DNA of 64,000 nt from Bythopirellula goksoeyrii (GTDB lineage Bacteria > Planctomycetota > Planctomycetia > Pirellulales > Lacipirellulaceae). The DNA lies in the NCBI RefSeq assembly GCF_008065115.1, contig NZ_CP042913.1, positions 5,901,257-5,965,256 of the forward strand, in the 5' to 3' direction. The stretch's first letter is position 1. Each line of letters opens with the position of its first letter. The notes below the pieces were generated by a model. It ran no database searches. It had not been told where the DNA came from and saw only the letters and a list, made by a program, of their open reading frames with translations. The position numbers and the translations under genes are program-made. Positions 1 through 64,000 of this stretch are shown here, one piece after another.

Positions 1-318
1 GCAGTCTAAATGCCGACATAATTGTTAAAGTCACCCAGATTCGCCAGTAAGATAGCATCGTATTGGCATGCCGAGCGTAGGGCGGGCACTCGGGCAAACG
101 GCCAGGAGGTGGCCGTTCTATGGGAAAAATGGTCCATGTCACCCGCGTTGAGTAACGATTTACCGGTCAATTTGCCACCTTTGTCTCACAAATAGTCTCC
201 GACATGGGCAGCGGAGTAGAGCAAAAGTGGCTATAATCGAAGGTCCGCGGTCTTTTGACCGCGGCTGGCTTACCTGAGCATCCCCTCCTGGCTCGATCGA
301 TTCATTCATAATTTTCTT
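1..318. other. intergenic, no gene seen
   Basis: No credible reading frame. The minus-strand frame at 160-549 is antisense to the start of the efflux adaptor gene and has no family features. The efflux operon promoter presumably lies here, but no clear -35/-10 pair could be picked out. Confidence 0.5.
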
Positions 319-1563
319 ATGGCGACATCCAGCGGAACAATGCGGCAATCTGGCGGTCTGCTCGTGCGCGCGGTATTGCCTTGCACAATTCTTCTTGCTG
401 GCTGGATTGGATACTCGAAACTCGCTGAGCAAGTCGAAGAAAAACCAACCCCAGCAGCAGAGGAGCGAACTCTCCGTACCAAAGTAGAGAAACTCGAGGT
501 GATCGACTATCCGGTCGTCATCAAGACCCACGGCGTCGTGCAGGCGCACAATCGGGTCACCTTAGCTGCAGAAATCGCTGGTGCAGTGACGAAGGTGAGC
601 CCGTCGTTCGAGGCGGGAGCTTATTTCTCCAAAGGAGAAGTCCTGCTTGAAATTGACGAACAAAACTACAAGACCGCGCTTGCTATTGCCGAGTCGCGTC
701 TGTTGGCTGCCAAGTCGGCGTTGAAGTTAGCCAACTTGAATGAAGAGCGCAAACTTCGACTCATCAAATCGAATGCCGTCTCTCAAGCGGAAGTTGAGGT
801 CGCGTCGGCTACGCGAGAACAAGCCGAGGCAGATGCCGATCTGGCTGCAACAGAAGTTGAACGAGCGAAGCTCGATCTCAAGCGAACCAAGGTGTTGGCA
901 CCGTTTGACGGTCGTGTGCAAACGAAGTCCATCGGTTTGGGACAAATGACGAGCCCCAACTCACCTTTGGGTGAAATCTTTGCGGTAGACTTTGCCGAAG
1001 TTCGGCTGCCTATTTCTGCTCGGCAGCGAGAGTATCTTGAACTACCCGAGTTTGCCGACGATGCGCCAGTCGAAGTGGTGTTGCAGGATGCCATTAACGA
1101 AGATTCAGACGCTTCCTGGCGAGCAAGGATCGTCCGCACTGAGGGAGTTCTCGACGAAAACTCGCGTGAGCTGTTTGCTATTGCTCGTATCGATGATCCC
1201 TTCGGAAGGAATTCAGACAATCCGCCATTGCGTATTGGGCAACCCGTTGTCGCTTCGATCGAAGGTGTCGTCTTGAGAGACGTGATTGCCTTGCCGCGGG
1301 CGGCGGTTCGCCAGTTGGACAAGATCGTCCTGGTGGATAGCTCCGAGAAAACACTGTTACCGCTCTCCATCGATTCGATTTGGTCGGATGCAGAACATGT
1401 GATCGTCTCTAGTTCTGAGATACCCACAGGAAAATGGTTGGCAACGACTGCCATGGTCTTCACACCCGAGGGTGCGAAGGTCGACATCATTCCGGACGCC
1501 TCTCCGCCCGAGTCGCTTGCCAAATGTACTTCGGCGAACGATTCGGAAAGCGCCGCTAATTAG
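319..1563 (+). CDS. RND efflux periplasmic adaptor (membrane fusion protein)
   Basis: Adaptor that would bridge an inner-membrane RND pump and an outer-membrane channel. It has one N-terminal membrane segment at about residues 14-32. The HlyD-type layout follows: a first lipoyl half near residues 75-110, an alanine/glutamate-rich helical hairpin at about 115-185, a second lipoyl half with the typical APFDGRV motif near residue 195, and a beta-barrel after about 225. At 414 residues it has the family's usual length. It ends 9 bases before the pump gene, so the two form an operon. No outer-membrane factor gene is nearby. The substrate cannot be told from sequence. The assigned ATG lacks a strong Shine-Dalgarno sequence. 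Confidence 0.9.
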   Translation: MATSSGTMRQSGGLLVRAVLPCTILLAGWIGYSKLAEQVEEKPTPAAEERTLRTKVEKLEVIDYPVVIKTHGVVQAHNRVTLAAEIAGAVTKVSPSFEAGAYFSKGEVLLEIDEQNYKTALAIAESRLLAAKSALKLANLNEERKLRLIKSNAVSQAEVEVASATREQAEADADLAATEVERAKLDLKRTKVLAPFDGRVQTKSIGLGQMTSPNSPLGEIFAVDFAEVRLPISARQREYLELPEFADDAPVEVVLQDAINEDSDASWRARIVRTEGVLDENSRELFAIARIDDPFGRNSDNPPLRIGQPVVASIEGVVLRDVIALPRAAVRQLDKIVLVDSSEKTLLPLSIDSIWSDAEHVIVSSSEIPTGKWLATTAMVFTPEGAKVDIIPDASPPESLAKCTSANDSESAAN

Positions 1564-1572
1564 TGTTGCATC

Positions 1573-4500
1573 ATGATTCGCTGGTTCACAATCAATGGCA
1601 TTGCTGCGAATTTCTTAATGCTCGCGATACTCATCGCTGGCATTTATACGGCCATGTTTCGCATTCCGCTGGAAGTTTCGCCTGAGCGCAGCTTCGAGAT
1701 GATCATGGTCGAAATGACCTATCGCGGGGCCACTGCCAAAGATGTCGAGCAAGCGATATTGATCCCCATCGAAGAGGCACTTGAAGGGGTTCAGGGAATC
1801 GAAACACTCAACAGCCAAGCGGGGCGTGGTGAAGCACGGTTTTTCCTAGAGGCGGAGCCAGGAACCGACTTGCGTGTCTTGATGGACGACGTGACAGCTC
1901 GGATCGATACCATCACCACATTCCCTGACGAGACTGAGCGACCTCGCATATCGATCCCCGACTCTTCGAACTGGTGGGAAGTATTGAGTATCGCTGTAAC
2001 GGGCCAACTTAGTCCCCATGAGTTGCGTGAAGTCGCGCGGCGGGTTCAGGAAGATGTCTTGGCGCTACCCGGGGTCAGTCGTGCCCAAGTCCAAGGAGAT
2101 CGTCGCTACGAAATCTCCGTCGAGGTAGATTCCAGTCAATTGCTTTCCTATGGATTGAGTTTTCAAGACCTAGCCGATGCCATCCGTCAGTTTTCGATTG
2201 ATCTCCCCGCCGGCGCAATCGACAGTGCAAGTGGAACTTTTATTATTCGCACGCGAGGCCAGGCGTATTCCGAACGAGAATTCAAGGAAGTTCCGATTCG
2301 CGCTGCCAACGGAGCGGACGTGCTGCTGGGCGAGATCGCTACGATAACTGACGGATTTGAAGAAGGGGAAAAAACCGTTGAATTCAACGGGAAGCCCGCA
2401 TTGTTTGTCGAGGTGATGCGTACTGGGAAAGAAAGTGCGATTGATATCTCCAACAAAGTACGCGAGTATGTCCGCACGTCTCGCACGAGATTTCCCGAAG
2501 GGATCGATTTGTTTGTGTGGGACGACGAGTCGATAGCGATCCGAGGCCGGTTGAGTACATTGGTCCAATCGCTGCTTCAGGGAAGTGTGCTTGTGATGCT
2601 GCTCTTGGGACTCTTCCTGCGTCCGGCGTTGGCTTTCTGGATCGTTGTGGGCATCCCGGTTGGTTTCGCCGGAGGAGTGATGCTGATGCCATGGTTTGGC
2701 ATCACGGCAAACGTGATGAGCCTGTTTGGATTCATCATCGTGGTGGGCATTGTGGTTGACGATGCAATTGTTACTGGAGAGAACGTCTTCCTGAAATTAA
2801 AAAACGGTGTCCCGCCGCTTGAAGCGGCCATCGAAGGTACCCATGAAGTCGCCACGCCTGTGACGTTTGGTGCCCTGACGACGATGGTGGCATTTCTTCC
2901 CCTGATGTTTTTTGAGGGGACCTGGGGGGATTTTGCTCGGCAGGTACCACCGATCGTCGCGCCGGTGCTGTTTTTCTCACTGATCGAATCGAAGTTGATC
3001 TTGCCTGCACATTTGAAGCATTTGCGAGCCGTGCCACGACAGAATGTTTTCACTCGCTTCCAAACCTCCATCGCCAATGGTCTGGAATACTTTATTGAAC
3101 GATTCTATCAGCCGACGCTTGAATTTGCCGTCCGGCATCGCGCTTCAGTAATGGCAGGTTTCATCGCAGCCGGCTTGTTGATGGCGGGCTATTGTGTGAG
3201 CGGACGGATGAAATTCATCGCTTTTCCATCGGTGGATCGGCAGCGGATCACTGCTCAACTCGACATGCCGGACGATACCCCGCTGGCAGTTACTGCTAGG
3301 TATATGGATAAGATCGAAAAAGCAGTGCTTCAACTTCAGGTCGAATATACTGACCCAGGTAGTGGAGAATCACTGGTGGAAGACATCTCCATGATCGTTG
3401 GTGCAGAAAGAATCCATCGAGATTTCGACAAATCGCGTGGCGCGATTGCGTTTGAGGTGATGGCACCTTCGGTTCGAAGTGAGCCTGGGCCAAAGAACAG
3501 CGAATTGGTCACCCGGCTGACAGAACTTGTTGGTCCAATTACGGAGGCGTCGGAATTCCGGGTTCGTGCCGATTCTGGGATGGGCAATGATCGCGGATTT
3601 GACAACGAAAACCTTAATATTGAGCTGCGCGGCCCCATGTCTGAGGAGAAGGCGGATGTTGCTCGGGGGATCCGAGACATACTCGATGAATATGAGGGAT
3701 TCAGCTCCACCTGGGCGAACGTCAATTATGGGCAGGATGAGTTAGAACTCACGATGAAGCCCTTGGCTGCTGAGTTGGGCCTGACGCAGCAACTCTTGGC
3801 GCAACAGATACGACAAGCCTTCTTTGGAGAAGAAGCACAGCGCGTGCAGCGTGGCGTCGATGACATTCGCGTGATGGTCCGCTTGCCGCGCGAGCAACGT
3901 GAGTCGCTCGATACACTTGATCGCATGAGGATTCGCACACCTCGTGGCGCCAATGTGCCGCTCTCCACTGTGGCTGATATCGCTTTTACCAAAGCTCCCT
4001 CCTGGGTTCAGCGCAAGGATGGTGCGGAGATACTTCGCTGTGGAGCCCAGCCGATCGACGACACAGTCGACGTGTTAGGGATCGCCAAGGAGATCACTCC
4101 TCAGATCGAGGCATTGTGCCGTCCGCACAATCTCTCGTTCCAATTTGTGGGCTATGTGGCTGAGGCGGAGGACACTCGGAAGCAAACCATTCTCGGCTCG
4201 CTGCTACTTGCCTTTACCCTTTACGGCCTACTGGCCATCGCGCTGAAGTCACTGGGACAACCGTTTTTTGTCATGCTGGCTGTTCCATTTGCAATTATTG
4301 GTGCGCTGCTGGGACACCTAATTTTGGGCATTACTCCCTCCTATTTGTCGATCTTCGGTATGCTGGCCCTGGCTGGTGTCTCAGTGAACGATACCTTGGT
4401 GATGGTCGACTATGTGAATCAGCGCCGCGGTAAAGGCTCCACACTCTTCGAAGCGGCGCTAGAGGCGGGGGCACGGCGATTTCGTCCGATCATGCTCACT

Positions 4501-4743
4501 TCGATAACAACCTTTGTGGGGCTGATGCCACTGCTGATGGACAAATCGCTGCAAGCCCAATTCTTGATTCCTATGGCAGTGTCCCTGGCGTTCGGCGTCA
4601 TGTTTGCCACGACTGTGACGTTGTTTCTCATTCCCTGCGCTCTGCTCATTGCAGATGACTGGAGGCTTGTGTTGGTTGAGTTTAAAGACTGGTACCTCCG
4701 ACCGCTGCGAAAGAACTCGAGTCAGCCTGCTACTGATGGGTAG
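1573..4743 (+). CDS. RND-family efflux transporter permease
   Basis: Proton-driven inner-membrane pump of the AcrB/MdtB superfamily, 1056 residues as expected. The first membrane helix is at the extreme N-terminus. Two large periplasmic loops (about 40-330 and 560-860) alternate with two blocks of about five or six helices. The TM4 acidic pair is visible in GIVVDDAIVTGEN at about residues 393-405, and the TM10 counterpart is GVSVNDTLVMVDY near 940. The adaptor gene precedes it, so it acts as a tripartite pump lacking a local outer-membrane partner. The sequence looks more like the MdtB/multidrug branch than the CusA metal branch, but substrate is an inference. Confidence 0.93.
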   Translation: MIRWFTINGIAANFLMLAILIAGIYTAMFRIPLEVSPERSFEMIMVEMTYRGATAKDVEQAILIPIEEALEGVQGIETLNSQAGRGEARFFLEAEPGTDLRVLMDDVTARIDTITTFPDETERPRISIPDSSNWWEVLSIAVTGQLSPHELREVARRVQEDVLALPGVSRAQVQGDRRYEISVEVDSSQLLSYGLSFQDLADAIRQFSIDLPAGAIDSASGTFIIRTRGQAYSEREFKEVPIRAANGADVLLGEIATITDGFEEGEKTVEFNGKPALFVEVMRTGKESAIDISNKVREYVRTSRTRFPEGIDLFVWDDESIAIRGRLSTLVQSLLQGSVLVMLLLGLFLRPALAFWIVVGIPVGFAGGVMLMPWFGITANVMSLFGFIIVVGIVVDDAIVTGENVFLKLKNGVPPLEAAIEGTHEVATPVTFGALTTMVAFLPLMFFEGTWGDFARQVPPIVAPVLFFSLIESKLILPAHLKHLRAVPRQNVFTRFQTSIANGLEYFIERFYQPTLEFAVRHRASVMAGFIAAGLLMAGYCVSGRMKFIAFPSVDRQRITAQLDMPDDTPLAVTARYMDKIEKAVLQLQVEYTDPGSGESLVEDISMIVGAERIHRDFDKSRGAIAFEVMAPSVRSEPGPKNSELVTRLTELVGPITEASEFRVRADSGMGNDRGFDNENLNIELRGPMSEEKADVARGIRDILDEYEGFSSTWANVNYGQDELELTMKPLAAELGLTQQLLAQQIRQAFFGEEAQRVQRGVDDIRVMVRLPREQRESLDTLDRMRIRTPRGANVPLSTVADIAFTKAPSWVQRKDGAEILRCGAQPIDDTVDVLGIAKEITPQIEALCRPHNLSFQFVGYVAEAEDTRKQTILGSLLLAFTLYGLLAIALKSLGQPFFVMLAVPFAIIGALLGHLILGITPSYLSIFGMLALAGVSVNDTLVMVDYVNQRRGKGSTLFEAALEAGARRFRPIMLTSITTFVGLMPLLMDKSLQAQFLIPMAVSLAFGVMFATTVTLFLIPCALLIADDWRLVLVEFKDWYLRPLRKNSSQPATDG

Positions 4744-4829
4744 CGGTGACTGAAAAGTCCAGCCGTGCGTTGCACGGCGGCTATTCAGAAAGTGACTTGA
4801 GAGACGTGCATTAGTCAAGCAACTGCAAA

Positions 4830-5720
4830 TTGCGTATTATGGGAATTATGCCGACCCACCAACTTCACACACTGCACGATCGGTCTTTTGAGCACTACCG
4901 GTTCGTCTACCCCGTACTGAGTCGCCGGTCGCGAGGGATCTCGGTGGGGGTGAATCTGAACCCGGACAAGGTTTGCAATTTTGATTGCATCTATTGCCAG
5001 GTAGATCGAACCTCGCAGAGCGAAACCAAATTTGTGGAACTCGATGCCCTCGTGGGCGAGATACGAGAAGTGTTGGAGCTGGTCAAGTCCGGTGAGATCT
5101 ACGAGTCGAGCAAGTTTCGCGACACACCGGCTGAGCTTCGGCGATTGAACGACATGGCGTTCTCCGGTGATGGCGAGCCGACCACCTATCGCAACTTTGA
5201 CACTATTATCTCGACTTGTGCCGAACTCAAGCGCGAGTTGGGGCTCGATGCCGTGAAGATGGTGTTGATCACTAACGCAAGCATGTTCCATCGGCCACAT
5301 GTGCAGCGCGGACTCGCGATTCTCGACGCCAACCAAGGAGAGATTTGGGCCAAGCTCGATGCGGGAACCGCAGAGTATTATCACAAGATCGAACGGACCT
5401 CGATTCCGTTTGAGCGGATTCTGGAGAATATCACTGCCGCAGCTCGTGTGAGGCCCCTGGTGATTCAGGCGCTGTTCATGAGGGTGGCTGGAGAAGGGCC
5501 GTCACAATCCGAAGTCGAGGCATTTTGCGACCGGTTGGGGGAAATTGTCGCGGCGGGCGGGGAGATTAGCTTGGTACAGGTCTACACGGTGGCCCGCCGA
5601 CCGGCGGAGGATTTCGTGGGGGCGCTCTCCGATGCGGAAGTGGATGCGATTGCTCAGATGGTACGTGAGCGGGTGGGGTTACCGGCGGATGCGTTCTATG
5701 GGACGGTGGAAACTGTCTAA
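4830..5720 (+). CDS. radical SAM protein (COG0731-like)
   Basis: Radical SAM enzyme with the cluster-binding motif CNFDCIYCQ (C49, C53, C56), followed by a GDGEPT-like glycine/acidic stretch near residue 110 that fits the SAM-binding region. The 296-residue length suits a single partial TIM barrel with little extension. The family (COG0731-like Fe-S oxidoreductases, distantly related to TYW1) is common in bacteria but its reaction is not established. Three in-frame ATGs lie at 4830, 4839 and 4848; none has an obvious ribosome-binding site, so the start may be the later one. It stands alone after the efflux operon, and the context does not reveal a substrate. Confidence 0.8.
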   Translation: MRIMGIMPTHQLHTLHDRSFEHYRFVYPVLSRRSRGISVGVNLNPDKVCNFDCIYCQVDRTSQSETKFVELDALVGEIREVLELVKSGEIYESSKFRDTPAELRRLNDMAFSGDGEPTTYRNFDTIISTCAELKRELGLDAVKMVLITNASMFHRPHVQRGLAILDANQGEIWAKLDAGTAEYYHKIERTSIPFERILENITAAARVRPLVIQALFMRVAGEGPSQSEVEAFCDRLGEIVAAGGEISLVQVYTVARRPAEDFVGALSDAEVDAIAQMVRERVGLPADAFYGTVETV

Positions 5721-5860
5721 AATCGGGGGCGGAGGCGCCCCGGCTCCATCTTATGGGGTAGGTTTTCTTATCTCGCCTGGGCAATTATGCTGGGTGGTTC
5801 CCTGCTTCATGCAGTGGCAGTCTCAAGAACACAAACTTAATTAGAGTCGTCGAGAAATTC

Positions 5861-7168
5861 ATGGAAATTGCGGTTGTAGGCACGGGCTATGTCGGTCTCG
5901 TTTCAGGGGCTTGCTTTGCTGACAGTGGAAATCACGTGACGTGCGTCGATATTGATGCTGCCAAGGTGGAAGCCCTCAGTCGGGGAGAAGTTCCTATCTA
6001 CGAGCCTGGACTGGAGGAGATGGTCAAACACAACCTGTTGGTTCGGAGGTTGCAGTTCACGACCGATCTGATCGCAGCAATTAAGCCCGCGGAGGTTGTG
6101 TATCTGGCGGTGGGCACTCCCCAGGGTGACGATGGTGCAGCAGATCTGTCGGCCTTGTGGAAAGTGGTGACGGAAATTGCTCCACATCTTCGCGAGGATG
6201 CTGTGCTGGTGACTAAGAGCACCGTTCCTGTGGGAACCAATGCGCGTATCTATAGCATGCTCAAAGAACTTACGAGGCGAGAGTGCGAAGTCGCCAGCAA
6301 TCCGGAGTTTCTCAAAGAGGGTGCGGCGATTGACGACTTTGTGAAACCGGATCGCGTGGTGGTTGGGGTGCGAAGCGAACGGGCAGCCGACATATTGCGG
6401 CAATTGTACGAACCATTCTTGCGAACCGAGAATCCCTTTTTGGTGATGACTCCCGAGAGTGCAGAGATGACCAAATATGTGGCCAACGCCCTGCTGGCTA
6501 CCAAGATTAGCTTCATCAACGAGATGGCCAATCTGTGTGAACGGATGGGGGGAGATATTAATGACGTCCGACGCGGCATCGGTCACGATAGCCGCATTGG
6601 GTTTGCGTTTCTCTTTCCAGGTGTTGGCTACGGCGGAAGTTGCTTTCCCAAGGACGTGCGAGCGCTCTCCGCGATGGCTGAGGACTTGGGAGTGGAACCG
6701 CGGATTCTTCGCGCCGTCGATGCTGTTAACACCTCTCAGAAGCAGGTCATGATTGAGAAAGTCGATCAACACTTCGGCGGGAAACTCGCAGGCAAGACGA
6801 TAGCCATCTGGGGACTCGCCTTCAAGCCGCGAACCGATGACATTCGCGAAGCACCGGCACTTGTGTTGATCGATCATCTTCTCGAGTCAGGTGCCAAGGT
6901 ACAGGTGCATGACCCTGAGGCGATGGAGAATGTGAAGAAAGTGTACTGCGACAAAGTGACCTTTTGTGACTTGGAGATGCAGGCACTCGCCCAGGCCGAT
7001 GCACTCTGCATCATGACCGAGTGGAATGACTACAAACGGCCCAATTGGGATGAGATGGCTAGTTTGCTGCGTTCGCCGGTAGTTTTCGATGGCCGGAATC
7101 TCTACGAACCAGAACGCATGCAGTCGCGGGGATTCACGTATTACAGCGTCGGTCGCCCCAAGGTGTAG
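5861..7168 (+). CDS. ugd: UDP-glucose/GDP-mannose 6-dehydrogenase
   Basis: Cytosolic NAD-dependent four-electron oxidation of a nucleotide sugar, most likely UDP-glucose to UDP-glucuronate, feeding exopolysaccharide. The N-terminal Rossmann motif VVGTGYVGL starts at residue 5. The substrate-binding NPEFLKEG stretch is at about 147-154, the catalytic cysteine C261 sits in [10 protein letters not shown], and the C-terminal NAD/UDP domain contains [10 protein letters not shown]. The length, 435 residues, is normal for the UgdH/TuaD group. No glycosyltransferases are adjacent, so the polymer is unknown. GDP-mannose dehydrogenase is the main alternative; the UDP-glucose assignment rests on overall similarity. 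Confidence 0.93.
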
Positions 7169-7281
7169 TTATTTCTCGTTACCAGAGCCATTCGGACCGA
7201 ATTCTTTTCCTCAGTCCGATAGAAACGTATAATTGGGTGCGAATTTGAGATAGGCCCCAATTCTTCCCAACGAGCAACAGC

Positions 7282-9543
7282 ATGGCACCCGACCGACTGT
7301 CCGACTCGCCCGTGCGACGGCACTTCCGCCCGATACTTTGGTTTGGAGTATGGAGCTATTCATTCTGCCTCCTGACGGGAGCAAGCTGGGGAGCCTCGGA
7401 TCCTACCGCACCACCGCCAGAAAGAACTGATCAACTGGCTGGGCTTGTGCGGGTCTATCTGCCCCTGACCGGAAGTGCCGATCAGGTATTGCAAAACACG
7501 ATTCGGCGGCTGCGCGATCGATTGCTCGTGCAAGCCAAGGAGCAGAAGGATTCCCGGCGACCTCTACTCGTGCTTCAGCTCGACACCCAGCAGGTGGGTG
7601 AAGACGCCGGCGAGAGTCGGTTTGAGCGTGCCTTCTCGCTAGCGCGCTTTCTTTGTAGTCGAGAAATGGCTGGCGTGAAAACCGTGGCGTACGTTCCACA
7701 CAACTTGAAGGGGCACGGTGTGTTGTTGGCCCTGGCGAGCGAAGAGATCGTGATGAGCGGCGACGCGACGATCGGTGCCGCCGGAGCCGATGAAGCAGCA
7801 GACGGTGCGATTCAGCAGACCCTGGTTTCTGCCTACCGAGAAATCGCCGAAACGCAACGGACGATTCCGGTTGCACTCGCCGTGGGGATGATCGATCCCC
7901 AAGTGGAAGTTTTGCAAGTCGAAGCAGAGGATGGCACACACTTCTTGCTCCAGGAAGAGTTCGACGAGTTCACCGCGAATCACGAAATCATCAATGAGAA
8001 AGTGCTGGTCCCGGAAGGAACACTCGCTGAGTTCGATGGACGAGAGGGGCGTCAATTTGGTTTTGTGAAATACCTGGCCTCCTCGCGGAAAGGTTTGGCG
8101 ACGGCGCTGGATGTTTCCCTTGATTCGCTTGCCGAGGACGAAAGCCTGGCTGAGGATTGGCGACCCGTGGTGATTGACGTGACGGGCGAATTGACAGCAC
8201 AAACTGCGAGTCGAGTCGAGACCCTCTTGGGGGTTTCCATAGAACAGCAAAATGCCAACTGGATCTGTATGCGGATCGACAGCTCTGGCGGCGATATCGA
8301 AGCGGGACTGCGAATTGCTTCCGCGCTGGCCCGACTGGATGCAAACTCTGTGCGGACCGTGGCCTATGTGCCCGCCGAGGCCACGGGTGCCGCGGCGTTG
8401 GTGGCTCTCGCCTGCGACCAATTGGCGATGGCCCCCACGGCAAGGCTCTCGTCGGTCACTGCGAAAGCAAAGAAGCCGGGAGATGCAGCGGCGCGGGAAA
8501 ATGCAGCAGCCGTTCAATCTATTCGGCAATCGCTCTCGCAGCGCACCGACCATCCATGGTCGTTGCTCTCGGCGATGATTGACCCCACGATTGAGCTTGC
8601 CGAATATCAAAACAAGGAAACTGGTGATACACGGTTCTTATCCCCAGCCGAACTTCAAGAGATGGACGACGCGGCCGCTTGGCAACACCGCGATGACATC
8701 GAACTGGAGAAGGGAAGATTGAGCTTTGATGGACAGCAAGCACTCGAGCGTGGCGTCGCCTGGCGAACCGTAGATACGTTTGACGAACTAAAGCAGCCTT
8801 TTGGCTTGCAAGGAGAAATCTCCAATCCTCAACCCAATCTCGCCCTGGAGTTTATCGAGGCGTTGGCAACGCCCGAGTTGGCAATGATCTTGCTGATGGT
8901 GGGCTTTGCTGGGATCTATATCGAGCTGCGCACACCCGGTGTTGGCATTGGGGCTTTCATCGGTGCGGTGGCGCTCTTGCTCTTCTTTTGGAGTAAATAT
9001 CTCAACGGCACCGCCGGCTGGCTTGAAGTTCTGCTGTTCGCCGGCGGCTTTTGCTTCGTCATGCTGGAATTCTTTGTGATCCCTGGCTTCGGCGTCTTCG
9101 GCTTGGGCGGTGGAGCAATGATGCTGGCCTCGTTAGTGCTGGCAAGTCTTACTTTTGTTCGGCCGCATAGTGAACCCGAAGTGGAAGAACTTTCTCGTTC
9201 GGTCGGAACGGTCGCCTTGGCGGGGCTGGGGATGATGGCCATTGTGCTGGTGACGCGGCGGTACCTGCCGCAGGCACCCTTGTTTCGGCAGATCGTTCTA
9301 GAGCCTCCACATGACGAGGAATTGGACGAACTGGGCATGCGCGAATCGTTGGCCGACTACGCAAACCTGATAGGGATGCAAGGCACCGCCGCGACCGACC
9401 TGCGACCTTCTGGCAAGGCGCGAATCAACCACGAGCTGATCGACGTGATCGCCGAAGGAGAACCACTGGATAATGGGACACCCATTGTTGTTGTCGAAGC
9501 CCGGGGATCGCGAGTGGTAGTGCAGGCTGCTGAGCAGAGCTGA
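7282..9543 (+). CDS. long NfeD-family protein with two ClpP-like domains
   Basis: Membrane protein of the NfeD1b/ClpP-class type, 753 residues, longer than the usual 440 or so. After an N-terminal signal or anchor (about residues 18-38) there are two tandem ClpP-fold stretches, at about 50-270 and 290-510. A block of about four membrane helices (about 545-665) and a C-terminal NfeD OB-fold (about 690-753) follow. Catalytic family members carry a serine in a SAG-like turn; here the aligned turns read NLKGHG in the first domain and EATGAA in the second, so neither shows the nucleophile. It heads a cluster with a short NfeD and FloA, the classic NfeD-flotillin pairing. Role inferred: scaffold for membrane microdomains, possibly non-proteolytic. 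Confidence 0.85.
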   Translation: MAPDRLSDSPVRRHFRPILWFGVWSYSFCLLTGASWGASDPTAPPPERTDQLAGLVRVYLPLTGSADQVLQNTIRRLRDRLLVQAKEQKDSRRPLLVLQLDTQQVGEDAGESRFERAFSLARFLCSREMAGVKTVAYVPHNLKGHGVLLALASEEIVMSGDATIGAAGADEAADGAIQQTLVSAYREIAETQRTIPVALAVGMIDPQVEVLQVEAEDGTHFLLQEEFDEFTANHEIINEKVLVPEGTLAEFDGREGRQFGFVKYLASSRKGLATALDVSLDSLAEDESLAEDWRPVVIDVTGELTAQTASRVETLLGVSIEQQNANWICMRIDSSGGDIEAGLRIASALARLDANSVRTVAYVPAEATGAAALVALACDQLAMAPTARLSSVTAKAKKPGDAAARENAAAVQSIRQSLSQRTDHPWSLLSAMIDPTIELAEYQNKETGDTRFLSPAELQEMDDAAAWQHRDDIELEKGRLSFDGQQALERGVAWRTVDTFDELKQPFGLQGEISNPQPNLALEFIEALATPELAMILLMVGFAGIYIELRTPGVGIGAFIGAVALLLFFWSKYLNGTAGWLEVLLFAGGFCFVMLEFFVIPGFGVFGLGGGAMMLASLVLASLTFVRPHSEPEVEELSRSVGTVALAGLGMMAIVLVTRRYLPQAPLFRQIVLEPPHDEELDELGMRESLADYANLIGMQGTAATDLRPSGKARINHELIDVIAEGEPLDNGTPIVVVEARGSRVVVQAAEQS

Positions 9544-9715
9544 CCGCTCGTGGCATTAGAGCACTTCGAGCAGTAATGCCCAAAAGCGAGTTTTTCGCTG
9601 CAACTGCTAGAATGGAATAACCCAATTCCGAAAAAAATCGGGTTTTGCACCCCGGCCGCTTTTTCGGATAGAATATGGCGAGTGTTTTCTCGACGACTAC
9701 GGAGACTCAACTCGC

Positions 9716-10297
9716 ATGACTGGATTGGATCCGCTTACCTGGGCCGTCATTCTCTTGTTGCTGGGGTGCGCGCTGGTCGTGCTGGAAGTGTTTATTCCCT
9801 CCGGAGGGATCTTGGGGCTGCTTTCTGGGTTTGCGGTCTTGGCAAGCATTGTGTTTGCGTTTCGGAGTGACACGACTTCGGGGCTGCTGTTTATTCTTTG
9901 TGCATTGATAGCTGTACCCGCGATGCTGGGGCTGGCATTTAAGGTGTGGCCCTACACACCAATGGGACGAGCCTTTTTGGGGGAGCTTCCCAGTGAGGAG
10001 GAAGTCAAACCAGTTGACCAACGTAAAGAATTGGTTGGTCGTATGGGAATTGCAAAATCGCTGATGCTTCCCTCTGGGGTGGTCTTGGTGGATGGGAAAA
10101 GGCTTGATGCCATTTCGCAGGGAGATGCCATTGAAGCAGGCGAGTCAATCGTGGTGGCCGAGGTACGAGGGAACCGCGTCGTGGTTCGTCGTGCCGATCC
10201 GGATGAAGCTTCGCAGGTTCCCCAGGATCAACGGGATGTATTATCGCGTTCGTTGGATGAATTTGGATTGGAGGAAATTGATGATCCTGAACACTGA
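9716..10297 (+). CDS. short NfeD-like membrane protein
   Basis: A 193-residue protein with two or three membrane helices in the first 85 residues (WAVILLLLGCALVV, ILGLLSGFAVLA, LLFILCALIAV). A soluble NfeD OB-fold follows at about 105-160, recognisable from GRMGIAKSLMLPSG and the VVEVRGNRVVV-type strands. It corresponds to the C-terminal half of the preceding long NfeD protein and probably arose from the same family. It lies between the long NfeD and FloA genes on the same strand, and short NfeD proteins are known partners of SPFH scaffolds. The acidic C-terminal tail (QDQRDVL onward) has no recognised domain. Confidence 0.82.
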   Translation: MTGLDPLTWAVILLLLGCALVVLEVFIPSGGILGLLSGFAVLASIVFAFRSDTTSGLLFILCALIAVPAMLGLAFKVWPYTPMGRAFLGELPSEEEVKPVDQRKELVGRMGIAKSLMLPSGVVLVDGKRLDAISQGDAIEAGESIVVAEVRGNRVVVRRADPDEASQVPQDQRDVLSRSLDEFGLEEIDDPEH

Positions 10298-10437
10298 CCA
10301 ATTGCCACTAGGATTGCCTACTGAGTATTGATCATTGAGCATTTCCTCCACTGCGCTGACTTGCACTGACCTCTCTCACGCGGTACAAAGCGAGCAGAGA
10401 AACTCTGCCAAACTTCGAACAATCCAGGAACTTTTCC

Positions 10438-11511
10438 ATGACTTGGCATTTACCCCACCTTCTGCCTGCTCCGCTGGCCCAGATATTGTTTGCCCTGTCT
10501 CCGACAGTTTGGCTGATCATCGGCTTTATTGGGCTTGTGGTGTTCCTGGTGTTGTTTGCAATCTTCGCTCGCTATGCGCGGTTGTGGATTCAGTCGATCA
10601 GCACCGGCGCTCGAGTGGGTATCTTCGACTTATTGCGAATGACTTTTCGCAAAGTGAATCCTACTGTCATTTTGCGCAGCAAGATCATGGCCACCCAGGC
10701 GGGAATCACTGAGGAAGATGGCGTGACGACCAAAGCCCTTGAGTCGCACTACCTGTCGGGTGGCAACGTGCCGCTGGTGATTCGCGCGATGATCGCGGCT
10801 CGCAAGGCGAAAATTGTTGACCTCGATTTCAAGAAAGCCACGGCCATTGACCTGGCAGGCCGCAATATTCTCGAAGCGGTGCAGACTAGTGTCTATCCCC
10901 GCGTGATTGATTGCCCAGGTCGACAATCGAAGCGCCCTACGCTCGACGCCATCGCCAAGAACGGGATTCAACTCAAGGTTAAGGCACGTGTCACTGTGCG
11001 GGCAAATCTCAATCAATTGATTGGTGGCGCTGGCGAAGAGACTATCGTTGCGCGAGTTGGCGAGGGTATTGTTAGCGCTATCGGCTCGGCCGATACCCAC
11101 GCCCATGTACTCGAAAATCCGGACCGCATTTCCAAGGCGGTGCTCGCCCGCAAGTTGGATTCACAAACGGCTTTCGAAATCGTGTCTATTGATATCGCAG
11201 ATATCGATGTGGGTGATAACATTGGAGCCCGTTTACAAGCGGACCAGGCCGAGGCCGATACGCGTGTGGCTCGTGCTGCGGCAGAGGGTCGCCGAGCGAT
11301 GGCGGTTTCGCAAGAGCAGGAAAACATCGCCATGATCGAAGAAAATCGGGCCCATTTGGTCGAGTCAGAAGCGGCAGTTCCTAAGGCAATGGCCGAGGCT
11401 TTCCGCAATGGCCGACTCGGTATACTGGACTACTACAAACTGAAGAATGTGCAAGCGGATACCGACATGCGGGAATCGATCGCCGGGGTTGGGTCCTCGC
11501 GTCGGGAATGA
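10438..11511 (+). CDS. floA: flotillin-like protein FloA
   Basis: SPFH-domain scaffold of functional membrane microdomains (FloA/YqfA, formerly UPF0365). It has an N-terminal membrane hairpin (about residues 22-45), the conserved RARLWIQ-like and [12 protein letters not shown] stretches just after it, a central SPFH domain, and an alanine/glutamate-rich helical region at about 270-325 ([17 protein letters not shown]). The length of 357 is slightly above the usual 330. It follows two NfeD genes, the expected operon partners. FloA family membership is strong; which processes it organises in this organism is unknown. Confidence 0.95.
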
Positions 11512-11548
11512 TTTGGCTCAAGCTGGAGCAAATCTTAAATAATAAAAT

Positions 11549-11640
11549 CCAGCTTAGCTGGTGGTAACAACTCTAAGATATTTCTCGCAGAGACACAGAG
11601 TCGCAGAGAAAAAGATTTTTTCTTCCCTGCTGTCTCAGCG
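11549..11640. repeat. palindrome followed by CGCAGAG-type short repeat
   Basis: A perfect 6-bp stem (CCAGCT, one-base loop, AGCTGG) spans 11549-11561. It is followed at about 11586 by an iterated purine-rich stretch of GCAGAGA/ACAGAG/CGCAGAG units. Degenerate copies of the same unit (GCAGAGGCGCGGAGG and similar) appear near 21135 and 21345. I read these as members of a dispersed intergenic repeat. The palindrome could also act as a weak terminator for floA, but it lacks a T-tract. Confidence 0.4.
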
Positions 11641-11663
11641 AGAGAAGCTAAACTGTCCATACC

Positions 11664-12263
11664 ATGAATCATCTCTCACTGTTACTCGCTGCTCAGGGTT
11701 GGGGAGAACTGATCGTCGTGCTCATCTTCTTCATGATCTCGGCGCTCGGGCAACTGCTCTCTGCCAAGAACAAGCCTAAGCGACCGCGACCACCGCGACC
11801 GCAGAAGGAGGGGGTTCCCAACAAGGGTCAGGAGGTCGCTGATAAACTCCGTGGGGAAGTGGAAGATTTCCTGCGCGAGATGCAAGGCAAACCTCCCAAA
11901 AAGAAGTCACCGAAACCCAAGCCAGTCGTCCTCAAAGTGGAGCAACCGGTTGTCGCAGAAAAAGTCACGGACATGCGGCAAGAGAGTGTTCGGGATCACG
12001 TTTCGAAGCACCTCAACACTGCCGACATCGCACAACAAGTGGCCAAGCTAGGTGATGATGTAGAGTATGCTGATGAACGATTGGAGCAGCATCTGCACGA
12101 ACGGTTTGACCACAAGGTGGGATCGTTAGAACGAAGAGTTCAGCCCGTGGAAGAGATTTTGAAGGACTCGCGAGCCCAAGATATCGCTCAGATGTTACGC
12201 AGTCCCGCAGGGATGCGGCAGGCGATTATTGCGAGTGAGATTCTGCGCCGGCCTGAGATCTGA
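11664..12263 (+). CDS. membrane-anchored hypothetical protein downstream of floA
   Basis: No recognised family. The 199-residue protein has one N-terminal membrane helix (about residues 15-34, LIVVLIFFMISALGQLL), then a lysine/proline/arginine-rich linker (about 36-60 and 85-95), then a charged helical region with heptad-like spacing (about 100-165). It ends with a helix MLRSPAGMRQAIIASEIL of a type often seen on short planctomycete hypotheticals. It follows floA at 150 bases on the same strand, so a role with the flotillin scaffold is possible but unproven. Confidence 0.6.
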   Translation: MNHLSLLLAAQGWGELIVVLIFFMISALGQLLSAKNKPKRPRPPRPQKEGVPNKGQEVADKLRGEVEDFLREMQGKPPKKKSPKPKPVVLKVEQPVVAEKVTDMRQESVRDHVSKHLNTADIAQQVAKLGDDVEYADERLEQHLHERFDHKVGSLERRVQPVEEILKDSRAQDIAQMLRSPAGMRQAIIASEILRRPEI

Positions 12264-12505
12264 GTTTTTTGCCTTTCCAATTTACTTTGTTCGCGTGCAC
12301 GCAAACGACGTAATCAATGATAGACAAAGCATTTATGTAAACGCCCTAGTCTATCCCTAACGAAACCAATTCCGTTATTCGCTTGCCCCCCATTAGGACT
12401 AGGGTAAATGATCTTGTTGGAATTCTCTGGCATTCGGAGTGCGATCAATTTAGAATGTGCAAGAAGGTGCCCTTGTCTTTGGAATCTTTTTTTGGAGGAG
12501 AACTA

Positions 12506-13207
12506 ATGCGTAAGATCATGCAGAGCTTTTTTTCTGGTGGGCTCTCCCTCGCACTTGTTGGCTCGTTGCTGCTTTGTTTGACGGCGACTGCTTCGGCTGG
12601 CACCGTGATTGGGGTGTCCCAGGATCCACCTCCTCCCATGGGTCCCTTCGTTGGCGACAACGAAAACGAAGATATGATCATGGTCGGTGATCCATCAAAT
12701 CCGATCCCCATCACACCGGATCCGGAGACGGACAACCCCTGGATGAAACAGTTTATCATCAACCGCGATGGTCAAGGCTGGTCTACAAGTGGCCCCGGAT
12801 CGATGGTCAGTGTCATGGAGTTCATCACCCTTGGCCCCCCTACTTCATCGCATCCCGTAACAATCGTTGACTGGCACGAAGACATCGACCCAACTGTGGG
12901 CGATGGCGGTCTTTTTAAGTGGGCTGGTGGTGTGATTGAAACTCCGGTTGGTGCGTTCCCAGGAATGACCAGTACCGATGGCCTATCGATCTGGTTTGAA
13001 TTCCCTCCACTTCCTCCGGGCGCCGTGTTCAAAATCACCAAGAACTTGATGTTTAATGGTAGTGGCCCGATCACGCCGGGGCCAAACGGGGAAAACGATT
13101 ACCTCATTAAGGTCAACGAGCGGCCTTCGATTCCCGAACCAAGCTCGTTGCTACTCGGCGGATTGGCGTTGCTCGGCGCGGTCGGCTTTCGGCGGCGTCA
13201 GATTTAG
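12506..13207 (+). CDS. PEP-CTERM exported protein
   Basis: A 233-residue secreted protein. The ATG at 12506 is chosen because GGAGGAG lies 5 bases upstream and a clear signal peptide follows (basic MRKIMQ, hydrophobic core to about residue 30, ASAGT cleavage region). The upstream in-frame extension to 12383 carries no signal-peptide features. The C-terminus has the sorting signal IPEPSSLLLGG, a hydrophobic helix and the basic end FRRRQI, so an exosortase encoded elsewhere should process it. The middle is beta-rich with proline-glycine turns and no recognised domain. Its stop overlaps the 3' end of the convergent MnmE-like gene by 4 bases. Confidence 0.85.
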   Translation: MRKIMQSFFSGGLSLALVGSLLLCLTATASAGTVIGVSQDPPPPMGPFVGDNENEDMIMVGDPSNPIPITPDPETDNPWMKQFIINRDGQGWSTSGPGSMVSVMEFITLGPPTSSHPVTIVDWHEDIDPTVGDGGLFKWAGGVIETPVGAFPGMTSTDGLSIWFEFPPLPPGAVFKITKNLMFNGSGPITPGPNGENDYLIKVNERPSIPEPSSLLLGGLALLGAVGFRRRQI

Positions 13208-14415
13208 ATCGGCTTTGTATCTAATTCTGAGTACAATCCGGGATGAAGCAACTCGTTAAGCGGGGCTAAGGCATCTGCTGCGTCTCCTTGCTCGCAAGCT
13301 GTTGCCGCCGCTCGCAAGAAACCTGCTTGCCTAGTGGTAAACGGAACCGCTGCCCCAGGTGCGGGAGGCTCGGGAACTAACTGCTTAACGATTGCCGATA
13401 GGAGCTGATCGATCCCCTGACCCGTTAGCGTGCTGGTAGCGAGTAGCTTGGGTGGTACATCGTGTCCTGCGAGATCCGACTTATTGAGTACCAAGAGTTG
13501 CCGGCTGGGAAGAACGAGGCTTAGTTCCACCGCTCGTTGGCTCAGGATCTCGGTTCTGGTCGGCAGTGATTGGAAATCAATAGTCGAAGCGTCCTCAACC
13601 CAAATAACCATGTCGGCACGTACCAATTGACTGCGGGCTTGCTCAATACCGGCGGCTTCAAGGGTATCGGTCGTAGAATGTAGCCCGGCGGTGTCGCTCA
13701 GTTGCACGGGCCAACCGTCAATGACGGTGGTCGTACTGACTACATCACGGGTGGTTCCAGGCTGGTCGAAGACTATCGCGCGGCGGTATCCGACCAACGC
13801 ATTAATGAGGCTGCTCTTGCCGACATTCGGCCTCCCGGCGATGACGACTTGCCAGGGTTCGGTCAAATGTAATCCACAAGGTACGCGGGCAAGGAGTCTT
13901 TCGATGCGGATAGCGGCATCGGAAGACTCTCCAGTCTGGATTGCGGCATGGATTTCCTTAGTTTCACGGCGCAGGGCTCCGTGAAACTGATCCAGCAGAA
14001 TCAGAGCGGTGCGAATCGAGGTTGCTCCGGCCATGGCGATCTGTGCTTCGGCGACGAGTGGACAATGTTGTTGACGAGTAACCCATACTTTCCATTCAAT
14101 TTCATGGCAACCCATATCAACAAGCCGATCTACTACGGCCAACACGGATTGGGTACCACCATGGCAATGCACTTCGATCACGTCTTCTTTCCGGCGGCAG
14201 ACCACCAAGTCCTCTCCATCGATGCTGCCCCAGTGACCATAGACAATGCGATTTAAAGGTTGCTGATCTAAAGTTCGACCATTCTTTGCCAGGAAACAAC
14301 TGTTGACGACTGTCACAGCGTCGGGACCTTTCACGGCTACCACGGCCACGGCTCCGCGGCCGGTGGGGGTCAGCACACTGACGCACGTTTGGTTGTCACC
14401 AACTGGGCGAGTCAC
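13204..14415 (-). CDS. MnmE/TrmE-like GTPase lacking the C-terminal CxGK motif
   Basis: 403 residues, shorter than ordinary MnmE (about 450). The N-terminal TrmE-type folate-binding domain (about 10-120, with the GRGAVAVV and EVHCHGGTQS stretches) and helical segments are followed by the G domain: P-loop GRPNVGKSS (194-202), DTAG (241-244), NKSD (311-314). Canonical MnmE ends in a helical domain and a C-x-G-K motif needed for U34 tRNA modification. Here the tail ends in LYSELDTKPI, with neither the cysteine motif nor room for the full last helices. It is the last gene of a minus-strand run, its ATG overlapping the coaX stop by 4 bases. It may be a paralogue with a different role; a true mnmE would lie elsewhere. 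Confidence 0.82.
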   Translation of the reverse strand: MTRPVGDNQTCVSVLTPTGRGAVAVVAVKGPDAVTVVNSCFLAKNGRTLDQQPLNRIVYGHWGSIDGEDLVVCRRKEDVIEVHCHGGTQSVLAVVDRLVDMGCHEIEWKVWVTRQQHCPLVAEAQIAMAGATSIRTALILLDQFHGALRRETKEIHAAIQTGESSDAAIRIERLLARVPCGLHLTEPWQVVIAGRPNVGKSSLINALVGYRRAIVFDQPGTTRDVVSTTTVIDGWPVQLSDTAGLHSTTDTLEAAGIEQARSQLVRADMVIWVEDASTIDFQSLPTRTEILSQRAVELSLVLPSRQLLVLNKSDLAGHDVPPKLLATSTLTGQGIDQLLSAIVKQLVPEPPAPGAAVPFTTRQAGFLRAAATACEQGDAADALAPLNELLHPGLYSELDTKPI

Positions 14416-15260
14416 CGTTTCGCCTCACTCACGATAGCGATCCCTGCGAGAATGAGATGTGAGATATGACGTACGGGTCCCGTGCTTTCGCTGAGTGCGT
14501 CCAGGACCATCGGCGCATCGCCGCCGGTTAGAAAGAGTTGAGGGGTGCCTTCCGAAAGTTCGGTGTACTTCTCGATCAATTTCTCCAGAGCACCAATCAG
14601 GCCCCAAGTGAGTCCCGCTGCGATGGCTTCGGTGGTGCATTTGCCCAAGTCGTGCTCAGGAAGTTGGATGTTATCCGAGGAAAGGAGTGGTAGTGAACTG
14701 GTACCCCCATGCAGGGCGGCAGCGGCGAGGGACCAGCCAGGTAGGATTGCTCCACCGAGAAAGACTCCGTGATGACTTATGAGATCGACCGTGACTGCGG
14801 TTCCCAGATCCATCACGATGGCCGACCGGTCAGCATTGCGAACTCGATTCACGGCTACTGCGCTGAGCAATCGATCGATGCCAACACGATTGGGTTCTAT
14901 TACTTGAACCTCCAGTGACAAATCACCAGAGGTCAGCACCTTCACAGAAGAAAAACCGTGCTGGGCTAGTATCTCCGCGACCGACTTTGTTGCTTCGGGG
15001 CTTACTGAGGAGAGGGCAACCTGAGTCTGCTGAACTTCCAGCTGCGTAAGCCACTCGGCAATTTGCTCAGCCAGTTCGTCCGGGGGCACGTCTCGATGTC
15101 GGCAAGCAAACGTCTCGTCGGGCAGAGGCAGCTGGGGACTAGCAATTGGTAAGGTACTCGTTACAGGGTCATTCAAACAGGCAATCTCAGCAGGAAACCA
15201 GCCGAATTTCACGCGGCTAGTGCCGACGTCCACCGCCAACAGATCCGCCGTTTCGCTCAT
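14412..15260 (-). CDS. coaX: type III pantothenate kinase
   Basis: First step of coenzyme A synthesis: ATP-dependent phosphorylation of pantothenate, cytosolic. ASKHA-fold signature DVGTSRVKFG at residues 11-20 and the second phosphate motif MDLGTAVTVD near residue 147 mark the type III family, as does the C-terminal LTGGDAP stretch near residue 245. Length 282 residues is slightly long for CoaX (about 255). It sits between obg and the MnmE-like GTPase with 4-base overlaps on both sides, so the three are translationally coupled. Many bacterial CoaX proteins require monovalent cations and resist pantothenamides; that is family knowledge. Confidence 0.93.
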   Translation of the reverse strand: MSETADLLAVDVGTSRVKFGWFPAEIACLNDPVTSTLPIASPQLPLPDETFACRHRDVPPDELAEQIAEWLTQLEVQQTQVALSSVSPEATKSVAEILAQHGFSSVKVLTSGDLSLEVQVIEPNRVGIDRLLSAVAVNRVRNADRSAIVMDLGTAVTVDLISHHGVFLGGAILPGWSLAAAALHGGTSSLPLLSSDNIQLPEHDLGKCTTEAIAAGLTWGLIGALEKLIEKYTELSEGTPQLFLTGGDAPMVLDALSESTGPVRHISHLILAGIAIVSEAKR

Positions 15261-16258
15261 GTGGTTTGCCGTGTTTCCCCCAGAATGGTATACGCCTTGC
15301 GAACCAATTCGCTCAAGCCTTGACCAGTGACTGAGGAGAATAGCATCACTGGCTTGCCGATCGTCTGCTCTAAATCACTGCGAACTTCTTCAGCCCCCGG
15401 TAGTTCCGCCTTGCTGATAGCAACGATCTCAGGGCGATTGGCCAGGTCAATATCATACTTCTCTACTTCCGAGCGGATGGCATGGTAGTTTTCGATAGGG
15501 TCGGTCCCGTCCATGGGCATCGGCTCGATAAGATGGACCAACACTCGGGTACGTTCCACATGGCGGAGAAATTCGTGGCCCAAGCCGGCACCAGAGTGGG
15601 CCCCCTCGATCAGTCCGGGAATGTCGGCCATCACCAGGGCATGGTCGATGTCGACTTGCACGATTCCCAGGTTCGGAATCTTGGTCGTGAACGGATAGTC
15701 GGCGATCTCAGGTCGGGCACGCGAGACACGGCTGAGCAGAGTGCTTTTGCCGGCATTGGGCTTTCCCAGCAGCCCCACGTCGGCAATCACTTTTAGTTCG
15801 AAGGTAATCCGGCGGCCTTCGCCAGGGCCACCGCGGGTGTGCTCTCGGGGAACTTGGTTGGTGGAGGACTTGAATCGTGTGTTCCCCTTGCCACCCTTTC
15901 CACCGCGGGCAGCAATCACCTGTTCCCCCGCAGCTTCCAGATCCTTGAGCACAAAATCGTGGTCGGCGTCGATCACGACCGTCCCCGGCGGGACAAGAAT
16001 CGTGAGATCGTCGGCGTTGGCACCGTGGCAATTCTTACTGCCTCCAGGCGTGCCACTGCGGGCATGCCAATGCTTGCGATGCACAAGCATCTGGAGACTA
16101 TCGACCCCTGCTTCGGCAACTACGATCACACTGCCACCGTGCCCCCCATCCCCCCCATCGGGTCCGCCACGAGGGACGTATTTTTCACGTCGAAAGCTGA
16201 CGCAGCCGTCACCTCCTTTGCCAGCCTCAACTTCAACGGTAACACGATCGACAAACAT
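15257..16258 (-). CDS. obgE: Obg/CgtA GTPase
   Basis: Ribosome-associated GTPase in 50S maturation and stress control, 333 residues from the ATG at 16258. That start gives the canonical MFVDRVTVEV N-terminus; the longer in-frame extension to 16333 is not Obg-like. The glycine-rich OBG domain covers about 1-158 (GGPDGGDGGHGG and similar). The G domain has GKPNAGKST, DIPGLIEGAH, and at the G4 position ISKAEL in place of the usual NKxD. No C-terminal OCT domain is present. It lies downstream of rpmA, as in most bacteria, but a terminator-like hairpin separates them. Its stop overlaps the coaX start. Confidence 0.93.
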   Translation of the reverse strand: MFVDRVTVEVEAGKGGDGCVSFRREKYVPRGGPDGGDGGHGGSVIVVAEAGVDSLQMLVHRKHWHARSGTPGGSKNCHGANADDLTILVPPGTVVIDADHDFVLKDLEAAGEQVIAARGGKGGKGNTRFKSSTNQVPREHTRGGPGEGRRITFELKVIADVGLLGKPNAGKSTLLSRVSRARPEIADYPFTTKIPNLGIVQVDIDHALVMADIPGLIEGAHSGAGLGHEFLRHVERTRVLVHLIEPMPMDGTDPIENYHAIRSEVEKYDIDLANRPEIVAISKAELPGAEEVRSDLEQTIGKPVMLFSSVTGQGLSELVRKAYTILGETRQTT

Positions 16259-16290
16259 GGCGGGGAAGTGAGTAAGTACGAGGGGAAATG

Positions 16291-16321
16291 AAAAAGGGAT
16301 GCACACTGCTGCGCATCCCTT
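16291..16321 (-). terminator. intrinsic terminator between rpmA and obg
   Basis: On the minus strand a perfect 9-bp stem (AAGGGATGC and its complement, 10-base loop) is followed by a run of T residues (16295 down to 16291). This is a textbook Rho-independent structure located after the rpmA stop and before the obg start. It probably reduces read-through from rpmA into obg, or attenuates it. Confidence 0.75.
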
Positions 16322-16374
16322 GCTGAATTTCAATGCTTCATGTCATTCCCACCCTGTGGGAAAGACAGAAATGC

Positions 16375-16623
16375 CTAGGCAACGGGTATCACGTTGATCC
16401 GTCGACCTTCGCGGTCGAACATGACTTGACCTTCAATCAAGGCAAACAAGGTAAAATCTTTTCCTTGGCCCACGCCCTTGCCGGGGTGGAACTTGTTGCC
16501 GAGTTGACGAACGAGAATGTTGCCGGGAATGACGTTTTCGCCGCCGTAGCGCTTCACACCGCGGCGTTGTCCGTTGGAATCACGACCGTTGCGGCTGGAG
16601 CCTTGTCCTTTTTTATGAGCCAT
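16375..16623 (-). CDS. rpmA: 50S ribosomal protein L27
   Basis: An 82-residue bL27 beginning [16 protein letters not shown], the standard N-terminus that reaches the peptidyl-transferase centre, and containing [12 protein letters not shown] and [12 protein letters not shown], both conserved. The mature N-terminus follows Met directly, so no Firmicutes-type propeptide is present. Normally rplU (bL21) is immediately upstream; here the upstream minus-strand gene is an unrelated exported protein, so the rplU-rpmA pair is split. Confidence 0.97.
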
Positions 16624-16713
16624 GGCACTAGTGGGGGTTCGAGGGGTTGTCTGGTGGAAGTCGCACGCGGAGCAACACAGTTTGCTTCTCCGGCGACCGG
16701 TAGCCCGTCGATT

Positions 16714-17706
16714 CTACCGGTAAATCCACTGATAGGCAACGCCTTCGGGAGTGCCATAATACCCGGCATATCCGGGGGCTGATCCGAAGCGGATTTCGTT
16801 CTCATGCTCGGCGTAGGAGTCGCCGGGACGCCAGAAATTCAGCTGCAGGACCTTCCGCTGGAACTTTCTCCCCGTGCCAGGGGCAGATCCAACCTCGAAA
16901 TCAGCCGCATCCTCCCATTGGTAGGCGTTGGTGAGGCCCCGCACGTAGATAGCCAGAAAATCAATCTCGGGGTCTACATCTTCCCAAGTGGCCACTCCCC
17001 AGAGGCCGCCGACTGCCCTGCCCTCTTCCGGCTCTAAGAGTTGTTCAGAGATTTCCACATTGTTCAGGAGTTGTCCACCGGGGAGCTCGCGACGGGCGAT
17101 CGCTGTAACAGCCGACGGTAGAATCCGGTCCAGGTAAGACTTTCGGACCGGATCGCCTTCGGCGTTGCGATCTAAACTGTTCAGAAAGAATTGAGGAATG
17201 AATCGCTGTGGTCCCAGCGATTGCTTGACCGTGGTGAACGTGCCATTCTCCTCGCGTTCTGGCACAAGTCCCGCCCCTGTATTGCGGACGCGGTAGACCA
17301 TGTACCAAATCAGCTTGCGCTGCATTTTCATATTGGGCTGGGGAATATCGACGTACATCATTCGCAGTGGCTTGAAGGAGAACTCCAGGCACCAGATGCT
17401 CTGACGGAACTCGGCGTCCTCGGCAATCTCAAAAAGCGTGCGGCTTTCGGAGAGTAGATTGGGTGTGCGCTGAAGACCTTTGTCAGCACGGATCTCTACC
17501 ATGTCGTGTACATTGACGGTGTCGGCCGGCTCCAAGTTGGGCTCAATCGTAGTGAGCACTCCCGGCGCGAAACGGGGTCCCGCGGAGGCCGCCTCGTCTG
17601 CTTCTTGAGCAATGAGCAAATTGCTCCATGAGAAAGTAACCACGAGAGCGAGGGCCACCAAGCGCGAACCGGTCAACCATCGTGATGTCAAATTCGCGCT
17701 AAACAT
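16714..17706 (-). CDS. exported hypothetical protein
   Basis: No family recognised. The ATG at 17706 is preferred over the upstream in-frame start at 17802: AGAGA lies 6 bases before it, and it yields a clean signal peptide (basic residues, then LVALALVVTFSW, cleavage near residue 33). The remaining 300 residues look globular and beta-rich, with no membrane helix. Conserved-looking aromatic patches include IWCLEFSFKPLRMMYVDI and LIWYMVYRVRN, and a C-terminal YAGYYGTPEGVAYQW. Exported proteins of this look are common in planctomycetes, so a lineage-specific periplasmic protein is likely. It is upstream of rpmA on the same strand with a 90-base gap. Confidence 0.7.
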   Translation of the reverse strand: MFSANLTSRWLTGSRLVALALVVTFSWSNLLIAQEADEAASAGPRFAPGVLTTIEPNLEPADTVNVHDMVEIRADKGLQRTPNLLSESRTLFEIAEDAEFRQSIWCLEFSFKPLRMMYVDIPQPNMKMQRKLIWYMVYRVRNTGAGLVPEREENGTFTTVKQSLGPQRFIPQFFLNSLDRNAEGDPVRKSYLDRILPSAVTAIARRELPGGQLLNNVEISEQLLEPEEGRAVGGLWGVATWEDVDPEIDFLAIYVRGLTNAYQWEDAADFEVGSAPGTGRKFQRKVLQLNFWRPGDSYAEHENEIRFGSAPGYAGYYGTPEGVAYQWIYR

Positions 17707-17967
17707 AGTTTCTCTGTTCGTCGAAGACTGGATTTGCCGGCAGGCGTTAAGATGCCGAAAGGGGCTCCCTTTAAGTATAATTGGCCCGCTACGGGACAGC
17801 AAATATTTGCGTTATTTTAGCGGGAATCGGCGGATATCCGGTTGCTGACGGTTTGCGCGGAAATACCAGCCAATGTCGATCTACGAAGCGGTTCCCTACT
17901 CCATCGCTCCGATTCGATCTATACTGTTTGCCAAACTCGAAAACTATCCTTTCATGAGGGTCGCCCC

Positions 17968-18348
17968 ATGTCTCGCCCTACCGTCGCTATTATCGGTGCC
18001 AGTGCCGACCGCAGTAAGTTCGGCAACAAATCGGTTCGTGCCCATCAGGCCCAAGGGTATGAAGTGTTTCCGATCAACCCCAAGGGGGGCGAAATCGAAG
18101 GGCTGACCGTTTACACGTCGCTGGCCGAGGTCCCCGCCGAGCGGCTTACTCGGGTGAGTCTCTATGTGCCCCCCGCGGTCGGGATCAACCTTCTCGCGGA
18201 GATCGCCACCAAAGGCTGCGACGAGTTGTGGCTCAATCCGGGAAGCGAGAGCGACGAACTGGTCGCTGCCGCCAAGGAGATGGGGCTCGAACCGATCGTG
18301 GCGTGTAGCATTGTTGATCTGGGGGTCAGTCCTGGGGAGTTGGGGTAA
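17968..18348 (+). CDS. CoA-binding domain protein (YccU-like)
   Basis: A 126-residue single-domain Rossmann protein: VAIIGASADRSKFG at residues 6-19 and VFPINPKGGEIEG at about 36-48 match the CoA_binding_2 family. ATG 17968 has GAGGG about 8 bases upstream and starts directly at the domain; the upstream in-frame extension to 17842 does not look coding. Family members resemble the nucleotide-binding part of succinyl-CoA synthetase, but the biological role is unclear. It is transcribed divergently from the exported protein on its left and convergently with nrfA. Confidence 0.85.
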   Translation: MSRPTVAIIGASADRSKFGNKSVRAHQAQGYEVFPINPKGGEIEGLTVYTSLAEVPAERLTRVSLYVPPAVGINLLAEIATKGCDELWLNPGSESDELVAAAKEMGLEPIVACSIVDLGVSPGELG

Positions 18349-18384
18349 GTGAGTGTCGATTGATTGCTTTTCATTTCCCCTGAG

Positions 18385-20046
18385 TCAGCTCTTCGGCTTG
18401 GTGACTCCTTGCACTTCTTCCACGGGCAAATCTTCAGTACTCGGTGCCTCAGGTGCACGCAGCCTCAGAGCAGCCGCTTGTGCCTGGCGACTGTAATCAA
18501 TTGACTCACCAAGGATCCGTGCCGCTTCCTGGTCGGCGTGGAACCCTCGCGAATTTTCGCTGCTAATGTAGTCAAGGCGCCACATCGCCTTGCGCTGCAA
18601 GACGTAGACATCCTTCAGCGACTCCTCATCCGCACCTGCCGCTTTGGCCTCCTTGATCGCGTCGACCATTTCGGTCATGGCAGCGCCAGCTCGCTCTAGC
18701 AGAGCCTGATTCCGCTCCTGGATGGTTTCGATGCGTCCTGCCAACTCGGCTTCGCTTTGGTGGTGGCAGTTCTGACAGGAAGCATTGATATTGAGCAGCG
18801 GGGAACGCACGTTGTGACTGCTCAGCTTGGCTGCTCCCACGCGCTGGTAAGGCATATGGCAGTCCGCGCAGCTAACACCGCTGCGGGCATGAATGCCCTG
18901 GCTCCACAACTCAAACTCGGGATGCTGCACCTTGTAGGTCTTCGCACCGGTCTCGCCATGCACATAGTCGAAGAACTCACTGCCATCGGGAAACGTGGTT
19001 TCCTCCCAGGTGCGTTCTTCGTCTTCCATTCGCAGACCGTTCTTCCAGGGGAAGGTGAGCGTCATCTTATTGGCACAGTAGTATTCCACGTGGCACTGTC
19101 CGCAGACGAAGGACCGCATTTCCTGGCGGCTGGCGTGCACATTCGGATCGTAGGGCACATCGCGGTTGCCGTTGCGCCACTTGTCGATACTTGGCAGGTG
19201 AGGCGCCGGAGCGTCTCCCTCGGCAAGGTCACGAATGCCGTTGATGAACCCGGGGCGGGTTACACGGATCTCCATCGTTTTGGGATCGTGGCAATCGATA
19301 CAGGTAACCGGGTGCGCCTCACCAATCTCCGGGTGGTCTTCGGGAACCGGCTTACCGGCGAACTCACCTTCAAACCCACCTACAGGCGCTTGCGGAAAGA
19401 CCGGTTTGTTTTCTTCCGGGGTACCGTCCGGCGTCTGTTTGAGCATCGCGAGCACCTCTTCGTAGGATTTCGTGCTGAGCTGCTCGAAGCCTTTCTGCAC
19501 CGCCTCCATATTGAAGCCAGCTGACAAGGCTTCGTCGCTGCTGTCCTTGTCCAGTGCTTCGAGCCCCACTTTGCGGTAAAGAACCGACGTCGATCCGTGG
19601 CAATGTAAACATGCGCCCGCTTGTGGCTTCTTTGTGACACGCTCGGTGACACCTTGGTCGTAGAGCATATAGGCGTGGCCGCGGGCTTCGCGGTAATCTA
19701 TGCTGAAGGCGTATCCGGCATAGAGCCGCTTGAGCCAGGGCTGCTTCTCCAACTTCGACTGTGGCATCGCGCTCGACCCGCCGTAGAACTTATCGCCGGC
19801 GGTGGACTTCCAGCCATCGAATTGATGAGGCCAGTTGCGTCCCCAAGGCTCGGGATCGACCGAGATCTCATTGAGATCGACGACCCGCACGTAGGGATCG
19901 CGAGCTTCTTGCTTGCGGGCAAGCATTGTAATTAAGACCCATGCAACGAGCGCGGTTCCGATTGCGGCGGCAAGAAACGTGAGCAGAAGCATTCGAACTC
20001 CACCTTGCCGTGGAGAATACAATTTACGGAATAGATCGACATACAT
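18385..20046 (-). CDS. nrfA: cytochrome c nitrite reductase, catalytic subunit (NrfA)
   Basis: Periplasmic pentahaem enzyme reducing nitrite to ammonium with six electrons; 553 residues including an N-terminal membrane anchor (about 19-41). Five haem motifs are visible: CLHCH (146-150), CIDCH (249-253), CGQCH (315-319), CADCH (393-397) and CQNCH (424-428). The first, which should hold the active-site haem, is CxxCH rather than the CxxCK of E. coli NrfA. Likely active-site residues are R122 in ARGH, the tyrosine after CGQCHVEYY, and the histidine in HPEFELWSQGIH. The gene lies 3 bases after nrfH in the order nrfH-nrfA. Octahaem or tetrathionate reductases are unlikely given the five motifs. 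Confidence 0.94.
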   Translation of the reverse strand: MYVDLFRKLYSPRQGGVRMLLLTFLAAAIGTALVAWVLITMLARKQEARDPYVRVVDLNEISVDPEPWGRNWPHQFDGWKSTAGDKFYGGSSAMPQSKLEKQPWLKRLYAGYAFSIDYREARGHAYMLYDQGVTERVTKKPQAGACLHCHGSTSVLYRKVGLEALDKDSSDEALSAGFNMEAVQKGFEQLSTKSYEEVLAMLKQTPDGTPEENKPVFPQAPVGGFEGEFAGKPVPEDHPEIGEAHPVTCIDCHDPKTMEIRVTRPGFINGIRDLAEGDAPAPHLPSIDKWRNGNRDVPYDPNVHASRQEMRSFVCGQCHVEYYCANKMTLTFPWKNGLRMEDEERTWEETTFPDGSEFFDYVHGETGAKTYKVQHPEFELWSQGIHARSGVSCADCHMPYQRVGAAKLSSHNVRSPLLNINASCQNCHHQSEAELAGRIETIQERNQALLERAGAAMTEMVDAIKEAKAAGADEESLKDVYVLQRKAMWRLDYISSENSRGFHADQEAARILGESIDYSRQAQAAALRLRAPEAPSTEDLPVEEVQGVTKPKS

Positions 20047-20049
20047 TCT

Positions 20050-20574
20050 TCAATATCCTTCGTAGCGCCTGGGAGCGACGGATTGGGCGTGACCCACACT
20101 TTGGTGACAATGAACGCAACTGAGCATGTCGCCACCTTTTTCGACTGGCAGCATGTGATTCACAAGATCCGTGTGACAGTGCAGGCAGGCCGCTTGAACA
20201 ACGTTGCTGTTGCGTTCTTTGATTTGAATCGGGTCCTTAAACTCCCCTGTCGTGAATGCCAGGGAATGAAAGAAACCGTTGTCGGCTTTCGTCCAGTATT
20301 TGGCTAACAGATTGTCGTGCGGCGTGTGACAGTCATTGCAACCAGCGACCGCATGATGACTGGACTTCAGCCAGGAGTCATACGACTCCTGCATTACGTG
20401 GCAGTTGGCACAGCTCTGCGGGTCGTTGCCAAGGTACGCGTACCCCTCGCCGTATCCGAAAGTGAAGACACCCAAACCGCCAAAGATGCCGAGAGACAAG
20501 GCCGCCAACAATGGCAGGATCCAGCCAGTCGCCCACTTCCGCTCGCTCGATGTATCGGCAAGGTGACTTGCCAT
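20050..20574 (-). CDS. nrfH: cytochrome c nitrite reductase, membrane quinol-oxidising subunit (NrfH)
   Basis: NapC/NirT-type tetrahaem protein that passes electrons from the quinol pool to NrfA. It has 174 residues, one N-terminal membrane helix (about 17-40) and four haem motifs: CANCH (55-59), CNDCH (79-83), CLHCH (130-134), CVHCH (153-157). The SxxHH stretch before the second haem fits the family. It is the first gene of a two-gene nrfHA unit, with the long gap upstream probably holding the promoter. Confidence 0.94.
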   Translation of the reverse strand: MASHLADTSSERKWATGWILPLLAALSLGIFGGLGVFTFGYGEGYAYLGNDPQSCANCHVMQESYDSWLKSSHHAVAGCNDCHTPHDNLLAKYWTKADNGFFHSLAFTTGEFKDPIQIKERNSNVVQAACLHCHTDLVNHMLPVEKGGDMLSCVHCHQSVGHAQSVAPRRYEGY

Positions 20575-21667
20575 GGCGACTTTCTTCCTAAATCAGACTG
20601 CCAGATGAGATTAGTACTTCTATGGATGATAGAGTATCAAGATTTTCTGGCAATGAGCAAGTAATCCACTTCACCCGCCCCTAGCACAAACTTTTGTCGC
20701 AGGAGCAGCATGCGAAAAACAAAATACAAAACTCGGCGACAATTTGTTGTTTTCCAGCGGTTTGGTAAAGATTTTGAAATAGTTTTGCAAACAAAACCCT
20801 CCTTCGAAATACAAAAGGCGAACAACCTTGGCCCCGTAGAGACGGATCTCTAGCCGCTTCGCTCGAGTCGAATTACTCTCTCGGGCAAACAAACTACCGA
20901 AAATCTTATCAACGATCAGCGCAGCACAAAGCCACAGGACAGCGACTCTTTTCGTGCTGCCGTGCTTTCGCCATTATAAGGAAATAAGAGGCGGAGGTTA
21001 GGTTCGATTTTTGTGCCAATCGAATATGGTCGCGCAGCAACGATTGGCTAGCCGTAAACGCAAGTGACGGGAAGAGGAGCTAGGCACTGGTTACTGGGCG
21101 CTAGTCAGTAGGATTGAAAGTAAGATATTTAAACGCAGAGGCGCGGAGGTACGACGGGGGGGCTGGGGGACAGGCAAAGAGGTTAGTGACGATTCTTGAG
21201 TATCGATCATCAGACAAGTTGAGTTTCGCTTGCCAACTCGTTCCGAGGCTCTGCCTCGGAACGCACTGCACGTGAGGCTCCGCCTCTCTTCAAATGCATC
21301 TGTCGCGTCGCATCAGGTGCGAGTCGGAAGGATTAATATAACCGCGGAGGCGCGGGGTGCGCAGAGGAACAATGAGTCACGAATTGCCAACCTTCAACAG
21401 TCGTTGGCTTTTTTCAACGATCAATGTGAAGACGCTACTTCAGAGGTCTCCCTCACCGCCTGCAATTGCGCGAAATGCTATTTGGCGTCGGTTGGTCCAT
21501 CCTCGCTCAGTTAGCGACGGGACGAATTGCAGTCGGTCTGTTCACCTCCAGCATTTGAGGGAGTATTCGATTCCGGCCTGGCAACGACAGAATCGTAAGG
21601 TCGGATTCCTGCTTGGAACGTGTTCACGTCATCAGGCCAAATAGACTTTTAGCCTACCGGCGACCAT
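20575..21667. other. long intergenic region upstream of nrfH
   Basis: About 1.1 kb without a credible gene; the short frames here have no family features. It should contain the nrfH promoter at its left end. The right part holds two palindromic elements (21239-21286) and degenerate CGCAGAGG/GCGCGGAGG stretches near 21135 and 21345, as expected for dispersed intergenic repeats. Confidence 0.5.
21239..21286. repeat. paired palindromic repeat (GAGGCTCTGCCTC type)
   Basis: A perfect 11-bp inverted repeat (CGTTCCGAGGC at 21239-21249, loop TCT, complement at 21253-21263) is followed 10 bases later by GAGGC-TCC-GCCTC (21274-21286). Both share the GAGGC/GCCTC core. The tight, three-base loops suggest a dispersed intergenic palindrome family rather than a terminator, since there is no T-tract. 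Confidence 0.65.
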
Positions 21668-21994
21668 TCAAGGCCGTATTGCACGCCTGATGCAGACTGT
21701 TCCTACTAAACCGAAGATCGCCAGGGCCGCTGTCGATGGTTCGGGAAAATTGGACGGACTCGACTGCTCCTCACGAAGCCCAGTTGTGAAGAAGCCCCGA
21801 CGTATGGCCAAGCAAAAATCTGCGAAGAAGCAATCCGCCAACGGGGCCAACCTGGGTTTGAGCAAACTCTCTGGGCGGCGGCCGATAAGATGCGGAACAA
21901 CATGGATGCGGCCGAGTATAGTCACGTCGTGCTGGGGCTCGTCTTTCTCAAATACCGCCAGCCCCGCAGCGACAATCAGCTTTTTCATGTTCAT
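21668..21994 (-). pseudogene. mini PEP-CTERM protein, probably an internally deleted relic
   Basis: A strong ribosome-binding site (AGGAGAGGG) precedes ATG 21994, giving a short basic-hydrophobic start [15 protein letters not shown] that stops abruptly in EKDEPQH, half a signal peptide. The 108-residue product ends in [17 protein letters not shown] and a basic tail IRRAIRP, a good PEP-CTERM sorting signal. The middle (arginine/proline-rich) does not look like a folded secreted domain. I infer that a PEP-CTERM gene lost its core and kept both ends, perhaps with frame changes. An intact short PEP-CTERM protein is the alternative. Confidence 0.5.
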
Positions 21995-22929
21995 CCCTCT
22001 CCTGACAACAAGCGTTCTCCGGTCGTAGGTGAACTGGATTCCCATACCCCCGATTCTACTAGGCTGCGGGTTGTTTTGTGACGATAGTCGAACATTCGTT
22101 CCAGCTTGCGGCGAACGAACCATCCCCCTAACCAGTCGCCCAGTGGCCACAATGGGACCTGATATTCCACCTCATCCCGCAGCAAGGTTCCCTCTCCATC
22201 GTCGAGGATGTGATGCCGATGATACCACCAAGCGAACGGGCCCGACTCTTGCCGATCGGCAAACAGGTGCGGTGGTTCGTACTCGGTGTGGATTGCTACC
22301 CAACTAACGGGAATTGGTCCGACGTTCCCTCGCAACACCACCCGACTGCCAGGAAGCAGAGAACCAGCGCTCTCGCTCACCTGCATCTTTTCCCATGGCG
22401 GGATCAAACTCCGCAATGCTTCGGCGCTTTCGTGAAAGCGAAACACTTGCTCTGAGGAAGCATTGATCCGAGACTCCCAGCGAAAGTGACTCAAGCTCGC
22501 TGCATTGGGTCGCCGCTCGCTCTTGTGAGCTCGGGCTGCGTCCAAAAGAATCAGGCCAAACGGAATCCACCACACGAGATCGTTGGTCAGGATGGTCAGC
22601 CCAAAGAGCGGGGGAAATGTTCCACGCCATAAGGCCCCCAGGAATCCGATTGGACCAAAGATTTTGCCTAGCAGCCCGACGAGCACTATTGGCCAGTGAC
22701 GTCGTGGGTTCCCCGCGGCAATCAAATAGCCGATTCCGTAGACCCCAACGATCATCCCCACGCACTGCCAAATCTCAGGGTAATTGACCCGCTCGACGCC
22801 GGTAAGATCAAACAGCAAGTGCGGAAAAGCAATCGTGAGCGCGCCCCACACGAGATTATAAATTCCCGCAGCACAGAGCCAGTAGCTTGCCCACACGGGG
22901 GCACCATCTTCGTTTATGCAAGTTGGCAT
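21991..22929 (-). CDS. membrane protein with C-terminal SRPBCC (START-like) domain
   Basis: 312 residues from ATG 22929. The N-terminal half has four membrane helices (about 12-33, 50-75, 82-105, 110-130), ending with [17 protein letters not shown]. The C-terminal half from about residue 150 ([18 protein letters not shown]) is an SRPBCC ligand-binding fold of the cyclase/dehydrase-like type, with the expected [14 protein letters not shown] and C-terminal helix with [14 protein letters not shown] two-domain arrangement of this kind is seen in planctomycetes and cyanobacteria; ligand and function are unknown. Its stop overlaps the start of the mini PEP-CTERM gene by 4 bases. Confidence 0.75.
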
Positions 22930-23040
22930 GAAGTTTTCCAAGGATCAGGCAAATCAGTAGGCGAAACGCTTAGTTTGCGAATTTCGATACGTGACTCATT
23001 CTCCGGGACAATAGAGTCTTCCCGAGCTAGTCAATGATAC

Positions 23041-23637
23041 TTACTCTTCAGAATCCTTCTCGGCAAGCTTCGAGCCTCTCTTCACCTTGATCCACTCGAT
23101 TTCGAGCTTAAAGGGACCTGCCTTGTCGTCACCCAGCAGGACACCTATTCCGTTTACTTCCGAAGGATCGAGCGTCTGGTTTGGCACAATTCGACCAAAG
23201 GAGGTTGCCACGAACTTATCCAATGGCAATTCCACTTCCGTCCATTGATCTTTCTTGGTCGTAAAGGGGGATCGGTAAGAGAATGCCGTCCTTCGTCTAG
23301 GCGTATAGAGGTTTAAGCTGTACTCCCGACCGTCACCTCGGATCCGTGCCAGGAGTACATCACCCTTCATAAGATCAAGCTTGGTTCCAATAGAACGAAC
23401 TGAAGCAAAGCCTCCATTGTTTTCTAGCGACAGCGTTCCATAGAACTCCATGTTTCCGTCTGCATTGATCTTGAAGCGGCCATCAGAGCGGCCTCCCATC
23501 ACGCCATCGTTGACTGTCTGCCATGTCTTAGGGGCGTCGGGCTTGTCAAATGTGAACAGAATTCGGGACTGTTCTTCCGCTTTCACCAATGAATTTATCA
23601 TCATGAATACCATTAAAATGAGTCTCTTGTATTTCAT
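23041..23637 (-). CDS. exported CIA30-family protein
   Basis: 198 residues. ATG 23637 gives a signal peptide (MKYKRLILMVFMMINSLVKA) and has GAGGGA upstream. The mature part is one CIA30 / complex I intermediate-associated protein 30 beta-sandwich: NDGVMGGRSDGRF, GTLSLENNGGFASVR, DGREYSLNLYT and GIGVLLGDDKAGPFKLEI match the family in order. Bacterial members are carbohydrate-binding-like proteins of unknown role, not complex I assembly factors. It is a monocistronic gene upstream of the SRPBCC membrane protein on the same strand. Confidence 0.85.
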   Translation of the reverse strand: MKYKRLILMVFMMINSLVKAEEQSRILFTFDKPDAPKTWQTVNDGVMGGRSDGRFKINADGNMEFYGTLSLENNGGFASVRSIGTKLDLMKGDVLLARIRGDGREYSLNLYTPRRRTAFSYRSPFTTKKDQWTEVELPLDKFVATSFGRIVPNQTLDPSEVNGIGVLLGDDKAGPFKLEIEWIKVKRGSKLAEKDSEE

Positions 23638-23719
23638 GATAATTTTTCCCTCAACAATGGTGTATCGAACTATCAATAGGTCTTACTCAATCGTATGTCG
23701 CATTACCAGCTGTTGGCAA

Positions 23720-23868
23720 TTAATTGATTTCAATCTCCACGCAGCAGTGGTCACTCGGCCCCATTGATCTGGTTCGTTGAGGACTCTCACTCGCATTAGG
23801 TCGGACATATTCTTCGAGGCAAATATATAGTCGTGCTGTCGACTCGCAGTAGCAGGCGTCTGGCGCAT
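23720..23868 (-). pseudogene. endonuclease/exonuclease/phosphatase C-terminus, frameshifted
   Basis: The minus-strand frame from 23868 reads HDYIFASKNMSD then RVRVLNEPDQWG, typical of the last strands of DNase I-like (EEP) proteins. At TGGGGC (about 23761) the frame breaks. In the adjacent frame the same DNA continues GPSDHCCVEIEIN and a stop at 23720, which is the family's terminal G-P-S-D-H signature. One base appears to be missing. The 5' part of the gene, including catalytic E and D/N residues, is absent upstream. It is therefore a relic of about 50 codons. Confidence 0.7.
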
Positions 23869-23888
23869 TGTCCTAAAAATCGATTTAG

Positions 23889-24142
23889 CTACTTGGGTAC
23901 GATGAAGACGGCTTCGATTCTTCCCAGAAACTTGCAGAAATCATCAGGCATCATAACCACTTTTCGTAAGTCGGGCCGACTTGGCAGAAGGTCACCAGGA
24001 AAAGGAACGGGGAACCCGCTAACGAGGCTTGCAATTCACGGCGAACACTCAATGTTTCAGGCATTATACACGTAGTCCACATCTCCGGGAGGAGCTGACG
24101 CACTTGGAGTGTCCTGCTTGGTTCCAATGGGGAATCGTCCAA
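23889..24142 (-). pseudogene. unidentified coding remnant with frame changes
   Basis: The minus strand carries two frames that together look protein-coding: TLSVRRELQASL in one, then, after a frame change near 24015, VSGFPVPFPGDLLPSR followed by PDLRKVVMMPDDFCKFL and GRIEAVFIVPK with a stop at 23889. The second part is well composed and ends just upstream of the EEP relic. I do not recognise the family. It fits the pattern of broken genes in this stretch. Confidence 0.35.
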
Positions 24143-25191
24143 TTAGACAGAGCAATTCCTTGCGGCAGATCTAACGCTAAAGCCGCTCATGCCAAAACGG
24201 TGGGTTGATGGTGGTGTTGTTCGGTGTTGATGAGTCCTTGAGACTCTACGATCTCAGCGGTGGCGTCGACCAATGGACCCCTATTGGTTCCTCCAAGCGG
24301 CACAAGTGGGTTTCTTCTCCGAGGGCTTAGCGCTGACATAACTACAACGGTGATTTTCACCGACGTCAGTTCCAGAGTGCTGCTCTGGACCGAGAATGGT
24401 CCAACTTCAGCAGTTTCGACTAAGCGAAGTTTGCGGGCGGTCGTGCTGACCCATGCAAGTATCGCTCGTAAAACATGCCAGCCGTCTGCGAAATGTCGAT
24501 TGGTGAAAACCTTAGCTCCGGGAGAGACTACTTAAGTCTCAGCTGTTGGCAGAGTTGATCTTTATTGCGTATTCGAATGCAGACTCACCGCTGAGCTGCA
24601 AGCCATCGCTATTGTAGTCGCTGAGCGTCCCGCCCAGGGCGCGAAACTCGCCGCCCGCCGACACCCCCAGAATCGTGTCGATCGTCAGTTCGCCGCCGAG
24701 CAGGTAGGTCACAGTGCCGTCCTGCTGGCTGAGCGTGGCCACGGTCAAGTCGGCCGTCAAGTTTAACTTGCCGCCCGAGTCACTTTCTGTATCTCCCATA
24801 CCGTCAGTCGACAAGAATCTGTTCTCGGCTCGGACTCTCTGAGCGTCGAGGATTTGCCCTGCAACTGTCCGGAAAGCCGAAGGTCTTGGTAAGCACCGCC
24901 TGCATCGCTGAGCTTTGTGGGCTTGCCGAAATCCTGCATTTCCTGGTTGAACTTTTTTCGTTGACAGACTTGTCAAACGTCGTCACGCGCCTAGAGTGCT
25001 CATGCTAGAAGTTTGAGCTGCCGGCTCTACAGGGATAGCGGCCGAAGCAAAAAACATTTGCTCGGCCGACAAGAGGTCCTGGGTAGCTAGGCCAGACAGA
25101 CACACCGCAGCGTTTTTAGGCAGTTTAGCAACACTCTGTGCCTTCGCGATACTCATTTTTTGTAAAACATTACAAGACAAGGAGCCAATTT
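24143..25191. other. gene-poor stretch with possible surface-protein relic
   Basis: No intact gene seen. On the minus strand at about 24539-24800 there is a well-composed beta-rich stretch (LNLTADLTVATLSQQDG, GGELTIDTILGVSAGG, LQLSGESAFEYAIKI) resembling repeats of extracellular adhesin-like proteins. A neighbouring frame at about 24850-24960 reads QEMQDFGKPTKLSD, suggesting frameshifts. A second minus frame at about 24983-25156 starts MSIAKAQSVAKLPKNAA and stops early. I take this as decayed secreted-protein DNA, with low confidence. Confidence 0.3.
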
Positions 25192-25662
25192 ATGAAATTT
25201 AAGCGGCATATGCTTAATGCAGAGACGACTGATAAAGTCGTAGGCTGCCTGCAACAGCGACTTATTGAACTCATCGATCTTGCATTGCAGCTCAAGCAAG
25301 CTCATTGGTGCGTTGTCGGAAACAATTTCCGCGCCGTCCATTTGCAGCTAGATGAAATCATTCTCGCAGTAAGAGACGCTAGCGACGAGGTCGCCGAACG
25401 CCTTTCGACAATCGGCGTGGCCCCCGATGGACGCGCAAACACTGTAGCGAATGGCTCGCAACTGACTGATCTCTCGCGTGAGTTTGAGAGCGTGTCTAAC
25501 ACCGTGACGACGGTCGCTGACCGCATGGATAAGACTATCCAAGGGCTGCGAGACTCAATTGGCAAATTGGGGGAGCTCGATCCCATTAGCGAAGACATGC
25601 TCATCGCTATTACCAGCGGGCTAGAGAAACATCTATGGATGGTCCAAGCACAGGAAGCATGA
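25192..25662 (+). CDS. dps: Dps-family ferritin-like DNA-protection protein
   Basis: 156 residues from ATG 25192, which has AAGGAG 8 bases upstream; the in-frame extension to 25138 does not look like Dps. Four-helix bundle with the Dps signature KQAHWCVVGNNF (H38) and RDASDEVAERL (D65, E69), which form the inter-subunit ferroxidase site. Dps dodecamers oxidise Fe(II) with peroxide and protect DNA. It opens a stress-gene stretch (SDR, stress protein, ferritin, FAD protein). Loss of a few usual C-terminal residues is possible (ends WMVQAQEA) but this is near the normal family end. Confidence 0.9.
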   Translation: MKFKRHMLNAETTDKVVGCLQQRLIELIDLALQLKQAHWCVVGNNFRAVHLQLDEIILAVRDASDEVAERLSTIGVAPDGRANTVANGSQLTDLSREFESVSNTVTTVADRMDKTIQGLRDSIGKLGELDPISEDMLIAITSGLEKHLWMVQAQEA

Positions 25663-25688
25663 GCTGTTCGAGCAGCTTCAAACCTGTC

Positions 25689-25712
25689 GTTCCGCCGCAG
25701 TGGCGGAACTTA
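25689..25712 (+). terminator. hairpin after dps
   Basis: Perfect 8-bp stem GTTCCGCC / GGCGGAAC with a 5-base loop, followed by TTATT, located 26 bases after the dps stop. The T-tract is short, so termination is probable rather than certain. The SDR start lies only 23 bases beyond. Confidence 0.5.
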
Positions 25713-25732
25713 TTCCCTGCAAAGGCAAAGAG

Positions 25733-26497
25733 ATGAGCAATCCGCAAAATCCAGTGGCACTAATCACTGGCAGTGGTCGCCCGAGGGTTGGTAATGTCAT
25801 CGCGCGGCACCTTGCAGATCGTGGTTATAGCATAGCCTTGCACTACAATTCTTCGGAGGAAGATGCGATAAAGTCGCGTGATGAGATTCGCGTTATAGGC
25901 TGTGAATGTGAGGCGTTTCAAGCTGACGTCGCTTCCGAATCTGAAGTTGATGAGATGGCCGCCGGAGTGAAGCGGAAATTTGGTCGCTTGGACGTACTTG
26001 TGACAACTTCCTCCATTTGGGGTGAAACTACTTTCGACGACGTTACCAAAGAGCAACTTCACTTGAATTTCGACGTGAACACGTTAGGGACGTTTTTTGC
26101 GGCAAGAGCTGCGGGTCGAATTATGATCGAGCAACCAGAAGGCGGTGCGATCGTCACTGTTGGCGACTGGTCGATCGATCGTCCTTACTTAGACCATGTC
26201 GCGTATTTTATCTCGAAAGGCGCGCTGCCAACGCTAACGCGATTGCTCGCGAGAGAACTTGGCGAGCGCAACCCGAAGGTACGTGTCAACTGTATCCACC
26301 CAGGTCCTGTCATGTTCCCCGGTGATGCGTCAGAGGAAAGAAAAGCGAGGCTCATCGAAGCGACGATTGTTAAATCGGCCGATTGTCCGGAGATGGTTGC
26401 CCAGGCGGTCGAAGCTTTAGTGAACAATAAATTTCTCACGGGCGTGTGTCTGCCTGTGGACGGCGGCCGACACATGTATAGTCCAGGGGAGGTCTAG
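25733..26497 (+). CDS. SDR oxidoreductase, pteridine reductase/FolM-like
   Basis: 254 residues from ATG 25733 (AAAGGCAAAGAG upstream; an in-frame ATG at 25700 would add 11 residues). Classical SDR: cofactor turn TGSGRPRVG near residue 12, with an arginine as in pteridine reductases. The catalytic YFISK (Y-x-x-x-K) motif follows, preceded by VGDWSIDRPYLDH, where PTR1/FolM enzymes have an aspartate instead of the classical serine. C-terminal PVDGGRHMY is standard. I infer reduction of dihydropterins or dihydrofolate, supported by folE and a PTPS gene 7 kb downstream. A generic acetoacetyl-CoA reductase-like SDR is the alternative. Confidence 0.72.
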   Translation: MSNPQNPVALITGSGRPRVGNVIARHLADRGYSIALHYNSSEEDAIKSRDEIRVIGCECEAFQADVASESEVDEMAAGVKRKFGRLDVLVTTSSIWGETTFDDVTKEQLHLNFDVNTLGTFFAARAAGRIMIEQPEGGAIVTVGDWSIDRPYLDHVAYFISKGALPTLTRLLARELGERNPKVRVNCIHPGPVMFPGDASEERKARLIEATIVKSADCPEMVAQAVEALVNNKFLTGVCLPVDGGRHMYSPGEV

Positions 26498-26572
26498 TGG
26501 GTAGATTAGTAGGAAATACGCCGTCTACAGCACAGACGCCAACCAATTCCATGCATCCCAGATAGTTATGCT

Positions 26573-26929
26573 ATGAGCAAAGAAAAACCATTAGAAGATC
26601 CCATTAATCGTGTCGTGTCTGTTTTCGACGAACCGATGCAAGCCGAAGCAGCGGTGAAATTGCTGTTGGAAGACGGCTTTAGTAAGGAGCAGCTGAGGGT
26701 CTTTCACGGTCCCGAGGATGCAGCGAAAGTCGACACTTCGAAGAAATGGTTCGCCGACACCGACGTTGATATAAAACGGTACCGCCGCGAATTGGAGGTT
26801 GGAAACACCGTTATCTCTGTGCCGATCGAAGATGGCGAAAGTCGTAACAGGGTCCATGCCCTGCTGAAGAACGAAGGGGCGCGACTTACCACGCATTTTG
26901 GTGAATGGATTACTGAGGTCCTTCAATAA
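26573..26929 (+). CDS. small general-stress protein (17M/YflT-like)
   Basis: A 118-residue soluble protein. The N-terminal RVVSVFDEPMQAEAAV and LLLEDGFSKEQLRVF stretches resemble the general stress protein 17M domain (a ferredoxin-like fold with a V-F-D/A-V pattern). The middle KWFADTDVDIKRYRREL and a terminal domain-like THFGEWITEVL are typical of planctomycete and cyanobacterial versions. No signal peptide or membrane helix. It follows the SDR gene by 75 bases. Biochemical role unknown. Confidence 0.6.
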   Translation: MSKEKPLEDPINRVVSVFDEPMQAEAAVKLLLEDGFSKEQLRVFHGPEDAAKVDTSKKWFADTDVDIKRYRRELEVGNTVISVPIEDGESRNRVHALLKNEGARLTTHFGEWITEVLQ

Positions 26930-27045
26930 GGCCGATGGTTTGACAACGCGAATCTCTCGAGCAATCTCAAACAAGAATCGACATCGCTCACGCCCTAGGT
27001 GTCGTTGTATCGAGTATTAAGAACCATTAGCAGGAATCCTCGCTG

Positions 27046-27599
27046 GTCACCGCTCATCCTGGTAGCTCTATTGCCGCTGATCAAGAATACAATGACGTCG
27101 ATTCCTTCGCAGTGCTTGAACCGCACTCCGACGGTTTCCGCAACTACTTTCGACCCGAACACAACCGGCCGGCGGAGGAGTCGCTGTTGAATCGCGCCCT
27201 CTTGCTGACATTGACAGCTCCGGAGATGACAGCGACAGCGATTGTTGGCGGCATGCGGCGATTGAATAACAACGTCGGGCAGCCCGGACTAGGCATTTTC
27301 ACCAACAGGAGCGAGACGTTGACGAATGACTTGTTTGTGAACTTGCGCAATAATATCACGAAGTGGCAGAAGTCGGCCCAATGCGAACACTTTTTCGAGG
27401 GTAGCAATCGCACCAGTGAAGAAGTTAAGTGGACTGCGAACGCTGTCGACCTCGTCTTAGGTTCAAACTCACAGCTCCGAACCATTGCGGAAGTCATGCC
27501 TGTGACGACTCGCAGCAGTCGTTTGTGCATGACTTTATGGCTGCGTGGGATAAAGTGATGTGCCTTGATCGACTCGACCTACGATGGACCTGGGAGTAA
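27046..27599 (+). pseudogene. katG: catalase-peroxidase KatG C-terminal remnant
   Basis: From about 27046 the plus strand reads as the end of Kat[84 protein letters not shown]. After GCGGAAGTC (about 27494) one base is missing. The adjacent frame continues [20 protein letters not shown] to a stop at 27599, exactly where KatG should end. Only about 180 of roughly 730 codons remain; the haem-binding N-terminal domain is gone. No start codon or ribosome-binding site fits. A relic, not a gene. Confidence 0.9.
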
Positions 27600-27605
27600 A
27601 ATGAG

Positions 27606-27783
27606 ATGTTCGGACTATTCGCTAACAAGAAAAAAGAATCTCGAAAAGAAATATGCCCAGCTTCTTGAGGAGTCGCATCGTCTCAGTCACACTAATCGTA
27701 AGGCAAGCGATCTTAAAAGGGCTGAGGCGGAAGAGGTTTTGACGCAAATCAAGGCGATTGAGAAGGAATCTGCCGAGCCGTAG
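27606..27783 (+). pseudogene. DUF6435-like small protein gene with a +1 frameshift
   Basis: ATG 27606 opens MFGLFANKKK, the typical start of small DUF6435-type proteins, but that frame stops within 15 codons. In the adjacent frame, from the A-rich run at about 27628-27637, the expected continuation appears: KNLEKKYAQLLEESHRL, then RKASDLKRAEAEEVL and QIKAIEKE to a stop at 27783. One extra base in the poly-A run explains both. Slippage in the A-tract (programmed or a sequencing error) could restore the protein. The family name is from memory and moderately sure; function unknown. Confidence 0.6.
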
Positions 27784-28102
27784 GCCCCGACCTGCAGCAG
27801 TTTTCCAACCGTGCCGATTTCGATGTCGAATAGATCAATAACGACCATCGGAGACCTTCACACCTGCAGCGATTGTGGCTAAACGTGGATTCCCGGTTCG
27901 TCGTAGACGTAGTGGCTCTTACGCGGCAACTAGGCAAGCCCAGCTTCGTGTACTCATTACGCCGAGTTGATTGCGTCCGTACTGAATTGCATCAGTTTCT
28001 TCCGTGTCGTAGTGCCGATCTTCAATGTCAGTCGAGGTGTGGGCACTCAATTAGTTAACTCTGATGGTAAGTTGCTCGACTAGTATCTACCCGTGTCCGA
28101 CG
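27784..28102. other. intergenic, nothing recognised
   Basis: About 320 bases between the DUF6435-like relic and the convergent FAD oxidoreductase. Short frames on either strand have no family features. It belongs to the same decayed-looking stretch as the neighbouring relics. Confidence 0.4.
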
Positions 28103-29119
28103 TTACAAACCCAGCAAGCGGTCAGCCACGGCTGCACCACTCAAAAAGGCACCTTCTACTCTAGGTCCGCCACACCAGTCGCCGCAAGCTCCGACTTGTA
28201 GACCGGTATCAAACAAACATCGCGACTCCAGTGGCGAGGTCGGTAGAGCGAATCGCCAACGATGTGCTGTGATATACTTGATTGCCCGAGGCTGGGTACC
28301 AATGGATCGCCAGAATTCTTCCAACAGATCAGCCGCCACCTGTTCGGCTGATCGTTCCAAGTTGGTCTCTGACCACTCGGGACTAGCGTGCAATATCCAT
28401 GTCTCTGGTTCGGGAGAGCGATTCGGTTTGCTGTTGTTCCGGGCAATCCAGGAAAGAGGCGACTGGTGTATAAATGCGGCATCGAACGGAAGAGCCAAGG
28501 ATTCTTCCAAAGCGAGCATCACCGCCCAGCAACCACTCATCTCCACGCGATCCGCTTGTTCGGCCAGCTCGGGAACATCCCTGAGCAGCTGCGCCGTCTG
28601 AGGGGCTGGGGCAGAGATGATTACCATGTCGTAGGCGCCCAACTCGGTCCCATCCTCGCTGGCAAGCCACCACCGGCCAAGTAGACGACGTGGCGGCGCT
28701 ACTTTAGTTTGATATTCGATTGATAAGTCGGTCGCCATGTGCTGACAGATGGAATTCATCCCCGGGACAGCGACAAAGCGAACAGTACTCTCATTTTGAT
28801 CTATCGTAACACCCTTTTGAAGGACAATAATCCTCCCGAGCCAAGCAGCTACAACACCTTCATGTTGCAAAGCTTTCACGTAGCCGCGAAATAGAGCGTC
28901 ACGAGCGGTGAAATATTGAGCGCCGTGGTCAAAGTGCAGCGCGTCGTCCGTCCGCCGCGTCGACATGCGACCGCCAACTCCACGGCTTTTTTCGAACACT
29001 TTGACCGACAAACCGTGATCTTGCAAAGTCCGGGCACAGATCAGACCAGAAATCCCAGCGCCAATCACCGCCAATGATGGCATCGATTCACGAGGCAGTC
29101 TGATTGGCAGTTTCGTCAT
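28103..29119 (-). CDS. FAD-dependent oxidoreductase, renalase/COG3380-like
   Basis: 338 residues from ATG 29119. Rossmann FAD motif VIGAGISGLICARTL about 20 residues in, then the arginine-rich KSRGVGGRMSTRR and DHGAQYFTARD stretches that define the renalase-like NAD/FAD oxidoreductases (COG3380). The C-terminal FAD contact is ACGDWCGGPRVEGAFLSG. Such genes often accompany photolyase and pterin genes in bacterial light-stress operons, which fits this neighbourhood. The substrate is unknown. The gene starts 9 bases after the broken bacterioferritin gene, so the two were one operon. A later ATG at 29083 begins right at the FAD motif and is less likely. Confidence 0.82.
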   Translation of the reverse strand: MTKLPIRLPRESMPSLAVIGAGISGLICARTLQDHGLSVKVFEKSRGVGGRMSTRRTDDALHFDHGAQYFTARDALFRGYVKALQHEGVVAAWLGRIIVLQKGVTIDQNESTVRFVAVPGMNSICQHMATDLSIEYQTKVAPPRRLLGRWWLASEDGTELGAYDMVIISAPAPQTAQLLRDVPELAEQADRVEMSGCWAVMLALEESLALPFDAAFIHQSPLSWIARNNSKPNRSPEPETWILHASPEWSETNLERSAEQVAADLLEEFWRSIGTQPRAIKYITAHRWRFALPTSPLESRCLFDTGLQVGACGDWCGGPRVEGAFLSGAAVADRLLGL

Positions 29120-29128
29120 ATAGAGCAA

Positions 29129-29598
29129 TCAAGCGAATTGTGATGAAGCAGACTCGTACTCTTTCAAGAATCCGCGGAAAAGAATAAGGTGCTCCTCTTC
29201 GTCTGCGAGCAATCGGGTGCACAGGTCTTGGCTAACATATTCCTCTCCGTCGGTCGCTCTGATGACTTTGTTGCAGTGTGCGCAAGCTTGCTCCTCGGCA
29301 TCAATGACCGCTTTAATCGCACCGACCACATCGGTTGTTCCATCGATGGGCTGGATCTGATTGCTGAGCGTGAGGGCCGCAGCACCGTGGACAAGGCCAC
29401 CGAGTTGCTTGATTCGCCGTCCCAGTTGCTGCGCATGCATGATTTCTTCCGTGATGTCAGCCGCTAACGATTTCTTAATCTCTTCTGCCCGCACACCGTC
29501 GAGATTGACGCTGTTGGCAAGATAGTTAAGCACCGTTTCGATCTCCATACTATAGGCTGAGAGAGCAGTGAAATCACCTGTTCTTTGTTTTCGGCCAC
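29129..29598 (-). pseudogene. bacterioferritin-like gene with an N-terminal frameshift
   Basis: The open frame (start ATG 29548, 139 residues) reads METVLNYL-like from its second residue (MEIETVLNYLANSVNLDG), but in this family that is an internal position. Upstream, GTG 29598 with TAGGAA before it opens AENKEQVISLLSQ in another frame, and the frames join at CAGCC (about 29556), where one missing base would give the expected LLSQAYSMEIET. Other ferritin features are intact: EEIMHAQQLGRR, DAEEQACAHCNK, LADEEEHLILF. If the deletion is real, only a shortened protein lacking part of helix A could be made from ATG 29548. Confidence 0.7.
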
Positions 29599-30000
29599 GC
29601 TGAGATTCCTAATTTTCTAGATTAACAACCTCTCTAAGACTTTAGGAGCGTCGAACGAAATGACAACGCAATGAGATCTGTTTTCTTCAATTTTATCCGT
29701 GATGCACTATTGAGAATCATTTTTTTGGCGTAAAAGCGATCGAAAACAGTCACTAATGGGACTCAGGCGTACTCTGAGCGGGTGCTTTTCAGCGTATGGA
29801 CAAGAATCGCTACCCTACCCAAGCAGTATTTCAAAGGCCCTAGCAGCTTCTCACGGAGGAAATTGCTGGCGGTGCCTGCATTCAACGGGCAAACATTTAA
29901 AAAAATACTGTATTGCTGCTTGGCAAGTCTGATCGTCCAACTAGTGTTCCATAGTCAGAAAAGGTTGACACTTTGCAATGCGTTCTTGAAAGGATGAGCG
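29599..30000. other. csrA upstream region
   Basis: About 400 bases with no convincing gene; the frame at 29782-29997 lacks family features. It contains the csrA leader. A TTGACA sits at 29965-29970, but no good -10 follows at proper spacing before the csrA start, so a promoter is not claimed. AAGGATGAG just upstream of ATG 30001 is the csrA ribosome-binding site. Confidence 0.45.
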
Positions 30001-30222
30001 ATGTTAGTTCTCGGCAGGAAAGAAGAGCAGACCATCCAGATTGGTAACGAAATCCGCGTTACGATCTTGCGGATCAAGGGAAACTCCGTCAGTGTTGGCA
30101 TAGAAGCACCTGAGCAGGTGTTGATACTACGCGACGAGTTGGCACCCACTGCTCGAGCGTGGGAAGCTGAATCCGACTTGGGTTCTCAGCCACAGGCCAT
30201 GGCACTTGCCATCTGCAAGTAA
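30001..30222 (+). CDS. csrA: carbon storage regulator CsrA
   Basis: RNA-binding post-transcriptional regulator that binds GGA motifs near ribosome-binding sites. The 73-residue protein opens MLVLGRKEEQTIQIG and contains IRVTILRIKGNSVSVGIEAP and the RNA-contacting ILRDEL region, all in the family order. The C-terminal extension after about residue 50 is unstructured in most homologues. Strong ribosome-binding site AAGGATGAG. Planctomycetes often hold several csrA copies; this one lies in the stress region away from flagellar genes. Confidence 0.95.
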   Translation: MLVLGRKEEQTIQIGNEIRVTILRIKGNSVSVGIEAPEQVLILRDELAPTARAWEAESDLGSQPQAMALAICK

Positions 30223-30685
30223 CAGACGGCTCAAATCTGCAAGATCGTGTACCTTTGGTTCGTTTGCATATCGGCCCCGGACTATTATTTCAATGTCTAA
30301 TACTCGATGCTGAGCGTAGTTGCAAATGGAAAGTGAACGGTCTGCATTATTAGCGTACTTGCGAAGCCTGGTTTAAGAATCTCTATCAAAACCGCGAGGG
30401 GATACTGAGGCGTATCGGCAACGATCTTGACACGCATGAGGCAAAGAAACATTTGCAACTTTGAAGAATGTTTTTCCTGCCCTGCGCAGAACTGTTTCGC
30501 TATCGGAGTGGGAACGAGTGGTTTGTGGCCCATTTCCTGTTTCAAAGTGTTCGGCCGACAACATCACGATGCCAGATGAACCATGAGTCACAAATCCACT
30601 TCCCAACAGCCAGAGTTTGATAGGGTCCTGGATACGACCTGGACCGAGACACCAGTAACCAAATTTTAAAATGATAGGGAAAACG
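30223..30685. other. intergenic with one tiny ORF
   Basis: About 460 bases. The overlapping minus-strand frames at 30297-30606 have no family features. A 28-codon plus frame (ATG 30582 to TAA 30668: MSHKSTSQQPEF and so on) lies just before the small membrane protein gene; it could be a leader peptide or chance. Nothing else seen. Confidence 0.35.
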
Positions 30686-30862
30686 ATGAGAAGAATTAAT
30701 ATGGCAAAAATCGGTTTTGTTGTAGCCGCCGCTGCGTCGTTCCTCTTTTCTGTCTACCTCTGGTTTACAGGGAGTAGAGAAGAGGGCCTGTTCGTCGGAA
30801 TATGGGTTCCTTCAATCCTCAGCTTTGGAGCCCTCATGTTGAGCGGAAAATCTCATGCATAA
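30686..30862 (+). CDS. small two-helix membrane protein
   Basis: 58 residues from ATG 30686, chosen because AGGG lies 8 bases upstream; in-frame ATGs at 30671 and 30701 are alternatives. Two hydrophobic segments (GFVVAAAASFLFSVYLW and IWVPSILSFGALML) flank a charged turn TGSREEGLF. Its 3' end overlaps the next micro-gene by 8 bases, which in turn overlaps the SpoIIE-type gene, so the three look translationally coupled. No family recognised; a small membrane partner of the phosphatase is an inference from the coupling. Confidence 0.65.
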   Translation: MRRINMAKIGFVVAAAASFLFSVYLWFTGSREEGLFVGIWVPSILSFGALMLSGKSHA

Positions 30863-30956
30863 CATTGGCATATTTGTGTTTGGCTTAGCGGTATTCGGAG
30901 CTACCATTGCTGCTGCTTTCTGTGCTTTAATTGCAACGGATTACCCTGAGGAATGA
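30855..30956 (+). CDS. 33-residue single-helix membrane peptide
   Basis: ATG 30855 to TGA 30956 encodes MHNIGIFVFGLAVFG, then ATIAAAFCALIATD and YPEE: one membrane helix with a short acidic tail. It starts inside the last codons of the preceding membrane protein gene (8-base overlap), and its stop overlaps the next gene's ATG in an ATGA junction at 30953. Two tight overlaps on the same strand make a chance frame unlikely, although no homologue is recognised. Confidence 0.5.
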   Translation: MHNIGIFVFGLAVFGATIAAAFCALIATDYPEE

Positions 30957-31870
30957 CACTCACTGAGTTGCGATTTTGCTATTTACTTGCATACGATTCT
31001 TTGCGGAGACGGTATCAACCAATGGAAAAAACTGACCCAGAGCGCATGGAATGCATGGAGGTGTGGGGTGGCAATCAAGCTGTGCAGCGCACTTTTATAA
31101 CTCCGGGGCTAAAGATCTATATCGATAGTCAGCCTTACGGTCAGGCACCTGGAGGCGGAGACGTCTATTACCTCTCCTCCTGTGCGTCTGGACGCATTAC
31201 ACGAATGTTGTTGGCGGATGTCAGTGGACATGGAGAGTTAGTATCGCAGACGGCGGTTGGATTGCGTGACTTGATGCGACGCAACGTCAATTACGTCAAG
31301 CAAACTCGCTTCGTGCGAGCGATGAATCGGCAGTTTGCTGATCTCGGTGAGCAAGGAGGGTTTGCCACAGCCCTAGTAAGTACTTTTTTTGCGACAACGA
31401 TGACCTACTCTCTATGCAACGCTGGGCACCCTGTTCCGCTTGTTTTTCGTCGCGGAACGTCCCAATGGTCAGAGCTCAAGAATGAAGCTAGCTGTTCGAG
31501 GCCAATATCTGACACACCACTGGGAGTCGTTGATGAAGCGTCTTACGGCCAACTCGATGTGAGACTTGAAGCCGGTGATATGGTGCTCAGTTTCAGCGAT
31601 GCCGTTACGGAGTCGGAAGACGGAGACGGTCGGCAACTAGGAGAAGCAGGTGTCCTGCGACTAGTACGTGAACTGGGAACGCAGGACTCCGAGGAAATCG
31701 TTCCCGCACTAGTCGAGCGAATCAGAGGATTGCGAGACAGCAACCTCCGCCAAGATGATGCGACATTTCTCCTAGGTCAAGCAACGGGCGGTGGACCGTC
31801 GATGAAGAACAACCTGTTAGCCCCGCTTCGCTTCCTGCGCCGGATTGCTGATCACACCAGAATAGCCTAA
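30953..31870 (+). CDS. SpoIIE/PP2C-type serine phosphatase (catalytically intact copy)
   Basis: 305 residues; no sensor or receiver domain is attached. ATG 30953 is supported by the ATGA overlap with the upstream micro-gene, while ATG 31022 (MEKTDPERMECMEV) matches the start of its paralogue and may also be used. PPM metal-site motifs are complete: GGGDVYYLSS, LLADVSGHGEL, FSDAVTES, and RQDDATFLL. Such enzymes usually dephosphorylate an anti-sigma antagonist. It shares the N-terminal CMEVWGGN motif and the C-terminal NLLAPLR tail with the gene at 34169, marking a duplicated pair. Upstream micro membrane proteins may tether it. Confidence 0.85.
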   Translation: MTLTELRFCYLLAYDSLRRRYQPMEKTDPERMECMEVWGGNQAVQRTFITPGLKIYIDSQPYGQAPGGGDVYYLSSCASGRITRMLLADVSGHGELVSQTAVGLRDLMRRNVNYVKQTRFVRAMNRQFADLGEQGGFATALVSTFFATTMTYSLCNAGHPVPLVFRRGTSQWSELKNEASCSRPISDTPLGVVDEASYGQLDVRLEAGDMVLSFSDAVTESEDGDGRQLGEAGVLRLVRELGTQDSEEIVPALVERIRGLRDSNLRQDDATFLLGQATGGGPSMKNNLLAPLRFLRRIADHTRIA

Positions 31871-32007
31871 ATTCTCCACATATTTTATTTGCTAGATCAC
31901 ATTGACCCTTGCCGACCTCACACTCAATCCTCGCAAACTTGAAGAACTACGACGCGCTGCATCGAAAATACGCTAAGTCCCACCATCAAGAAAAATCTTA
32001 GATTCAA

Positions 32008-32478
32008 CTAATGCTGCTGAAATTGCTGTCGGATTTGTTCCATCCGCCTTCGATTGACCCCAAAATCAGAACGCCCCAATCGTGCAGCCGAGCGAAAGTG
32101 AATAAGGTTTTCCTTTGCGTCAATTGCCAGTTCGACGTCATCTACGAATCCAAGCAGCAGGCTGCTGAATTCGGCGTGGACGTAACCGGTTTGAGAAGAG
32201 ACTATTCGGCTCCGCGGCATCGCTTGAATGATTGATTCCAGCTGGCGTTGGGTCTCCTTGGCCGAAAGAGTGTAAGGTATTGAATCGATAGAATGTTCGG
32301 AATCCTTGTCCTGGGAGGAAACACAGTTCGGGTAGTTGGGGCACTCTGCAAGGCGACCGTTGATCATCCCGAGCGTATGCAATGGATGCGTATAGGAGTT
32401 TGCCCATCGCATGCCGACCAAGATTACAAATAGCGATGCCGCCAGCCACAAAACCATAGTTTTCTTCGCCATCGACAC
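32008..32478 (-). CDS. DUF1499-family membrane-anchored protein
   Basis: 156 residues. One N-terminal helix (about 8-26), then the family signature CPNYPNCVSSQ at about residues 46-56, SIDSIPYT, and a C-terminal VDDVELAIDAKENLIHFRSAARLGRSDFGVNRRR region, all characteristic of DUF1499. The cysteines could be structural or metal-binding. Function is unknown; in several bacteria DUF1499 genes sit near photolyase, pterin or stress genes, which fits here. It is transcribed convergently with the first SpoIIE-type gene. Confidence 0.85.
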   Translation of the reverse strand: MSMAKKTMVLWLAASLFVILVGMRWANSYTHPLHTLGMINGRLAECPNYPNCVSSQDKDSEHSIDSIPYTLSAKETQRQLESIIQAMPRSRIVSSQTGYVHAEFSSLLLGFVDDVELAIDAKENLIHFRSAARLGRSDFGVNRRRMEQIRQQFQQH

Positions 32479-32930
32479 TTTGCTTGCTTTCCATAGACGT
32501 GACCGAACTTATCACTTGCCTTTATCCTATCACATTAGAGGCTTGGCAAGCCTTGATGACGGACTGTTGTTGGCGGCTGGGTTCACGGATTGCGGCCGGC
32601 TTCCCACGTTCGCTCACTACTCTCCCGGAGTCGACGTCGAGACCTTTGGCCTCCAGAATTGCGAGGCAATCATGACAAACGCTGGAACTTCCGCGGGAGA
32701 AACAGTGACCGTTGATGATCGCTGGGGCTCAACATGACGAGCTCGCCATACTCAGCATTCCATGCCCGGTACCCGTCTTCGAAGCTTCTTCCACGAGAAT
32801 CTACTCAGCAGATGTCAAGTTGGAGAGCCTTTTCGCTAGAAATTCAGAATTCTTAGTTGTCATCAACGACATACCGCCTACAGTCTCCATATCTGCTACC
32901 AATCTCTCACTGCTAGCGAGTCAAATCACC
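32479..32930. other. folE upstream region
   Basis: About 450 bases between the divergent DUF1499 gene and folE. A plus frame continues in phase into folE from 32712, but that part (MMIAGAQHDELAIL) is not FolE-like and is treated as leader. Another plus frame around 32560-32737 reads DDGLLLAAGFTDCG and GVDVETFGLQNCEA. It is well composed but unrecognised and without a start, possibly another gene relic. Confidence 0.35.
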
Positions 32931-33623
32931 ATGCATACTGTTTTGGAACTGTCTGCTTCCTCTCCGTGGCATCCACAAAGACATGCCAGTTTGCCCGTTC
33001 TGCAATCCGAAGAAGACAAGGTAAATCAGCAATCCCCAAGTGCCCAACCGGGCGAAGTCGATCTGGAGTCAATTCAAGCTGCCGTGCGGACTATCTTAAA
33101 GGCAGTTGGCGAAGATCCGGATCGTGACGGTTTGAAGGAAACCCCTCGTCGCGTTGCCAAGATGTATGCGGAAATGTTTGAGGGCTTGCACCTTGACCCG
33201 GCTCGCCATCTGCAAGTTTTGTTCGCAGAGGAATATGACGAACTCGTATTGGTTCGTGATATCCCATTCACTAGCATGTGTGAGCATCACCTGTTGCCAT
33301 TTACGGGAGTAGCCCACGTCGGTTACATCCCTCAAGGTCACGTCACCGGATTGAGCAAGCTGGCCCGCGTGGTCGAAGAAATGGCTCGCCGTCCGCAAGT
33401 GCAGGAACGGATGACCCACAAGATTACCGAGTTGATCGAAGCCGAGCTGCAAACTACCGGCGTGGGTGTCGTTATGCAAGCGGAACACTCATGTATGTCC
33501 ATTCGCGGCATTAAAAAGCACGGCAGCTCAACCATCACGAGCGCATTTCGAGGAACGCTCAAAACGAGCCTCTCAAGCCGCAATGAATTTTTGTCAATGA
33601 TTGATACGCGATCCCGCGGTTAA
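32931..33623 (+). CDS. folE: GTP cyclohydrolase I
   Basis: Converts GTP to 7,8-dihydroneopterin triphosphate, first step of folate, tetrahydropterin and queuosine precursors; cytosolic. 230 residues from ATG 32931, with a low-complexity N-terminal extension before the conserved core from about residue 43. Zinc ligands C117 and H120 in MCEHHLLPF and C188 in EHSCMSIRG are present, as is the GYIPQGHVTGLSKLAR segment. The start is uncertain because the frame is open to 32712 and no ribosome-binding site is strong. It is followed at 26 bases by a PTPS/QueD gene. With the SDR upstream this could supply a reduced pterin cofactor. Confidence 0.93.
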   Translation: MHTVLELSASSPWHPQRHASLPVLQSEEDKVNQQSPSAQPGEVDLESIQAAVRTILKAVGEDPDRDGLKETPRRVAKMYAEMFEGLHLDPARHLQVLFAEEYDELVLVRDIPFTSMCEHHLLPFTGVAHVGYIPQGHVTGLSKLARVVEEMARRPQVQERMTHKITELIEAELQTTGVGVVMQAEHSCMSIRGIKKHGSSTITSAFRGTLKTSLSSRNEFLSMIDTRSRG

Positions 33624-33649
33624 TTTCCCACTACCAAAAGCAGTCAACC

Positions 33650-34129
33650 ATGATTATTCAAAAGCAGTACAAGTTTTACGCCGCTCATCGCAACGAAGAA
33701 CTCGAAGATAAGTGCCGCAACCTCCACGGACATCGCTATGGAATCACCTGTTTTTTCGAAGTAGAACGTACAGGTTCGTTGTCAACCCTTTTCGGTGACT
33801 TCGATCGCAAGATCGAGCCGTTTCTTAAATCAGAATATGACCACGGCATGATGGTCAATATCAAGGATACGCTTTATGAGACGCTCATGAATCACGTGCT
33901 GCGAACGGGCGAGAAACTCAAACTGAAGCGGTTTTCTCAACCGACGACGGTCGAGAATTTGGCCCATCAACTTTTCACCGAAATTACCGACATGGGATTT
34001 CGCTTAAGTTGTTTAGAAGTACGCGAAACCGATACCTCTGTTGTAAGCTATACGCGAGAAGATTGGGTGACCGATAGTCGTTATTTTGCCAATTCCAAAA
34101 CTGCCGATACTGAGTCGCTGTCTGAGTAA
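33650..34129 (+). CDS. 6-pyruvoyltetrahydropterin / 6-carboxytetrahydropterin synthase (PTPS/QueD family)
   Basis: 159 residues. Zinc histidines H13 (FYAAH), H26 and H28 (CRNLHGHRY) are present, with the family cysteine C22 in the C-x-x-x-H-G-H motif. The C-terminal LEVRETDTSVVSY provides the substrate glutamate. It uses the product of the adjacent folE. QueD makes the queuosine precursor and PTPS makes the biopterin precursor; without queC or queE nearby, and with a pteridine-reductase-like SDR in the region, a tetrahydropterin role is as likely. Only 26 bases separate it from folE, so they form an operon. Confidence 0.88.
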   Translation: MIIQKQYKFYAAHRNEELEDKCRNLHGHRYGITCFFEVERTGSLSTLFGDFDRKIEPFLKSEYDHGMMVNIKDTLYETLMNHVLRTGEKLKLKRFSQPTTVENLAHQLFTEITDMGFRLSCLEVRETDTSVVSYTREDWVTDSRYFANSKTADTESLSE

Positions 34130-34168
34130 CAGTTCTTTCTTAATTCTACTTTGAAATAGAGATCTGAT

Positions 34169-35032
34169 ATGACTTCTGTGACCTTAACTAACGAAAACGA
34201 ATCAAGCCTAAAGTGCATGGAGGTTTGGGGCGGCAATGGCAGCCGAAAGAACCATTTCGTTCGACCTGGTTTGGATGTTTGGATTCATAGCCAGGCTGTC
34301 AGTTCATCCGCTGCTGGCGGTAGTGATCTCTATCTGCTGTCTTCATGCTCTTCAGGGCGTATCACGCGAATGATGGTGGCGGACGTCTGTAGCCAGGGCT
34401 CCCATTTCGCTGAATTAGCGGAGGAAATCCGGGAGTTGATGAAGCGAAACATCAACACCATTCGGCAGACGCGAGTCGTGCGTGAAATCAGTCGGCGATT
34501 AGTAGAGAGTTCCAGGCACGGTTGTATCGCAACAGCGCTGATCGGCACTTATTTTGCGCCAACTCGCAAACTTGTTTTATGCAATACCGGCAATCCCCCG
34601 CCACTTTTGTACCGCGCCGCGCATCAAGAGTGGTCAGTCTTGAAGCAAGTTCCGCAGAACACGACCGCAATCCACAAGTCGTTTATGGTCAGCGACTTTG
34701 AGGAATACCAATACTTTGAAACACAACTCGATTTTGGAGATATGCTTCTCAGCATTGGTAATGCACTAACCGAATGTCGTAGCAAAGACGGAAGAATCAT
34801 CGGCATGCATGGTTTGGAGGAACGTGTTCGGCATCTCGATCCAAGGCGACCAGGAGAGCTGGTTGCCGCGTTAACGGAAGAACTCAAGCAAGAACATCGG
34901 GACAATCTCTCCATTGACGACGCGACGGTCTTACTCTGGCAGGTAACAAAAACTTCCGTTCCCTGGCGAGACAACTTGTTAGCACCTCTTCGTTATTTTC
35001 AAGGTGCGAATGACAACACCAACATCGAATAG
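34169..35032 (+). CDS. SpoIIE-like protein with degenerate metal-site motifs (probable pseudophosphatase)
   Basis: 287 residues, paralogous to the gene at 30953: same CMEVWGGN opening, same order of motifs, and same NLLAPLR tail followed by a D-x-T-x-I ending. Active-site motifs have drifted. LADVSGHG of the paralogue is VADVCSQG here, losing Gly-His. FSDAVTE is IGNALTE, replacing a metal-binding Asp with Asn. The last DDAT motif is kept. It is probably a poor or dead phosphatase that still binds the same partner. It follows the PTPS gene at 39 bases and precedes the Nei-type glycosylase at 15 bases. Confidence 0.8.
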   Translation: MTSVTLTNENESSLKCMEVWGGNGSRKNHFVRPGLDVWIHSQAVSSSAAGGSDLYLLSSCSSGRITRMMVADVCSQGSHFAELAEEIRELMKRNINTIRQTRVVREISRRLVESSRHGCIATALIGTYFAPTRKLVLCNTGNPPPLLYRAAHQEWSVLKQVPQNTTAIHKSFMVSDFEEYQYFETQLDFGDMLLSIGNALTECRSKDGRIIGMHGLEERVRHLDPRRPGELVAALTEELKQEHRDNLSIDDATVLLWQVTKTSVPWRDNLLAPLRYFQGANDNTNIE

Positions 35033-35047
35033 AGAAAGGCCGCAAGG

Positions 35048-35839
35048 ATGCCAGAAGGCCATACTGTGCATCGACTTGCACTCGACCACTCGAAACTGTT
35101 TGCAGGGCAGCGATTGAAGGTATCTTCTCCGCAAGGTCGCTTTGAGGAAGGTGCCCAACTTCTCGACGGCAAAACGCTCAAATCGGTCGAAGCGCACGGC
35201 AAGCATCTTTGTTATCACTGGTCCGGCGGAACACTATTGCACGTCCACTTGGGTCTCTATGGAAAGTTCCGTCTCCACAGCTTGCCAACCCCGGAACCTC
35301 GCGGGCAAGTGCGTCTGCGTGTGATCGGGAAAGAAAGAGCATTTGACCTCAATGGCCCTTTCACCTGCCAGACTATTACTAGACAGGAATGGATGGCAAT
35401 TCAGGATCGCTTAGGGCCAGATCCCTTGCGAGCGGAAGGTGACCTAGAGCAAGTTTGGGTGAGAATTAGTCACAGCCGCGCGGCCATTGGTAGCTTGTTA
35501 CTAAATCAGTCGGTCATCGCGGGAGTCGGGAACATTTACCGCAGCGAAGTCTTGCACTTGCTCGGCATTCATCCAGAAACACCTGGCCTGGAGTTGTCTC
35601 GTAAGCAAGTCGAATCGCTCTGGTCCAAGCTGACAACACTACTGAGAATCGGCGTAAAGTACAATCGCATCATCATCGCCGAGCCGAAAGATATCGGCAA
35701 ACCGCGCAGCCGGATGAATCGCCAGGAAAGACTACTGGTTTACAAACGAGCAGCTTGCAGTCGCTGTGATGCCGAAATCGAGAGCTGGTTGCTGGGTGCC
35801 CGAAAAGTGTTTTCTTGTCCCAAATGCCAACTGCGCTAG
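35048..35839 (+). CDS. Fpg/Nei-family DNA glycosylase (endonuclease VIII-like)
   Basis: Base-excision repair glycosylase/AP lyase for oxidised bases; 263 residues. Starts MPEGHTVHR, giving the catalytic P2/E3 pair; His after MPEG points to the Nei/Nei2 branch. Helix-two-turn-helix region NQSVIAGVGNIYRSEVL near 155-171 and a C-terminal zinc finger CSRCDAEIES to CPKC near 238-261 are complete. It follows the degenerate SpoIIE gene by 15 bases, so pterin, phosphatase and repair genes are co-oriented here. Substrate preference (oxidised pyrimidines) is inferred from the branch. Confidence 0.9.
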   Translation: MPEGHTVHRLALDHSKLFAGQRLKVSSPQGRFEEGAQLLDGKTLKSVEAHGKHLCYHWSGGTLLHVHLGLYGKFRLHSLPTPEPRGQVRLRVIGKERAFDLNGPFTCQTITRQEWMAIQDRLGPDPLRAEGDLEQVWVRISHSRAAIGSLLLNQSVIAGVGNIYRSEVLHLLGIHPETPGLELSRKQVESLWSKLTTLLRIGVKYNRIIIAEPKDIGKPRSRMNRQERLLVYKRAACSRCDAEIESWLLGARKVFSCPKCQLR

Positions 35840-35983
35840 ACGGAATTGAGGGTGCAGGTTGGATCAACGATTTAACCTGCGGAACCGTCGACTCTGTTCA
35901 GCTAAAAAGCAGCGGCTTGGATTGCGCACAGCACTGCTTGAAGAGAATTACCGATTGTTTCTCCGATCAGTGGTTTTGAAATC

Positions 35984-36255
35984 TCACTTGAGATCTGCGC
36001 CGAAAGTGTTCCGAAGCGACTGAGCCCTTTTACGGATCACTTTTAGCTCAGCCCTTGGCTTTCGCTCAAGATTCTTGAGTTGCATCGACATGCGGTTGTT
36101 GCCTTGCAGTCGTTTCTTGTGCCGCGACAAAAAATCCCAGTAAACCGGGGTGAACCGGCAGGCGTTTTCATCCTTTTTTGGTGTAAGTGGTTCTCCCATT
36201 AACTGGGCAAAATGAACGTTAAGGATGAATTGTTTATCTAGAGGTGGCTTTGATC
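35984..36255 (-). pseudogene. PhrB/CryB-type photolyase C-terminal remnant
   Basis: The minus strand encodes PKKDENACRFTPVYWDFL, then SRHKKRLQGNNRMSMQL, KNLERKPRAEL and a short helix before the stop at 35984. This matches the last 60 or so residues of iron-sulfur bacterial cryptochromes and photolyases (deoxyribodipyrimidine photolyase-related proteins); the cysteine in NACRF corresponds to a cluster ligand. The frame is open upstream only to a stop near 36258. No FAD-binding or antenna region exists, although ATG 36199 could start a 71-residue peptide. It is a truncated relic. Confidence 0.75.
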
Positions 36256-36435
36256 TTTAGTAAAATAAATCTGTTAAATACGTCCACTTTGAACAGGTAT
36301 ATTGCGTAACTTACTGTTCTAAAAGAGTTTGCGACGAATATCCAGTTTGCGAACAATTTATACATTGCCTCCGCAGAAGGGAATCGATATAACTTGAGAG
36401 AACGTTTTGAACGAATTTATTTTAGGAGTTGATTC
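36256..36435 (+). promoter_or_regulatory. leader of the RpoD-like sigma gene
   Basis: AT-rich stretch upstream of the sigma factor with no coding features. AGGAG lies 8 bases before ATG 36436 and is a good ribosome-binding site. The promoter presumably lies in this gap; no single -35/-10 pair stands out clearly. Confidence 0.4.
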
Positions 36436-37389
36436 ATGGCCGCTCTGACCGTCATCACCAACCATAAGTCACCCATTCCTAGGCAGCAGGACCATCGCGA
36501 ATCTGATCGGCTTCGCGCGATGAATCTTTTGCGGTTAGAAATCGATTTTATTCCCAACCGTGAATTTCGTGCTGAGGATACGTTTTGTGATGAACTAGTG
36601 ACATCTACGCTGGATACTGATAGTGGCCCCAGTCAAGTAGGTGTCGACTTACCAGCCCACCTGAAGCGAATGTGTAACTGCGATTTGCTCACTCCTGATC
36701 AAGAGCGAGCCCTGTTTCGTGAGATGAATCTCTTGAAATATCGGGCCAACTTGATGCGCACCCGCATCGATCTGGACCAAATCGAAGCGACCGTTCTGGA
36801 TACGCTCGAGTCGCTCTTAGCTCAGTCTCAGCAGATTCGCGATCACCTCATCAAGGCAAACATGCGTCTGGTGATGTCAATTGTGAAGAAATTCGTGACC
36901 CCACAACATTCATTCGACGATTTGCTGAGCGAGGGTGTTCTCACACTGATGAAGGCCGTGGAGAAGTTTGACTTCGACCGTGGATTTCGCTTCAGTACCT
37001 ACGCGTATCGATCCATCATGCGACACGTCTATCGCACAGTGAGTCTCGCACAAGTGGAAGAAGCTACCTTCACGAGGGGTGCTGAAGAGTGGGCTTTCGA
37101 AGCTGGCAAGACACAATCAGGCTCTTCTATGAGTGAGCAAGTCTGGAGCAATCTCCGGGTCTTGATGACCACGCTGCTTGACCAACTCGACCGTCGCGAA
37201 CGATTTATCATCCGCAGTCGGTATGCGCTAGGATCTCATCGCAAGGTACGAACGTTTCAATACTTGGCCGACAAGTTAGGCGTATCGAAGGAGCGAGTCA
37301 GGCAACTGGAAAGCAGAGCCGTCTCGAAATTACAGACGCTTGCTGCGGAGTCTGCAAATGACGATTTTTGGGCGGCTGCAATGGTCTAG
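36436..37389 (+). CDS. RNA polymerase sigma factor, RpoD-like (group 2/3)
   Basis: 317 residues, too short for primary RpoD. An N-terminal region without recognised features (1-75) is followed by a region 1.2-like block (LTPDQERALFREMN). Then comes sigma2 with LIKANMRLVMSIVKKF, FDDLLSEGVLTLMKAVEKFDF and RGFRFSTYAYRSIMRHV. A short region 3 and sigma4 close it, with helix-turn-helix FQYLADKLGVSKERVRQLE near 280-298. Sigma2 and sigma4 are both complete. It lies between the photolyase relic and the carbonic anhydrase relic. A light- or stress-response regulon for the neighbouring genes is an inference from position only. Confidence 0.88.
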   Translation: MAALTVITNHKSPIPRQQDHRESDRLRAMNLLRLEIDFIPNREFRAEDTFCDELVTSTLDTDSGPSQVGVDLPAHLKRMCNCDLLTPDQERALFREMNLLKYRANLMRTRIDLDQIEATVLDTLESLLAQSQQIRDHLIKANMRLVMSIVKKFVTPQHSFDDLLSEGVLTLMKAVEKFDFDRGFRFSTYAYRSIMRHVYRTVSLAQVEEATFTRGAEEWAFEAGKTQSGSSMSEQVWSNLRVLMTTLLDQLDRRERFIIRSRYALGSHRKVRTFQYLADKLGVSKERVRQLESRAVSKLQTLAAESANDDFWAAAMV

Positions 37390-37920
37390 GAAACTGCCTC
37401 GCGCTGACTTTAAAGATAATACTCATGGTTGAGTTTTTTGGATAGCATCTGAAACTTCCTGCGACCGCCGAAGAAGCACTCACTTGGCACAACTGTCCAG
37501 GTACTTTGGAACGGTTGACCCCACCTTGGGAGCCTCTCAAGATTGGGAATCGTCGTCATATGGTAGTTCTAAACCAGGGAGCAATTGAGAAGACACATCT
37601 AATCTACATTATCCAGTCGCCTTCCGCACCTGCGGTAGTGTCTGCCAGTCCAGCTACTGAATCCACAGACCATGGGTCGTTCTCAACAGAGGTGTTTGCG
37701 ACCAACGAGAGTTTTCCGAATTGCTACGACGCAGCGGGAGCATCTGCCGCGGCGGCTAAGGGCTGCAGCCAACTCGCATCGGTGCCAAATCTTGGAGGCC
37801 ACCTCTGTGAGTTTGGAGGAGGCGCAACTTGCTGGTGTTGGTCCATCTCTGAAAGAGGCTGAAGTGTGTTGCGGGATGAGGAAATCGCGTGCGGATAGAT
37901 GGGGTAGACTACAAGGGGCC
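37390..37920. other. intergenic, nothing recognised
   Basis: About 530 bases downstream of the sigma gene. Overlapping short frames on both strands (for example 37672-38082 plus, 37683-37955 minus) have no family features. Its right edge adjoins the carbonic anhydrase relic. Confidence 0.4.
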
Positions 37921-38283
37921 TCACCGCATTTCCTCGATTGGCACGAGATCGCCAAGGTGAGGGGTGTAAGCGAGTGTTCGGGCAGTCTGATCGTTGACGA
38001 TCCACAAGTGCAGCTTCAAAAGCTTGGCATCAAGCCGGTCACGGATGAACGGGTGCATCTGCAAGTTTTCCAACTGGAATAGTGCGTGTTCGCCAACAAG
38101 TCCTTCGATGTGGTCATGACCGGTCAACTCGGGATACGTATCATCAACTGCTCCGAACACCGTTGCTCGAAACCGAGCTCGGAGTCCATCGGTGGTGGGG
38201 GGCAGGAGGACTGAAAAGTCATCGGCACAGGCTGGATAATGACCAATGTGCAATTTTCCTGGGCGGGGAGGAATAGGGCTCAC
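37921..38283 (-). pseudogene. beta-carbonic anhydrase C-terminal remnant
   Basis: The minus-strand frame ends like plant/cyanobacterial-type beta-carbonic anhydrases: GEHALFQLENLQMHPF, then RDRLDAKLLKLHLW and RTLAYTPHLGDLVPIEE. These match the closing helix and edge strand (family pattern Q-x-x-N-L-x-x-x-P-F, R-L, L-x-L-H-G-W). The zinc ligands (CxDxR and HxxC motifs) belong to the missing N-terminal half. The first 40 codons of this frame (MSPIPPRPGKL) do not resemble the family. Carbonic anhydrase DNA beside a bicarbonate/CO2 uptake operon is contextually consistent. Confidence 0.65.
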
Positions 38284-38437
38284 CGGAGATTCCCGCAGAA
38301 ATAAAGCAAGTTAGACTTGACTGCGGAAGCGCATTTCCCGTATTCTGCTTCCTCTGTTTTCTCCCGGCTAGCTGATCAATTAGTTCGGCGAATGCCTCAA
38401 CCAAGGAAAACTCAGTAGCTCCAAATAGGTCGTGAGG

Positions 38438-38478
38438 CGCTAGCCTCGGGTGGAACCGGAGAACACCCGAGGCTAGCG
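38438..38478. repeat. 15-bp perfect inverted repeat (GCTAGCCTCGGGTG type)
   Basis: CGCTAGCCTCGGGTG at 38438-38452 is matched exactly by its complement at 38464-38478, with an 11-base loop. No T-tract follows, so it is not a standard terminator. The strong, precise palindrome with a CTAGCC/GGCTAG core looks like a dispersed intergenic element. It separates the carbonic anhydrase relic from the regulator gene. Confidence 0.7.
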
Positions 38479-38551
38479 TTTACGGCTCAGGGATAGTGAG
38501 ACCGGCGCCACGGAATTTGGAACTACTGAAACTATTTTTATTGTATCGCTG

Positions 38552-38845
38552 ATGAGTGCGGACGATCTTCAACACCGAGGTTGGACGTTTTTGTCCAATC
38601 ACGCGCATGTGCTGTTATGCCTGACGCGTGATTCGACAATGCGAATACGCGACATCGCGTTGGAGGTCGGCATTACCGAGCGGGCAATTCGGAATATTAT
38701 CTCCGATCTTGAAGAAACAGGTTACGTCGAACGTGTACGCATCGGCCGCCGCAATTCGTATCGAATTGACAAATCACTGCACCTGCGGCATCCCATCGAA
38801 CAACGCAAAACAATCGCGGATCTGATCCGAGCCATTCACGACTAG
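38552..38845 (+). CDS. winged-helix transcriptional regulator upstream of the DAB operon
   Basis: 97 residues, one winged helix-turn-helix: TFLSNHAHVLLCLTRD, then RIRDIALEVGITERAIRNIISDL (helix-turn-helix near 31-53) and the wing ETGYVERVRIGRRNSYRID. The C-terminal HPIEQRKTIADLI helix probably dimerises. Small MarR/ArsR-like proteins with this FLSNHAHVLL opening are widespread and poorly characterised. It lies 64 bases upstream of dabB on the same strand, so control of inorganic-carbon uptake is a reasonable inference. No ligand-binding cysteines are seen. Confidence 0.8.
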   Translation: MSADDLQHRGWTFLSNHAHVLLCLTRDSTMRIRDIALEVGITERAIRNIISDLEETGYVERVRIGRRNSYRIDKSLHLRHPIEQRKTIADLIRAIHD

Positions 38846-38909
38846 ACGGCACCCGAATGGCGTGTGCCGAATTGAATAGACGAACAAAAGCGGCGTAACG
38901 GAGCATTTG

Positions 38910-41495
38910 ATGGACTTTATGTTGCACAACTATCCGATCCTCATTCCTCTCGCACCGCTCGTGGCGGCGATTTACAACGCGTTTTCGATCGGGAGCGCGG
39001 GCGATAGGAAGTACGGATTCGGCATGTTTGCTCACATCGTGGCCTTTGTCGCGGCGGTTGTAGCGCTCGGCGAAGCAGTCGCGGCAGGCCATGTGGCCAG
39101 GCATTTGTTGCTCTGCGAGACTTCCTGGAGTTTCTTGCCGACCATCGAGCTATCCATCGACCGCTTGAGTACTGTGATGATGGTCGTGATCTCCAGCATC
39201 GGTCTGGTTTTGTACCGCTATTCCATCCGCTATCTGCAGTCGGATCTCGGACAGTCGCGTTACCTGGCATTGCTGTCGCTCACCATTTCGACGCTGCTGG
39301 TCATGGTGTCGAGTCGCGATCTGGTACTACTGTTTCTGGCCTGGCAATTGTTGAGCTGGCTACTGTGCCTGCTGGTCCATAACTACTCGCATCTGCCGAC
39401 GGCGCGCAGTTCGTTTCGCACGTTTATTATGATGCGCGTGGGAGACATCGCCTTTCTCGCGGGTATCGTATTGGCATTTCAATTCTATGGGACCGTCGAA
39501 TTCTCACAGCTCTTCGAACGAGCTCAGACAACTCCGATCACGTTGCGACCGTTTGGCAGCGGCTTTGAAATAAGTGGAGCCACGGTTGTGACGTTGCTGA
39601 TCTTCGTGGGAGCCATGAGCAAGTCGGCCCAGATTCCGCTCCACATGTGGTTGCCCGATTCGCTGTACGCCCCCACACCAATCCACGGACTCCTGCATGC
39701 CGGGATCATCAATGCCGGCGGCTTCCTGCTGATGGAACTCGCACCGTTGTTCGTGCTGAGCCGCCCCACACTTCACTTCATATTTGCTGTCGGCCTGATG
39801 ACCACGGTTCTGGGTACAAGCATGAAGCTTGTTCAAAACGACATCAAGAAGACGCTGGGGTATTCGACCATTGGACAGATGGGCTTCATGATCATGGAGT
39901 GCGGGCTGGGAGCCTTTTCGCTGGCGATCTTCCACCTTATCGCACACGGCCTGTTCAAAGCCACGATCTTTCTCAACTGCGGCAACGTGATCCACGAGAC
40001 ACGGCAAGAACCGAAGCGGCCGTTCACACCGACAGAGCGGGAGGCATTGGCGGCCTCAAACTGGGCGGTAGGGTTTGTCATGTCTCTCGTCTTGCCGTTA
40101 CTCATTCTGCTTGGAGCACACGAGTTACTACACGTTCCATTGCGCGACTCCCAGGGACTGGTGATCTTTGTGTTCTTTAGTTGGGCCACAGTATCGCAAG
40201 CGAAGTTGACGTTGTATCGGCTACATCGGACAGGATCGTTCAAGGCGCAATGCTTACTGCTGGGTGTAATTGCTGTGGTCACGTTAGTTTACCTGTTCGC
40301 GGCAGAACTTTTTACCAATTTCCTTTATCCTTCGCCGGAAACTGTGATCGAACACTTCCAGGCTGCCGCTTTGCCAAGCGGCCTATTCGCGGCGATTGTC
40401 ATCGGCGGTGCGGTAATCGTCATTCTTGGATGGGTCGTCGCATTCCCCAAGCGGCAAGGCCAGGGTTTCCATTGGCCAAAGGCGATCACAAACATCCGGA
40501 ACACGCTTTATATGTTCTTTGTGAACCGCCTCTATCTGGACGGCGTTGCCCTCAGGCTGCGTCTGGTCGTCAAGAAAGTCGCCGAGTCCCTGAATCGCAA
40601 CCGGTTTTTCTTTCCCTGCGCGGCGGTGTTCGCGCTGGCTTTGGCAGGAGCCAGATGGACGTCCCCTGCAGACGTATCGATTGGAGATCTACTGGCACTG
40701 CTCGCAATGGGCCTGCTGCTCCCGCTCTTTCCACTTCACTCGGCCTATGTCGCCGCGTTGACCAGATTGCCTCGTGTTTTGGTTTTCCTGATGTCCGCGA
40801 TCATGCCGCTCGCGGGCCTGTTTGGGCTGATGCAGCTTGTTCCGAAGATTCCACCGACTCTCATGCCCGTTGTCTCGGCACTCGCGCTGGTCGGGGCGAT
40901 GTACGCTTCGATCAAGGCGGTGATTCAAAAGAGCGTTCCGCATCTGATCGCGTATGCGGGACTTGCCTTCTATTCGATTCTTTGGTGGCAAATCGCGAGT
41001 GTCGGCAGCGTCACTCGAGAAGCTATCGTCTATGCCTATTCTGTCGTACTGGTGATCGGTGGGATTCTGCTGGCCTGGGACCGTTTGCGGGTTCGCTACG
41101 GTAACCTTCCGATGAACAGGATCGGTGGTCTTGCTCGTCCCATGCCAAAGTTCGGATTGTGTCTGGCGCTGCTGGTGATGGCGGCGGTCGGATTGCCTCC
41201 CTTTGGTCTGGGATTCGGTTTTGTCGGTCTGATGCTTGGTTCGCCGACCGTGACTGCCGGAACGTTCGTCGTTTTGCTGACATGGTTCGGCGCGTCATGG
41301 TACTTGTTCAAGTTAATGCAGCGACTCCTGTTCGGTCCCCACCGGGAAGATATTCGCTATGACGATCTTAAACCTGTAGAGATCGCAGCTATCGCAGGCG
41401 TACTCCTGTTGTTGGTTGCGCTTAGCATCGCGCCACAGGGACTGTTTGCGTTCGGCTCGGAAGAAGTGGCTCGTATCGCGATGGAGATGAAATGA
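38910..41495 (+). CDS. dabB: DabB, NuoL/MrpA-like membrane subunit of the DAB inorganic-carbon transporter (extended)
   Basis: Cation-coupled membrane subunit driving CO2/bicarbonate accumulation with DabA. 861 residues from ATG 38910 (CGGAG upstream). The first 560 residues are a NuoL-type proton channel: FLAWQLLSWLLCLLVHNY, AMSKSAQIPLHMWLPDS with the conserved Lys, and TPIHGLLHAGIINAGGFLL. DabB is usually about 550 residues. Here a further set of helices (about 560-861) follows, with KSVPHLIAYAGLAFYS and VGLPPFGLGFGFVGLML, resembling NuoM/NuoN C-terminal halves. That suggests a fusion with a second antiporter-like unit. It overlaps dabA by ATGA. Confidence 0.85.
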   Translation: MDFMLHNYPILIPLAPLVAAIYNAFSIGSAGDRKYGFGMFAHIVAFVAAVVALGEAVAAGHVARHLLLCETSWSFLPTIELSIDRLSTVMMVVISSIGLVLYRYSIRYLQSDLGQSRYLALLSLTISTLLVMVSSRDLVLLFLAWQLLSWLLCLLVHNYSHLPTARSSFRTFIMMRVGDIAFLAGIVLAFQFYGTVEFSQLFERAQTTPITLRPFGSGFEISGATVVTLLIFVGAMSKSAQIPLHMWLPDSLYAPTPIHGLLHAGIINAGGFLLMELAPLFVLSRPTLHFIFAVGLMTTVLGTSMKLVQNDIKKTLGYSTIGQMGFMIMECGLGAFSLAIFHLIAHGLFKATIFLNCGNVIHETRQEPKRPFTPTEREALAASNWAVGFVMSLVLPLLILLGAHELLHVPLRDSQGLVIFVFFSWATVSQAKLTLYRLHRTGSFKAQCLLLGVIAVVTLVYLFAAELFTNFLYPSPETVIEHFQAAALPSGLFAAIVIGGAVIVILGWVVAFPKRQGQGFHWPKAITNIRNTLYMFFVNRLYLDGVALRLRLVVKKVAESLNRNRFFFPCAAVFALALAGARWTSPADVSIGDLLALLAMGLLLPLFPLHSAYVAALTRLPRVLVFLMSAIMPLAGLFGLMQLVPKIPPTLMPVVSALALVGAMYASIKAVIQKSVPHLIAYAGLAFYSILWWQIASVGSVTREAIVYAYSVVLVIGGILLAWDRLRVRYGNLPMNRIGGLARPMPKFGLCLALLVMAAVGLPPFGLGFGFVGLMLGSPTVTAGTFVVLLTWFGASWYLFKLMQRLLFGPHREDIRYDDLKPVEIAAIAGVLLLLVALSIAPQGLFAFGSEEVARIAMEMK

Positions 41496-44290
41496 ACAGT
41501 GTAACTGAAAATGCAGCGGAAGCTGGCACGAGACCCAGCGAAATCCGCGAACTCGTCTCGCAGGCGAGCGGAGTCATTGCCCATTACTGGCCAATGTCGA
41601 TGTTCGTGCATCACAATCCGTTGCATAACATCGAATCGATGCATTTCGAGGAAGCTGTGCGGCTGGGGAAACGCTTCGTCGGCGGAAACGGCTATCTCCC
41701 CAACGAAGTGTTTCGCGAATACGTTCAATCCGGGAGGATTCAGCCGGATCACATTGACGCAGCGCTTCGACCGAACACTGAAGATCAGTCAATCACGCTG
41801 GGTCAACGCACTGTCAGCCACTTCGATGTTTTGAAGGCATACTTGCTATCCGGAAACATGCCTCCCGCCGAAGAAACGCTTCAGGCTTTTGTTGATCGCT
41901 CTCCGAACGCGGATTCGCTGCGCAAACTCGCGAACTATCTTGCTCCTGTCCTTCCGGATCCGGAACCGGATGAATCTCCGCTGGGTCGAGATATGACTCT
42001 CGCGGAGTGGTGCGACAGATATTTGCAAACCCACTTAACCGATCCAATCAATCGCGAGGTCATCAAATGGTGCGAAGCGTTTCTCGATGAAGGCCACGCA
42101 TTTTGGGCAATGCCGGAACGAGAGAAAGGTTTCTACCACACGTGGAAATCCCTTGCAGCGCTCGAATGGTCTCCATGCGGCATTGCCAACAGCAGAGGCA
42201 AGATTGAGCAACTTCCCGAGTCGCCCGAGGAAGCATTGCTTGAGCACCTCGATGTGCTCGGCATTCCCGAGGAAATGAGACAAGAGTATTTGTCGCTGCA
42301 ACTTACGGGTTTATGCGGCTGGGCGAGCTTCATTAACTGGCGGGGTGAACTGAGCGAGGGATACGAATGGCAGGAGACTTATCCCATCGACCTCACGCAG
42401 TATCTTGCCGTGCGCGTTTGGTACGAGAGAGAACTGGTCAAACAAGCTTGCGAGAGCGAACTTGGAATCGAAGGAAGTTACCAGCACATAGCTTCCTGGA
42501 TAGAGCATCAACGGAACACAGCGAATGTCGAAGGACGTGCCCGCTTCGCACAACTCTCTGCGGCCGTCCGTCTGCACGACCTGGCGAGTGCTCTGGAGAT
42601 CGCGCCAACGGGACTTACTGACGTGGCGCCCGAGCAGTTGCGGACATTGCTCGACTGGATCAACGTTTTTCCTTTAACCGAGCACGGGCCGGTTTGGCTC
42701 AAGGCGTTCGAGGCCGGTTACCACGAGGATGTGCTTGGCAAGATCGGGGCGAGCGCAAAGAACTTGGCTCGGTCCGGTGAGACGAAAACGCGTCCGGCCG
42801 CTCAGGCGATGTTCTGTATCGATGTCCGTTCTGAACCATTTCGACGGAGTATCGAGTCCGTTGGAAACTACGAGACCATCGGATTCGCCGGTTTCTTCAC
42901 GTTGTTCATCCGCCACCAGGCACTTGGCGATCATCACTTCACCGAGCAGTATCCGGCGATTGGAAAGGCGCAGCACACCACGATTGACGTTGTCCGGAAG
43001 AATCAGGAAAAAGAGCTGGCCAGACACCAAGCCGGGAAGGATCTCTTCCACATAGCACACGAGCTGCTTCACGACCTGAAAGCGCACGTTCTGACACCAT
43101 ACATCACTGTCGAGGCGCTGGGCTGGCTGTACGGCGTGCAACTGTTCGGTCGGACTCTGTTTCCGACCCTTTATCGCAGATCGCGTGAGAAGATATCTGA
43201 AAAGGTGGCACCTCCGGTCGGCACGAACGTCACCTTCGACGAAACGGAAGAAGACGGTGTCAAACTCGGGCTGACGCTCGACGAACAGGTCTCGATGCTG
43301 GAGACCGCACTCCGCTCGATCGGACTGACTGACAATTTCGCCCGACTGGTGCTGGCTTGCGGGCACGGCAGTTCTTCGGACAACAATCCGTACGAGGCAG
43401 CACTCAACTGTGGAGCCTGCGGAGGCAATGCCGGCACACCGAATGCCAGAGTCTTTGCCTCGATCGCCAATAAGCCTGAAGTTCGCTCACAACTCGCTGG
43501 CCGCGGAATTGTGATTCCCGCAGACACACACTTCCTCGCGGGACTCCATGACACAACTACAGACGGCGTCACGTTCTACGATGAGGAAGATATTCCCTCG
43601 ACACACCAGAGCGACATGGAACGCTTCAAGAAAGACCTTCGTGAAGCCGCCATCCGCACGAACAAGGAACGATGCGCCCGGCTGCCGCTCATCGGCAACA
43701 ACCCCAGTGCCACCACCGTTCAAAAGGAAATTGATCGCCGAGCCGGGGACTGGAGCGAAGTTCGACCGGAGTGGGGGTTGTCAGGCAATGCGGCATTCAT
43801 CATCGGACGCCGCAGTTTGACGCAGGACATCGACCTCGAGGGTCGAGCGTTTCTCAATAACTACGACTATCGCCTAGACCCGACGGGCACGCTGCTGCAG
43901 GGCATTTTGGGCGCTCCTTGCGTTGTCGGTCAGTGGATCAATAGTGAGCATTATTTCTCGGCAACGGACCCGGAGGTCTACGGTGCCGGCAGCAAAATCT
44001 ACCACAACGTCGTGGGACGGATTGGCATCATGGCGGGACCGCAAAGCGATTTGCGCACCGGCCTGGCTCGGCAATCTGTCATGAAGAGCACGATGCCGTA
44101 TCACGAACCACTAAGGTTACTTGTCGTGGCCGAAGCCCCACGCGAGCGTCTCATCAAAGCTTTGGAAAACCTGCCACACGTGCAGGCACTTTTCGACAAC
44201 CAGTGGATCCATCTCGTCGCCGTCGATCCCGAGCAAGAGAACCCGCTCTATCGCTACGAACCCGGCCTCAAGTGGGTGAGCCTTTCGTAG
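41492..44290 (+). CDS. dabA: DabA (DUF2309), zinc subunit of the DAB inorganic-carbon transporter
   Basis: Cytosolic beta-carbonic-anhydrase-like subunit, 932 residues, that with DabB forms a vectorial carbonic anhydrase. The N-terminal VHHNPLHNIES stretch (about 39-49) is a DUF2309 hallmark. Putative zinc ligands are all present: C442 and D444 in FCIDVRSEP, H625 in ACGHGSSSDN, and C640 in ALNCGACGG. The 15-residue gap between H and C equals that reported for Halothiobacillus DabA. The final HEPLRLLVVAEAP region is typical. Translation is coupled to dabB by a 4-base overlap. In a presumed heterotroph it would supply bicarbonate for carboxylases. Confidence 0.93.
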   Translation: MNSVTENAAEAGTRPSEIRELVSQASGVIAHYWPMSMFVHHNPLHNIESMHFEEAVRLGKRFVGGNGYLPNEVFREYVQSGRIQPDHIDAALRPNTEDQSITLGQRTVSHFDVLKAYLLSGNMPPAEETLQAFVDRSPNADSLRKLANYLAPVLPDPEPDESPLGRDMTLAEWCDRYLQTHLTDPINREVIKWCEAFLDEGHAFWAMPEREKGFYHTWKSLAALEWSPCGIANSRGKIEQLPESPEEALLEHLDVLGIPEEMRQEYLSLQLTGLCGWASFINWRGELSEGYEWQETYPIDLTQYLAVRVWYERELVKQACESELGIEGSYQHIASWIEHQRNTANVEGRARFAQLSAAVRLHDLASALEIAPTGLTDVAPEQLRTLLDWINVFPLTEHGPVWLKAFEAGYHEDVLGKIGASAKNLARSGETKTRPAAQAMFCIDVRSEPFRRSIESVGNYETIGFAGFFTLFIRHQALGDHHFTEQYPAIGKAQHTTIDVVRKNQEKELARHQAGKDLFHIAHELLHDLKAHVLTPYITVEALGWLYGVQLFGRTLFPTLYRRSREKISEKVAPPVGTNVTFDETEEDGVKLGLTLDEQVSMLETALRSIGLTDNFARLVLACGHGSSSDNNPYEAALNCGACGGNAGTPNARVFASIANKPEVRSQLAGRGIVIPADTHFLAGLHDTTTDGVTFYDEEDIPSTHQSDMERFKKDLREAAIRTNKERCARLPLIGNNPSATTVQKEIDRRAGDWSEVRPEWGLSGNAAFIIGRRSLTQDIDLEGRAFLNNYDYRLDPTGTLLQGILGAPCVVGQWINSEHYFSATDPEVYGAGSKIYHNVVGRIGIMAGPQSDLRTGLARQSVMKSTMPYHEPLRLLVVAEAPRERLIKALENLPHVQALFDNQWIHLVAVDPEQENPLYRYEPGLKWVSLS

Positions 44291-44805
44291 CCATAACTAC
44301 GGCGGTTGCATCATCCAAATTCTGAAAGGAATCACCGTTCGGCGCTGAGGTGTTGGCCACCGACAACACTGGGTAGGGACGGCGAACATCGCCAGAATGA
44401 TGACGCTCAGTGATTTCCGAGCGTCAGAAGGTTGCGAACCGCCGAATCAATCTGTGCCCATCGGCCCTACGCCAAAACTGCCTCATCCCGACACTCTGTA
44501 CTCAATTCGGCATTTCCTAAACTCACCTCGGTTGCATTGCCAGACCGTTCGAGGGATTCGAGGGGGTGGGTGGAGATGGCAGGAGAAATACCACTCGGAG
44601 AGTGGTGCTACTCTGGGAGAAGTGTTGAAGAATTGGTGGTTGGTGCGGAGTAGCATGTCCTGAACCTGTACCGACTGCATGCGAGTTATCGAGATTCTCT
44701 TGCGCAATAAATTGCCTGGGCGTTGGCTGGTTTCGGAGTAAAATACGAGTATTGCTATTCGGAACAACACAAGGTCCTAAGCGCCTGAGAAGATTGAGAA
44801 GTTTT
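44291..44805. other. intergenic, nothing recognised
   Basis: About 515 bases between dabA and the PEP-CTERM peptidase. Frames at 44397-44663 (plus) and 44483-44846 (minus) have no family features. It should contain the promoter of the downstream gene; no clear terminator for dabA was seen. Confidence 0.45.
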
Positions 44806-46320
44806 ATGGGGCAGAGAATCGCCGCACTTTTTTTGGTTGGTTTCATTCATTCGTTCGCGGGACTCTGTGAGGCCGTGGACTTTGAGTTTTACGGTCGCAC
44901 GGGCAATGGAATCGAGCTTGATTTCAGTTCGCGACTGGGGGTGCCTGGTGGTGCTTCCTTTTCAGGGTTGTCGCTGAGCGGATTTGGAGGCCATACGGTT
45001 CTCACTAGTTCCGATCTCAACCAGGGCAATTTTGCCAGCGATGGACAGTTGTGGGTGTTTGCGAATCCAGCGCGGAATACACCCGGCTTGGGGGACACAA
45101 ACCCTGCTGCACGGGGTTTCCAAGGGGCGCTCACGGGAAGCGTCCTGGTGAACGGCGAGCAGAAAACTTTCTCGGTCGTCGTGCAGCCAGGATATACGGG
45201 AGCGGGACCCGGTTCGGTGGGACAGAGCTTGGAATCGCTCAACAAACCAGGCAATAATCCCCTGTTTGTCGCCCAACAACAGCAGCGGTTGCGTTACTTG
45301 GGTTTTGTGCGGGAAGGAGGGGCACCGATTGCAGTGGATGGGGATTTTGGTCCCAATACCAATGCCGCCCTGCGCACGTTCCAAGCAGCGTTCGTTGCAG
45401 GGATTAACACCACGCAAAGTAGCGTGGATGGAATTGTCGGGCCGAACACGGCTGGTTGGCTCAACGCCGCCAACGCCCCGACCTGGGAAGAACTGATTGA
45501 TCCCGACCCGCAAGTTCCCGGCACGTTCAGCGTGAACAACATGATTGGCGACTTCGATATTTTGCCCAGTCGCGACCCGGGCACGAATCAGCGAACGGGG
45601 CTCACGCCGCAAATTGAACGGTTTGGCACAAGTTGGGCTCACACCCTGTGGAAGGCCGGTTCGGCCAGTGCCAAGACCGAAACCGGGATCACACAACTCA
45701 TGAACGCCATGTCGACGGCGGATGGCTATGGCTCGGCATCGGCCCACAGTACGCACCGCGTGGGCATGGATATTGACATGCATGTCGATGTTTCCACTTG
45801 GAACTTTGGCAATGGCGTTACCAGCACAGCGGAGCAAAATGTGATCGACATTGCCGTGGAGTACATCGACTCTGGAGCCAGCGGTGGATCACAGAGCGGA
45901 CGCGTGATTAGAATTATCAGCTCGAATCAGGACATCCTCGATGGAATCAATTCGCAGCGTCCGTCGACAGCGACTTGGTTCGATTCGAGTGGTGCCCATC
46001 AAAATCATTTGCACCTTGATGTTGGATCGCCCACACGTATTGCAGGATTGGCAGATCGACCGGGAGACTTCAATTTCGATGATCAGGTGGATGGCCGCGA
46101 TTTTCTGGTGTGGCAGCGTGGCGGGTCGAGCAGTCCCCACAGTGGATCGGATCTTGCGCTGTGGCAAGGACATTACAATGCAAGTTTGACGGCCTCGGTT
46201 GTCACTGTTCCTGAGCCTGGGAGTGGGATGATGTTGGTGGGGCTGTGGATGCTGGCGGCGATTGGGTGGTGGAGGAAGAGGAACTCGCTCTGCTGCGCTG
46301 GGGCTCCGCATCGTGGCTAA
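44806..46320 (+). CDS. exported PEP-CTERM protein with peptidoglycan-binding and M15/M74-like peptidase domains
   Basis: 504 residues from ATG 44806, which gives a signal peptide (GQRIAALFLVGFIHSFAGLCEA). In order: a beta-rich N-terminal part (about 25-140); a PG_binding_1 domain (VDGDFGPNTNAALRTFQ and VDGIVGPNTAGWLN, about 180-225); a LAS-type zinc peptidase core with STHRVGMDIDMHVD and HQNHLHLD (HxxGxDxD and HxH, about 300-408); a dockerin-like DFNFDDQVDGRDFLVWQRG segment (about 420-440); and a PEP-CTERM signal VPEPGSGMMLVG with a basic tail. It probably cleaves or remodels peptidoglycan at the cell surface. This combination of cell-wall binding, hydrolysis and exosortase sorting is uncommon. 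Confidence 0.78.
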   Translation: MGQRIAALFLVGFIHSFAGLCEAVDFEFYGRTGNGIELDFSSRLGVPGGASFSGLSLSGFGGHTVLTSSDLNQGNFASDGQLWVFANPARNTPGLGDTNPAARGFQGALTGSVLVNGEQKTFSVVVQPGYTGAGPGSVGQSLESLNKPGNNPLFVAQQQQRLRYLGFVREGGAPIAVDGDFGPNTNAALRTFQAAFVAGINTTQSSVDGIVGPNTAGWLNAANAPTWEELIDPDPQVPGTFSVNNMIGDFDILPSRDPGTNQRTGLTPQIERFGTSWAHTLWKAGSASAKTETGITQLMNAMSTADGYGSASAHSTHRVGMDIDMHVDVSTWNFGNGVTSTAEQNVIDIAVEYIDSGASGGSQSGRVIRIISSNQDILDGINSQRPSTATWFDSSGAHQNHLHLDVGSPTRIAGLADRPGDFNFDDQVDGRDFLVWQRGGSSSPHSGSDLALWQGHYNASLTASVVTVPEPGSGMMLVGLWMLAAIGWWRKRNSLCCAGAPHRG

Positions 46321-46386
46321 CACAGAAAAATAGCGCGGTAACTGAAAATACTCGAAACCTCTTGGCTCATGGTGTAAGCTGGGTGG

Positions 46387-47499
46387 GTGGAAACTACTGA
46401 CCCCCACGTCCGTGATCAGCTTTGCCTCTCGATGGTGTCGGGGGTGGGGCCGCTAGGCATTCAACGACTGCTTTCGCATTTTAGTTCTGCTGGGCGGGTG
46501 CTATCGGCTTCTGCAGGTGAGTTGACTTGTGTTCCTGGCATTGGGCCGACCATCGCCAAGAGAATCGCTGGGGCTCGGGCTGAGATCGATGTCGATGAGC
46601 AACTGCGCATCGCTGCGGAAAATGACCTTGCGATTCTTACGCCGCAAAGCGCTGACTATCCGGCTCTGTTGAAAGAAATCCCCGATCCGCCGGGGGTGCT
46701 GTTTGCGCGGGGGGAGCTCAAGGAAATTGATGGACTGGCTGTGGCGATTGTAGGTACGCGGCATGCCAGTCGCTATGGACTGAAGCAGGCCGAGACGTTG
46801 GGAGCGAGTTTGGCTAGCGCGGGATTCACCGTGGTGAGTGGCATGGCGCGGGGGATCGACACGGCGGCCCATCGCGGGGCGCTCAAAGCGAGTGGGCGGA
46901 CGATTGCGGTGCTGGCCAGTGGGGTGTTGGCCCCTTACCCTCCGGAGAACAAGGGATTGGCCGACGAGATTGCTGCTAAGGGTTGCGTGATGAGCGAAGC
47001 GGCGCCTACGATGCCGCCCATAAGCGGGATGTTTCCACAGCGGAATCGGATCATTAGTGGGCTTACCCTGGGGACGATTGTGGTGGAAGCCGCTGATAGG
47101 TCGGGGGCACTCATTACGGCCCGCCATGCCACGGAGCAGAATCGACAGGTGTTTGCCGTCCCAGGGCAAGTCGACAATCGGCTCGCGACCGGCACCAACC
47201 GGCTGATCCGTGACGGGGCCCGACTGGTGACTTCGATCGACGATGTGCTGGAAGAACTGGGGCCGCTAGCTCACGAGGCGCAGCGCGAGGATGGCACGAC
47301 GATCCGCTCCCCGGCGGAGTTGGCCCTCAATGAGATCGAGATGCAGGTGTTGCAGGCCATCGAAAAGGGTGGCTCGCTTATTGATGAAATCACCGTTAGC
47401 ACACAGATGCCCGTGCAGAGAGTTTTGGCGACGGTGAGCGTATTGGAGATGCGGGGTCTGGTCCGCAAAGTGAGCGGCAATCGGGTGGTGCGGGTATAA
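46387..47499 (+). CDS. dprA: DNA-processing protein DprA/Smf
   Basis: Single-strand DNA-binding recombination mediator that loads RecA during natural transformation; cytosolic. 370 residues with GTG start at 46387. N-terminal helix-hairpin-helix region LTCVPGIGPTIAKRIAGA (about 42-60). Rossmann-like DprA domain with VGTRHASRYG, GMARGIDTAAHRGAL and FPQRNRIISGLTLGTIVVEA (about 115-240). C-terminal winged helix (about 305-365). All domains are complete. No competence genes adjoin it. Confidence 0.95.
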   Translation: METTDPHVRDQLCLSMVSGVGPLGIQRLLSHFSSAGRVLSASAGELTCVPGIGPTIAKRIAGARAEIDVDEQLRIAAENDLAILTPQSADYPALLKEIPDPPGVLFARGELKEIDGLAVAIVGTRHASRYGLKQAETLGASLASAGFTVVSGMARGIDTAAHRGALKASGRTIAVLASGVLAPYPPENKGLADEIAAKGCVMSEAAPTMPPISGMFPQRNRIISGLTLGTIVVEAADRSGALITARHATEQNRQVFAVPGQVDNRLATGTNRLIRDGARLVTSIDDVLEELGPLAHEAQREDGTTIRSPAELALNEIEMQVLQAIEKGGSLIDEITVSTQMPVQRVLATVSVLEMRGLVRKVSGNRVVRV

Positions 47500-48034
47500 A
47501 GGTACTTAAGTGTCGCTTTATAGCCTTTTAGGCTCCCGCTCAATTGTCCACCCAACTGCATGATTTTTGACCAGTGGTGCAAAATCAGACACTTTTTCCT
47601 GGGACATTCGAGAGAAGAATCTGCCAAGAAACTGGCAAATTCTGCAATTCTGGCAGTTTAGAACGGTGACTTCGAAGGCGAACCAAATGGCTTCTTTTTA
47701 CGTAAAATGTTAGCACTATAGGGTTTGGGTGATTGCTAGCACCGCTAAACCGTCCAAAATGCCAAGTCTCGGCATAGGAGTTGCGATTACCCCCTACGCA
47801 ACTGCTCGACGCGGGTCTATCCCCAAAAGTGAGTAGCCCAAGCTTCACAGAAAGAATTAGCGGCTACAATGGATACCTGAGTTCGGCAGATGCCACCGGC
47901 AGAGCCTGGTGTTCCGCCACCCATGGAATCGCACATGTATGTTGCGAGGGTACGCGGATTCCTATTTTGGACGGCAGGGAGAAAGGATTTTCTCCTGATT
48001 AGCGTCGAACTCTCGGAATGAGGAGTTCGTAAAG
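47500..48034. other. long leader of the ECF sigma gene
   Basis: About 535 bases with no gene. Two hairpins precede the sigma start: GGAGAAA/TTTCTCC near 47980-48000, and CGAACTC (48006-48012) pairing with GAGTTCG (48023-48029). The second would sequester the GAGGAG ribosome-binding site at 48020-48025, which suggests translational control. No riboswitch consensus was recognised. Confidence 0.45.
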
Positions 48035-48685
48035 ATGGTTAGGCAACCCAAGGAACAGTTGAAGAATAACGGTGCGACAAGCGAAGTAGCGAACCTCAGT
48101 GATGAGCAGCTAATCGCCTCGTACCAAAAAGCGGAAGATAGCTCGGTTTTTGCCGAGTTGGTCTCTCGCTACGAGCGTGAGTTGTACAATTACTTGAAGC
48201 GATATCTGGGCGACGCCGTGTTGGCCGAAGATGTGTTTCAGACAACTTTCCTCCAAGTCCATACGAAGCGAGATCGATTTGAGTTGGGGCGCAAGTTCCG
48301 CCCATGGCTCTACACGATTGCTACGAATCAGGCGATCGACGCCCAACGCCGCAATCGCAGACATCGTCGCTTGAGTCTGGATCGAGCACACAGCGCTGGA
48401 GGAGAGGAAGTCGGTTCGCTAATGGAAGTTGTCGCGACGAGCGATGCCAGCCCTTACGACACCGTGGAAAGTGGCGAGCAGGCCGAGTGGGTCCGCAACG
48501 AAGTGGCAACCTTGCCCGAACCGTTGCAGAACGCGGTCAACCTGGTCTACTTCCGAGGGATGAAATACCGTGATGCTGCCAAGATTATGTCGATACCTGT
48601 GGGAACAGTCAAAAGCCGACTCCACGCAGCGCTCAAACGACTCGGAGAGTCTTGGCGCGATTTGCAAGTCGCGAATCACCAGTAG
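48035..48685 (+). CDS. ECF-type RNA polymerase sigma factor
   Basis: 216 residues. Sigma2 with FAELVSRYERELYNYL, LAEDVFQTTFLQVH and KFRPWLYTIATNQAID (about 35-105); a low-complexity linker; sigma4 with LPEPLQNAVNLVYFRGM and the helix-turn-helix YRDAAKIMSIPVGTVKSRLH (about 165-200). No C-terminal extension. The GAGGAG ribosome-binding site lies in a potential hairpin. The following gene begins 130 bases later, after a terminator-like hairpin, and encodes a membrane protein with an anti-sigma-like N-terminus. Confidence 0.93.
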   Translation: MVRQPKEQLKNNGATSEVANLSDEQLIASYQKAEDSSVFAELVSRYERELYNYLKRYLGDAVLAEDVFQTTFLQVHTKRDRFELGRKFRPWLYTIATNQAIDAQRRNRRHRRLSLDRAHSAGGEEVGSLMEVVATSDASPYDTVESGEQAEWVRNEVATLPEPLQNAVNLVYFRGMKYRDAAKIMSIPVGTVKSRLHAALKRLGESWRDLQVANHQ

Positions 48686-48750
48686 TGGTCCAGCGGGTCT
48701 CGTTTTCGTCCTGGCGAAGACATGTTTCAATCACATTAAGACTACTTATC

Positions 48751-48786
48751 ACGAGCCTGCGACCATTGGTTGTAGGCTCGTTTTTT
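48751..48786 (+). terminator. intrinsic terminator after the ECF sigma gene
   Basis: ACGAGCCTGC at 48751-48760 pairs with GTAGGCTCGT ending at 48781 (one G-T wobble, 11-base loop), followed directly by a T-run. A textbook Rho-independent terminator 65 bases after the sigma stop, so the downstream anti-sigma-like gene may be expressed only by read-through or from its own promoter. Confidence 0.8.
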
Positions 48787-48814
48787 GTTATCAGACTGCG
48801 AAAGCTCCGGTTCG

Positions 48815-49831
48815 ATGAGAGAGCAACTGCTAGCCTACTTGCTGAATGATCTAGATCCTGCCGAGCGCAAAAGCGTGGAAGACGCGATTGCCGCCGATCC
48901 GAAGTTGGCCGAGGAATTGGAGCATCTCCGCGAGTGCTTGGCGGGGAGTGAACAGGAAGCCGAACCGGCGGTGACTCCACCAACCAAGCTTGCTTCGCGC
49001 ACTTGTTCGTTTGTCGAGCATGCCGTTGAACGCTCGAAGTCGTTCTGCAAATCATCCCCCAGCGCTGCCAGCTTGAGCGAATCGCATGATGGTTTTTCCG
49101 CACGCAGCAAGTGGTCCTACGCGGATCTCATCATTGGGGCATGCATCCTATTGGCGATTGGGGCTCTGTTGTTACCGGCAATAGGTGAGAGCAGAGAAAC
49201 AGCACGCCAACTCAAGTGCCAGAACAATTTGCTCCGCTTGGGTGCAGCACTTACACAATACAATGAGCGGTTCCAGCGTGGACTTCCCCAGATCAAGCCC
49301 GATCAGAACGCGGGTTTCTTTGTGGTGGAGCTCTACGAGAAGGGCATTCTCACGCGCGAAGAACTTGCTGAACTGGTCGTTTGTCCTGCAACGCAATTAG
49401 CGGACAAGGTCGCCAGCGGTCACATCCGCATCTATATCCCCAACCGAGAAGAGTATCTGCGTTCCGATGGAGCTGCCGGCAATTTGCTCCGCAAACTCAT
49501 GGCGGGGGACTACGCTTACAATCTTGGCTATCGCACTCCCTCAGGAAGTATCCATCAGATTCGATTCGAAGGAAGTTCCCATTTGCCTCTCTTATCCGAC
49601 GCCCCGAGCTTGGCAATAGCCGGCTATCAAAGCGCCAACCATGGGGGTTGTGGACAGAATGTGATCTTCCAGGATTTGAGCTGCCGGTACATTCGGTGTA
49701 TTCAGGCTCATAGCCAGCAAGATCACTGGTATCTGAACGACGATGGCAAGCCTGCAGCCGGTTGCCGATCGAAGGACATAGTGCTTGCCCCCAGCGAGGC
49801 AACGCCGCTATTGGAAGTGGGCGAGAGGTAA
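48815..49831 (+). CDS. membrane protein with anti-sigma-like N-terminus and DUF1559-like C-terminal part
   Basis: 338 residues from ATG 48815. The first 45 residues (LAYLLNDLDPAERKSVEDAI, LAEELEHLRE) look like the cytosolic start of planctomycete anti-sigma factors. A membrane helix sits at about 109-129 (LIIGACILLAIGALLLPAI). Immediately after it comes SRETARQLKCQNNLLRLGAAL, the signature of DUF1559 proteins after their pilin-like helix, and near the end NHGGCGQNVIFQDLS, like the DUF1559 H-x-G-G-x-N-V-x-F-x-D-G motif. The apparent hybrid follows an ECF sigma gene. No zinc-finger HxxxCxxC is seen, so the anti-sigma role is inferred. Confidence 0.7.
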   Translation: MREQLLAYLLNDLDPAERKSVEDAIAADPKLAEELEHLRECLAGSEQEAEPAVTPPTKLASRTCSFVEHAVERSKSFCKSSPSAASLSESHDGFSARSKWSYADLIIGACILLAIGALLLPAIGESRETARQLKCQNNLLRLGAALTQYNERFQRGLPQIKPDQNAGFFVVELYEKGILTREELAELVVCPATQLADKVASGHIRIYIPNREEYLRSDGAAGNLLRKLMAGDYAYNLGYRTPSGSIHQIRFEGSSHLPLLSDAPSLAIAGYQSANHGGCGQNVIFQDLSCRYIRCIQAHSQQDHWYLNDDGKPAAGCRSKDIVLAPSEATPLLEVGER

Positions 49832-49963
49832 CCTCGTCGAAGGAATTCAACGGGAGCGTTGACTTTTCGCTTCGCACACCGGCCTAAGCACTGAGAATCT
49901 CGCTGTTTTGCGACTGGCACACCATGTGCTTTCTGCTTCCGGTACCTCCTTTCCCAAGCACTT

Positions 49964-50016
49964 GACCGTGTGAAAGAGCCTTCCCTCCGGGCTTTTTCAC
50001 GCGGTCTTGTTGTTTG
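49964..50016 (+). terminator. long hairpin terminator
   Basis: GACCGTGTGAAAGAGCC (49964-49980) pairs with a near-perfect complement ending at 50006 across an 8-base loop, followed by TTGTTGTTTG. A 17-bp stem with a mixed T/G tail, 130 bases after the membrane protein stop; the most likely terminator of that unit. Confidence 0.6.
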
Positions 50017-50358
50017 TATTCATGCAATGGTTGGTGATTCGAAATGCCCCAAGCGGCCCGGTTCGTCCCAGACCCTCTTCCCGAATCGGATTGCCCCTTC
50101 CGCGGTGCTCACATTTCAGACTATCGCCAAGCAACCAGCGCCCAACGCTTTCTCCCAGGTTGGCTAATAATGGGTTATTCTCCTAAGGGTTGGCCCGCCT
50201 GCTTAGCCGCTCCGATCCCCGATATCCCAATGCCGGTTTTCGCTATACTCTAGGTTAGACAACCAACTCTATCGCGCTAGTGCTTTGTTCCAATTGCAAA
50301 CTGCTACCAAAAATAGAAAGTATTTGATTCCTTCTCTTCTGTTAAAGAAAATCCTACC
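50017..50358. other. intergenic upstream of the sugar isomerase gene
   Basis: About 340 bases. A 69-codon plus frame at 50044-50253 has no family features and no ribosome-binding site. A TATACT at about 50245 could be a -10 element but lacks a matching -35. Nothing else seen. Confidence 0.4.
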
Positions 50359-51312
50359 ATGGCAAATGGCATCGATCGCAGACAAGTATTCCTAACAGCC
50401 GGCGCACTGGCTCTCTCTCCTCTCGTGAAGGCGAACGCAGCAGAAACTCCGCCAACTAAAAAACGAGAATCTTCTGGCGAGCCGTTTCGTTACTGTCTGA
50501 ACACAAGCACCATTCGCGGCCAAAAGCTGTCGCTACCCGAGCAGATCGATTTGGCAGCTAAAGCAGGTTACGATGGAATCGAACCTTGGCTCGGTGATAT
50601 TCAAACCTACGCAGATCAGGGAGGCAGCCTTGCTGACCTCAAGCAAGAAATTGCTGATCAGGGGCTCACCATCGAGAGTGCGATCGGGTTTGCCCGTTGG
50701 ATCGTCGACGACAACGCCAAGCGCAGACAAGGGTTGCGTGATGCTGAGCGCGATATGCAACTTGTGAAGGGCATCGGCGGCAGCCGGATTGCAGCCCCCC
50801 CTGTGGGTGCCACGGGTCCCATGGAGCTCGACCTCATCGCCGAGCGTTATCGAGCTCTCCTGGAAGTCGGCGAAAGGGCTGGTGTGGCTCCTCAACTCGA
50901 ACTCTGGGGACACTCCCCTGCTATCCACAACCTCAGCCAACTCGCCTACATCGCCATTGCCGCGGGCAAACCTAAAACCTACGTCTTGCCCGACGTCTAT
51001 CACATGTACAAGGGTGGTTCCGATTTCGATGGACTGCGCATGATCGCCGGACCGCGCATCGCCGTCTTCCACATGAACGATTATCCCGCAGTTCCTCCGC
51101 GGGATACAATCAGCGACCAACACCGCATCTACCCCGGTGACGGCGTCGCACCACTTGGGCAAATCATCCGCGACCTCCACGAAACCGGCTTCCGCGGCGC
51201 GTTTTCCTTGGAGCTTTTCAACCCGATCTACTGGAAGCAAGACCCCTTGCAAGTTGCCCAAACGGGCCTCCAAAAAATGCGCACCGCCGTCGAAGCCGCC
51301 CTTGCTAGTTGA
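50359..51312 (+). CDS. exported sugar phosphate isomerase/epimerase-like TIM-barrel protein
   Basis: 317 residues. The N-terminus DRRQVFLTAGALALSPLVKANA is a Tat-type signal (double arginine followed by a hydrophobic run). The mature part is an AP_endonuc_2 (xylose isomerase-like) TIM barrel: YCLNTSTIRGQ, AGYDGIEPW, APQLELWGH (metal-binding Glu), DVYHMYKGG (His), FHMNDYP and FSLELFN (Glu) supply the usual metal ligands. Members isomerise or epimerise free or phosphorylated sugars, and planctomycetes hold many such exported paralogues with unknown substrates. It is monocistronic and convergent with the ABC ATPase gene. Confidence 0.87.
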   Translation: MANGIDRRQVFLTAGALALSPLVKANAAETPPTKKRESSGEPFRYCLNTSTIRGQKLSLPEQIDLAAKAGYDGIEPWLGDIQTYADQGGSLADLKQEIADQGLTIESAIGFARWIVDDNAKRRQGLRDAERDMQLVKGIGGSRIAAPPVGATGPMELDLIAERYRALLEVGERAGVAPQLELWGHSPAIHNLSQLAYIAIAAGKPKTYVLPDVYHMYKGGSDFDGLRMIAGPRIAVFHMNDYPAVPPRDTISDQHRIYPGDGVAPLGQIIRDLHETGFRGAFSLELFNPIYWKQDPLQVAQTGLQKMRTAVEAALAS

Positions 51313-51426
51313 TTAGCACTGCCTTCTCGTTATTCCCGCGCAGAATTTACCCTTCGCGCAGGCAAGGACGGGGAACCGGTGTGTTAGCGTTGCCCTCTGA
51401 ATTCCCGTCTGCATGTGAATAATGTG

Positions 51427-53268
51427 TCAAGATCGTTCCCGCTCCGTGACCAACTGGCGGATATGCTCCAGATCATCCTGCGGCGTCGCATCGATCAGCC
51501 CGCGAGTGTATGCTTCGCGCGGAGCGGCATAGATTGCTTGCGACGGGCCGAACTCGACAATCTTTCCCTGGTTCATCACGGCCATCATGTCGGCCATGAA
51601 TTTTACGACGCTCAAGTCGTGGCTGATAAAGAGATACGTGAGACCGCGTTTGTGCTGCAAGTCGTTGAGCAGATTGAGTACCTGCGCTTGCACCGAGACA
51701 TCGAGGGCTGAGACAGACTCGTCGCAGATCAAGAGCTCTGGCTCGACGGCCAAGGCACGAGCGATACAGATGCGTTGACGCTGGCCACCTGAAAACTCGT
51801 GGGGATAGCGCCGCAAGTGGGCTGCCGACATGCCAACTTCTTCGAGCAAGGATGCCGCCCGATCGCGGCGTTCTTTGCGATTGCCATAGAGTCCCTGGAT
51901 CACCATCGGTTCAGTCACCGCTGATTCAATAGTCATGCGAGGATCGAGCGAGCCATAGGGGTCCTGGAACACGATCTGCATGCGACTACGGATGCGGCGT
52001 AATTCGCGTACGCCGAGCGCGCGGACATCGGTGCCGTCGAGGAGAATCTTGCCGGCGGTTGGTTCGACGAGCCTCAGGATGGCTCGGCCGGAGGTCGTCT
52101 TTCCGCAACCGCTTTCGCCGACCAAACCAAGCGTTTGTCCGCGATAGATGCGGAAGCTCACACCGTCGACGGCACGGATGTAGTCATGAGTGCGCGAGAG
52201 AATTCCTTTCTTCACGGGAAAATGGACAGCGAGGTCTACGACCTCCAACAAGGGTCGAGTGCCCTCTTCTACAGCGACTGTGTCGGCCGCGCGAGATGTT
52301 TCTTCCCAGGGATGGCCCATCGCAGCGAGTTCGGACTTGGGGTGCAGCACCGCGCCTCGACCTTCCGCGGTCAATTCACGGTAGCGATCGTCGGACATCG
52401 GTTTTTCGCGGATTTCCAGTTGGCCATCGATCATCTTGACTTCCATAAAATCGTCGACTGTCGGCAAGCGTCGGTACTTGGTATCGAGTCGCGGACGGCA
52501 GGCCAGGAGCCCCTTGGTATAGGGATGATGCGGTTTGGCAAAGATGTCGAGAACGGGGCCCTGCTCGACCATCTCGCCCCGATACATGACCAGCACTTCG
52601 TCGGCGATCTCAGCGATGACGCCCAAATCGTGGGTGATGAAGAGTATCGACATGCCGCGTTGGTCGCGAAGCCGACGCAACATCTGCAAGATCTGCGCCT
52701 GGACGGTCACATCCAAGGCCGTGGTTGGTTCGTCGGCAATCAATAGTTTTGGATTACAAGACAAGGCCATCGCGATCATGACGCGTTGTTTTTGACCGCC
52801 AGACATCTGATGCGGGTAAGAATCAACCCGCTGTTCGGGTTGGGGAATGCCGACTTCGCGGAAGAGGGCAATTGTGCGCTGGCGTGCTTCTCGCCGCGAG
52901 ACACGTTGATGCACAATGATTGCCTCGGCCACTTGGCTGCCAACCGTGTAAACGGGGTTAAGCGAGGTCATCGGTTCTTGAAAGATCATGCTGACATCCC
53001 TGCCGCGAATCGAACGCATGTCCGGTTCAGGAAGCTTTACCAAATCGCGGCCTAAGAGAACGATCTTCCCCGACTCGATCTGTGCTGATGTTGCCAAGAG
53101 TCGCATGATCGAGAGCGAGGTGACACTCTTGCCCGAGCCACTCTCGCCGACGATGCCAAGGGTGTGGCCAACGGGGATTTGGAAGGAGACACCATCAACG
53201 GCGCGGACAATGCCGGCGTCGGTGCGGAAATAGGTGCGCAAGTTTTCGACGGCGAGGGTGTTGGTCAT
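51427..53268 (-). CDS. fused Opp/Dpp-type ABC transporter ATPase (two nucleotide-binding domains)
   Basis: 613 residues from ATG 53268, equivalent to DppD and DppF joined. The first domain has [12 protein letters not shown]-type MSGGQKQR and [10 protein letters not shown] (about residues 38-185). The second has [16 protein letters not shown] and [10 protein letters not shown] (about 375-530), where serine replaces the usual proline after DE. Each half carries the oligopeptide-family C-terminal extension ([29 protein letters not shown]). It would energise peptide or nickel import, but no permease or binding-protein genes adjoin it, so it works with components elsewhere. The 9-residue upstream in-frame start at 53295 is not family-like. 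Confidence 0.9.
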
Positions 53269-53278
53269 AAATAGTATT

Positions 53279-53750
53279 GGCCACAAAAAGCACAAGAAGG
53301 CACGAAAAGATTTAGATATCTTGGGGCGTCATGAGGTATTTTTTTACGTAGAGCTTTGGGCTGCCAAAATTGATGAGCAAACCTGTTTCGATTCTTGATG
53401 ATTTTAGATAACCCAAGAGTTGAGCAACATATTCATCGCAGATAGATCTGGCGGCCTTCAGCTCGACTATGAGTTGTCCTTCAATAAACAAGTCTGCGTA
53501 ATACTCACCAAGAATCGTTCCATCTTCATCCAACACATTGAGAGGGTGTTGCTGCAGTACGCAAAGCCCCTGACTTCGCAACCGGTGGACCAATGCGTTT
53601 TCGTAGATCTTTTCCAGATGTCCGTTTCGATGGTAGCTGTGAATTGCAAAACTCGTTTCCCGCACTATGTCGCAGAGCTGATTAATATTATCCCATTGGG
53701 CAACCATATCACATGCCTCCTTTTAGTGCCTCTTAGTGATTTTTGTGGCT
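53279..53750. repeat. imperfect inverted repeats flanking the GxxExxY gene
   Basis: GCCACAAAAAGCAC and AAGAAGGCAC (53280-53303) recur in inverse orientation at about 53727-53750 (GCCACAAAAATCAC then TAAGAGGCAC on the minus strand), 20 of 24 positions matching. They lie just outside the single gene. This suggests the gene and its ends move or spread as one unit. The A-rich CACAAAAAG units resemble the dispersed purine-rich intergenic repeats elsewhere in the window. Confidence 0.55.
53312..53707 (-). CDS. GxxExxY family protein (PD-(D/E)XK nuclease-like)
   Basis: 131 residues. The defining motif is [15 protein letters not shown] (G-x-x-E-x-x-Y, residues 29-43), then [20 protein letters not shown], where D and E-x-K match a PD-(D/E)XK nuclease core, and [14 protein letters not shown] at the end. 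The family (PF13366) is widespread, often multicopy and of unknown function. It is a single gene flanked by inverted repeats at about 53280-53303 and 53727-53750, an arrangement suggesting mobility. Confidence 0.88.
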
Positions 53751-53981
53751 AATTCTTGACTTCGTTTGCCGGGCTATGCACCCAAAGTTCGTCGACAATT
53801 CTCACATGCTAGCACAACCACCAAGCTCGTGTTGCCTGCTGAGGGCGTTTGAGGGTAGATTTTTCTTTGCTCGTAGCCGCGGCTTCCTGAGAGATGCGGA
53901 TTTTAGGTGACCCGTGTCGCATCGTCTGTCTCGGAGAGACGGACCTACGTGTTTTCTACCTCAAAGGATTGAGAGATCGCC

Positions 53982-56900
53982 ATGAAGAAGGTGACGAAGA
54001 AATCGGTATGTCTGGCGGCGTTCTTATCTGCCGCTTTGCCGGCAAGCATGTCTGCTGGTGCGGATCTTGCAGAGAACGTAACGAATGAACTCGGCAGCGC
54101 CGAGTGGATCTGGTCCCCTGCGCATACTCGCAATGAAGTTCCCCAAGGGGACTGCTTCTTCCGCAAGTCTTTTGAGCTGGGCGATCCCGAGTTTGGTGAA
54201 GTGCAAATCACCGCCGACAATGGGTTTGAGTTATTCGTCAACGGTCAGTCTGTGGGAACAGGCGCCGACTGGCGAAAGCTACAGGTATTCGAAGTCACCA
54301 AGCTGTTGGTTCCTGGACGCAATAGTATTGCCATTCGCGTGAGCAATACGGACGAAGGTTCTGCCGGGCTCGTTGGTCGTGTGATCACCAAAGAAAAGGG
54401 TGGTACGTATGCAGACTTCCCTACCAATGCAAGCTGGCGGACGAGTGTGCGAAACTATACCGACTGGACGGCGACCACATTCAACGACAAGCAGTGGGTC
54501 AATGCGACCAGCTATGGCATCTTAGGAAACGCGCTACCTTGGGGTGACGAGATCGTAATCGCAGGAGTCGGAGCGCGTTTTAACATCGCCAAGGACTTCG
54601 TCATCGAACGACTCATGCGCGACGACGAGGTCGGCTCGCTGATTGCCATGGCGTTTGATTCGCAGGGAGATATACTCGCATCGCGCGAAGGGGGCAATCT
54701 GCTGCTGATCACCGACAGCGATGACAACGGCACGCCGGATTCAGTGGAGGTCTTCTGCGACAAGCTCAAGAATGTACAAGGCATCCTACCGCTGGGGACG
54801 CGAGTGTTTGCTATCGGCGATGGGCCTGAAGGTGTGGCCCTCTATCGACTGCGTGATGCGGATCGGGATGGGTCGGCGGAAGAAATTCAAGCACTGGTGC
54901 CGATTCGCGGTTCGCGAGGCGAACATGGAGCCCATGCCGTGCGACTGGGTCCCGACGGTTTGATCTATGTGGTGGTGGGCAATCACGCTCGGGTAGGCGC
55001 GAAGCCTGGGCCTCAAAGTCCTTTCCGTAGTGCGTACGAAGGAGATTTGATTCAACCTCGGTTTGAAGATCCTCGCGGGCATGCCGTGGGGATCCCTGCC
55101 CCTGGAGGTACGATATTTCGCACTGATGCAGACGGAACGTTTGTCGAACTCGTCGCCGGCGGGATGCGCAATTCGTATGACTTCGGCTTTAGCCCCCAAG
55201 GGGAATTGTTCACCTACGATGCGGACATGGAATGGGACATGGGTGCCCCGTGGTATCGGCCCACTCGTGTGAATCACGTCACGGCCGGGGCGGAGCTTGG
55301 CTGGCGGAGTGGTTGGGCGAAGTGGCCGAGCTATTATCTAGACAGCCTACCCCCTGCCCTGGAGTTGGGTGCAGGATCGCCCACAGGTGTCGAGTTCTAT
55401 GATCACAATGTGTTTCCTGAGCGCTATCATGGTGCCATGTTTGCTTGCGACTGGGCGAGCGGTCTGATCCACGCGATCAGATTCAAGCGGAACGGCTCAA
55501 CGTACAATGCTGCGAGCGAAGTCTTCCTTGCCGGACGTCCACTCAACGCAACAGACCTGGCCGTGGGACCGGATGGTGCACTCTATTTTTGCACGGGGGG
55601 TCGAGGCACCGATGGCGGTGTTTATCGAGTACGTTGGACCGGTGCAACACCGCTGGCCACGGATGACGCGATAGGTACGATCACTTCAGCGCTAAAGCAA
55701 CCTCAATTCGATGCCGATTGGGCCCGCGCGAAAATTGCCAAGACGAAAGCAGTCCTGGGAGACCACTGGAACGCCGCTCTACAGCAGGTGTCCCTCGATG
55801 CAAGTCGAAGGCTTGCTGACCGACAGCGAGCCGTGAATTTGATGGTCACCTTTGGACCGCGTCCCACGGACGAGCTACTCCTGCGTCTCTCGGGCGATCC
55901 GGTTGCAGAAATTCGGGCCCAAGCGGCTCGCCTGATGAATGCGGACTCGATTGCCTGCGCTGAACAACTCAATCGTTTGCTCGCTGACAGCGATCCATTG
56001 GTACGTCGTTTGGCCTGTGAATCACTTACCAAACAGGGAGGCAATGCTTCTGCCGAGAAACTGGTTGAGTTGTTGGGTGATGAGGACCGCTTCGTGGCGT
56101 TTGCCGCCCAGCGGGCTCTTCAGCAACAATCACAAGCTGAATGGGCGCAAGTGGTTGCCAATAGCGATGATTTAAACACCTTTTGCCGTGGAGCTGTTGC
56201 CCTGCTGGCCGAGAATCGTGAACCGGCAGTTGCCCAAGCGATCCTCGATCGCTGCCAAGCGAAACTGCAATTATCGAGTGCGAATTCTCCACAGTGGTTG
56301 GTGAATCTGCTGCGCGTTTCGCAATTGGCACTTACCTTGGGAGAACTCCCTGCGGAACAAGGCTCTGAACTGGGTGAGATTTTGCTAAGCAAATACCCTT
56401 CAGGTAATGTTGCCGTCGATCGCGAACTTGCCAGGTTGCTGGTGTACTTGCAGGTTCCCGGTGCGGCCGACAAGTTTGCGGAGCAACTTGCCAGTGAACT
56501 CCATCAGCGAGAGAAACTTCATATCGCCGCCTATGCGAGTCGTTTGGAAACCGGCTGGACGATTAACACCAAATTGGTGCTGATGAAATTCTTTGAGGAG
56601 ATTCGCGGTGAGGAAGGTGGCTACAGTGTGAGCGCCTATGTGGAAAACTTCTCTCGTGATTTCTTCACGAAGTTCTCCCTGGCCGAGCGACAACAAGTGC
56701 TTGCTGCTGGTGAGAAGTGGCCGACTTCGTCGCTCTCGGTTCTGGCGAAGCTGCCAGCCGAGCTACCTGCGGACTTATTGGCCGAGTTGCGTGCTCTTGA
56801 CGCTAAAGTTCAACCCCTGTGCGCCGAGAGCGATGCGTTCCGCCGGTTGCGCGTGGGGATCTTTGCCGTGTTGGGTCGCAGTACAGATCCGCAGAGTGCG

Positions 56901-57797
56901 GCTTATCTGCGGGAAGTTTACAGCACAACTCCTGAAGATCGTCCCACAGTGGCCATGAGTCTCACGCAACACCCGGAAGGGGAAAATTGGGCTTACTTGG
57001 TTGATGCGCTAAGAACTGTCGATGGCCGGGTGGCGCAGGAAATCTTGCGATCGCTCGGCACGGTGCCTCAACGTCCACAAGAGCCGGAGCCCTATCGGCA
57101 AGTCATCCTGCAGGGACTCCGACTTGGCGACGAAGGTGCTTCCCTAGCACTGGCCCTGCTGGATCATTGGGCAGGAAAAGAAGCGGCTGAGAGCTATCCC
57201 GATTGGAACGCGCAACTCGCTGGCTGGCAACAATGGTACGGCACGAACTTCCCTGCAGCACCCCCTGCTGAATTACCGGCTGACGCGGGGACGGACAAAT
57301 GGAGCTACGGCGAGTTGTTGAGCTATCTGGAAAGCGATGCGGCCCGGTCGGCAGACTCAACGCAAGGCCGCGCGGCATTCGAGGCTGCCCAGTGTGTGAA
57401 GTGCCATCGGTGCAATGCTGTGGGCGAGACGCTGGGGCCGGATCTGACCAACATTTCGCGTCGGTTCCATCGCAAGGAAATCTTAGAAGCGATTGTGTAC
57501 CCGTCGCACAACATATCTGACCAATATGCGAGCCGCATCGTGATGAGCAACGGCCGTACCCTTGCAGGCTTGGTCGTCCCGCGCGGTGCTGAGGGCGTGA
57601 CAATTCTCTTGACCGACGGCGAGAAAGTGGACATCGCCCAAAGCGACATCGACGAAATCCGCGAGAGCCCTACTTCCGCCATGCCCGGCGGGCTGCTGAA
57701 TCGACTGAGCCTGGAGCAAGTGGGACAGTTGTTCGCTTATCTGGAAGCAGCAGGGGAGACGAGTTTGGCGCGGCGGCCAGGCGCTGAGAGTCGCTAA
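53982..57797 (+). CDS. large exported PVC-type haem protein (Gal-binding, propeller, HEAT, CxxCH)
   Basis: 1271 residues with a signal peptide (KKSVCLAAFLSAALPASMSAGA). In order: a galactose-binding-like sandwich (about 35-155; FELFVNGQSVGTG); a six-bladed propeller of the 'putative membrane-bound dehydrogenase' type (about 195-545; EHGAHAVRLGPDGLIYV, NSYDFGFSPQGELF, LAVGPDGALYFCTGG); a HEAT-repeat region (about 570-1080); and a terminal cytochrome c domain with one CVKCH motif near residue 1138, KEILEAIVYPSHNIS and a C-terminal helix. This architecture is typical of PVC bacteria and suggests a periplasmic dehydrogenase or sugar oxidoreductase. The donor substrate is unknown. GAGAG lies upstream of the ATG. 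Confidence 0.87.
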   Translation: MKKVTKKSVCLAAFLSAALPASMSAGADLAENVTNELGSAEWIWSPAHTRNEVPQGDCFFRKSFELGDPEFGEVQITADNGFELFVNGQSVGTGADWRKLQVFEVTKLLVPGRNSIAIRVSNTDEGSAGLVGRVITKEKGGTYADFPTNASWRTSVRNYTDWTATTFNDKQWVNATSYGILGNALPWGDEIVIAGVGARFNIAKDFVIERLMRDDEVGSLIAMAFDSQGDILASREGGNLLLITDSDDNGTPDSVEVFCDKLKNVQGILPLGTRVFAIGDGPEGVALYRLRDADRDGSAEEIQALVPIRGSRGEHGAHAVRLGPDGLIYVVVGNHARVGAKPGPQSPFRSAYEGDLIQPRFEDPRGHAVGIPAPGGTIFRTDADGTFVELVAGGMRNSYDFGFSPQGELFTYDADMEWDMGAPWYRPTRVNHVTAGAELGWRSGWAKWPSYYLDSLPPALELGAGSPTGVEFYDHNVFPERYHGAMFACDWASGLIHAIRFKRNGSTYNAASEVFLAGRPLNATDLAVGPDGALYFCTGGRGTDGGVYRVRWTGATPLATDDAIGTITSALKQPQFDADWARAKIAKTKAVLGDHWNAALQQVSLDASRRLADRQRAVNLMVTFGPRPTDELLLRLSGDPVAEIRAQAARLMNADSIACAEQLNRLLADSDPLVRRLACESLTKQGGNASAEKLVELLGDEDRFVAFAAQRALQQQSQAEWAQVVANSDDLNTFCRGAVALLAENREPAVAQAILDRCQAKLQLSSANSPQWLVNLLRVSQLALTLGELPAEQGSELGEILLSKYPSGNVAVDRELARLLVYLQVPGAADKFAEQLASELHQREKLHIAAYASRLETGWTINTKLVLMKFFEEIRGEEGGYSVSAYVENFSRDFFTKFSLAERQQVLAAGEKWPTSSLSVLAKLPAELPADLLAELRALDAKVQPLCAESDAFRRLRVGIFAVLGRSTDPQSAAYLREVYSTTPEDRPTVAMSLTQHPEGENWAYLVDALRTVDGRVAQEILRSLGTVPQRPQEPEPYRQVILQGLRLGDEGASLALALLDHWAGKEAAESYPDWNAQLAGWQQWYGTNFPAAPPAELPADAGTDKWSYGELLSYLESDAARSADSTQGRAAFEAAQCVKCHRCNAVGETLGPDLTNISRRFHRKEILEAIVYPSHNISDQYASRIVMSNGRTLAGLVVPRGAEGVTILLTDGEKVDIAQSDIDEIRESPTSAMPGGLLNRLSLEQVGQLFAYLEAAGETSLARRPGAESR

Positions 57798-58213
57798 ACC
57801 ACCCGTCGGCTATTCGGAGTAAGTCAGGTTTACTCGTTCAGCAGTCGAAGAAGGTCATTCCCTACACTTATGGCGACTAGCTTCCCCAGAACACAGGTCT
57901 ATGGGCAAGGCAGCTGTCTGGTGATCCATCCGACGCTCAGGTGTGCTCAGCCGTAGCGAGTTTGTACATTGCAGTCTGAGCACTGGGATGCATCGCCCTG
58001 GGCCATAATTTCGTATTGTTTCTCAGGTCTTTTCCAATTGAAATTCTTATTTCGACTATGAAAGTGGCCGCAAATACCGGAGAAAATAGCACGTTGCGAA
58101 GTGAGCGGCACACTGGACGCTCCAATCTCTGAAGAATCTGATAAAGCATGGAACTTTCCCCGCCTCGAGCTGTATAACACTTCAGATACCGCAATTAGCA
58201 AGAAAAACTGAGA
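57798..58213. other. intergenic upstream of the sigma operon
   Basis: About 415 bases with no gene. Minus-strand frames at 57937-58372 have no family features. It presumably holds the promoter of the downstream sigma/signal-peptidase operon. No terminator was recognised. Confidence 0.45.
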
Positions 58214-58765
58214 TTGCAGCACGTGGAAATTGAAGATCGAGAGCTGGTGGAGCGAGTGCTTGCTGGACAAACGGAAAACTTTCGCGAGCTTGTCGACCGT
58301 CATCAGCAACCGATCTTTCGCTTCGCTAAAGGGTTTTTGGGGAATCGGGAGGACGCTCAGGATGTTACGCAAGAAGCTTTAGTTGCCGCGTTTTCCAATT
58401 TGTCCGGTTACGATTCTTCACGCGCTGCCTTCTCGACTTGGCTGTTCACCATTGTTCGTAACCGCTGCATCAATTTGCTCAAACAGAGTCGACCGATCGC
58501 ATTGAAAGAACTGGATTCGATCGCAGACGTCCCGTCGGCGGATCAAATAGCTAGCCGAGAGTTTTCACAACAACTCGATCGAGCGTTGGCAGCGTTGCCG
58601 GTGGAACAACGATCAGCTTTCGTTCTGGCCGAAATCGAAGAATTGCCTTATGCCGAGATTGCTCGGATAGAGCGAACATCTCTAGGAACCGTGAAATCCC
58701 GTATCCATCGAGCAAAACAACGACTTCAGTCCCTGCTGAAGTCCGCAATGAGGGAGTCGAAATGA
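58214..58765 (+). CDS. ECF-type RNA polymerase sigma factor
   Basis: 183 residues from a TTG at 58214; GTG 58223 is an equally likely start. Sigma2 with FRELVDRHQQPIFRF, DAQDVTQEALVAAF and RAAFSTWLFTIVRNRCINLL (about 20-85); sigma4 with LPVEQRSAFVLAEIEELPYAEIA and TSLGTVKSRIHRAKQRLQ (about 130-175). Complete and compact. The following small membrane gene overlaps by ATGA, and a signal peptidase gene follows it, so a sigma factor and a secretion enzyme share an operon. Confidence 0.93.
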   Translation: MQHVEIEDRELVERVLAGQTENFRELVDRHQQPIFRFAKGFLGNREDAQDVTQEALVAAFSNLSGYDSSRAAFSTWLFTIVRNRCINLLKQSRPIALKELDSIADVPSADQIASREFSQQLDRALAALPVEQRSAFVLAEIEELPYAEIARIERTSLGTVKSRIHRAKQRLQSLLKSAMRESK

Positions 58766-59028
58766 CAGATACACCCTATGAAGATGAACCATACGAACGG
58801 TGGCTTGTGGAATGTCGCGAGGTCACGCCACCTGCGACATTGGCGGTTCAAATCATGTGCCAAGTTGCGGAATTGGACCGCCAGCGCCAAGACATTTGGT
58901 GGTTGCGTTTGTTTCAGCGGATCGAATACTCGCGGGCTGCTCGTTGGGCCGTGTGCGGTGGAGCGTTAGCCGTTGGCGGATTGCCATTTGTCATTCTAGC
59001 ACACGTTGCCCAGTTTGTGACATTTTGA
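58762..59028 (+). CDS. small membrane protein following the ECF sigma gene
   Basis: 88 residues, overlapping the sigma gene by 4 bases. An acidic N-terminus (DTPYEDEPYERWLVEC) is followed by a membrane helix at about 62-85 (AVCGGALAVGGLPFVILAHVAQF). Its position is that of an anti-sigma factor, but there is no zinc finger motif; only two cysteines (C19 and C32) precede the helix. No family recognised. Regulation of the sigma factor by this membrane protein is an inference from gene order. Confidence 0.6.
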   Translation: MTDTPYEDEPYERWLVECREVTPPATLAVQIMCQVAELDRQRQDIWWLRLFQRIEYSRAARWAVCGGALAVGGLPFVILAHVAQFVTF

Positions 59029-59038
59029 GGAGATTAGT

Positions 59039-59977
59039 ATGGCCAGTGATATGACATCGCGACGTGTACCTTGGGTTGCATTGGCGCTCTCGTTCTTATC
59101 TCCGGGAGTGGGCCACATATACTGTGGACGGATTGCCAAGGGACTTCCGCTCTACTTTGCGTGGCTCCTCGTGCCACTCTGTGCAGTTTTAGCAGCGCTG
59201 GTGCCCCCCTCAGTAACAGTTCTCATGTTGCTATTGCTGCTGCCTGCTGTCGCTGTCCTTCTCGTGTACCTGTACGCAGCCATCGATGCGTGGCGACTCG
59301 CTTCTCAGATCGGTTCGGACTATTCTCTCCGTGATTACAATCACGCCGGAGTTTACTGGCTCCTCATTGTCGTCCAACTGATTTACTCGATCGGCCTGAT
59401 AGTTGGAATGCGCGGTTTCGTCTACGAGGCGTATTTGATTCCAGCGAGCAGCATGAGTCCTACCATCCTCAATGGGGATCGCATCCTCGCCAGAAAACTG
59501 TTGCCGGCAAATTACTTTCCCGAACGCGGCGATTTGATCGTGTTTCGCAATCCAACACCGTCGATCGCCGACGCATTCGTCAAACGGGTTGTTGCGGTAG
59601 CCGGTGACCACATCGAGATCCGTGGCGAGCGATTGCTCATCAATGGCAAGGAACTGGAAAGAGATCGTGTTCCTGATGAGATCCTAAAGTTTCTTGGCAA
59701 ACAACTAAGCGGGCGAGTCGAATTTGAAGTGAACTCTGGTCATCGTTATTTGGTTGCCTACGGTGACTATTCAGAAGGTGGACGCGCAGAGGGTGATTTT
59801 GATGCGACAATACCGGAACGCCATGTTTTTGTGCTAGGTGACAACCGCGATCGCTCAAACGACAGCCGACATTTTGGATCGATTCCAGTCGGAGATATCG
59901 TTGGCTACGTCGACTACATCTACTGGCCATCCGAATCCTGGTCACGTTTTGGTGTCCTAAACGACCGGTTGCCTTAG
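59039..59977 (+). CDS. lepB: signal peptidase I with an N-terminal multi-helix extension
   Basis: Cleaves signal peptides at the periplasmic face of the inner membrane. 312 residues. The first 125 carry three or four helices (WVALALSFLSPGVGHIYCG, LYFAWLLVPLCAVLA and so on), where a glycine-rich tail-like SPGVGHIY motif resembles TM2/DUF5683-type proteins. The peptidase core follows with the serine nucleophile S138 in SSMSPT, the general base K182 in VKRVVAVAGD, and box E GDNRDRSNDSR. The extension is unusual, as standard LepB has one or two helices. It lies 10 bases after the small membrane gene. Confidence 0.92.
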   Translation: MASDMTSRRVPWVALALSFLSPGVGHIYCGRIAKGLPLYFAWLLVPLCAVLAALVPPSVTVLMLLLLLPAVAVLLVYLYAAIDAWRLASQIGSDYSLRDYNHAGVYWLLIVVQLIYSIGLIVGMRGFVYEAYLIPASSMSPTILNGDRILARKLLPANYFPERGDLIVFRNPTPSIADAFVKRVVAVAGDHIEIRGERLLINGKELERDRVPDEILKFLGKQLSGRVEFEVNSGHRYLVAYGDYSEGGRAEGDFDATIPERHVFVLGDNRDRSNDSRHFGSIPVGDIVGYVDYIYWPSESWSRFGVLNDRLP

Positions 59978-60777
59978 TTTGCCACAACTACTTTATCGAT
60001 CGCACTGCGGAGCAGAAAGTGGATTTCGCCATCTGCTACGTAGAGATTGTCCAGTCGAAGAACCCCTTCGTCAGGTATTACGTTTATCGTGAGCTTTGGT
60101 CGCTCGCCGTCGATATTCAGCTTGATGCCATGTGGTAGAACTGGATTGGTCCGCATGTACTGTTTCAGAACTGTCATGATGGGTAAGGGTAGCCTGCCGA
60201 CGCGGGCGGCGTGCAAGTCGAAAGTCAGGTCGGTCGGGTTCGTCTTTTCAAACTCAAAGTCACAAGACAACACGACTTCGGCCACAGGCGTAGCCAAGGT
60301 GAACGCGAATCGGATCATATCCGCTTGCAGCGAAACATGTGGTCGCCGCAATTCTCCACTATCCTTGCCCACCTCCTTACTCAGCAGTGCGTTGATATGC
60401 CGTTCAGTCAACGAAACCGCAAACGTATCCTGTGTCACACCCGGCGAGCTAAGCATTCTCTTTAAAGCAGCAGGTACACTGCGCTGCGCATGCTGTTGAT
60501 CTTCTGCCAACTCGGCAAACGCATTTTCGGGTAAAGCTTGCAACTTCTGAAAGTCCGATGCGTTCAGTTTAAGGAATATCTCCATTGAACTGACAATCTG
60601 CTCCATTTCTTTCAGCGCGGCTTCGTTATCGGCCCCATCCACGGGCTTGGCGATGGCCGATGCGTAGAAACTGGGTGCCGAGCAAGCTAGCACACAACAA
60701 ACGGCCACCGTCCCAAATACGAACATCGCTACTAGTACACAAAACAGAATGCAGCGTTTGAGGAGCTTGAATATCAT
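59974..60777 (-). CDS. exported hypothetical protein, YpmS/DUF2140-like
   Basis: 267 residues with an N-terminal membrane helix or signal anchor (about 9-31). The rest is periplasmic, mostly beta-strands: AVSLTERHINALLS near 120 and VGRLPLPIMTVL near 192 resemble the DUF2140 (YpmS) pattern. No catalytic motif. Its stop overlaps the signal peptidase stop by 4 bases in convergent orientation. The assignment is a resemblance only; function unknown. Confidence 0.65.
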   Translation of the reverse strand: MIFKLLKRCILFCVLVAMFVFGTVAVCCVLACSAPSFYASAIAKPVDGADNEAALKEMEQIVSSMEIFLKLNASDFQKLQALPENAFAELAEDQQHAQRSVPAALKRMLSSPGVTQDTFAVSLTERHINALLSKEVGKDSGELRRPHVSLQADMIRFAFTLATPVAEVVLSCDFEFEKTNPTDLTFDLHAARVGRLPLPIMTVLKQYMRTNPVLPHGIKLNIDGERPKLTINVIPDEGVLRLDNLYVADGEIHFLLRSAIDKVVVAN

Positions 60778-60902
60778 GAGATCAGGGCAATATTGTGCGT
60801 TTGAGGGAACAAGCGAGAAAGGCTCCAGCCCCTTTGACGACAGCGGACCCCTCGCCTGTGTAGCGGGCAGTATGTTTTGGAATCGCTTCGCCCTGCGGCG
60901 GC

Positions 60903-61358
60903 TTACTCGGTTGAATACGTGAAATCGGCGAGCAAGATATCCTCGGCTTGGACGCCTTTCAGGACGCGGTTGATTCGGTAGAGAATCTGTTTGCGCAAGC
61001 GAAGTAATTCAGGGTCGAGATAGTCTCCTAGCTCTGCCACACGAATTGCGACGATGACCTGCTCTCGGAGGCGATGTTGCCAGTGTTGGAGGGCGGAGAC
61101 GATCGCGGGGTCGGTCCCTGGGGCAAACGTCAGGTGCATGCCGAAGGTCACTTTGGAGGTTTGGTTGCGAGTCGGCTCCAGATTCTTGACCTCCAAGAGA
61201 CCCAGGTCCAGCTTGGGGATGACCGTTACCTCAGGGGCTGGTGAAGCATCGGTATTCTGCTCCTGAGGTGGTGCGTCTTCGGCCACTGCGAATGGGCACA
61301 GCAGTAATAATACGAGTCCTGTTGTGATGGCAATCAAACGATATCGATTCTGTGGCAT
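60903..61358 (-). CDS. FliL-like exported protein 1
   Basis: 151 residues from ATG 61358, which gives a signal peptide (LIAITTGLVLLLLCPFAVA); the frame upstream to 61463 is not needed. The C-terminal 80 residues have the FliL layout: an amphipathic helix (VSALQHWQHRLREQVIVAI), LGDYLDPELLRLRKQILYRIN and a closing strand ILLADFTYSTE. It follows the next minus gene with a one-base TAATG junction, so the two are co-translated. No flagellar genes are near. The role of such exported FliL-like proteins is unknown. Confidence 0.7.
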   Translation of the reverse strand: MPQNRYRLIAITTGLVLLLLCPFAVAEDAPPQEQNTDASPAPEVTVIPKLDLGLLEVKNLEPTRNQTSKVTFGMHLTFAPGTDPAIVSALQHWQHRLREQVIVAIRVAELGDYLDPELLRLRKQILYRINRVLKGVQAEDILLADFTYSTE

Positions 61359-61864
61359 TAGATCGGTTCCCAACTGAAGTCGACAAAGGTGAGTTGACGC
61401 ACTCGTTCGTCCCCCAGGATGGGGCGCACCGCGTCGATCATGCGTGACTTGAGCGTTGCCCAACGACTGTCTTCCAACTCCTCTCGCGTCGCCTTGCGGC
61501 AGACGGTGATGATAGTATCGTCGAGCATCCCTCGGTGGCGCTCGGCTGCCGCCAAAACGGTCTTAGCGTCCGCCGGATCGACGATAGCGACGAGTTGGAA
61601 TCGCAAGTGGACCCAGAGTGTATTCGCCTCTTCGCGAGAATTGCCTTTCAATGGCAACGCACTGGCAATTCCATAGGTACCGACGGGAACTTCCCTCACC
61701 TGCTCGAGGGTCCGCTCGACTTCAAGTTCGTCGAGGTAAACATCAAGCTGCGATTTTTCTTCGCCGCCGCAACCTACCAAGAGTACACAGGCAAACACCA
61801 TGACGGCAGTCACGATGCACTTCCCGCAGAAACAGGTGCCGATTAAGAGAAATTTGTTAGTCAT
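61358..61864 (-). CDS. FliL-like lipoprotein 2
   Basis: 168 residues from ATG 61864. The signal ends in the lipobox LLVGC near residue 32, so it is probably lipid-anchored. The mature part repeats the layout of its neighbours: RHRGMLDDTIITVCRKATREEL, then LKSRMIDAVRPILGD and a closing strand LTFVDFSWEPI. Together with the gene on either side it forms a small paralogous family sharing the final strand pattern. It is divergent from the third member at 62049. Confidence 0.7.
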   Translation of the reverse strand: MTNKFLLIGTCFCGKCIVTAVMVFACVLLVGCGGEEKSQLDVYLDELEVERTLEQVREVPVGTYGIASALPLKGNSREEANTLWVHLRFQLVAIVDPADAKTVLAAAERHRGMLDDTIITVCRKATREELEDSRWATLKSRMIDAVRPILGDERVRQLTFVDFSWEPI

Positions 61865-62048
61865 GGTATTGAGTGGTTTTGTTGTTGATTCTCTTCCCAA
61901 GCATAGGACACGCGCACTGTGGTTTGTGACCTATAGTTCTGCAGAGCAATTACGTATTCAGATTCTGCTGGGAACGATTCTGACGGTTGGATCGTTGATG
62001 ACTCTCGTTCTGATTCTTTAGCCGCAAAGAAGCGAACTGCAAAACTCC

Positions 62049-62495
62049 ATGTCTCTATTTTTGTCATCTCGACTGGTGGCGCTCATTGCCCTCGCAATGT
62101 GCGTTACGCTGCCTGGCTGTTACGATGCCAAAGCGCTGATTGACGCTCGGCGGGAAGTCGCCATTCGTGCGAAGTTGGTCGAGGTCGACTTGGGTGCCTA
62201 TCGAGTCACTTTGCCGAAGCCCTTTACGGAGCTAGAACGAGCCGAGGTGAATTTCCATGCTTTTGGCCAGATTGCTCATCGAGATCTGCAGAAAGCCAAG
62301 AAAACGTTGGATGAGGTTGCTCCGGACCTGCGACACCGGCTCTTGCTCGCCGTAAGGCAGATGAGAATGTCCGAGATCGCCGACCCTTCACTGGATTTAC
62401 TTCGTACGAGTATTGCCGAAGCTGTCAACGAAATGGTCGAGGGGGACCCCGTCAAGTCGGTGGGATTCTATAGCTTTACCTTCTCGAACTACTGA
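62049..62495 (+). CDS. FliL-like lipoprotein 3
   Basis: 148 residues with a lipobox TLPGC near residue 25. The C-terminal half matches the two minus-strand neighbours: PDLRHRLLLAVRQMRMSEI, then LLRTSIAEAVNEMVEGD and VGFYSFTFSNY as closing strand. A 184-base divergent gap separates it from the second member and may carry a shared promoter region. The same-family reading rests on the pattern of helix, helix and final aromatic strand, not on close identity. Confidence 0.65.
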   Translation: MSLFLSSRLVALIALAMCVTLPGCYDAKALIDARREVAIRAKLVEVDLGAYRVTLPKPFTELERAEVNFHAFGQIAHRDLQKAKKTLDEVAPDLRHRLLLAVRQMRMSEIADPSLDLLRTSIAEAVNEMVEGDPVKSVGFYSFTFSNY

Positions 62496-62784
62496 ACGAT
62501 TGTCTTTCGGCTTGTTTCTTGCCCAATTCTGCCCATTTTCATCTAGAGGGAAGAAATCCTCGGCTGCTGGATTGCGAACCAGCAAGATCCGACTGCTTTT
62601 TTTCTGGACCGACTTTATATTCAGCGTCGTTGGGCATAGAATCAGAAGAGTATCTCATTAGCCTTTTCGCCTCCCGGTGAAATCAATGGATCTGCTCCTT
62701 CTGACTTATATACGCTAGGCACCATGCGCCAGCTTGCGTAGCAATCGTTTTACCTTCAACCTGCAAATAGAGAGACCCTCCCCC

Positions 62785-64000
62785 ATGGCACAAGAGAGTC
62801 AAGTTACTCGTCGAGATTTTATCCAAAAGGGCGCCACAGGCGCTGCGGTGCTTGGTGCTGCTAGTACGTTTGCGGCACCAGCATCGGCCCAAGCGGCGGG
62901 CGCCAACCAACGGCTGCGAATTGGATTCATTGGTCCCGGCGGACGCGGATTGTCTGGCCATGTCCTCCCTCTTGCCAAGCTCCGTGAAGATGGTGCGTCG
63001 ATTGATCTGGTTGCTGTGAATGACGTGTATACCCATCAGGCAGATAAGGTGGCGAACACAATCAAAGAAAAAACGGGGACTTCGCCAAAACGGTACGACG
63101 ATTATCGTGATCTTTTGGCCGACAAGGATATCGATGCGGTATGCATCGGCACTCCCGACCATTGGCACGCTAAGCAAACAATCGATGCCATGAAGGCAGG
63201 AAAGCATGTTTATTGCGAAAAGCCGATGACTCATACCATCGAAGAAGCCTTCGATGTGGTGAATACGTGGAAGGACACCGGCAAGGTGATGCAGGTAGGT
63301 GTGCAGTCGACCGCCCTGCCCGTATGGGGAGAAGCAAACGAAGTGCTCAAGAGTGGTGAACTTGGCAAAGTTCTCATGTTCCAAACGGAATACTTCCGCA
63401 ATTCGGACATGGGTCAATGGCGATACTATCCACTGCACAAGGAGATGACACCACAGACGATTAATTGGAAGTCCTGGCTCGGAGTTGATGAAGGCCTCGC
63501 CCCGGACATGCCATTTGATCGGGCCATTTATGCTCAATGGCGACGGTTCTGGCCATTTGGCTCTGGCATGTACACCGACTTGTTTGTTCACCGCACAACT
63601 TCTATGCTCAAGGCGACCGGCCTGCGTTTCCCACGGCGAGTTGTGGGGGCCGGGGGTATTTACTTGGAATACGACGGTCGCGACGTGCCAGATGTGGCAA
63701 CCGTTGTTGCCGACTACGATGAGGGGGTCCAAGGATTGATCACAGCGACGATGTCGTGTGCAGACACTCCCATCAAGCAGTTAATTCGCGGGCACTTTGG
63801 TTCCCTCGTGTTTGGCAACGGGGAAGAGTTCGCAGGCTTTGACTTCGAGGCCGAACGTCCTCAGGTCACCCACGATAGCAGCATCAAGAACAAGCGATAC
63901 GAAGTGGGCAAGATCAATAACACGACCGAAGCACACCAGAAAAACTTCGTCGATTGCTGCCTGGCGGGAACTCCAGATAAAGTAAATTGCTCGCCTGAAC
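62785..64000 (+). CDS. Gfo/Idh/MocA-family oxidoreductase with Tat signal (3' end beyond window)
   Basis: Open for 405 codons to the window edge without a stop. ATG 62785 gives a Tat signal TRRDFIQKGATGAAV (R-R-x-F-x-x-K) with an alanine-rich cleavage region. The mature NAD(P)-binding Rossmann domain starts IGFIGPGGRG, then CIGTPDHWHAKQTIDAM and HVYCEKPMTH, the Gfo/Idh/MocA signature with the catalytic Lys in EKP. Exported members are numerous in planctomycetes and are thought to act on sugars or glycosides; substrate unknown. The last residues of the C-terminal domain are missing because the window ends. Confidence 0.92.
   Translation, partial: MAQESQVTRRDFIQKGATGAAVLGAASTFAAPASAQAAGANQRLRIGFIGPGGRGLSGHVLPLAKLREDGASIDLVAVNDVYTHQADKVANTIKEKTGTSPKRYDDYRDLLADKDIDAVCIGTPDHWHAKQTIDAMKAGKHVYCEKPMTHTIEEAFDVVNTWKDTGKVMQVGVQSTALPVWGEANEVLKSGELGKVLMFQTEYFRNSDMGQWRYYPLHKEMTPQTINWKSWLGVDEGLAPDMPFDRAIYAQWRRFWPFGSGMYTDLFVHRTTSMLKATGLRFPRRVVGAGGIYLEYDGRDVPDVATVVADYDEGVQGLITATMSCADTPIKQLIRGHFGSLVFGNGEEFAGFDFEAERPQVTHDSSIKNKRYEVGKINNTTEAHQKNFVDCCLAGTPDKVNCSPE

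Follow-up and report, generated by a model that had tools for sequence, protein, structure and literature searches.

Why would a planctomycete keep two paralogous SpoIIE/RsbU-type PP2C phosphatases at one locus, one with an intact metal site and the other with a degraded one, and what could the degraded copy contribute? Pseudophosphatases have been studied mainly in eukaryotes. The locus lies in a 64,000-nucleotide window of the 6.47-Mb Bythopirellula goksoeyrii genome (NZ_CP042913.1, positions 5,901,257-5,965,256), and all coordinates below are those of the window. The initial annotation paired the two proteins by a common CMEVWGGN start and NLLAPLR tail, contrasted ADVSGHG and SDAVTE in the one (A) with VADVCSQG and GNALTE in the other (B), and proposed an active/decoy pair tied to a pterin or light-stress response; both open reading frames and all of these motifs are present in the sequence. 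A (31022..31870, + strand) and B (34169..35032, + strand) both match the Pfam SpoIIE family (PF07228; 97.6 and 70.4 bits, cut-off 25). They are 42% identical to each other, whereas A is 24-25% identical to the other two homologues of the same search; their common N- and C-terminal elements lie outside the Pfam domain.

The longest frame for A opens at 30953, where it overlaps the stop codon of a 33-residue micro ORF, but this start lacks conservation, in contrast to MEKTDPERMECMEVWGGN at 31022, which is taken as the start of A. The metal-site residues of A are intact in the alignment (D216, D268, and the GHG loop), and the five metal-site aspartates (DDDDD) and GHG are kept in all 36 aligned A-type sequences. 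The AlphaFold2 model of A (pLDDT 84) superposes on the RsbU domain of Rv1364c (3ke6) with a VIA Z of 24.7 and an rmsd of 2.3 over 222 residues, and its dN/dS is 0.133. A looks like an ordinary PP2C phosphatase of the SpoIIE/RsbU type and belongs to a planctomycete family that is marked by the CMEVWGGN start.

In B, the residue equivalent to Asp746 of Bacillus subtilis SpoIIE, a Mn ligand according to structural reports (PMC3517971; PMC5468089), is Asn198, and the SGHG loop reads CSQG. This position, the motif-8 Asp, falls on SDGIFE of B. subtilis SpoIIE in the alignment; it is lost in 14 of 15 B sequences (the B of Adhaeretor is the exception) vs 0 of 36 A sequences, and the GHG loop is altered in 15/15 B vs 0/36 A (these motif counts, like the tree, exclude the duplicate loci L049 (of L012) and L064 (of L010) along with two fragments, L062 and L063). 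For the B of the window, the description of lost metal motifs holds for the Asp746 equivalent and the GHG loop and not for the motif-1, motif-2, and motif-11 aspartates, which remain. Across the 15 copies, the motif-1 Asp is kept in 10 (E or G in the other five), the motif-2 Asp in 13, and the second motif-11 Asp in 14, while Cys74 is present in 12 of 14. Because the B of the window keeps its remaining motif aspartates, weak or altered activity may be possible. The prospect that the motifs of B would prove intact in a structural alignment did not materialize; alignment to solved relatives upheld the loss.

Fourteen B sequences form a clade with a UFBoot of 100; the 15th copy (G612) was assigned by profile score and motifs. 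The fold is retained in the model (pLDDT 84; VIA Z 19.5, rmsd 3.7 over 222 residues vs 3ke6). The dN/dS of B, calculated for one species pair, is 0.181, that is, B is under purifying selection; stop codons are absent from the B match in 15/15 genomes, and the non-catalytic motifs are conserved while the metal motifs degrade differently by lineage. As judged from sequence, B is the product of an old duplication within the family of A in which the fold was retained and the metal site degraded; the degraded site is conserved clade-wide under purifying selection, as expected of a pseudophosphatase. The VIA rows for B also include TAB1, a known pseudophosphatase, at a Z of 14.5, which reflects a common fold and is no evidence of function.

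Among 396 genomes from the order, 15 carry a member of the B clade. Both A and B occur in 10 genomes with eight genus labels, so the conservation of an intact/degraded pair across several genera is borne out; A-type sequences alone occur in 28 genomes (several of these, e.g., G598, G614, G662, and G663, are counted by score alone) and B alone in five. Thus, many homologues do occur singly, as had been anticipated for a chance arrangement, but the neighbors of B are not random. A is found in 10/15 genomes with B vs 28/381 others (Fisher 4.3e-8, with related genomes as non-independent samples), and several genomes show no linkage between the two genes.

Just upstream of B, as the initial annotation had noted, and on the same strand are folE (GTP cyclohydrolase I; 32931..33623, +; PF01227, 250.5 bits, and TIGR00063 above cut-off; the frame opens at 32712, and the conserved start from the start alignment is 32931) and a gene for a PTPS/QueD-family protein (33650..34129, +; PF01242, 67.5 bits; under the NCBIfam cut-offs for both QueD and 6PTHBS). 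B is followed by a Fpg/Nei-type DNA glycosylase (35048..35839, +; PF06831 and PF01149 above cut-off). The intergenic gaps are 26 nt (folE-PTPS), 39 nt (PTPS-B), and 15 nt (B-glycosylase), and the four genes form one tight predicted operon in which the glycosylase gene is last. Between A and folE is a gene for a DUF1499 protein on the opposite strand (32008..32478, -; PF07386, 128.4 bits).

The association with pterin genes is narrow. An intact folE-PTPS-B order is found in four genomes (G000, G127, G174, and G107); in a fifth (G083), a PTPS gene broken into two frames directly adjoins B (L048, 9017-9318), so the link between PTPS and B may predate those four genomes. FolE matches are near 4/14 B loci vs 3/37 A loci (the latter an upper bound, since the A counts are unfiltered), and in one genome with A only (G099) folE/PTPS are near A. 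Close bracketing of the pterin genes by A and B occurs in the genome of the window and in B. polymerisocia only. With the intact order in four genomes, a pterin-specific system as a general rule is rejected.

The light-stress setting has fared better, through both gene content and a common promoter-like element. B is often found among genes for sigma-70 factors, LitR/CarH-like regulators, photolyase-related proteins, CMAS, and flavin oxidases. In the window, this island includes a sigma-70 family factor (36436..37389, +; PF04542 and PF04545 above cut-off), a FAD-dependent amine-oxidase-type oxidoreductase (28103..29128, -; PF01593, 66.4 bits), a ferritin-like protein (29129..29548, -; PF00210, 59.3 bits), a ferritin-family protein (25192..25662, +; PF00210, 61.9 bits; the frame opens at 25138), and a SDR (25700..26497, +; PF13561) whose top NCBIfam match is a pteridine reductase model (NF006598; 170.5 bits, below its cut-off of 288). 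A sigma-70 gene is located within 9 kb of 9/14 B loci vs 2/37 A loci (again an upper bound), both of the latter from genomes in which the island holds B; a sigma-70 homologue is also near B in G612. At one B locus (L055), a SDR is the sole island-type neighbor. These neighbor counts omit L049, L064, and L062 and retain the fragment L063 as an A row, and the B counts were rechecked for remnants: short remnants account for the CMAS matches in the window and L010, and a 71-residue remnant for the DPRP match in the window; both L010 and L013 have a truncated LitR match, the PTPS match of L048 is broken, and the DUF1295 match of L054, near a contig end, is partial. In most genomes with B, the island has the gene content of a photo-oxidative-stress regulon.

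A LitR-like gene is present in 15/15 genomes with B vs 116/381 others (131/396 overall; Fisher 3.5e-8, with related genomes non-independent). A full-length copy is within 9 kb of B at 5/14 loci, with two more truncated; within 15 kb, the gene is found in seven genomes, and a truncated copy is near B in two more. The island of the window has none, the single copy of the genome being ~149 kb away. Against models for the MerR-type HTH and B12-binding domains of class I CarH/LitR photoreceptors, the LitR-like protein of L067 scores over the cut-off for PF02607 and PF12728 and below it for PF02310 and PF00376, and that of L011 scores 45 bits against the CarH model (cut-off 400). In an alignment to 8jbs, these proteins differ from such photoreceptors: the cobalamin-ligand His of DxHxxG is absent, with an invariant Tyr177 in 6/6, and E-R is found where the E-H pair would be expected.

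The promoter-like element, TTGTCA-N13-(G/T)CCTAnnGT, has three exact matches in the 6.47-Mb genome, all in the island: TTGTCA-N13-GCCTACAGT at 32857..32884 (+), ~47 nt upstream of folE and with a footprint in four genomes; the same element at 24970..24997 (+), upstream of the ferritin/SDR genes; and a TCCTA variant at 29639..29666 (-), upstream of the genes for the ferritin-like protein and flavin oxidoreductase. The 14 further genomes with B contain 10 matches, of which eight are within 10 kb of B; exact matches are absent from eight of these genomes, and G216 has two, one of the TTGTCA form, neither near B. Reversed-pattern controls gave 25 matches in the same 14 genomes vs 10 for the pattern, so the placement of the element, not its count, is informative. 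Among 43 genomes of the family, all nine TTGTCA forms are in B islands. In all, six genomes have the element near B. No exact element immediately precedes A in the window, L010, or L067; in the 320 nt upstream of A, the best score is 9/12 in the window, L067, and L048 and 8-10 at five other A loci, and the 11/12 at L071 may be real or chance. Upstream of B, scores of 10/12 in L050, L052, and L053 are suggestive only, and L054, L055, L056, L058, and L013 score 8 or 9 of 12. The island sigma factor is a candidate reader of the element.

How do these features compare with known systems? A and B share the fold and Pfam family of B. subtilis SpoIIE/RsbU and the Rv1364c RsbU domain, and A keeps the catalytic motifs; unlike those proteins, both lack a Pfam-detectable sensor domain and have family-specific start and tail motifs, and B lacks the motif-8 Asp and SGHG loop. 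A profile search of the window found no partner-switching genes (STAS or anti-sigma kinase); the genome has four STAS matches and one RsbW-type match over cut-off, all outside the window, including an adjacent STAS/RsbW-type pair at 3.06 Mb. TAB1 and PHLPP2, PPM-family pseudophosphatases, resemble B in having a PP2C fold and a degraded metal site that is evolutionarily kept, as described in PMC12002173, but these are animal proteins, and B is bacterial, belongs to the SpoIIE/RsbU branch, and shares its operon with genes for pterin metabolism and DNA repair. The light regulon of Pseudomonas LitR includes PhrB, SDR, FAD oxidoreductase, UfaM, CryB, FolE, FolM, and FolX (PMC9758184); the island is similar in gene content and in its LitR/CarH-like regulator but also has SpoIIE-type phosphatases, a sigma factor, and its own promoter-like element. 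The Rhodobacter RpoE/ChrR singlet-oxygen regulon, which in the excerpted account includes phrA, cfaS, rpoHII, SDR, folE2, and fasciclin (PMC7074977), has CMAS, SDR, FolE-type, fasciclin, and photolyase-type genes in common with the island; the island sigma factor differs in being of the RpoD-like type, with sigma-70 regions 2 and 4, and the excerpt mentions no phosphatase pair. HltA of Synechococcus, an RsbU-like phosphatase required for high-light tolerance, likewise ties an RsbU-type PP2C to light stress, but it has a GAF domain and a domain described as functional, and the abstract mentions no inactive sister (PMC9430166).

The retention of the altered copy in several genera, often in an apparent light-damage defense cluster, suggests signaling without catalysis, and we propose that B is probably a stress-induced pseudophosphatase that tunes partner switching. 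The island sigma factor would read the promoter-like element, and stress would thereby induce the folE-PTPS-B-glycosylase operon and the neighboring operons. The later steps are the least certain: B might dock phospho-STAS proteins without catalysis or, alternatively, use its switch helices to pair with an RsbU-type phosphatase, either A or a different one, and the output of partner switching would be tuned during the stress response. An elaboration that we advance tentatively is that B is expressed by the sigma factor from a private promoter and feeds back on partner switching, either by trapping phospho-STAS proteins or by pairing with active phosphatases via the switch helices, and so would serve the photo-oxidative response as a timer or gain control. 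The decoy of the initial annotation, with B as a dedicated dominant-negative partner of A that acts through heterodimers or competes for one phospho-STAS substrate, could account for the co-occurrence of A and B and for their common terminal elements, and dimerization via the switch helices is reported to activate SpoIIE (PMC5468089); we nevertheless regard it as doubtful, because five of the 15 genomes with B lack A in the assembly, so B is no obligate decoy, the genes are unlinked in several genomes, and A has no exact element directly upstream in the three loci named above.

It is unlikely that B remains an enzyme whose chemistry has changed, that is, a slow or redox-gated phosphatase in which a single, different metal is bound by the Asn, the retained aspartates, and new cysteines (ADxC, TEC). 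The frequent retention of the motif-1, motif-2, and motif-11 aspartates and Cys74 and the motif-8 Asp of the Adhaeretor B would fit such an enzyme, and PHLPP2 offers a comparison, binding a single zinc with a probable Cys ligand although it is inactive (PMC12002173). However, the motif-1 Asp is replaced in a third of the copies, no copy has an unaltered GHG loop, and the variation of the losses from member to member looks like relaxed catalytic constraint. More improbable still, B might relieve a LitR-like repressor in light or stress as an anti-repressor partner, by analogy to the short LOV protein that relieves Pseudomonas class II LitR (PMC9758184). The LitR-like gene accompanies B in every genome and is often nearby, and, with Tyr where the cobalamin-ligand His would stand (cf. 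PMC9758184), these LitR-like proteins may need a partner; however, there is no fold logic for a PP2C domain acting on LitR, and the LitR-like gene occurs in 116 genomes that lack B. That B is a functionless, decaying gene carried along in its operon is scarcely credible: the metal motifs do degrade in a lineage-specific manner, but the dN/dS, the uninterrupted frames, and the conserved non-catalytic motifs argue against decay. If the pseudophosphatase reading is correct, dead enzymes can tune partner-switching networks; we found no bacterial SpoIIE/RsbU-type pseudophosphatase in the open-licence literature searched, and B would provide a clade-wide example tied to a light/oxidative-stress island by gene order and a private promoter-like element. 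On the same reading, planctomycetes would have a photo-oxidative-stress regulon for which a sigma factor and a promoter are now candidates.

Two overlapping micro ORFs do precede A, as first described; both are hydrophobic by eye, and the overlap is 8 nt: micro ORF 1 (30686..30862, +; 58 residues, or 63 from 30671) and micro ORF 2 (30855..30956, +; 33 residues). The suggestion that they tether A to the membrane is unsupported: the association is inconsistent, since micro ORF 1 is in the vicinity of A-type copies in L054 and L069 without immediately preceding them and is stop-interrupted in L080. The pair is conserved in B. polymerisocia and Adhaeretor, being intact before A in just three close genomes and degenerate in a fourth; the dN/dS of micro ORF 1, from 58 codons only, is 0.6.

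The two SpoIIE/RsbU-type phosphatase genes, A (open reading frame 30953–31870) and B (34169–35032), encode members of the SpoIIE family (Pfam SpoIIE, 97.6 and 70.4 bits, respectively; cut-off 25), and the motifs quoted for each in the initial annotation are present in the window as given; at E 0.001, neither protein matched an NCBIfam family. The Bythopirellula goksoeyrii genome (G000; 6.47 Mb, one contig) contains five SpoIIE matches; A is 42% identical to B, whereas the two further homologues retrieved in a search with A share 24–25% identity with it. A and B are separated by a DUF1499 gene on the reverse strand and by folE and PTPS, and a gene for a Fpg/Nei-type glycosylase lies 3′ of B; the gaps separating folE, PTPS, B, and the glycosylase gene are 26, 39, and 15 nt. 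Two micro membrane genes had also been placed before A; two open frames with an 8-nt overlap are found there, but conservation does not extend to the A start at 30953; the start common to the window and B. polymerisocia is at 31022. A CsrA-family gene (30001–30222) precedes the micro ORFs and A, and CsrA matches occur near 4/14 B loci and 5/37 A loci; the interval between csrA and the micro ORFs holds short remnants of CMAS-type genes (~100 bits each) both in the window (30285–30572) and in the B. polymerisocia locus (L010, 4792–5013).

With A as query, 296 genomes of the order yielded both full-length relatives and more remote SpoIIE domains; from the regions collected, 50 relatives that have the conserved start were aligned. 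In the maximum-likelihood tree, A and B are paralogs: the 14 B-type sequences form one clade (UFBoot 100) nested among A-type sequences, with weak support for the deeper A branches. The motif change first described for the second copy in the window proved to be clade-wide. The Asp of motif 8 is replaced in 13 of the 14 and the SGHG loop is altered in all of them; a fifteenth member (G612), identified outside the tree by profile score and motifs, has the same changes (ADVGGVNN, YSNSLTEC), that is, the Asp is lost in 14/15 and the loop altered in 15/15. Adhaeretor mobilis (L012) has the only B that retains the motif-8 Asp. All 36 aligned A-type sequences keep the five tabulated aspartates and GHG; in B, including G612, the motif-1, motif-2, and second motif-11 aspartates are retained in 10/15, 13/15, and 14/15. 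Residues typical of the 14 aligned B sequences (Cys74, 12/14; Phe80, 14/14; Glu179, 14/14) are rare or absent in A.

A profile of B matches 43 of 396 genomes of the order at E up to 1e-30, and 15 of these have a B-type sequence; B-type scores are 359–454 bits, and the next score down (326) is A-type. No B-type score was found outside the order among 397 genomes of the class; A/B relatives are widespread there, all below the B-type range. A is present in 10 of the 15 B genomes (G174, G022, G180, G062, and G612 have B without A) and an A-type member in 28 of the 381 others, some of these 28 being assigned by score alone (Fisher 4.3e-8, with related genomes that are not independent).

When the A-type profile is aligned to B. 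subtilis SpoIIE, the motif-8 Asp falls on the SDGIFE stretch; the Mn ligands of that enzyme are Asp628, Asp746, and Asp795 (excerpts of PMC3517971 and PMC5468089), and we infer that the Asp of SDGIFE is residue 746. The confident structure models of A and B (mean pLDDT 84 each) are both matched best by 3ke6, the Rv1364c RsbU domain; over 222 residues in each case, A gives a VIA Z of 24.7 with an rmsd of 2.3, and B gives 19.5 with an rmsd of 3.7. The B proteins of the window and B. polymerisocia are 95% identical, and in this one species pair both genes are under purifying selection (dN/dS 0.133 for A). Because this motif-8 position is occupied by Asn198 in B, the fold is retained, and dN/dS for B is 0.181, B is most likely catalytically dead yet maintained.

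Neighbor families were clustered and then named with Pfam and NCBIfam; tblastn matches within 9 kb, remnants included, were counted for 14 B and 37 A loci. A sigma-70 gene is found at 9/14 B loci compared with 2/37 A loci; the corresponding counts are 7/14 and 2/37 for CarH/LitR, 7/14 and 3/37 for CMAS, 6/14 and 1/37 for DUF1295, 5/14 and 1/37 for DUF1365, 5/14 and 2/37 for a photolyase-related protein (DPRP), 4/14 and 3/37 for FolE, 6/14 and 6/37 for SDR, and 5/14 and 4/37 or 6/14 and 6/37 for two kinds of flavin oxidase. Requiring at least 100 bits and at least 120 aa on the B side leaves sigma at 9 of the 14 loci, LitR, CMAS, DUF1365, and DUF1295 at 5 each, and DPRP, FolE, and PTPS at 4 each. 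B is linked to this island in most B genomes. The G612 locus has sigma, LitR, CMAS, DUF1365, flavin oxidase, DUF1295, and SDR matches; at locus L055, SDR is the only neighbor family found. B in G083 (f15, a different family of the order) adjoins PTPS pieces in two frames (L048, 9017–9318).

Light-induced genes under LitR in Pseudomonas encode photolyase, UfaM, CryB, and FolE, and SDR, FAD oxidoreductase, FolM, and FolX genes are located in the same regions (PMC9758184, in part); the Rhodobacter singlet-oxygen RpoE regulon includes phrA, a cyclopropane-type synthase, rpoHII, an SDR, folE2, and a fasciclin protein (from sections of PMC7074977). Because its gene content parallels these light-stress genes, the island is best read as a photo-oxidative-stress island, a reading based on gene content, not expression. 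An RsbU-like phosphatase, HltA, is required by a cyanobacterium for high-light tolerance (excerpt of PMC9430166). Among the matches listed from open-licence literature, judged by title and start of abstract, no paper addresses the A/B pair or the island; the topics covered were pseudophosphatases in relation to SpoIIE, anti-sigma factors, and bacterial PP2C, LitR in relation to phosphatases, Bythopirellula phosphatases, and planctomycete CarH/LitR, partner-switching, and light regulation with photolyase and sigma factors.

LitR-like genes are present in 131 of the 396 genomes, including 15/15 with B and 18/28 with A-type only, as detected with a profile built from the LitR genes of B genomes that may favor such genomes. 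Seven genomes (G107, G269, G123, G174, G119, G612, and G048) have the gene no more than 15 kb from B; it is truncated near B in two more loci (L010 and L013), on a contig other than that of B in four drafts, and distant from B in G216 and B. goksoeyrii (~149 kb). The B. goksoeyrii copy is in a second light-type cluster (L118; G000:C1:5778001-5797000) that also has SDR, DPRP-like, SDR+DUF2867, and fasciclin matches. In all six aligned LitR-like proteins (L067, L011, L047, L050, L053, and L118) the cobalamin-ligand His is replaced by Tyr, so these proteins may not be B12 photoreceptors; possibly they form a LitR class of planctomycetes with a different sensing mechanism.

The aligned folE upstream regions of four genomes share a promoter-like element, TTGTCA-N13-GCCTA-NN-GT. 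A scan of 28 loci (532 kb) yielded 18 hits at 11/12 or better, a few of them the same site counted again because some loci overlap; first-order Markov sequences yielded 1, 0, and 1. The exact pattern TTGTCN-N13-KCCTANNGT has three sites in the whole B. goksoeyrii genome (reversed-pattern control, 5), all inside 8 kb, that precede ferritin/SDR, ferritin-like/flavin oxidase, and folE-PTPS-B-glycosylase genes. The 14 other B genomes have 10 matches in 6 genomes (control, 25) and none in 8; 8 of the 10 are within 10 kb of B (three in G107, two in G127, and one each in G174, G083, and G269, the last ~40 nt upstream of B), and the two in G216, one of TTGTCA form, are not near B. The element thus occurs in 7/15 B genomes; in six of them a site is near B, and in G216 both sites are distant. 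In G083, an element match precedes the broken PTPS by ~230 nt.

The family, represented by 43 genomes, has 22 matches (control, 41): every one of the 9 in G000, G127, G174, and G107 is a TTGTCA form located in the island, and the 13 in genomes without detected B are never TTGTCA; the family B genomes G119, G048, and G123 have no exact match. Because the controls match at least as often, the pattern is not commoner than expected from them; its unusual feature is location. The pattern derives partly from the tested loci (the four folE sites served as seeds, and the T variant was allowed once island sites had been seen); with seeds and T variants excluded, 4 of the 5 remaining matches in B genomes are near B (binomial ~3e-9 for a 30-kb target, a rough figure). 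No site is directly upstream of A in the window, L010, or L067. The island sigma factor presumably reads the element. G095, which lacks B, carries a TTGTCT-form match (G095:C1:701032) at a distance of ~6 kb from the LitR-like gene of that genome; this type of promoter may therefore predate B.

B is predicted to have lost its phosphatase activity, to be induced by stress, and to act non-catalytically. Loops of SpoIIE and RsbU serve to dock their folded STAS substrates (excerpt of PMC11418112), and dimerization through switch helices turns the SpoIIE phosphatase on (PMC5468089, in part), so an inactive B could sequester substrate or associate with an active phosphatase. A is the natural partner of B, yet it cannot be the sole partner because five B genomes lack A. 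The single RsbW-type match over the cut-off in the B. goksoeyrii genome adjoins a STAS gene at 3.06 Mb.

Relative to B. polymerisocia (L010), the window lacks ~4.5 kb between the glycosylase and sigma genes (35984–36199, junction near 36169). The missing stretch comprises most of the DPRP gene, genes for a flavin oxidase and a fasciclin protein, and a LitR gene that is truncated; a 71-aa DPRP remnant is retained. The interval 38552–44290 holds a gene for a small winged-helix regulator and, after it, two large ORFs of 862 and 932 aa that may resemble a DAB-type inorganic carbon uptake pair.
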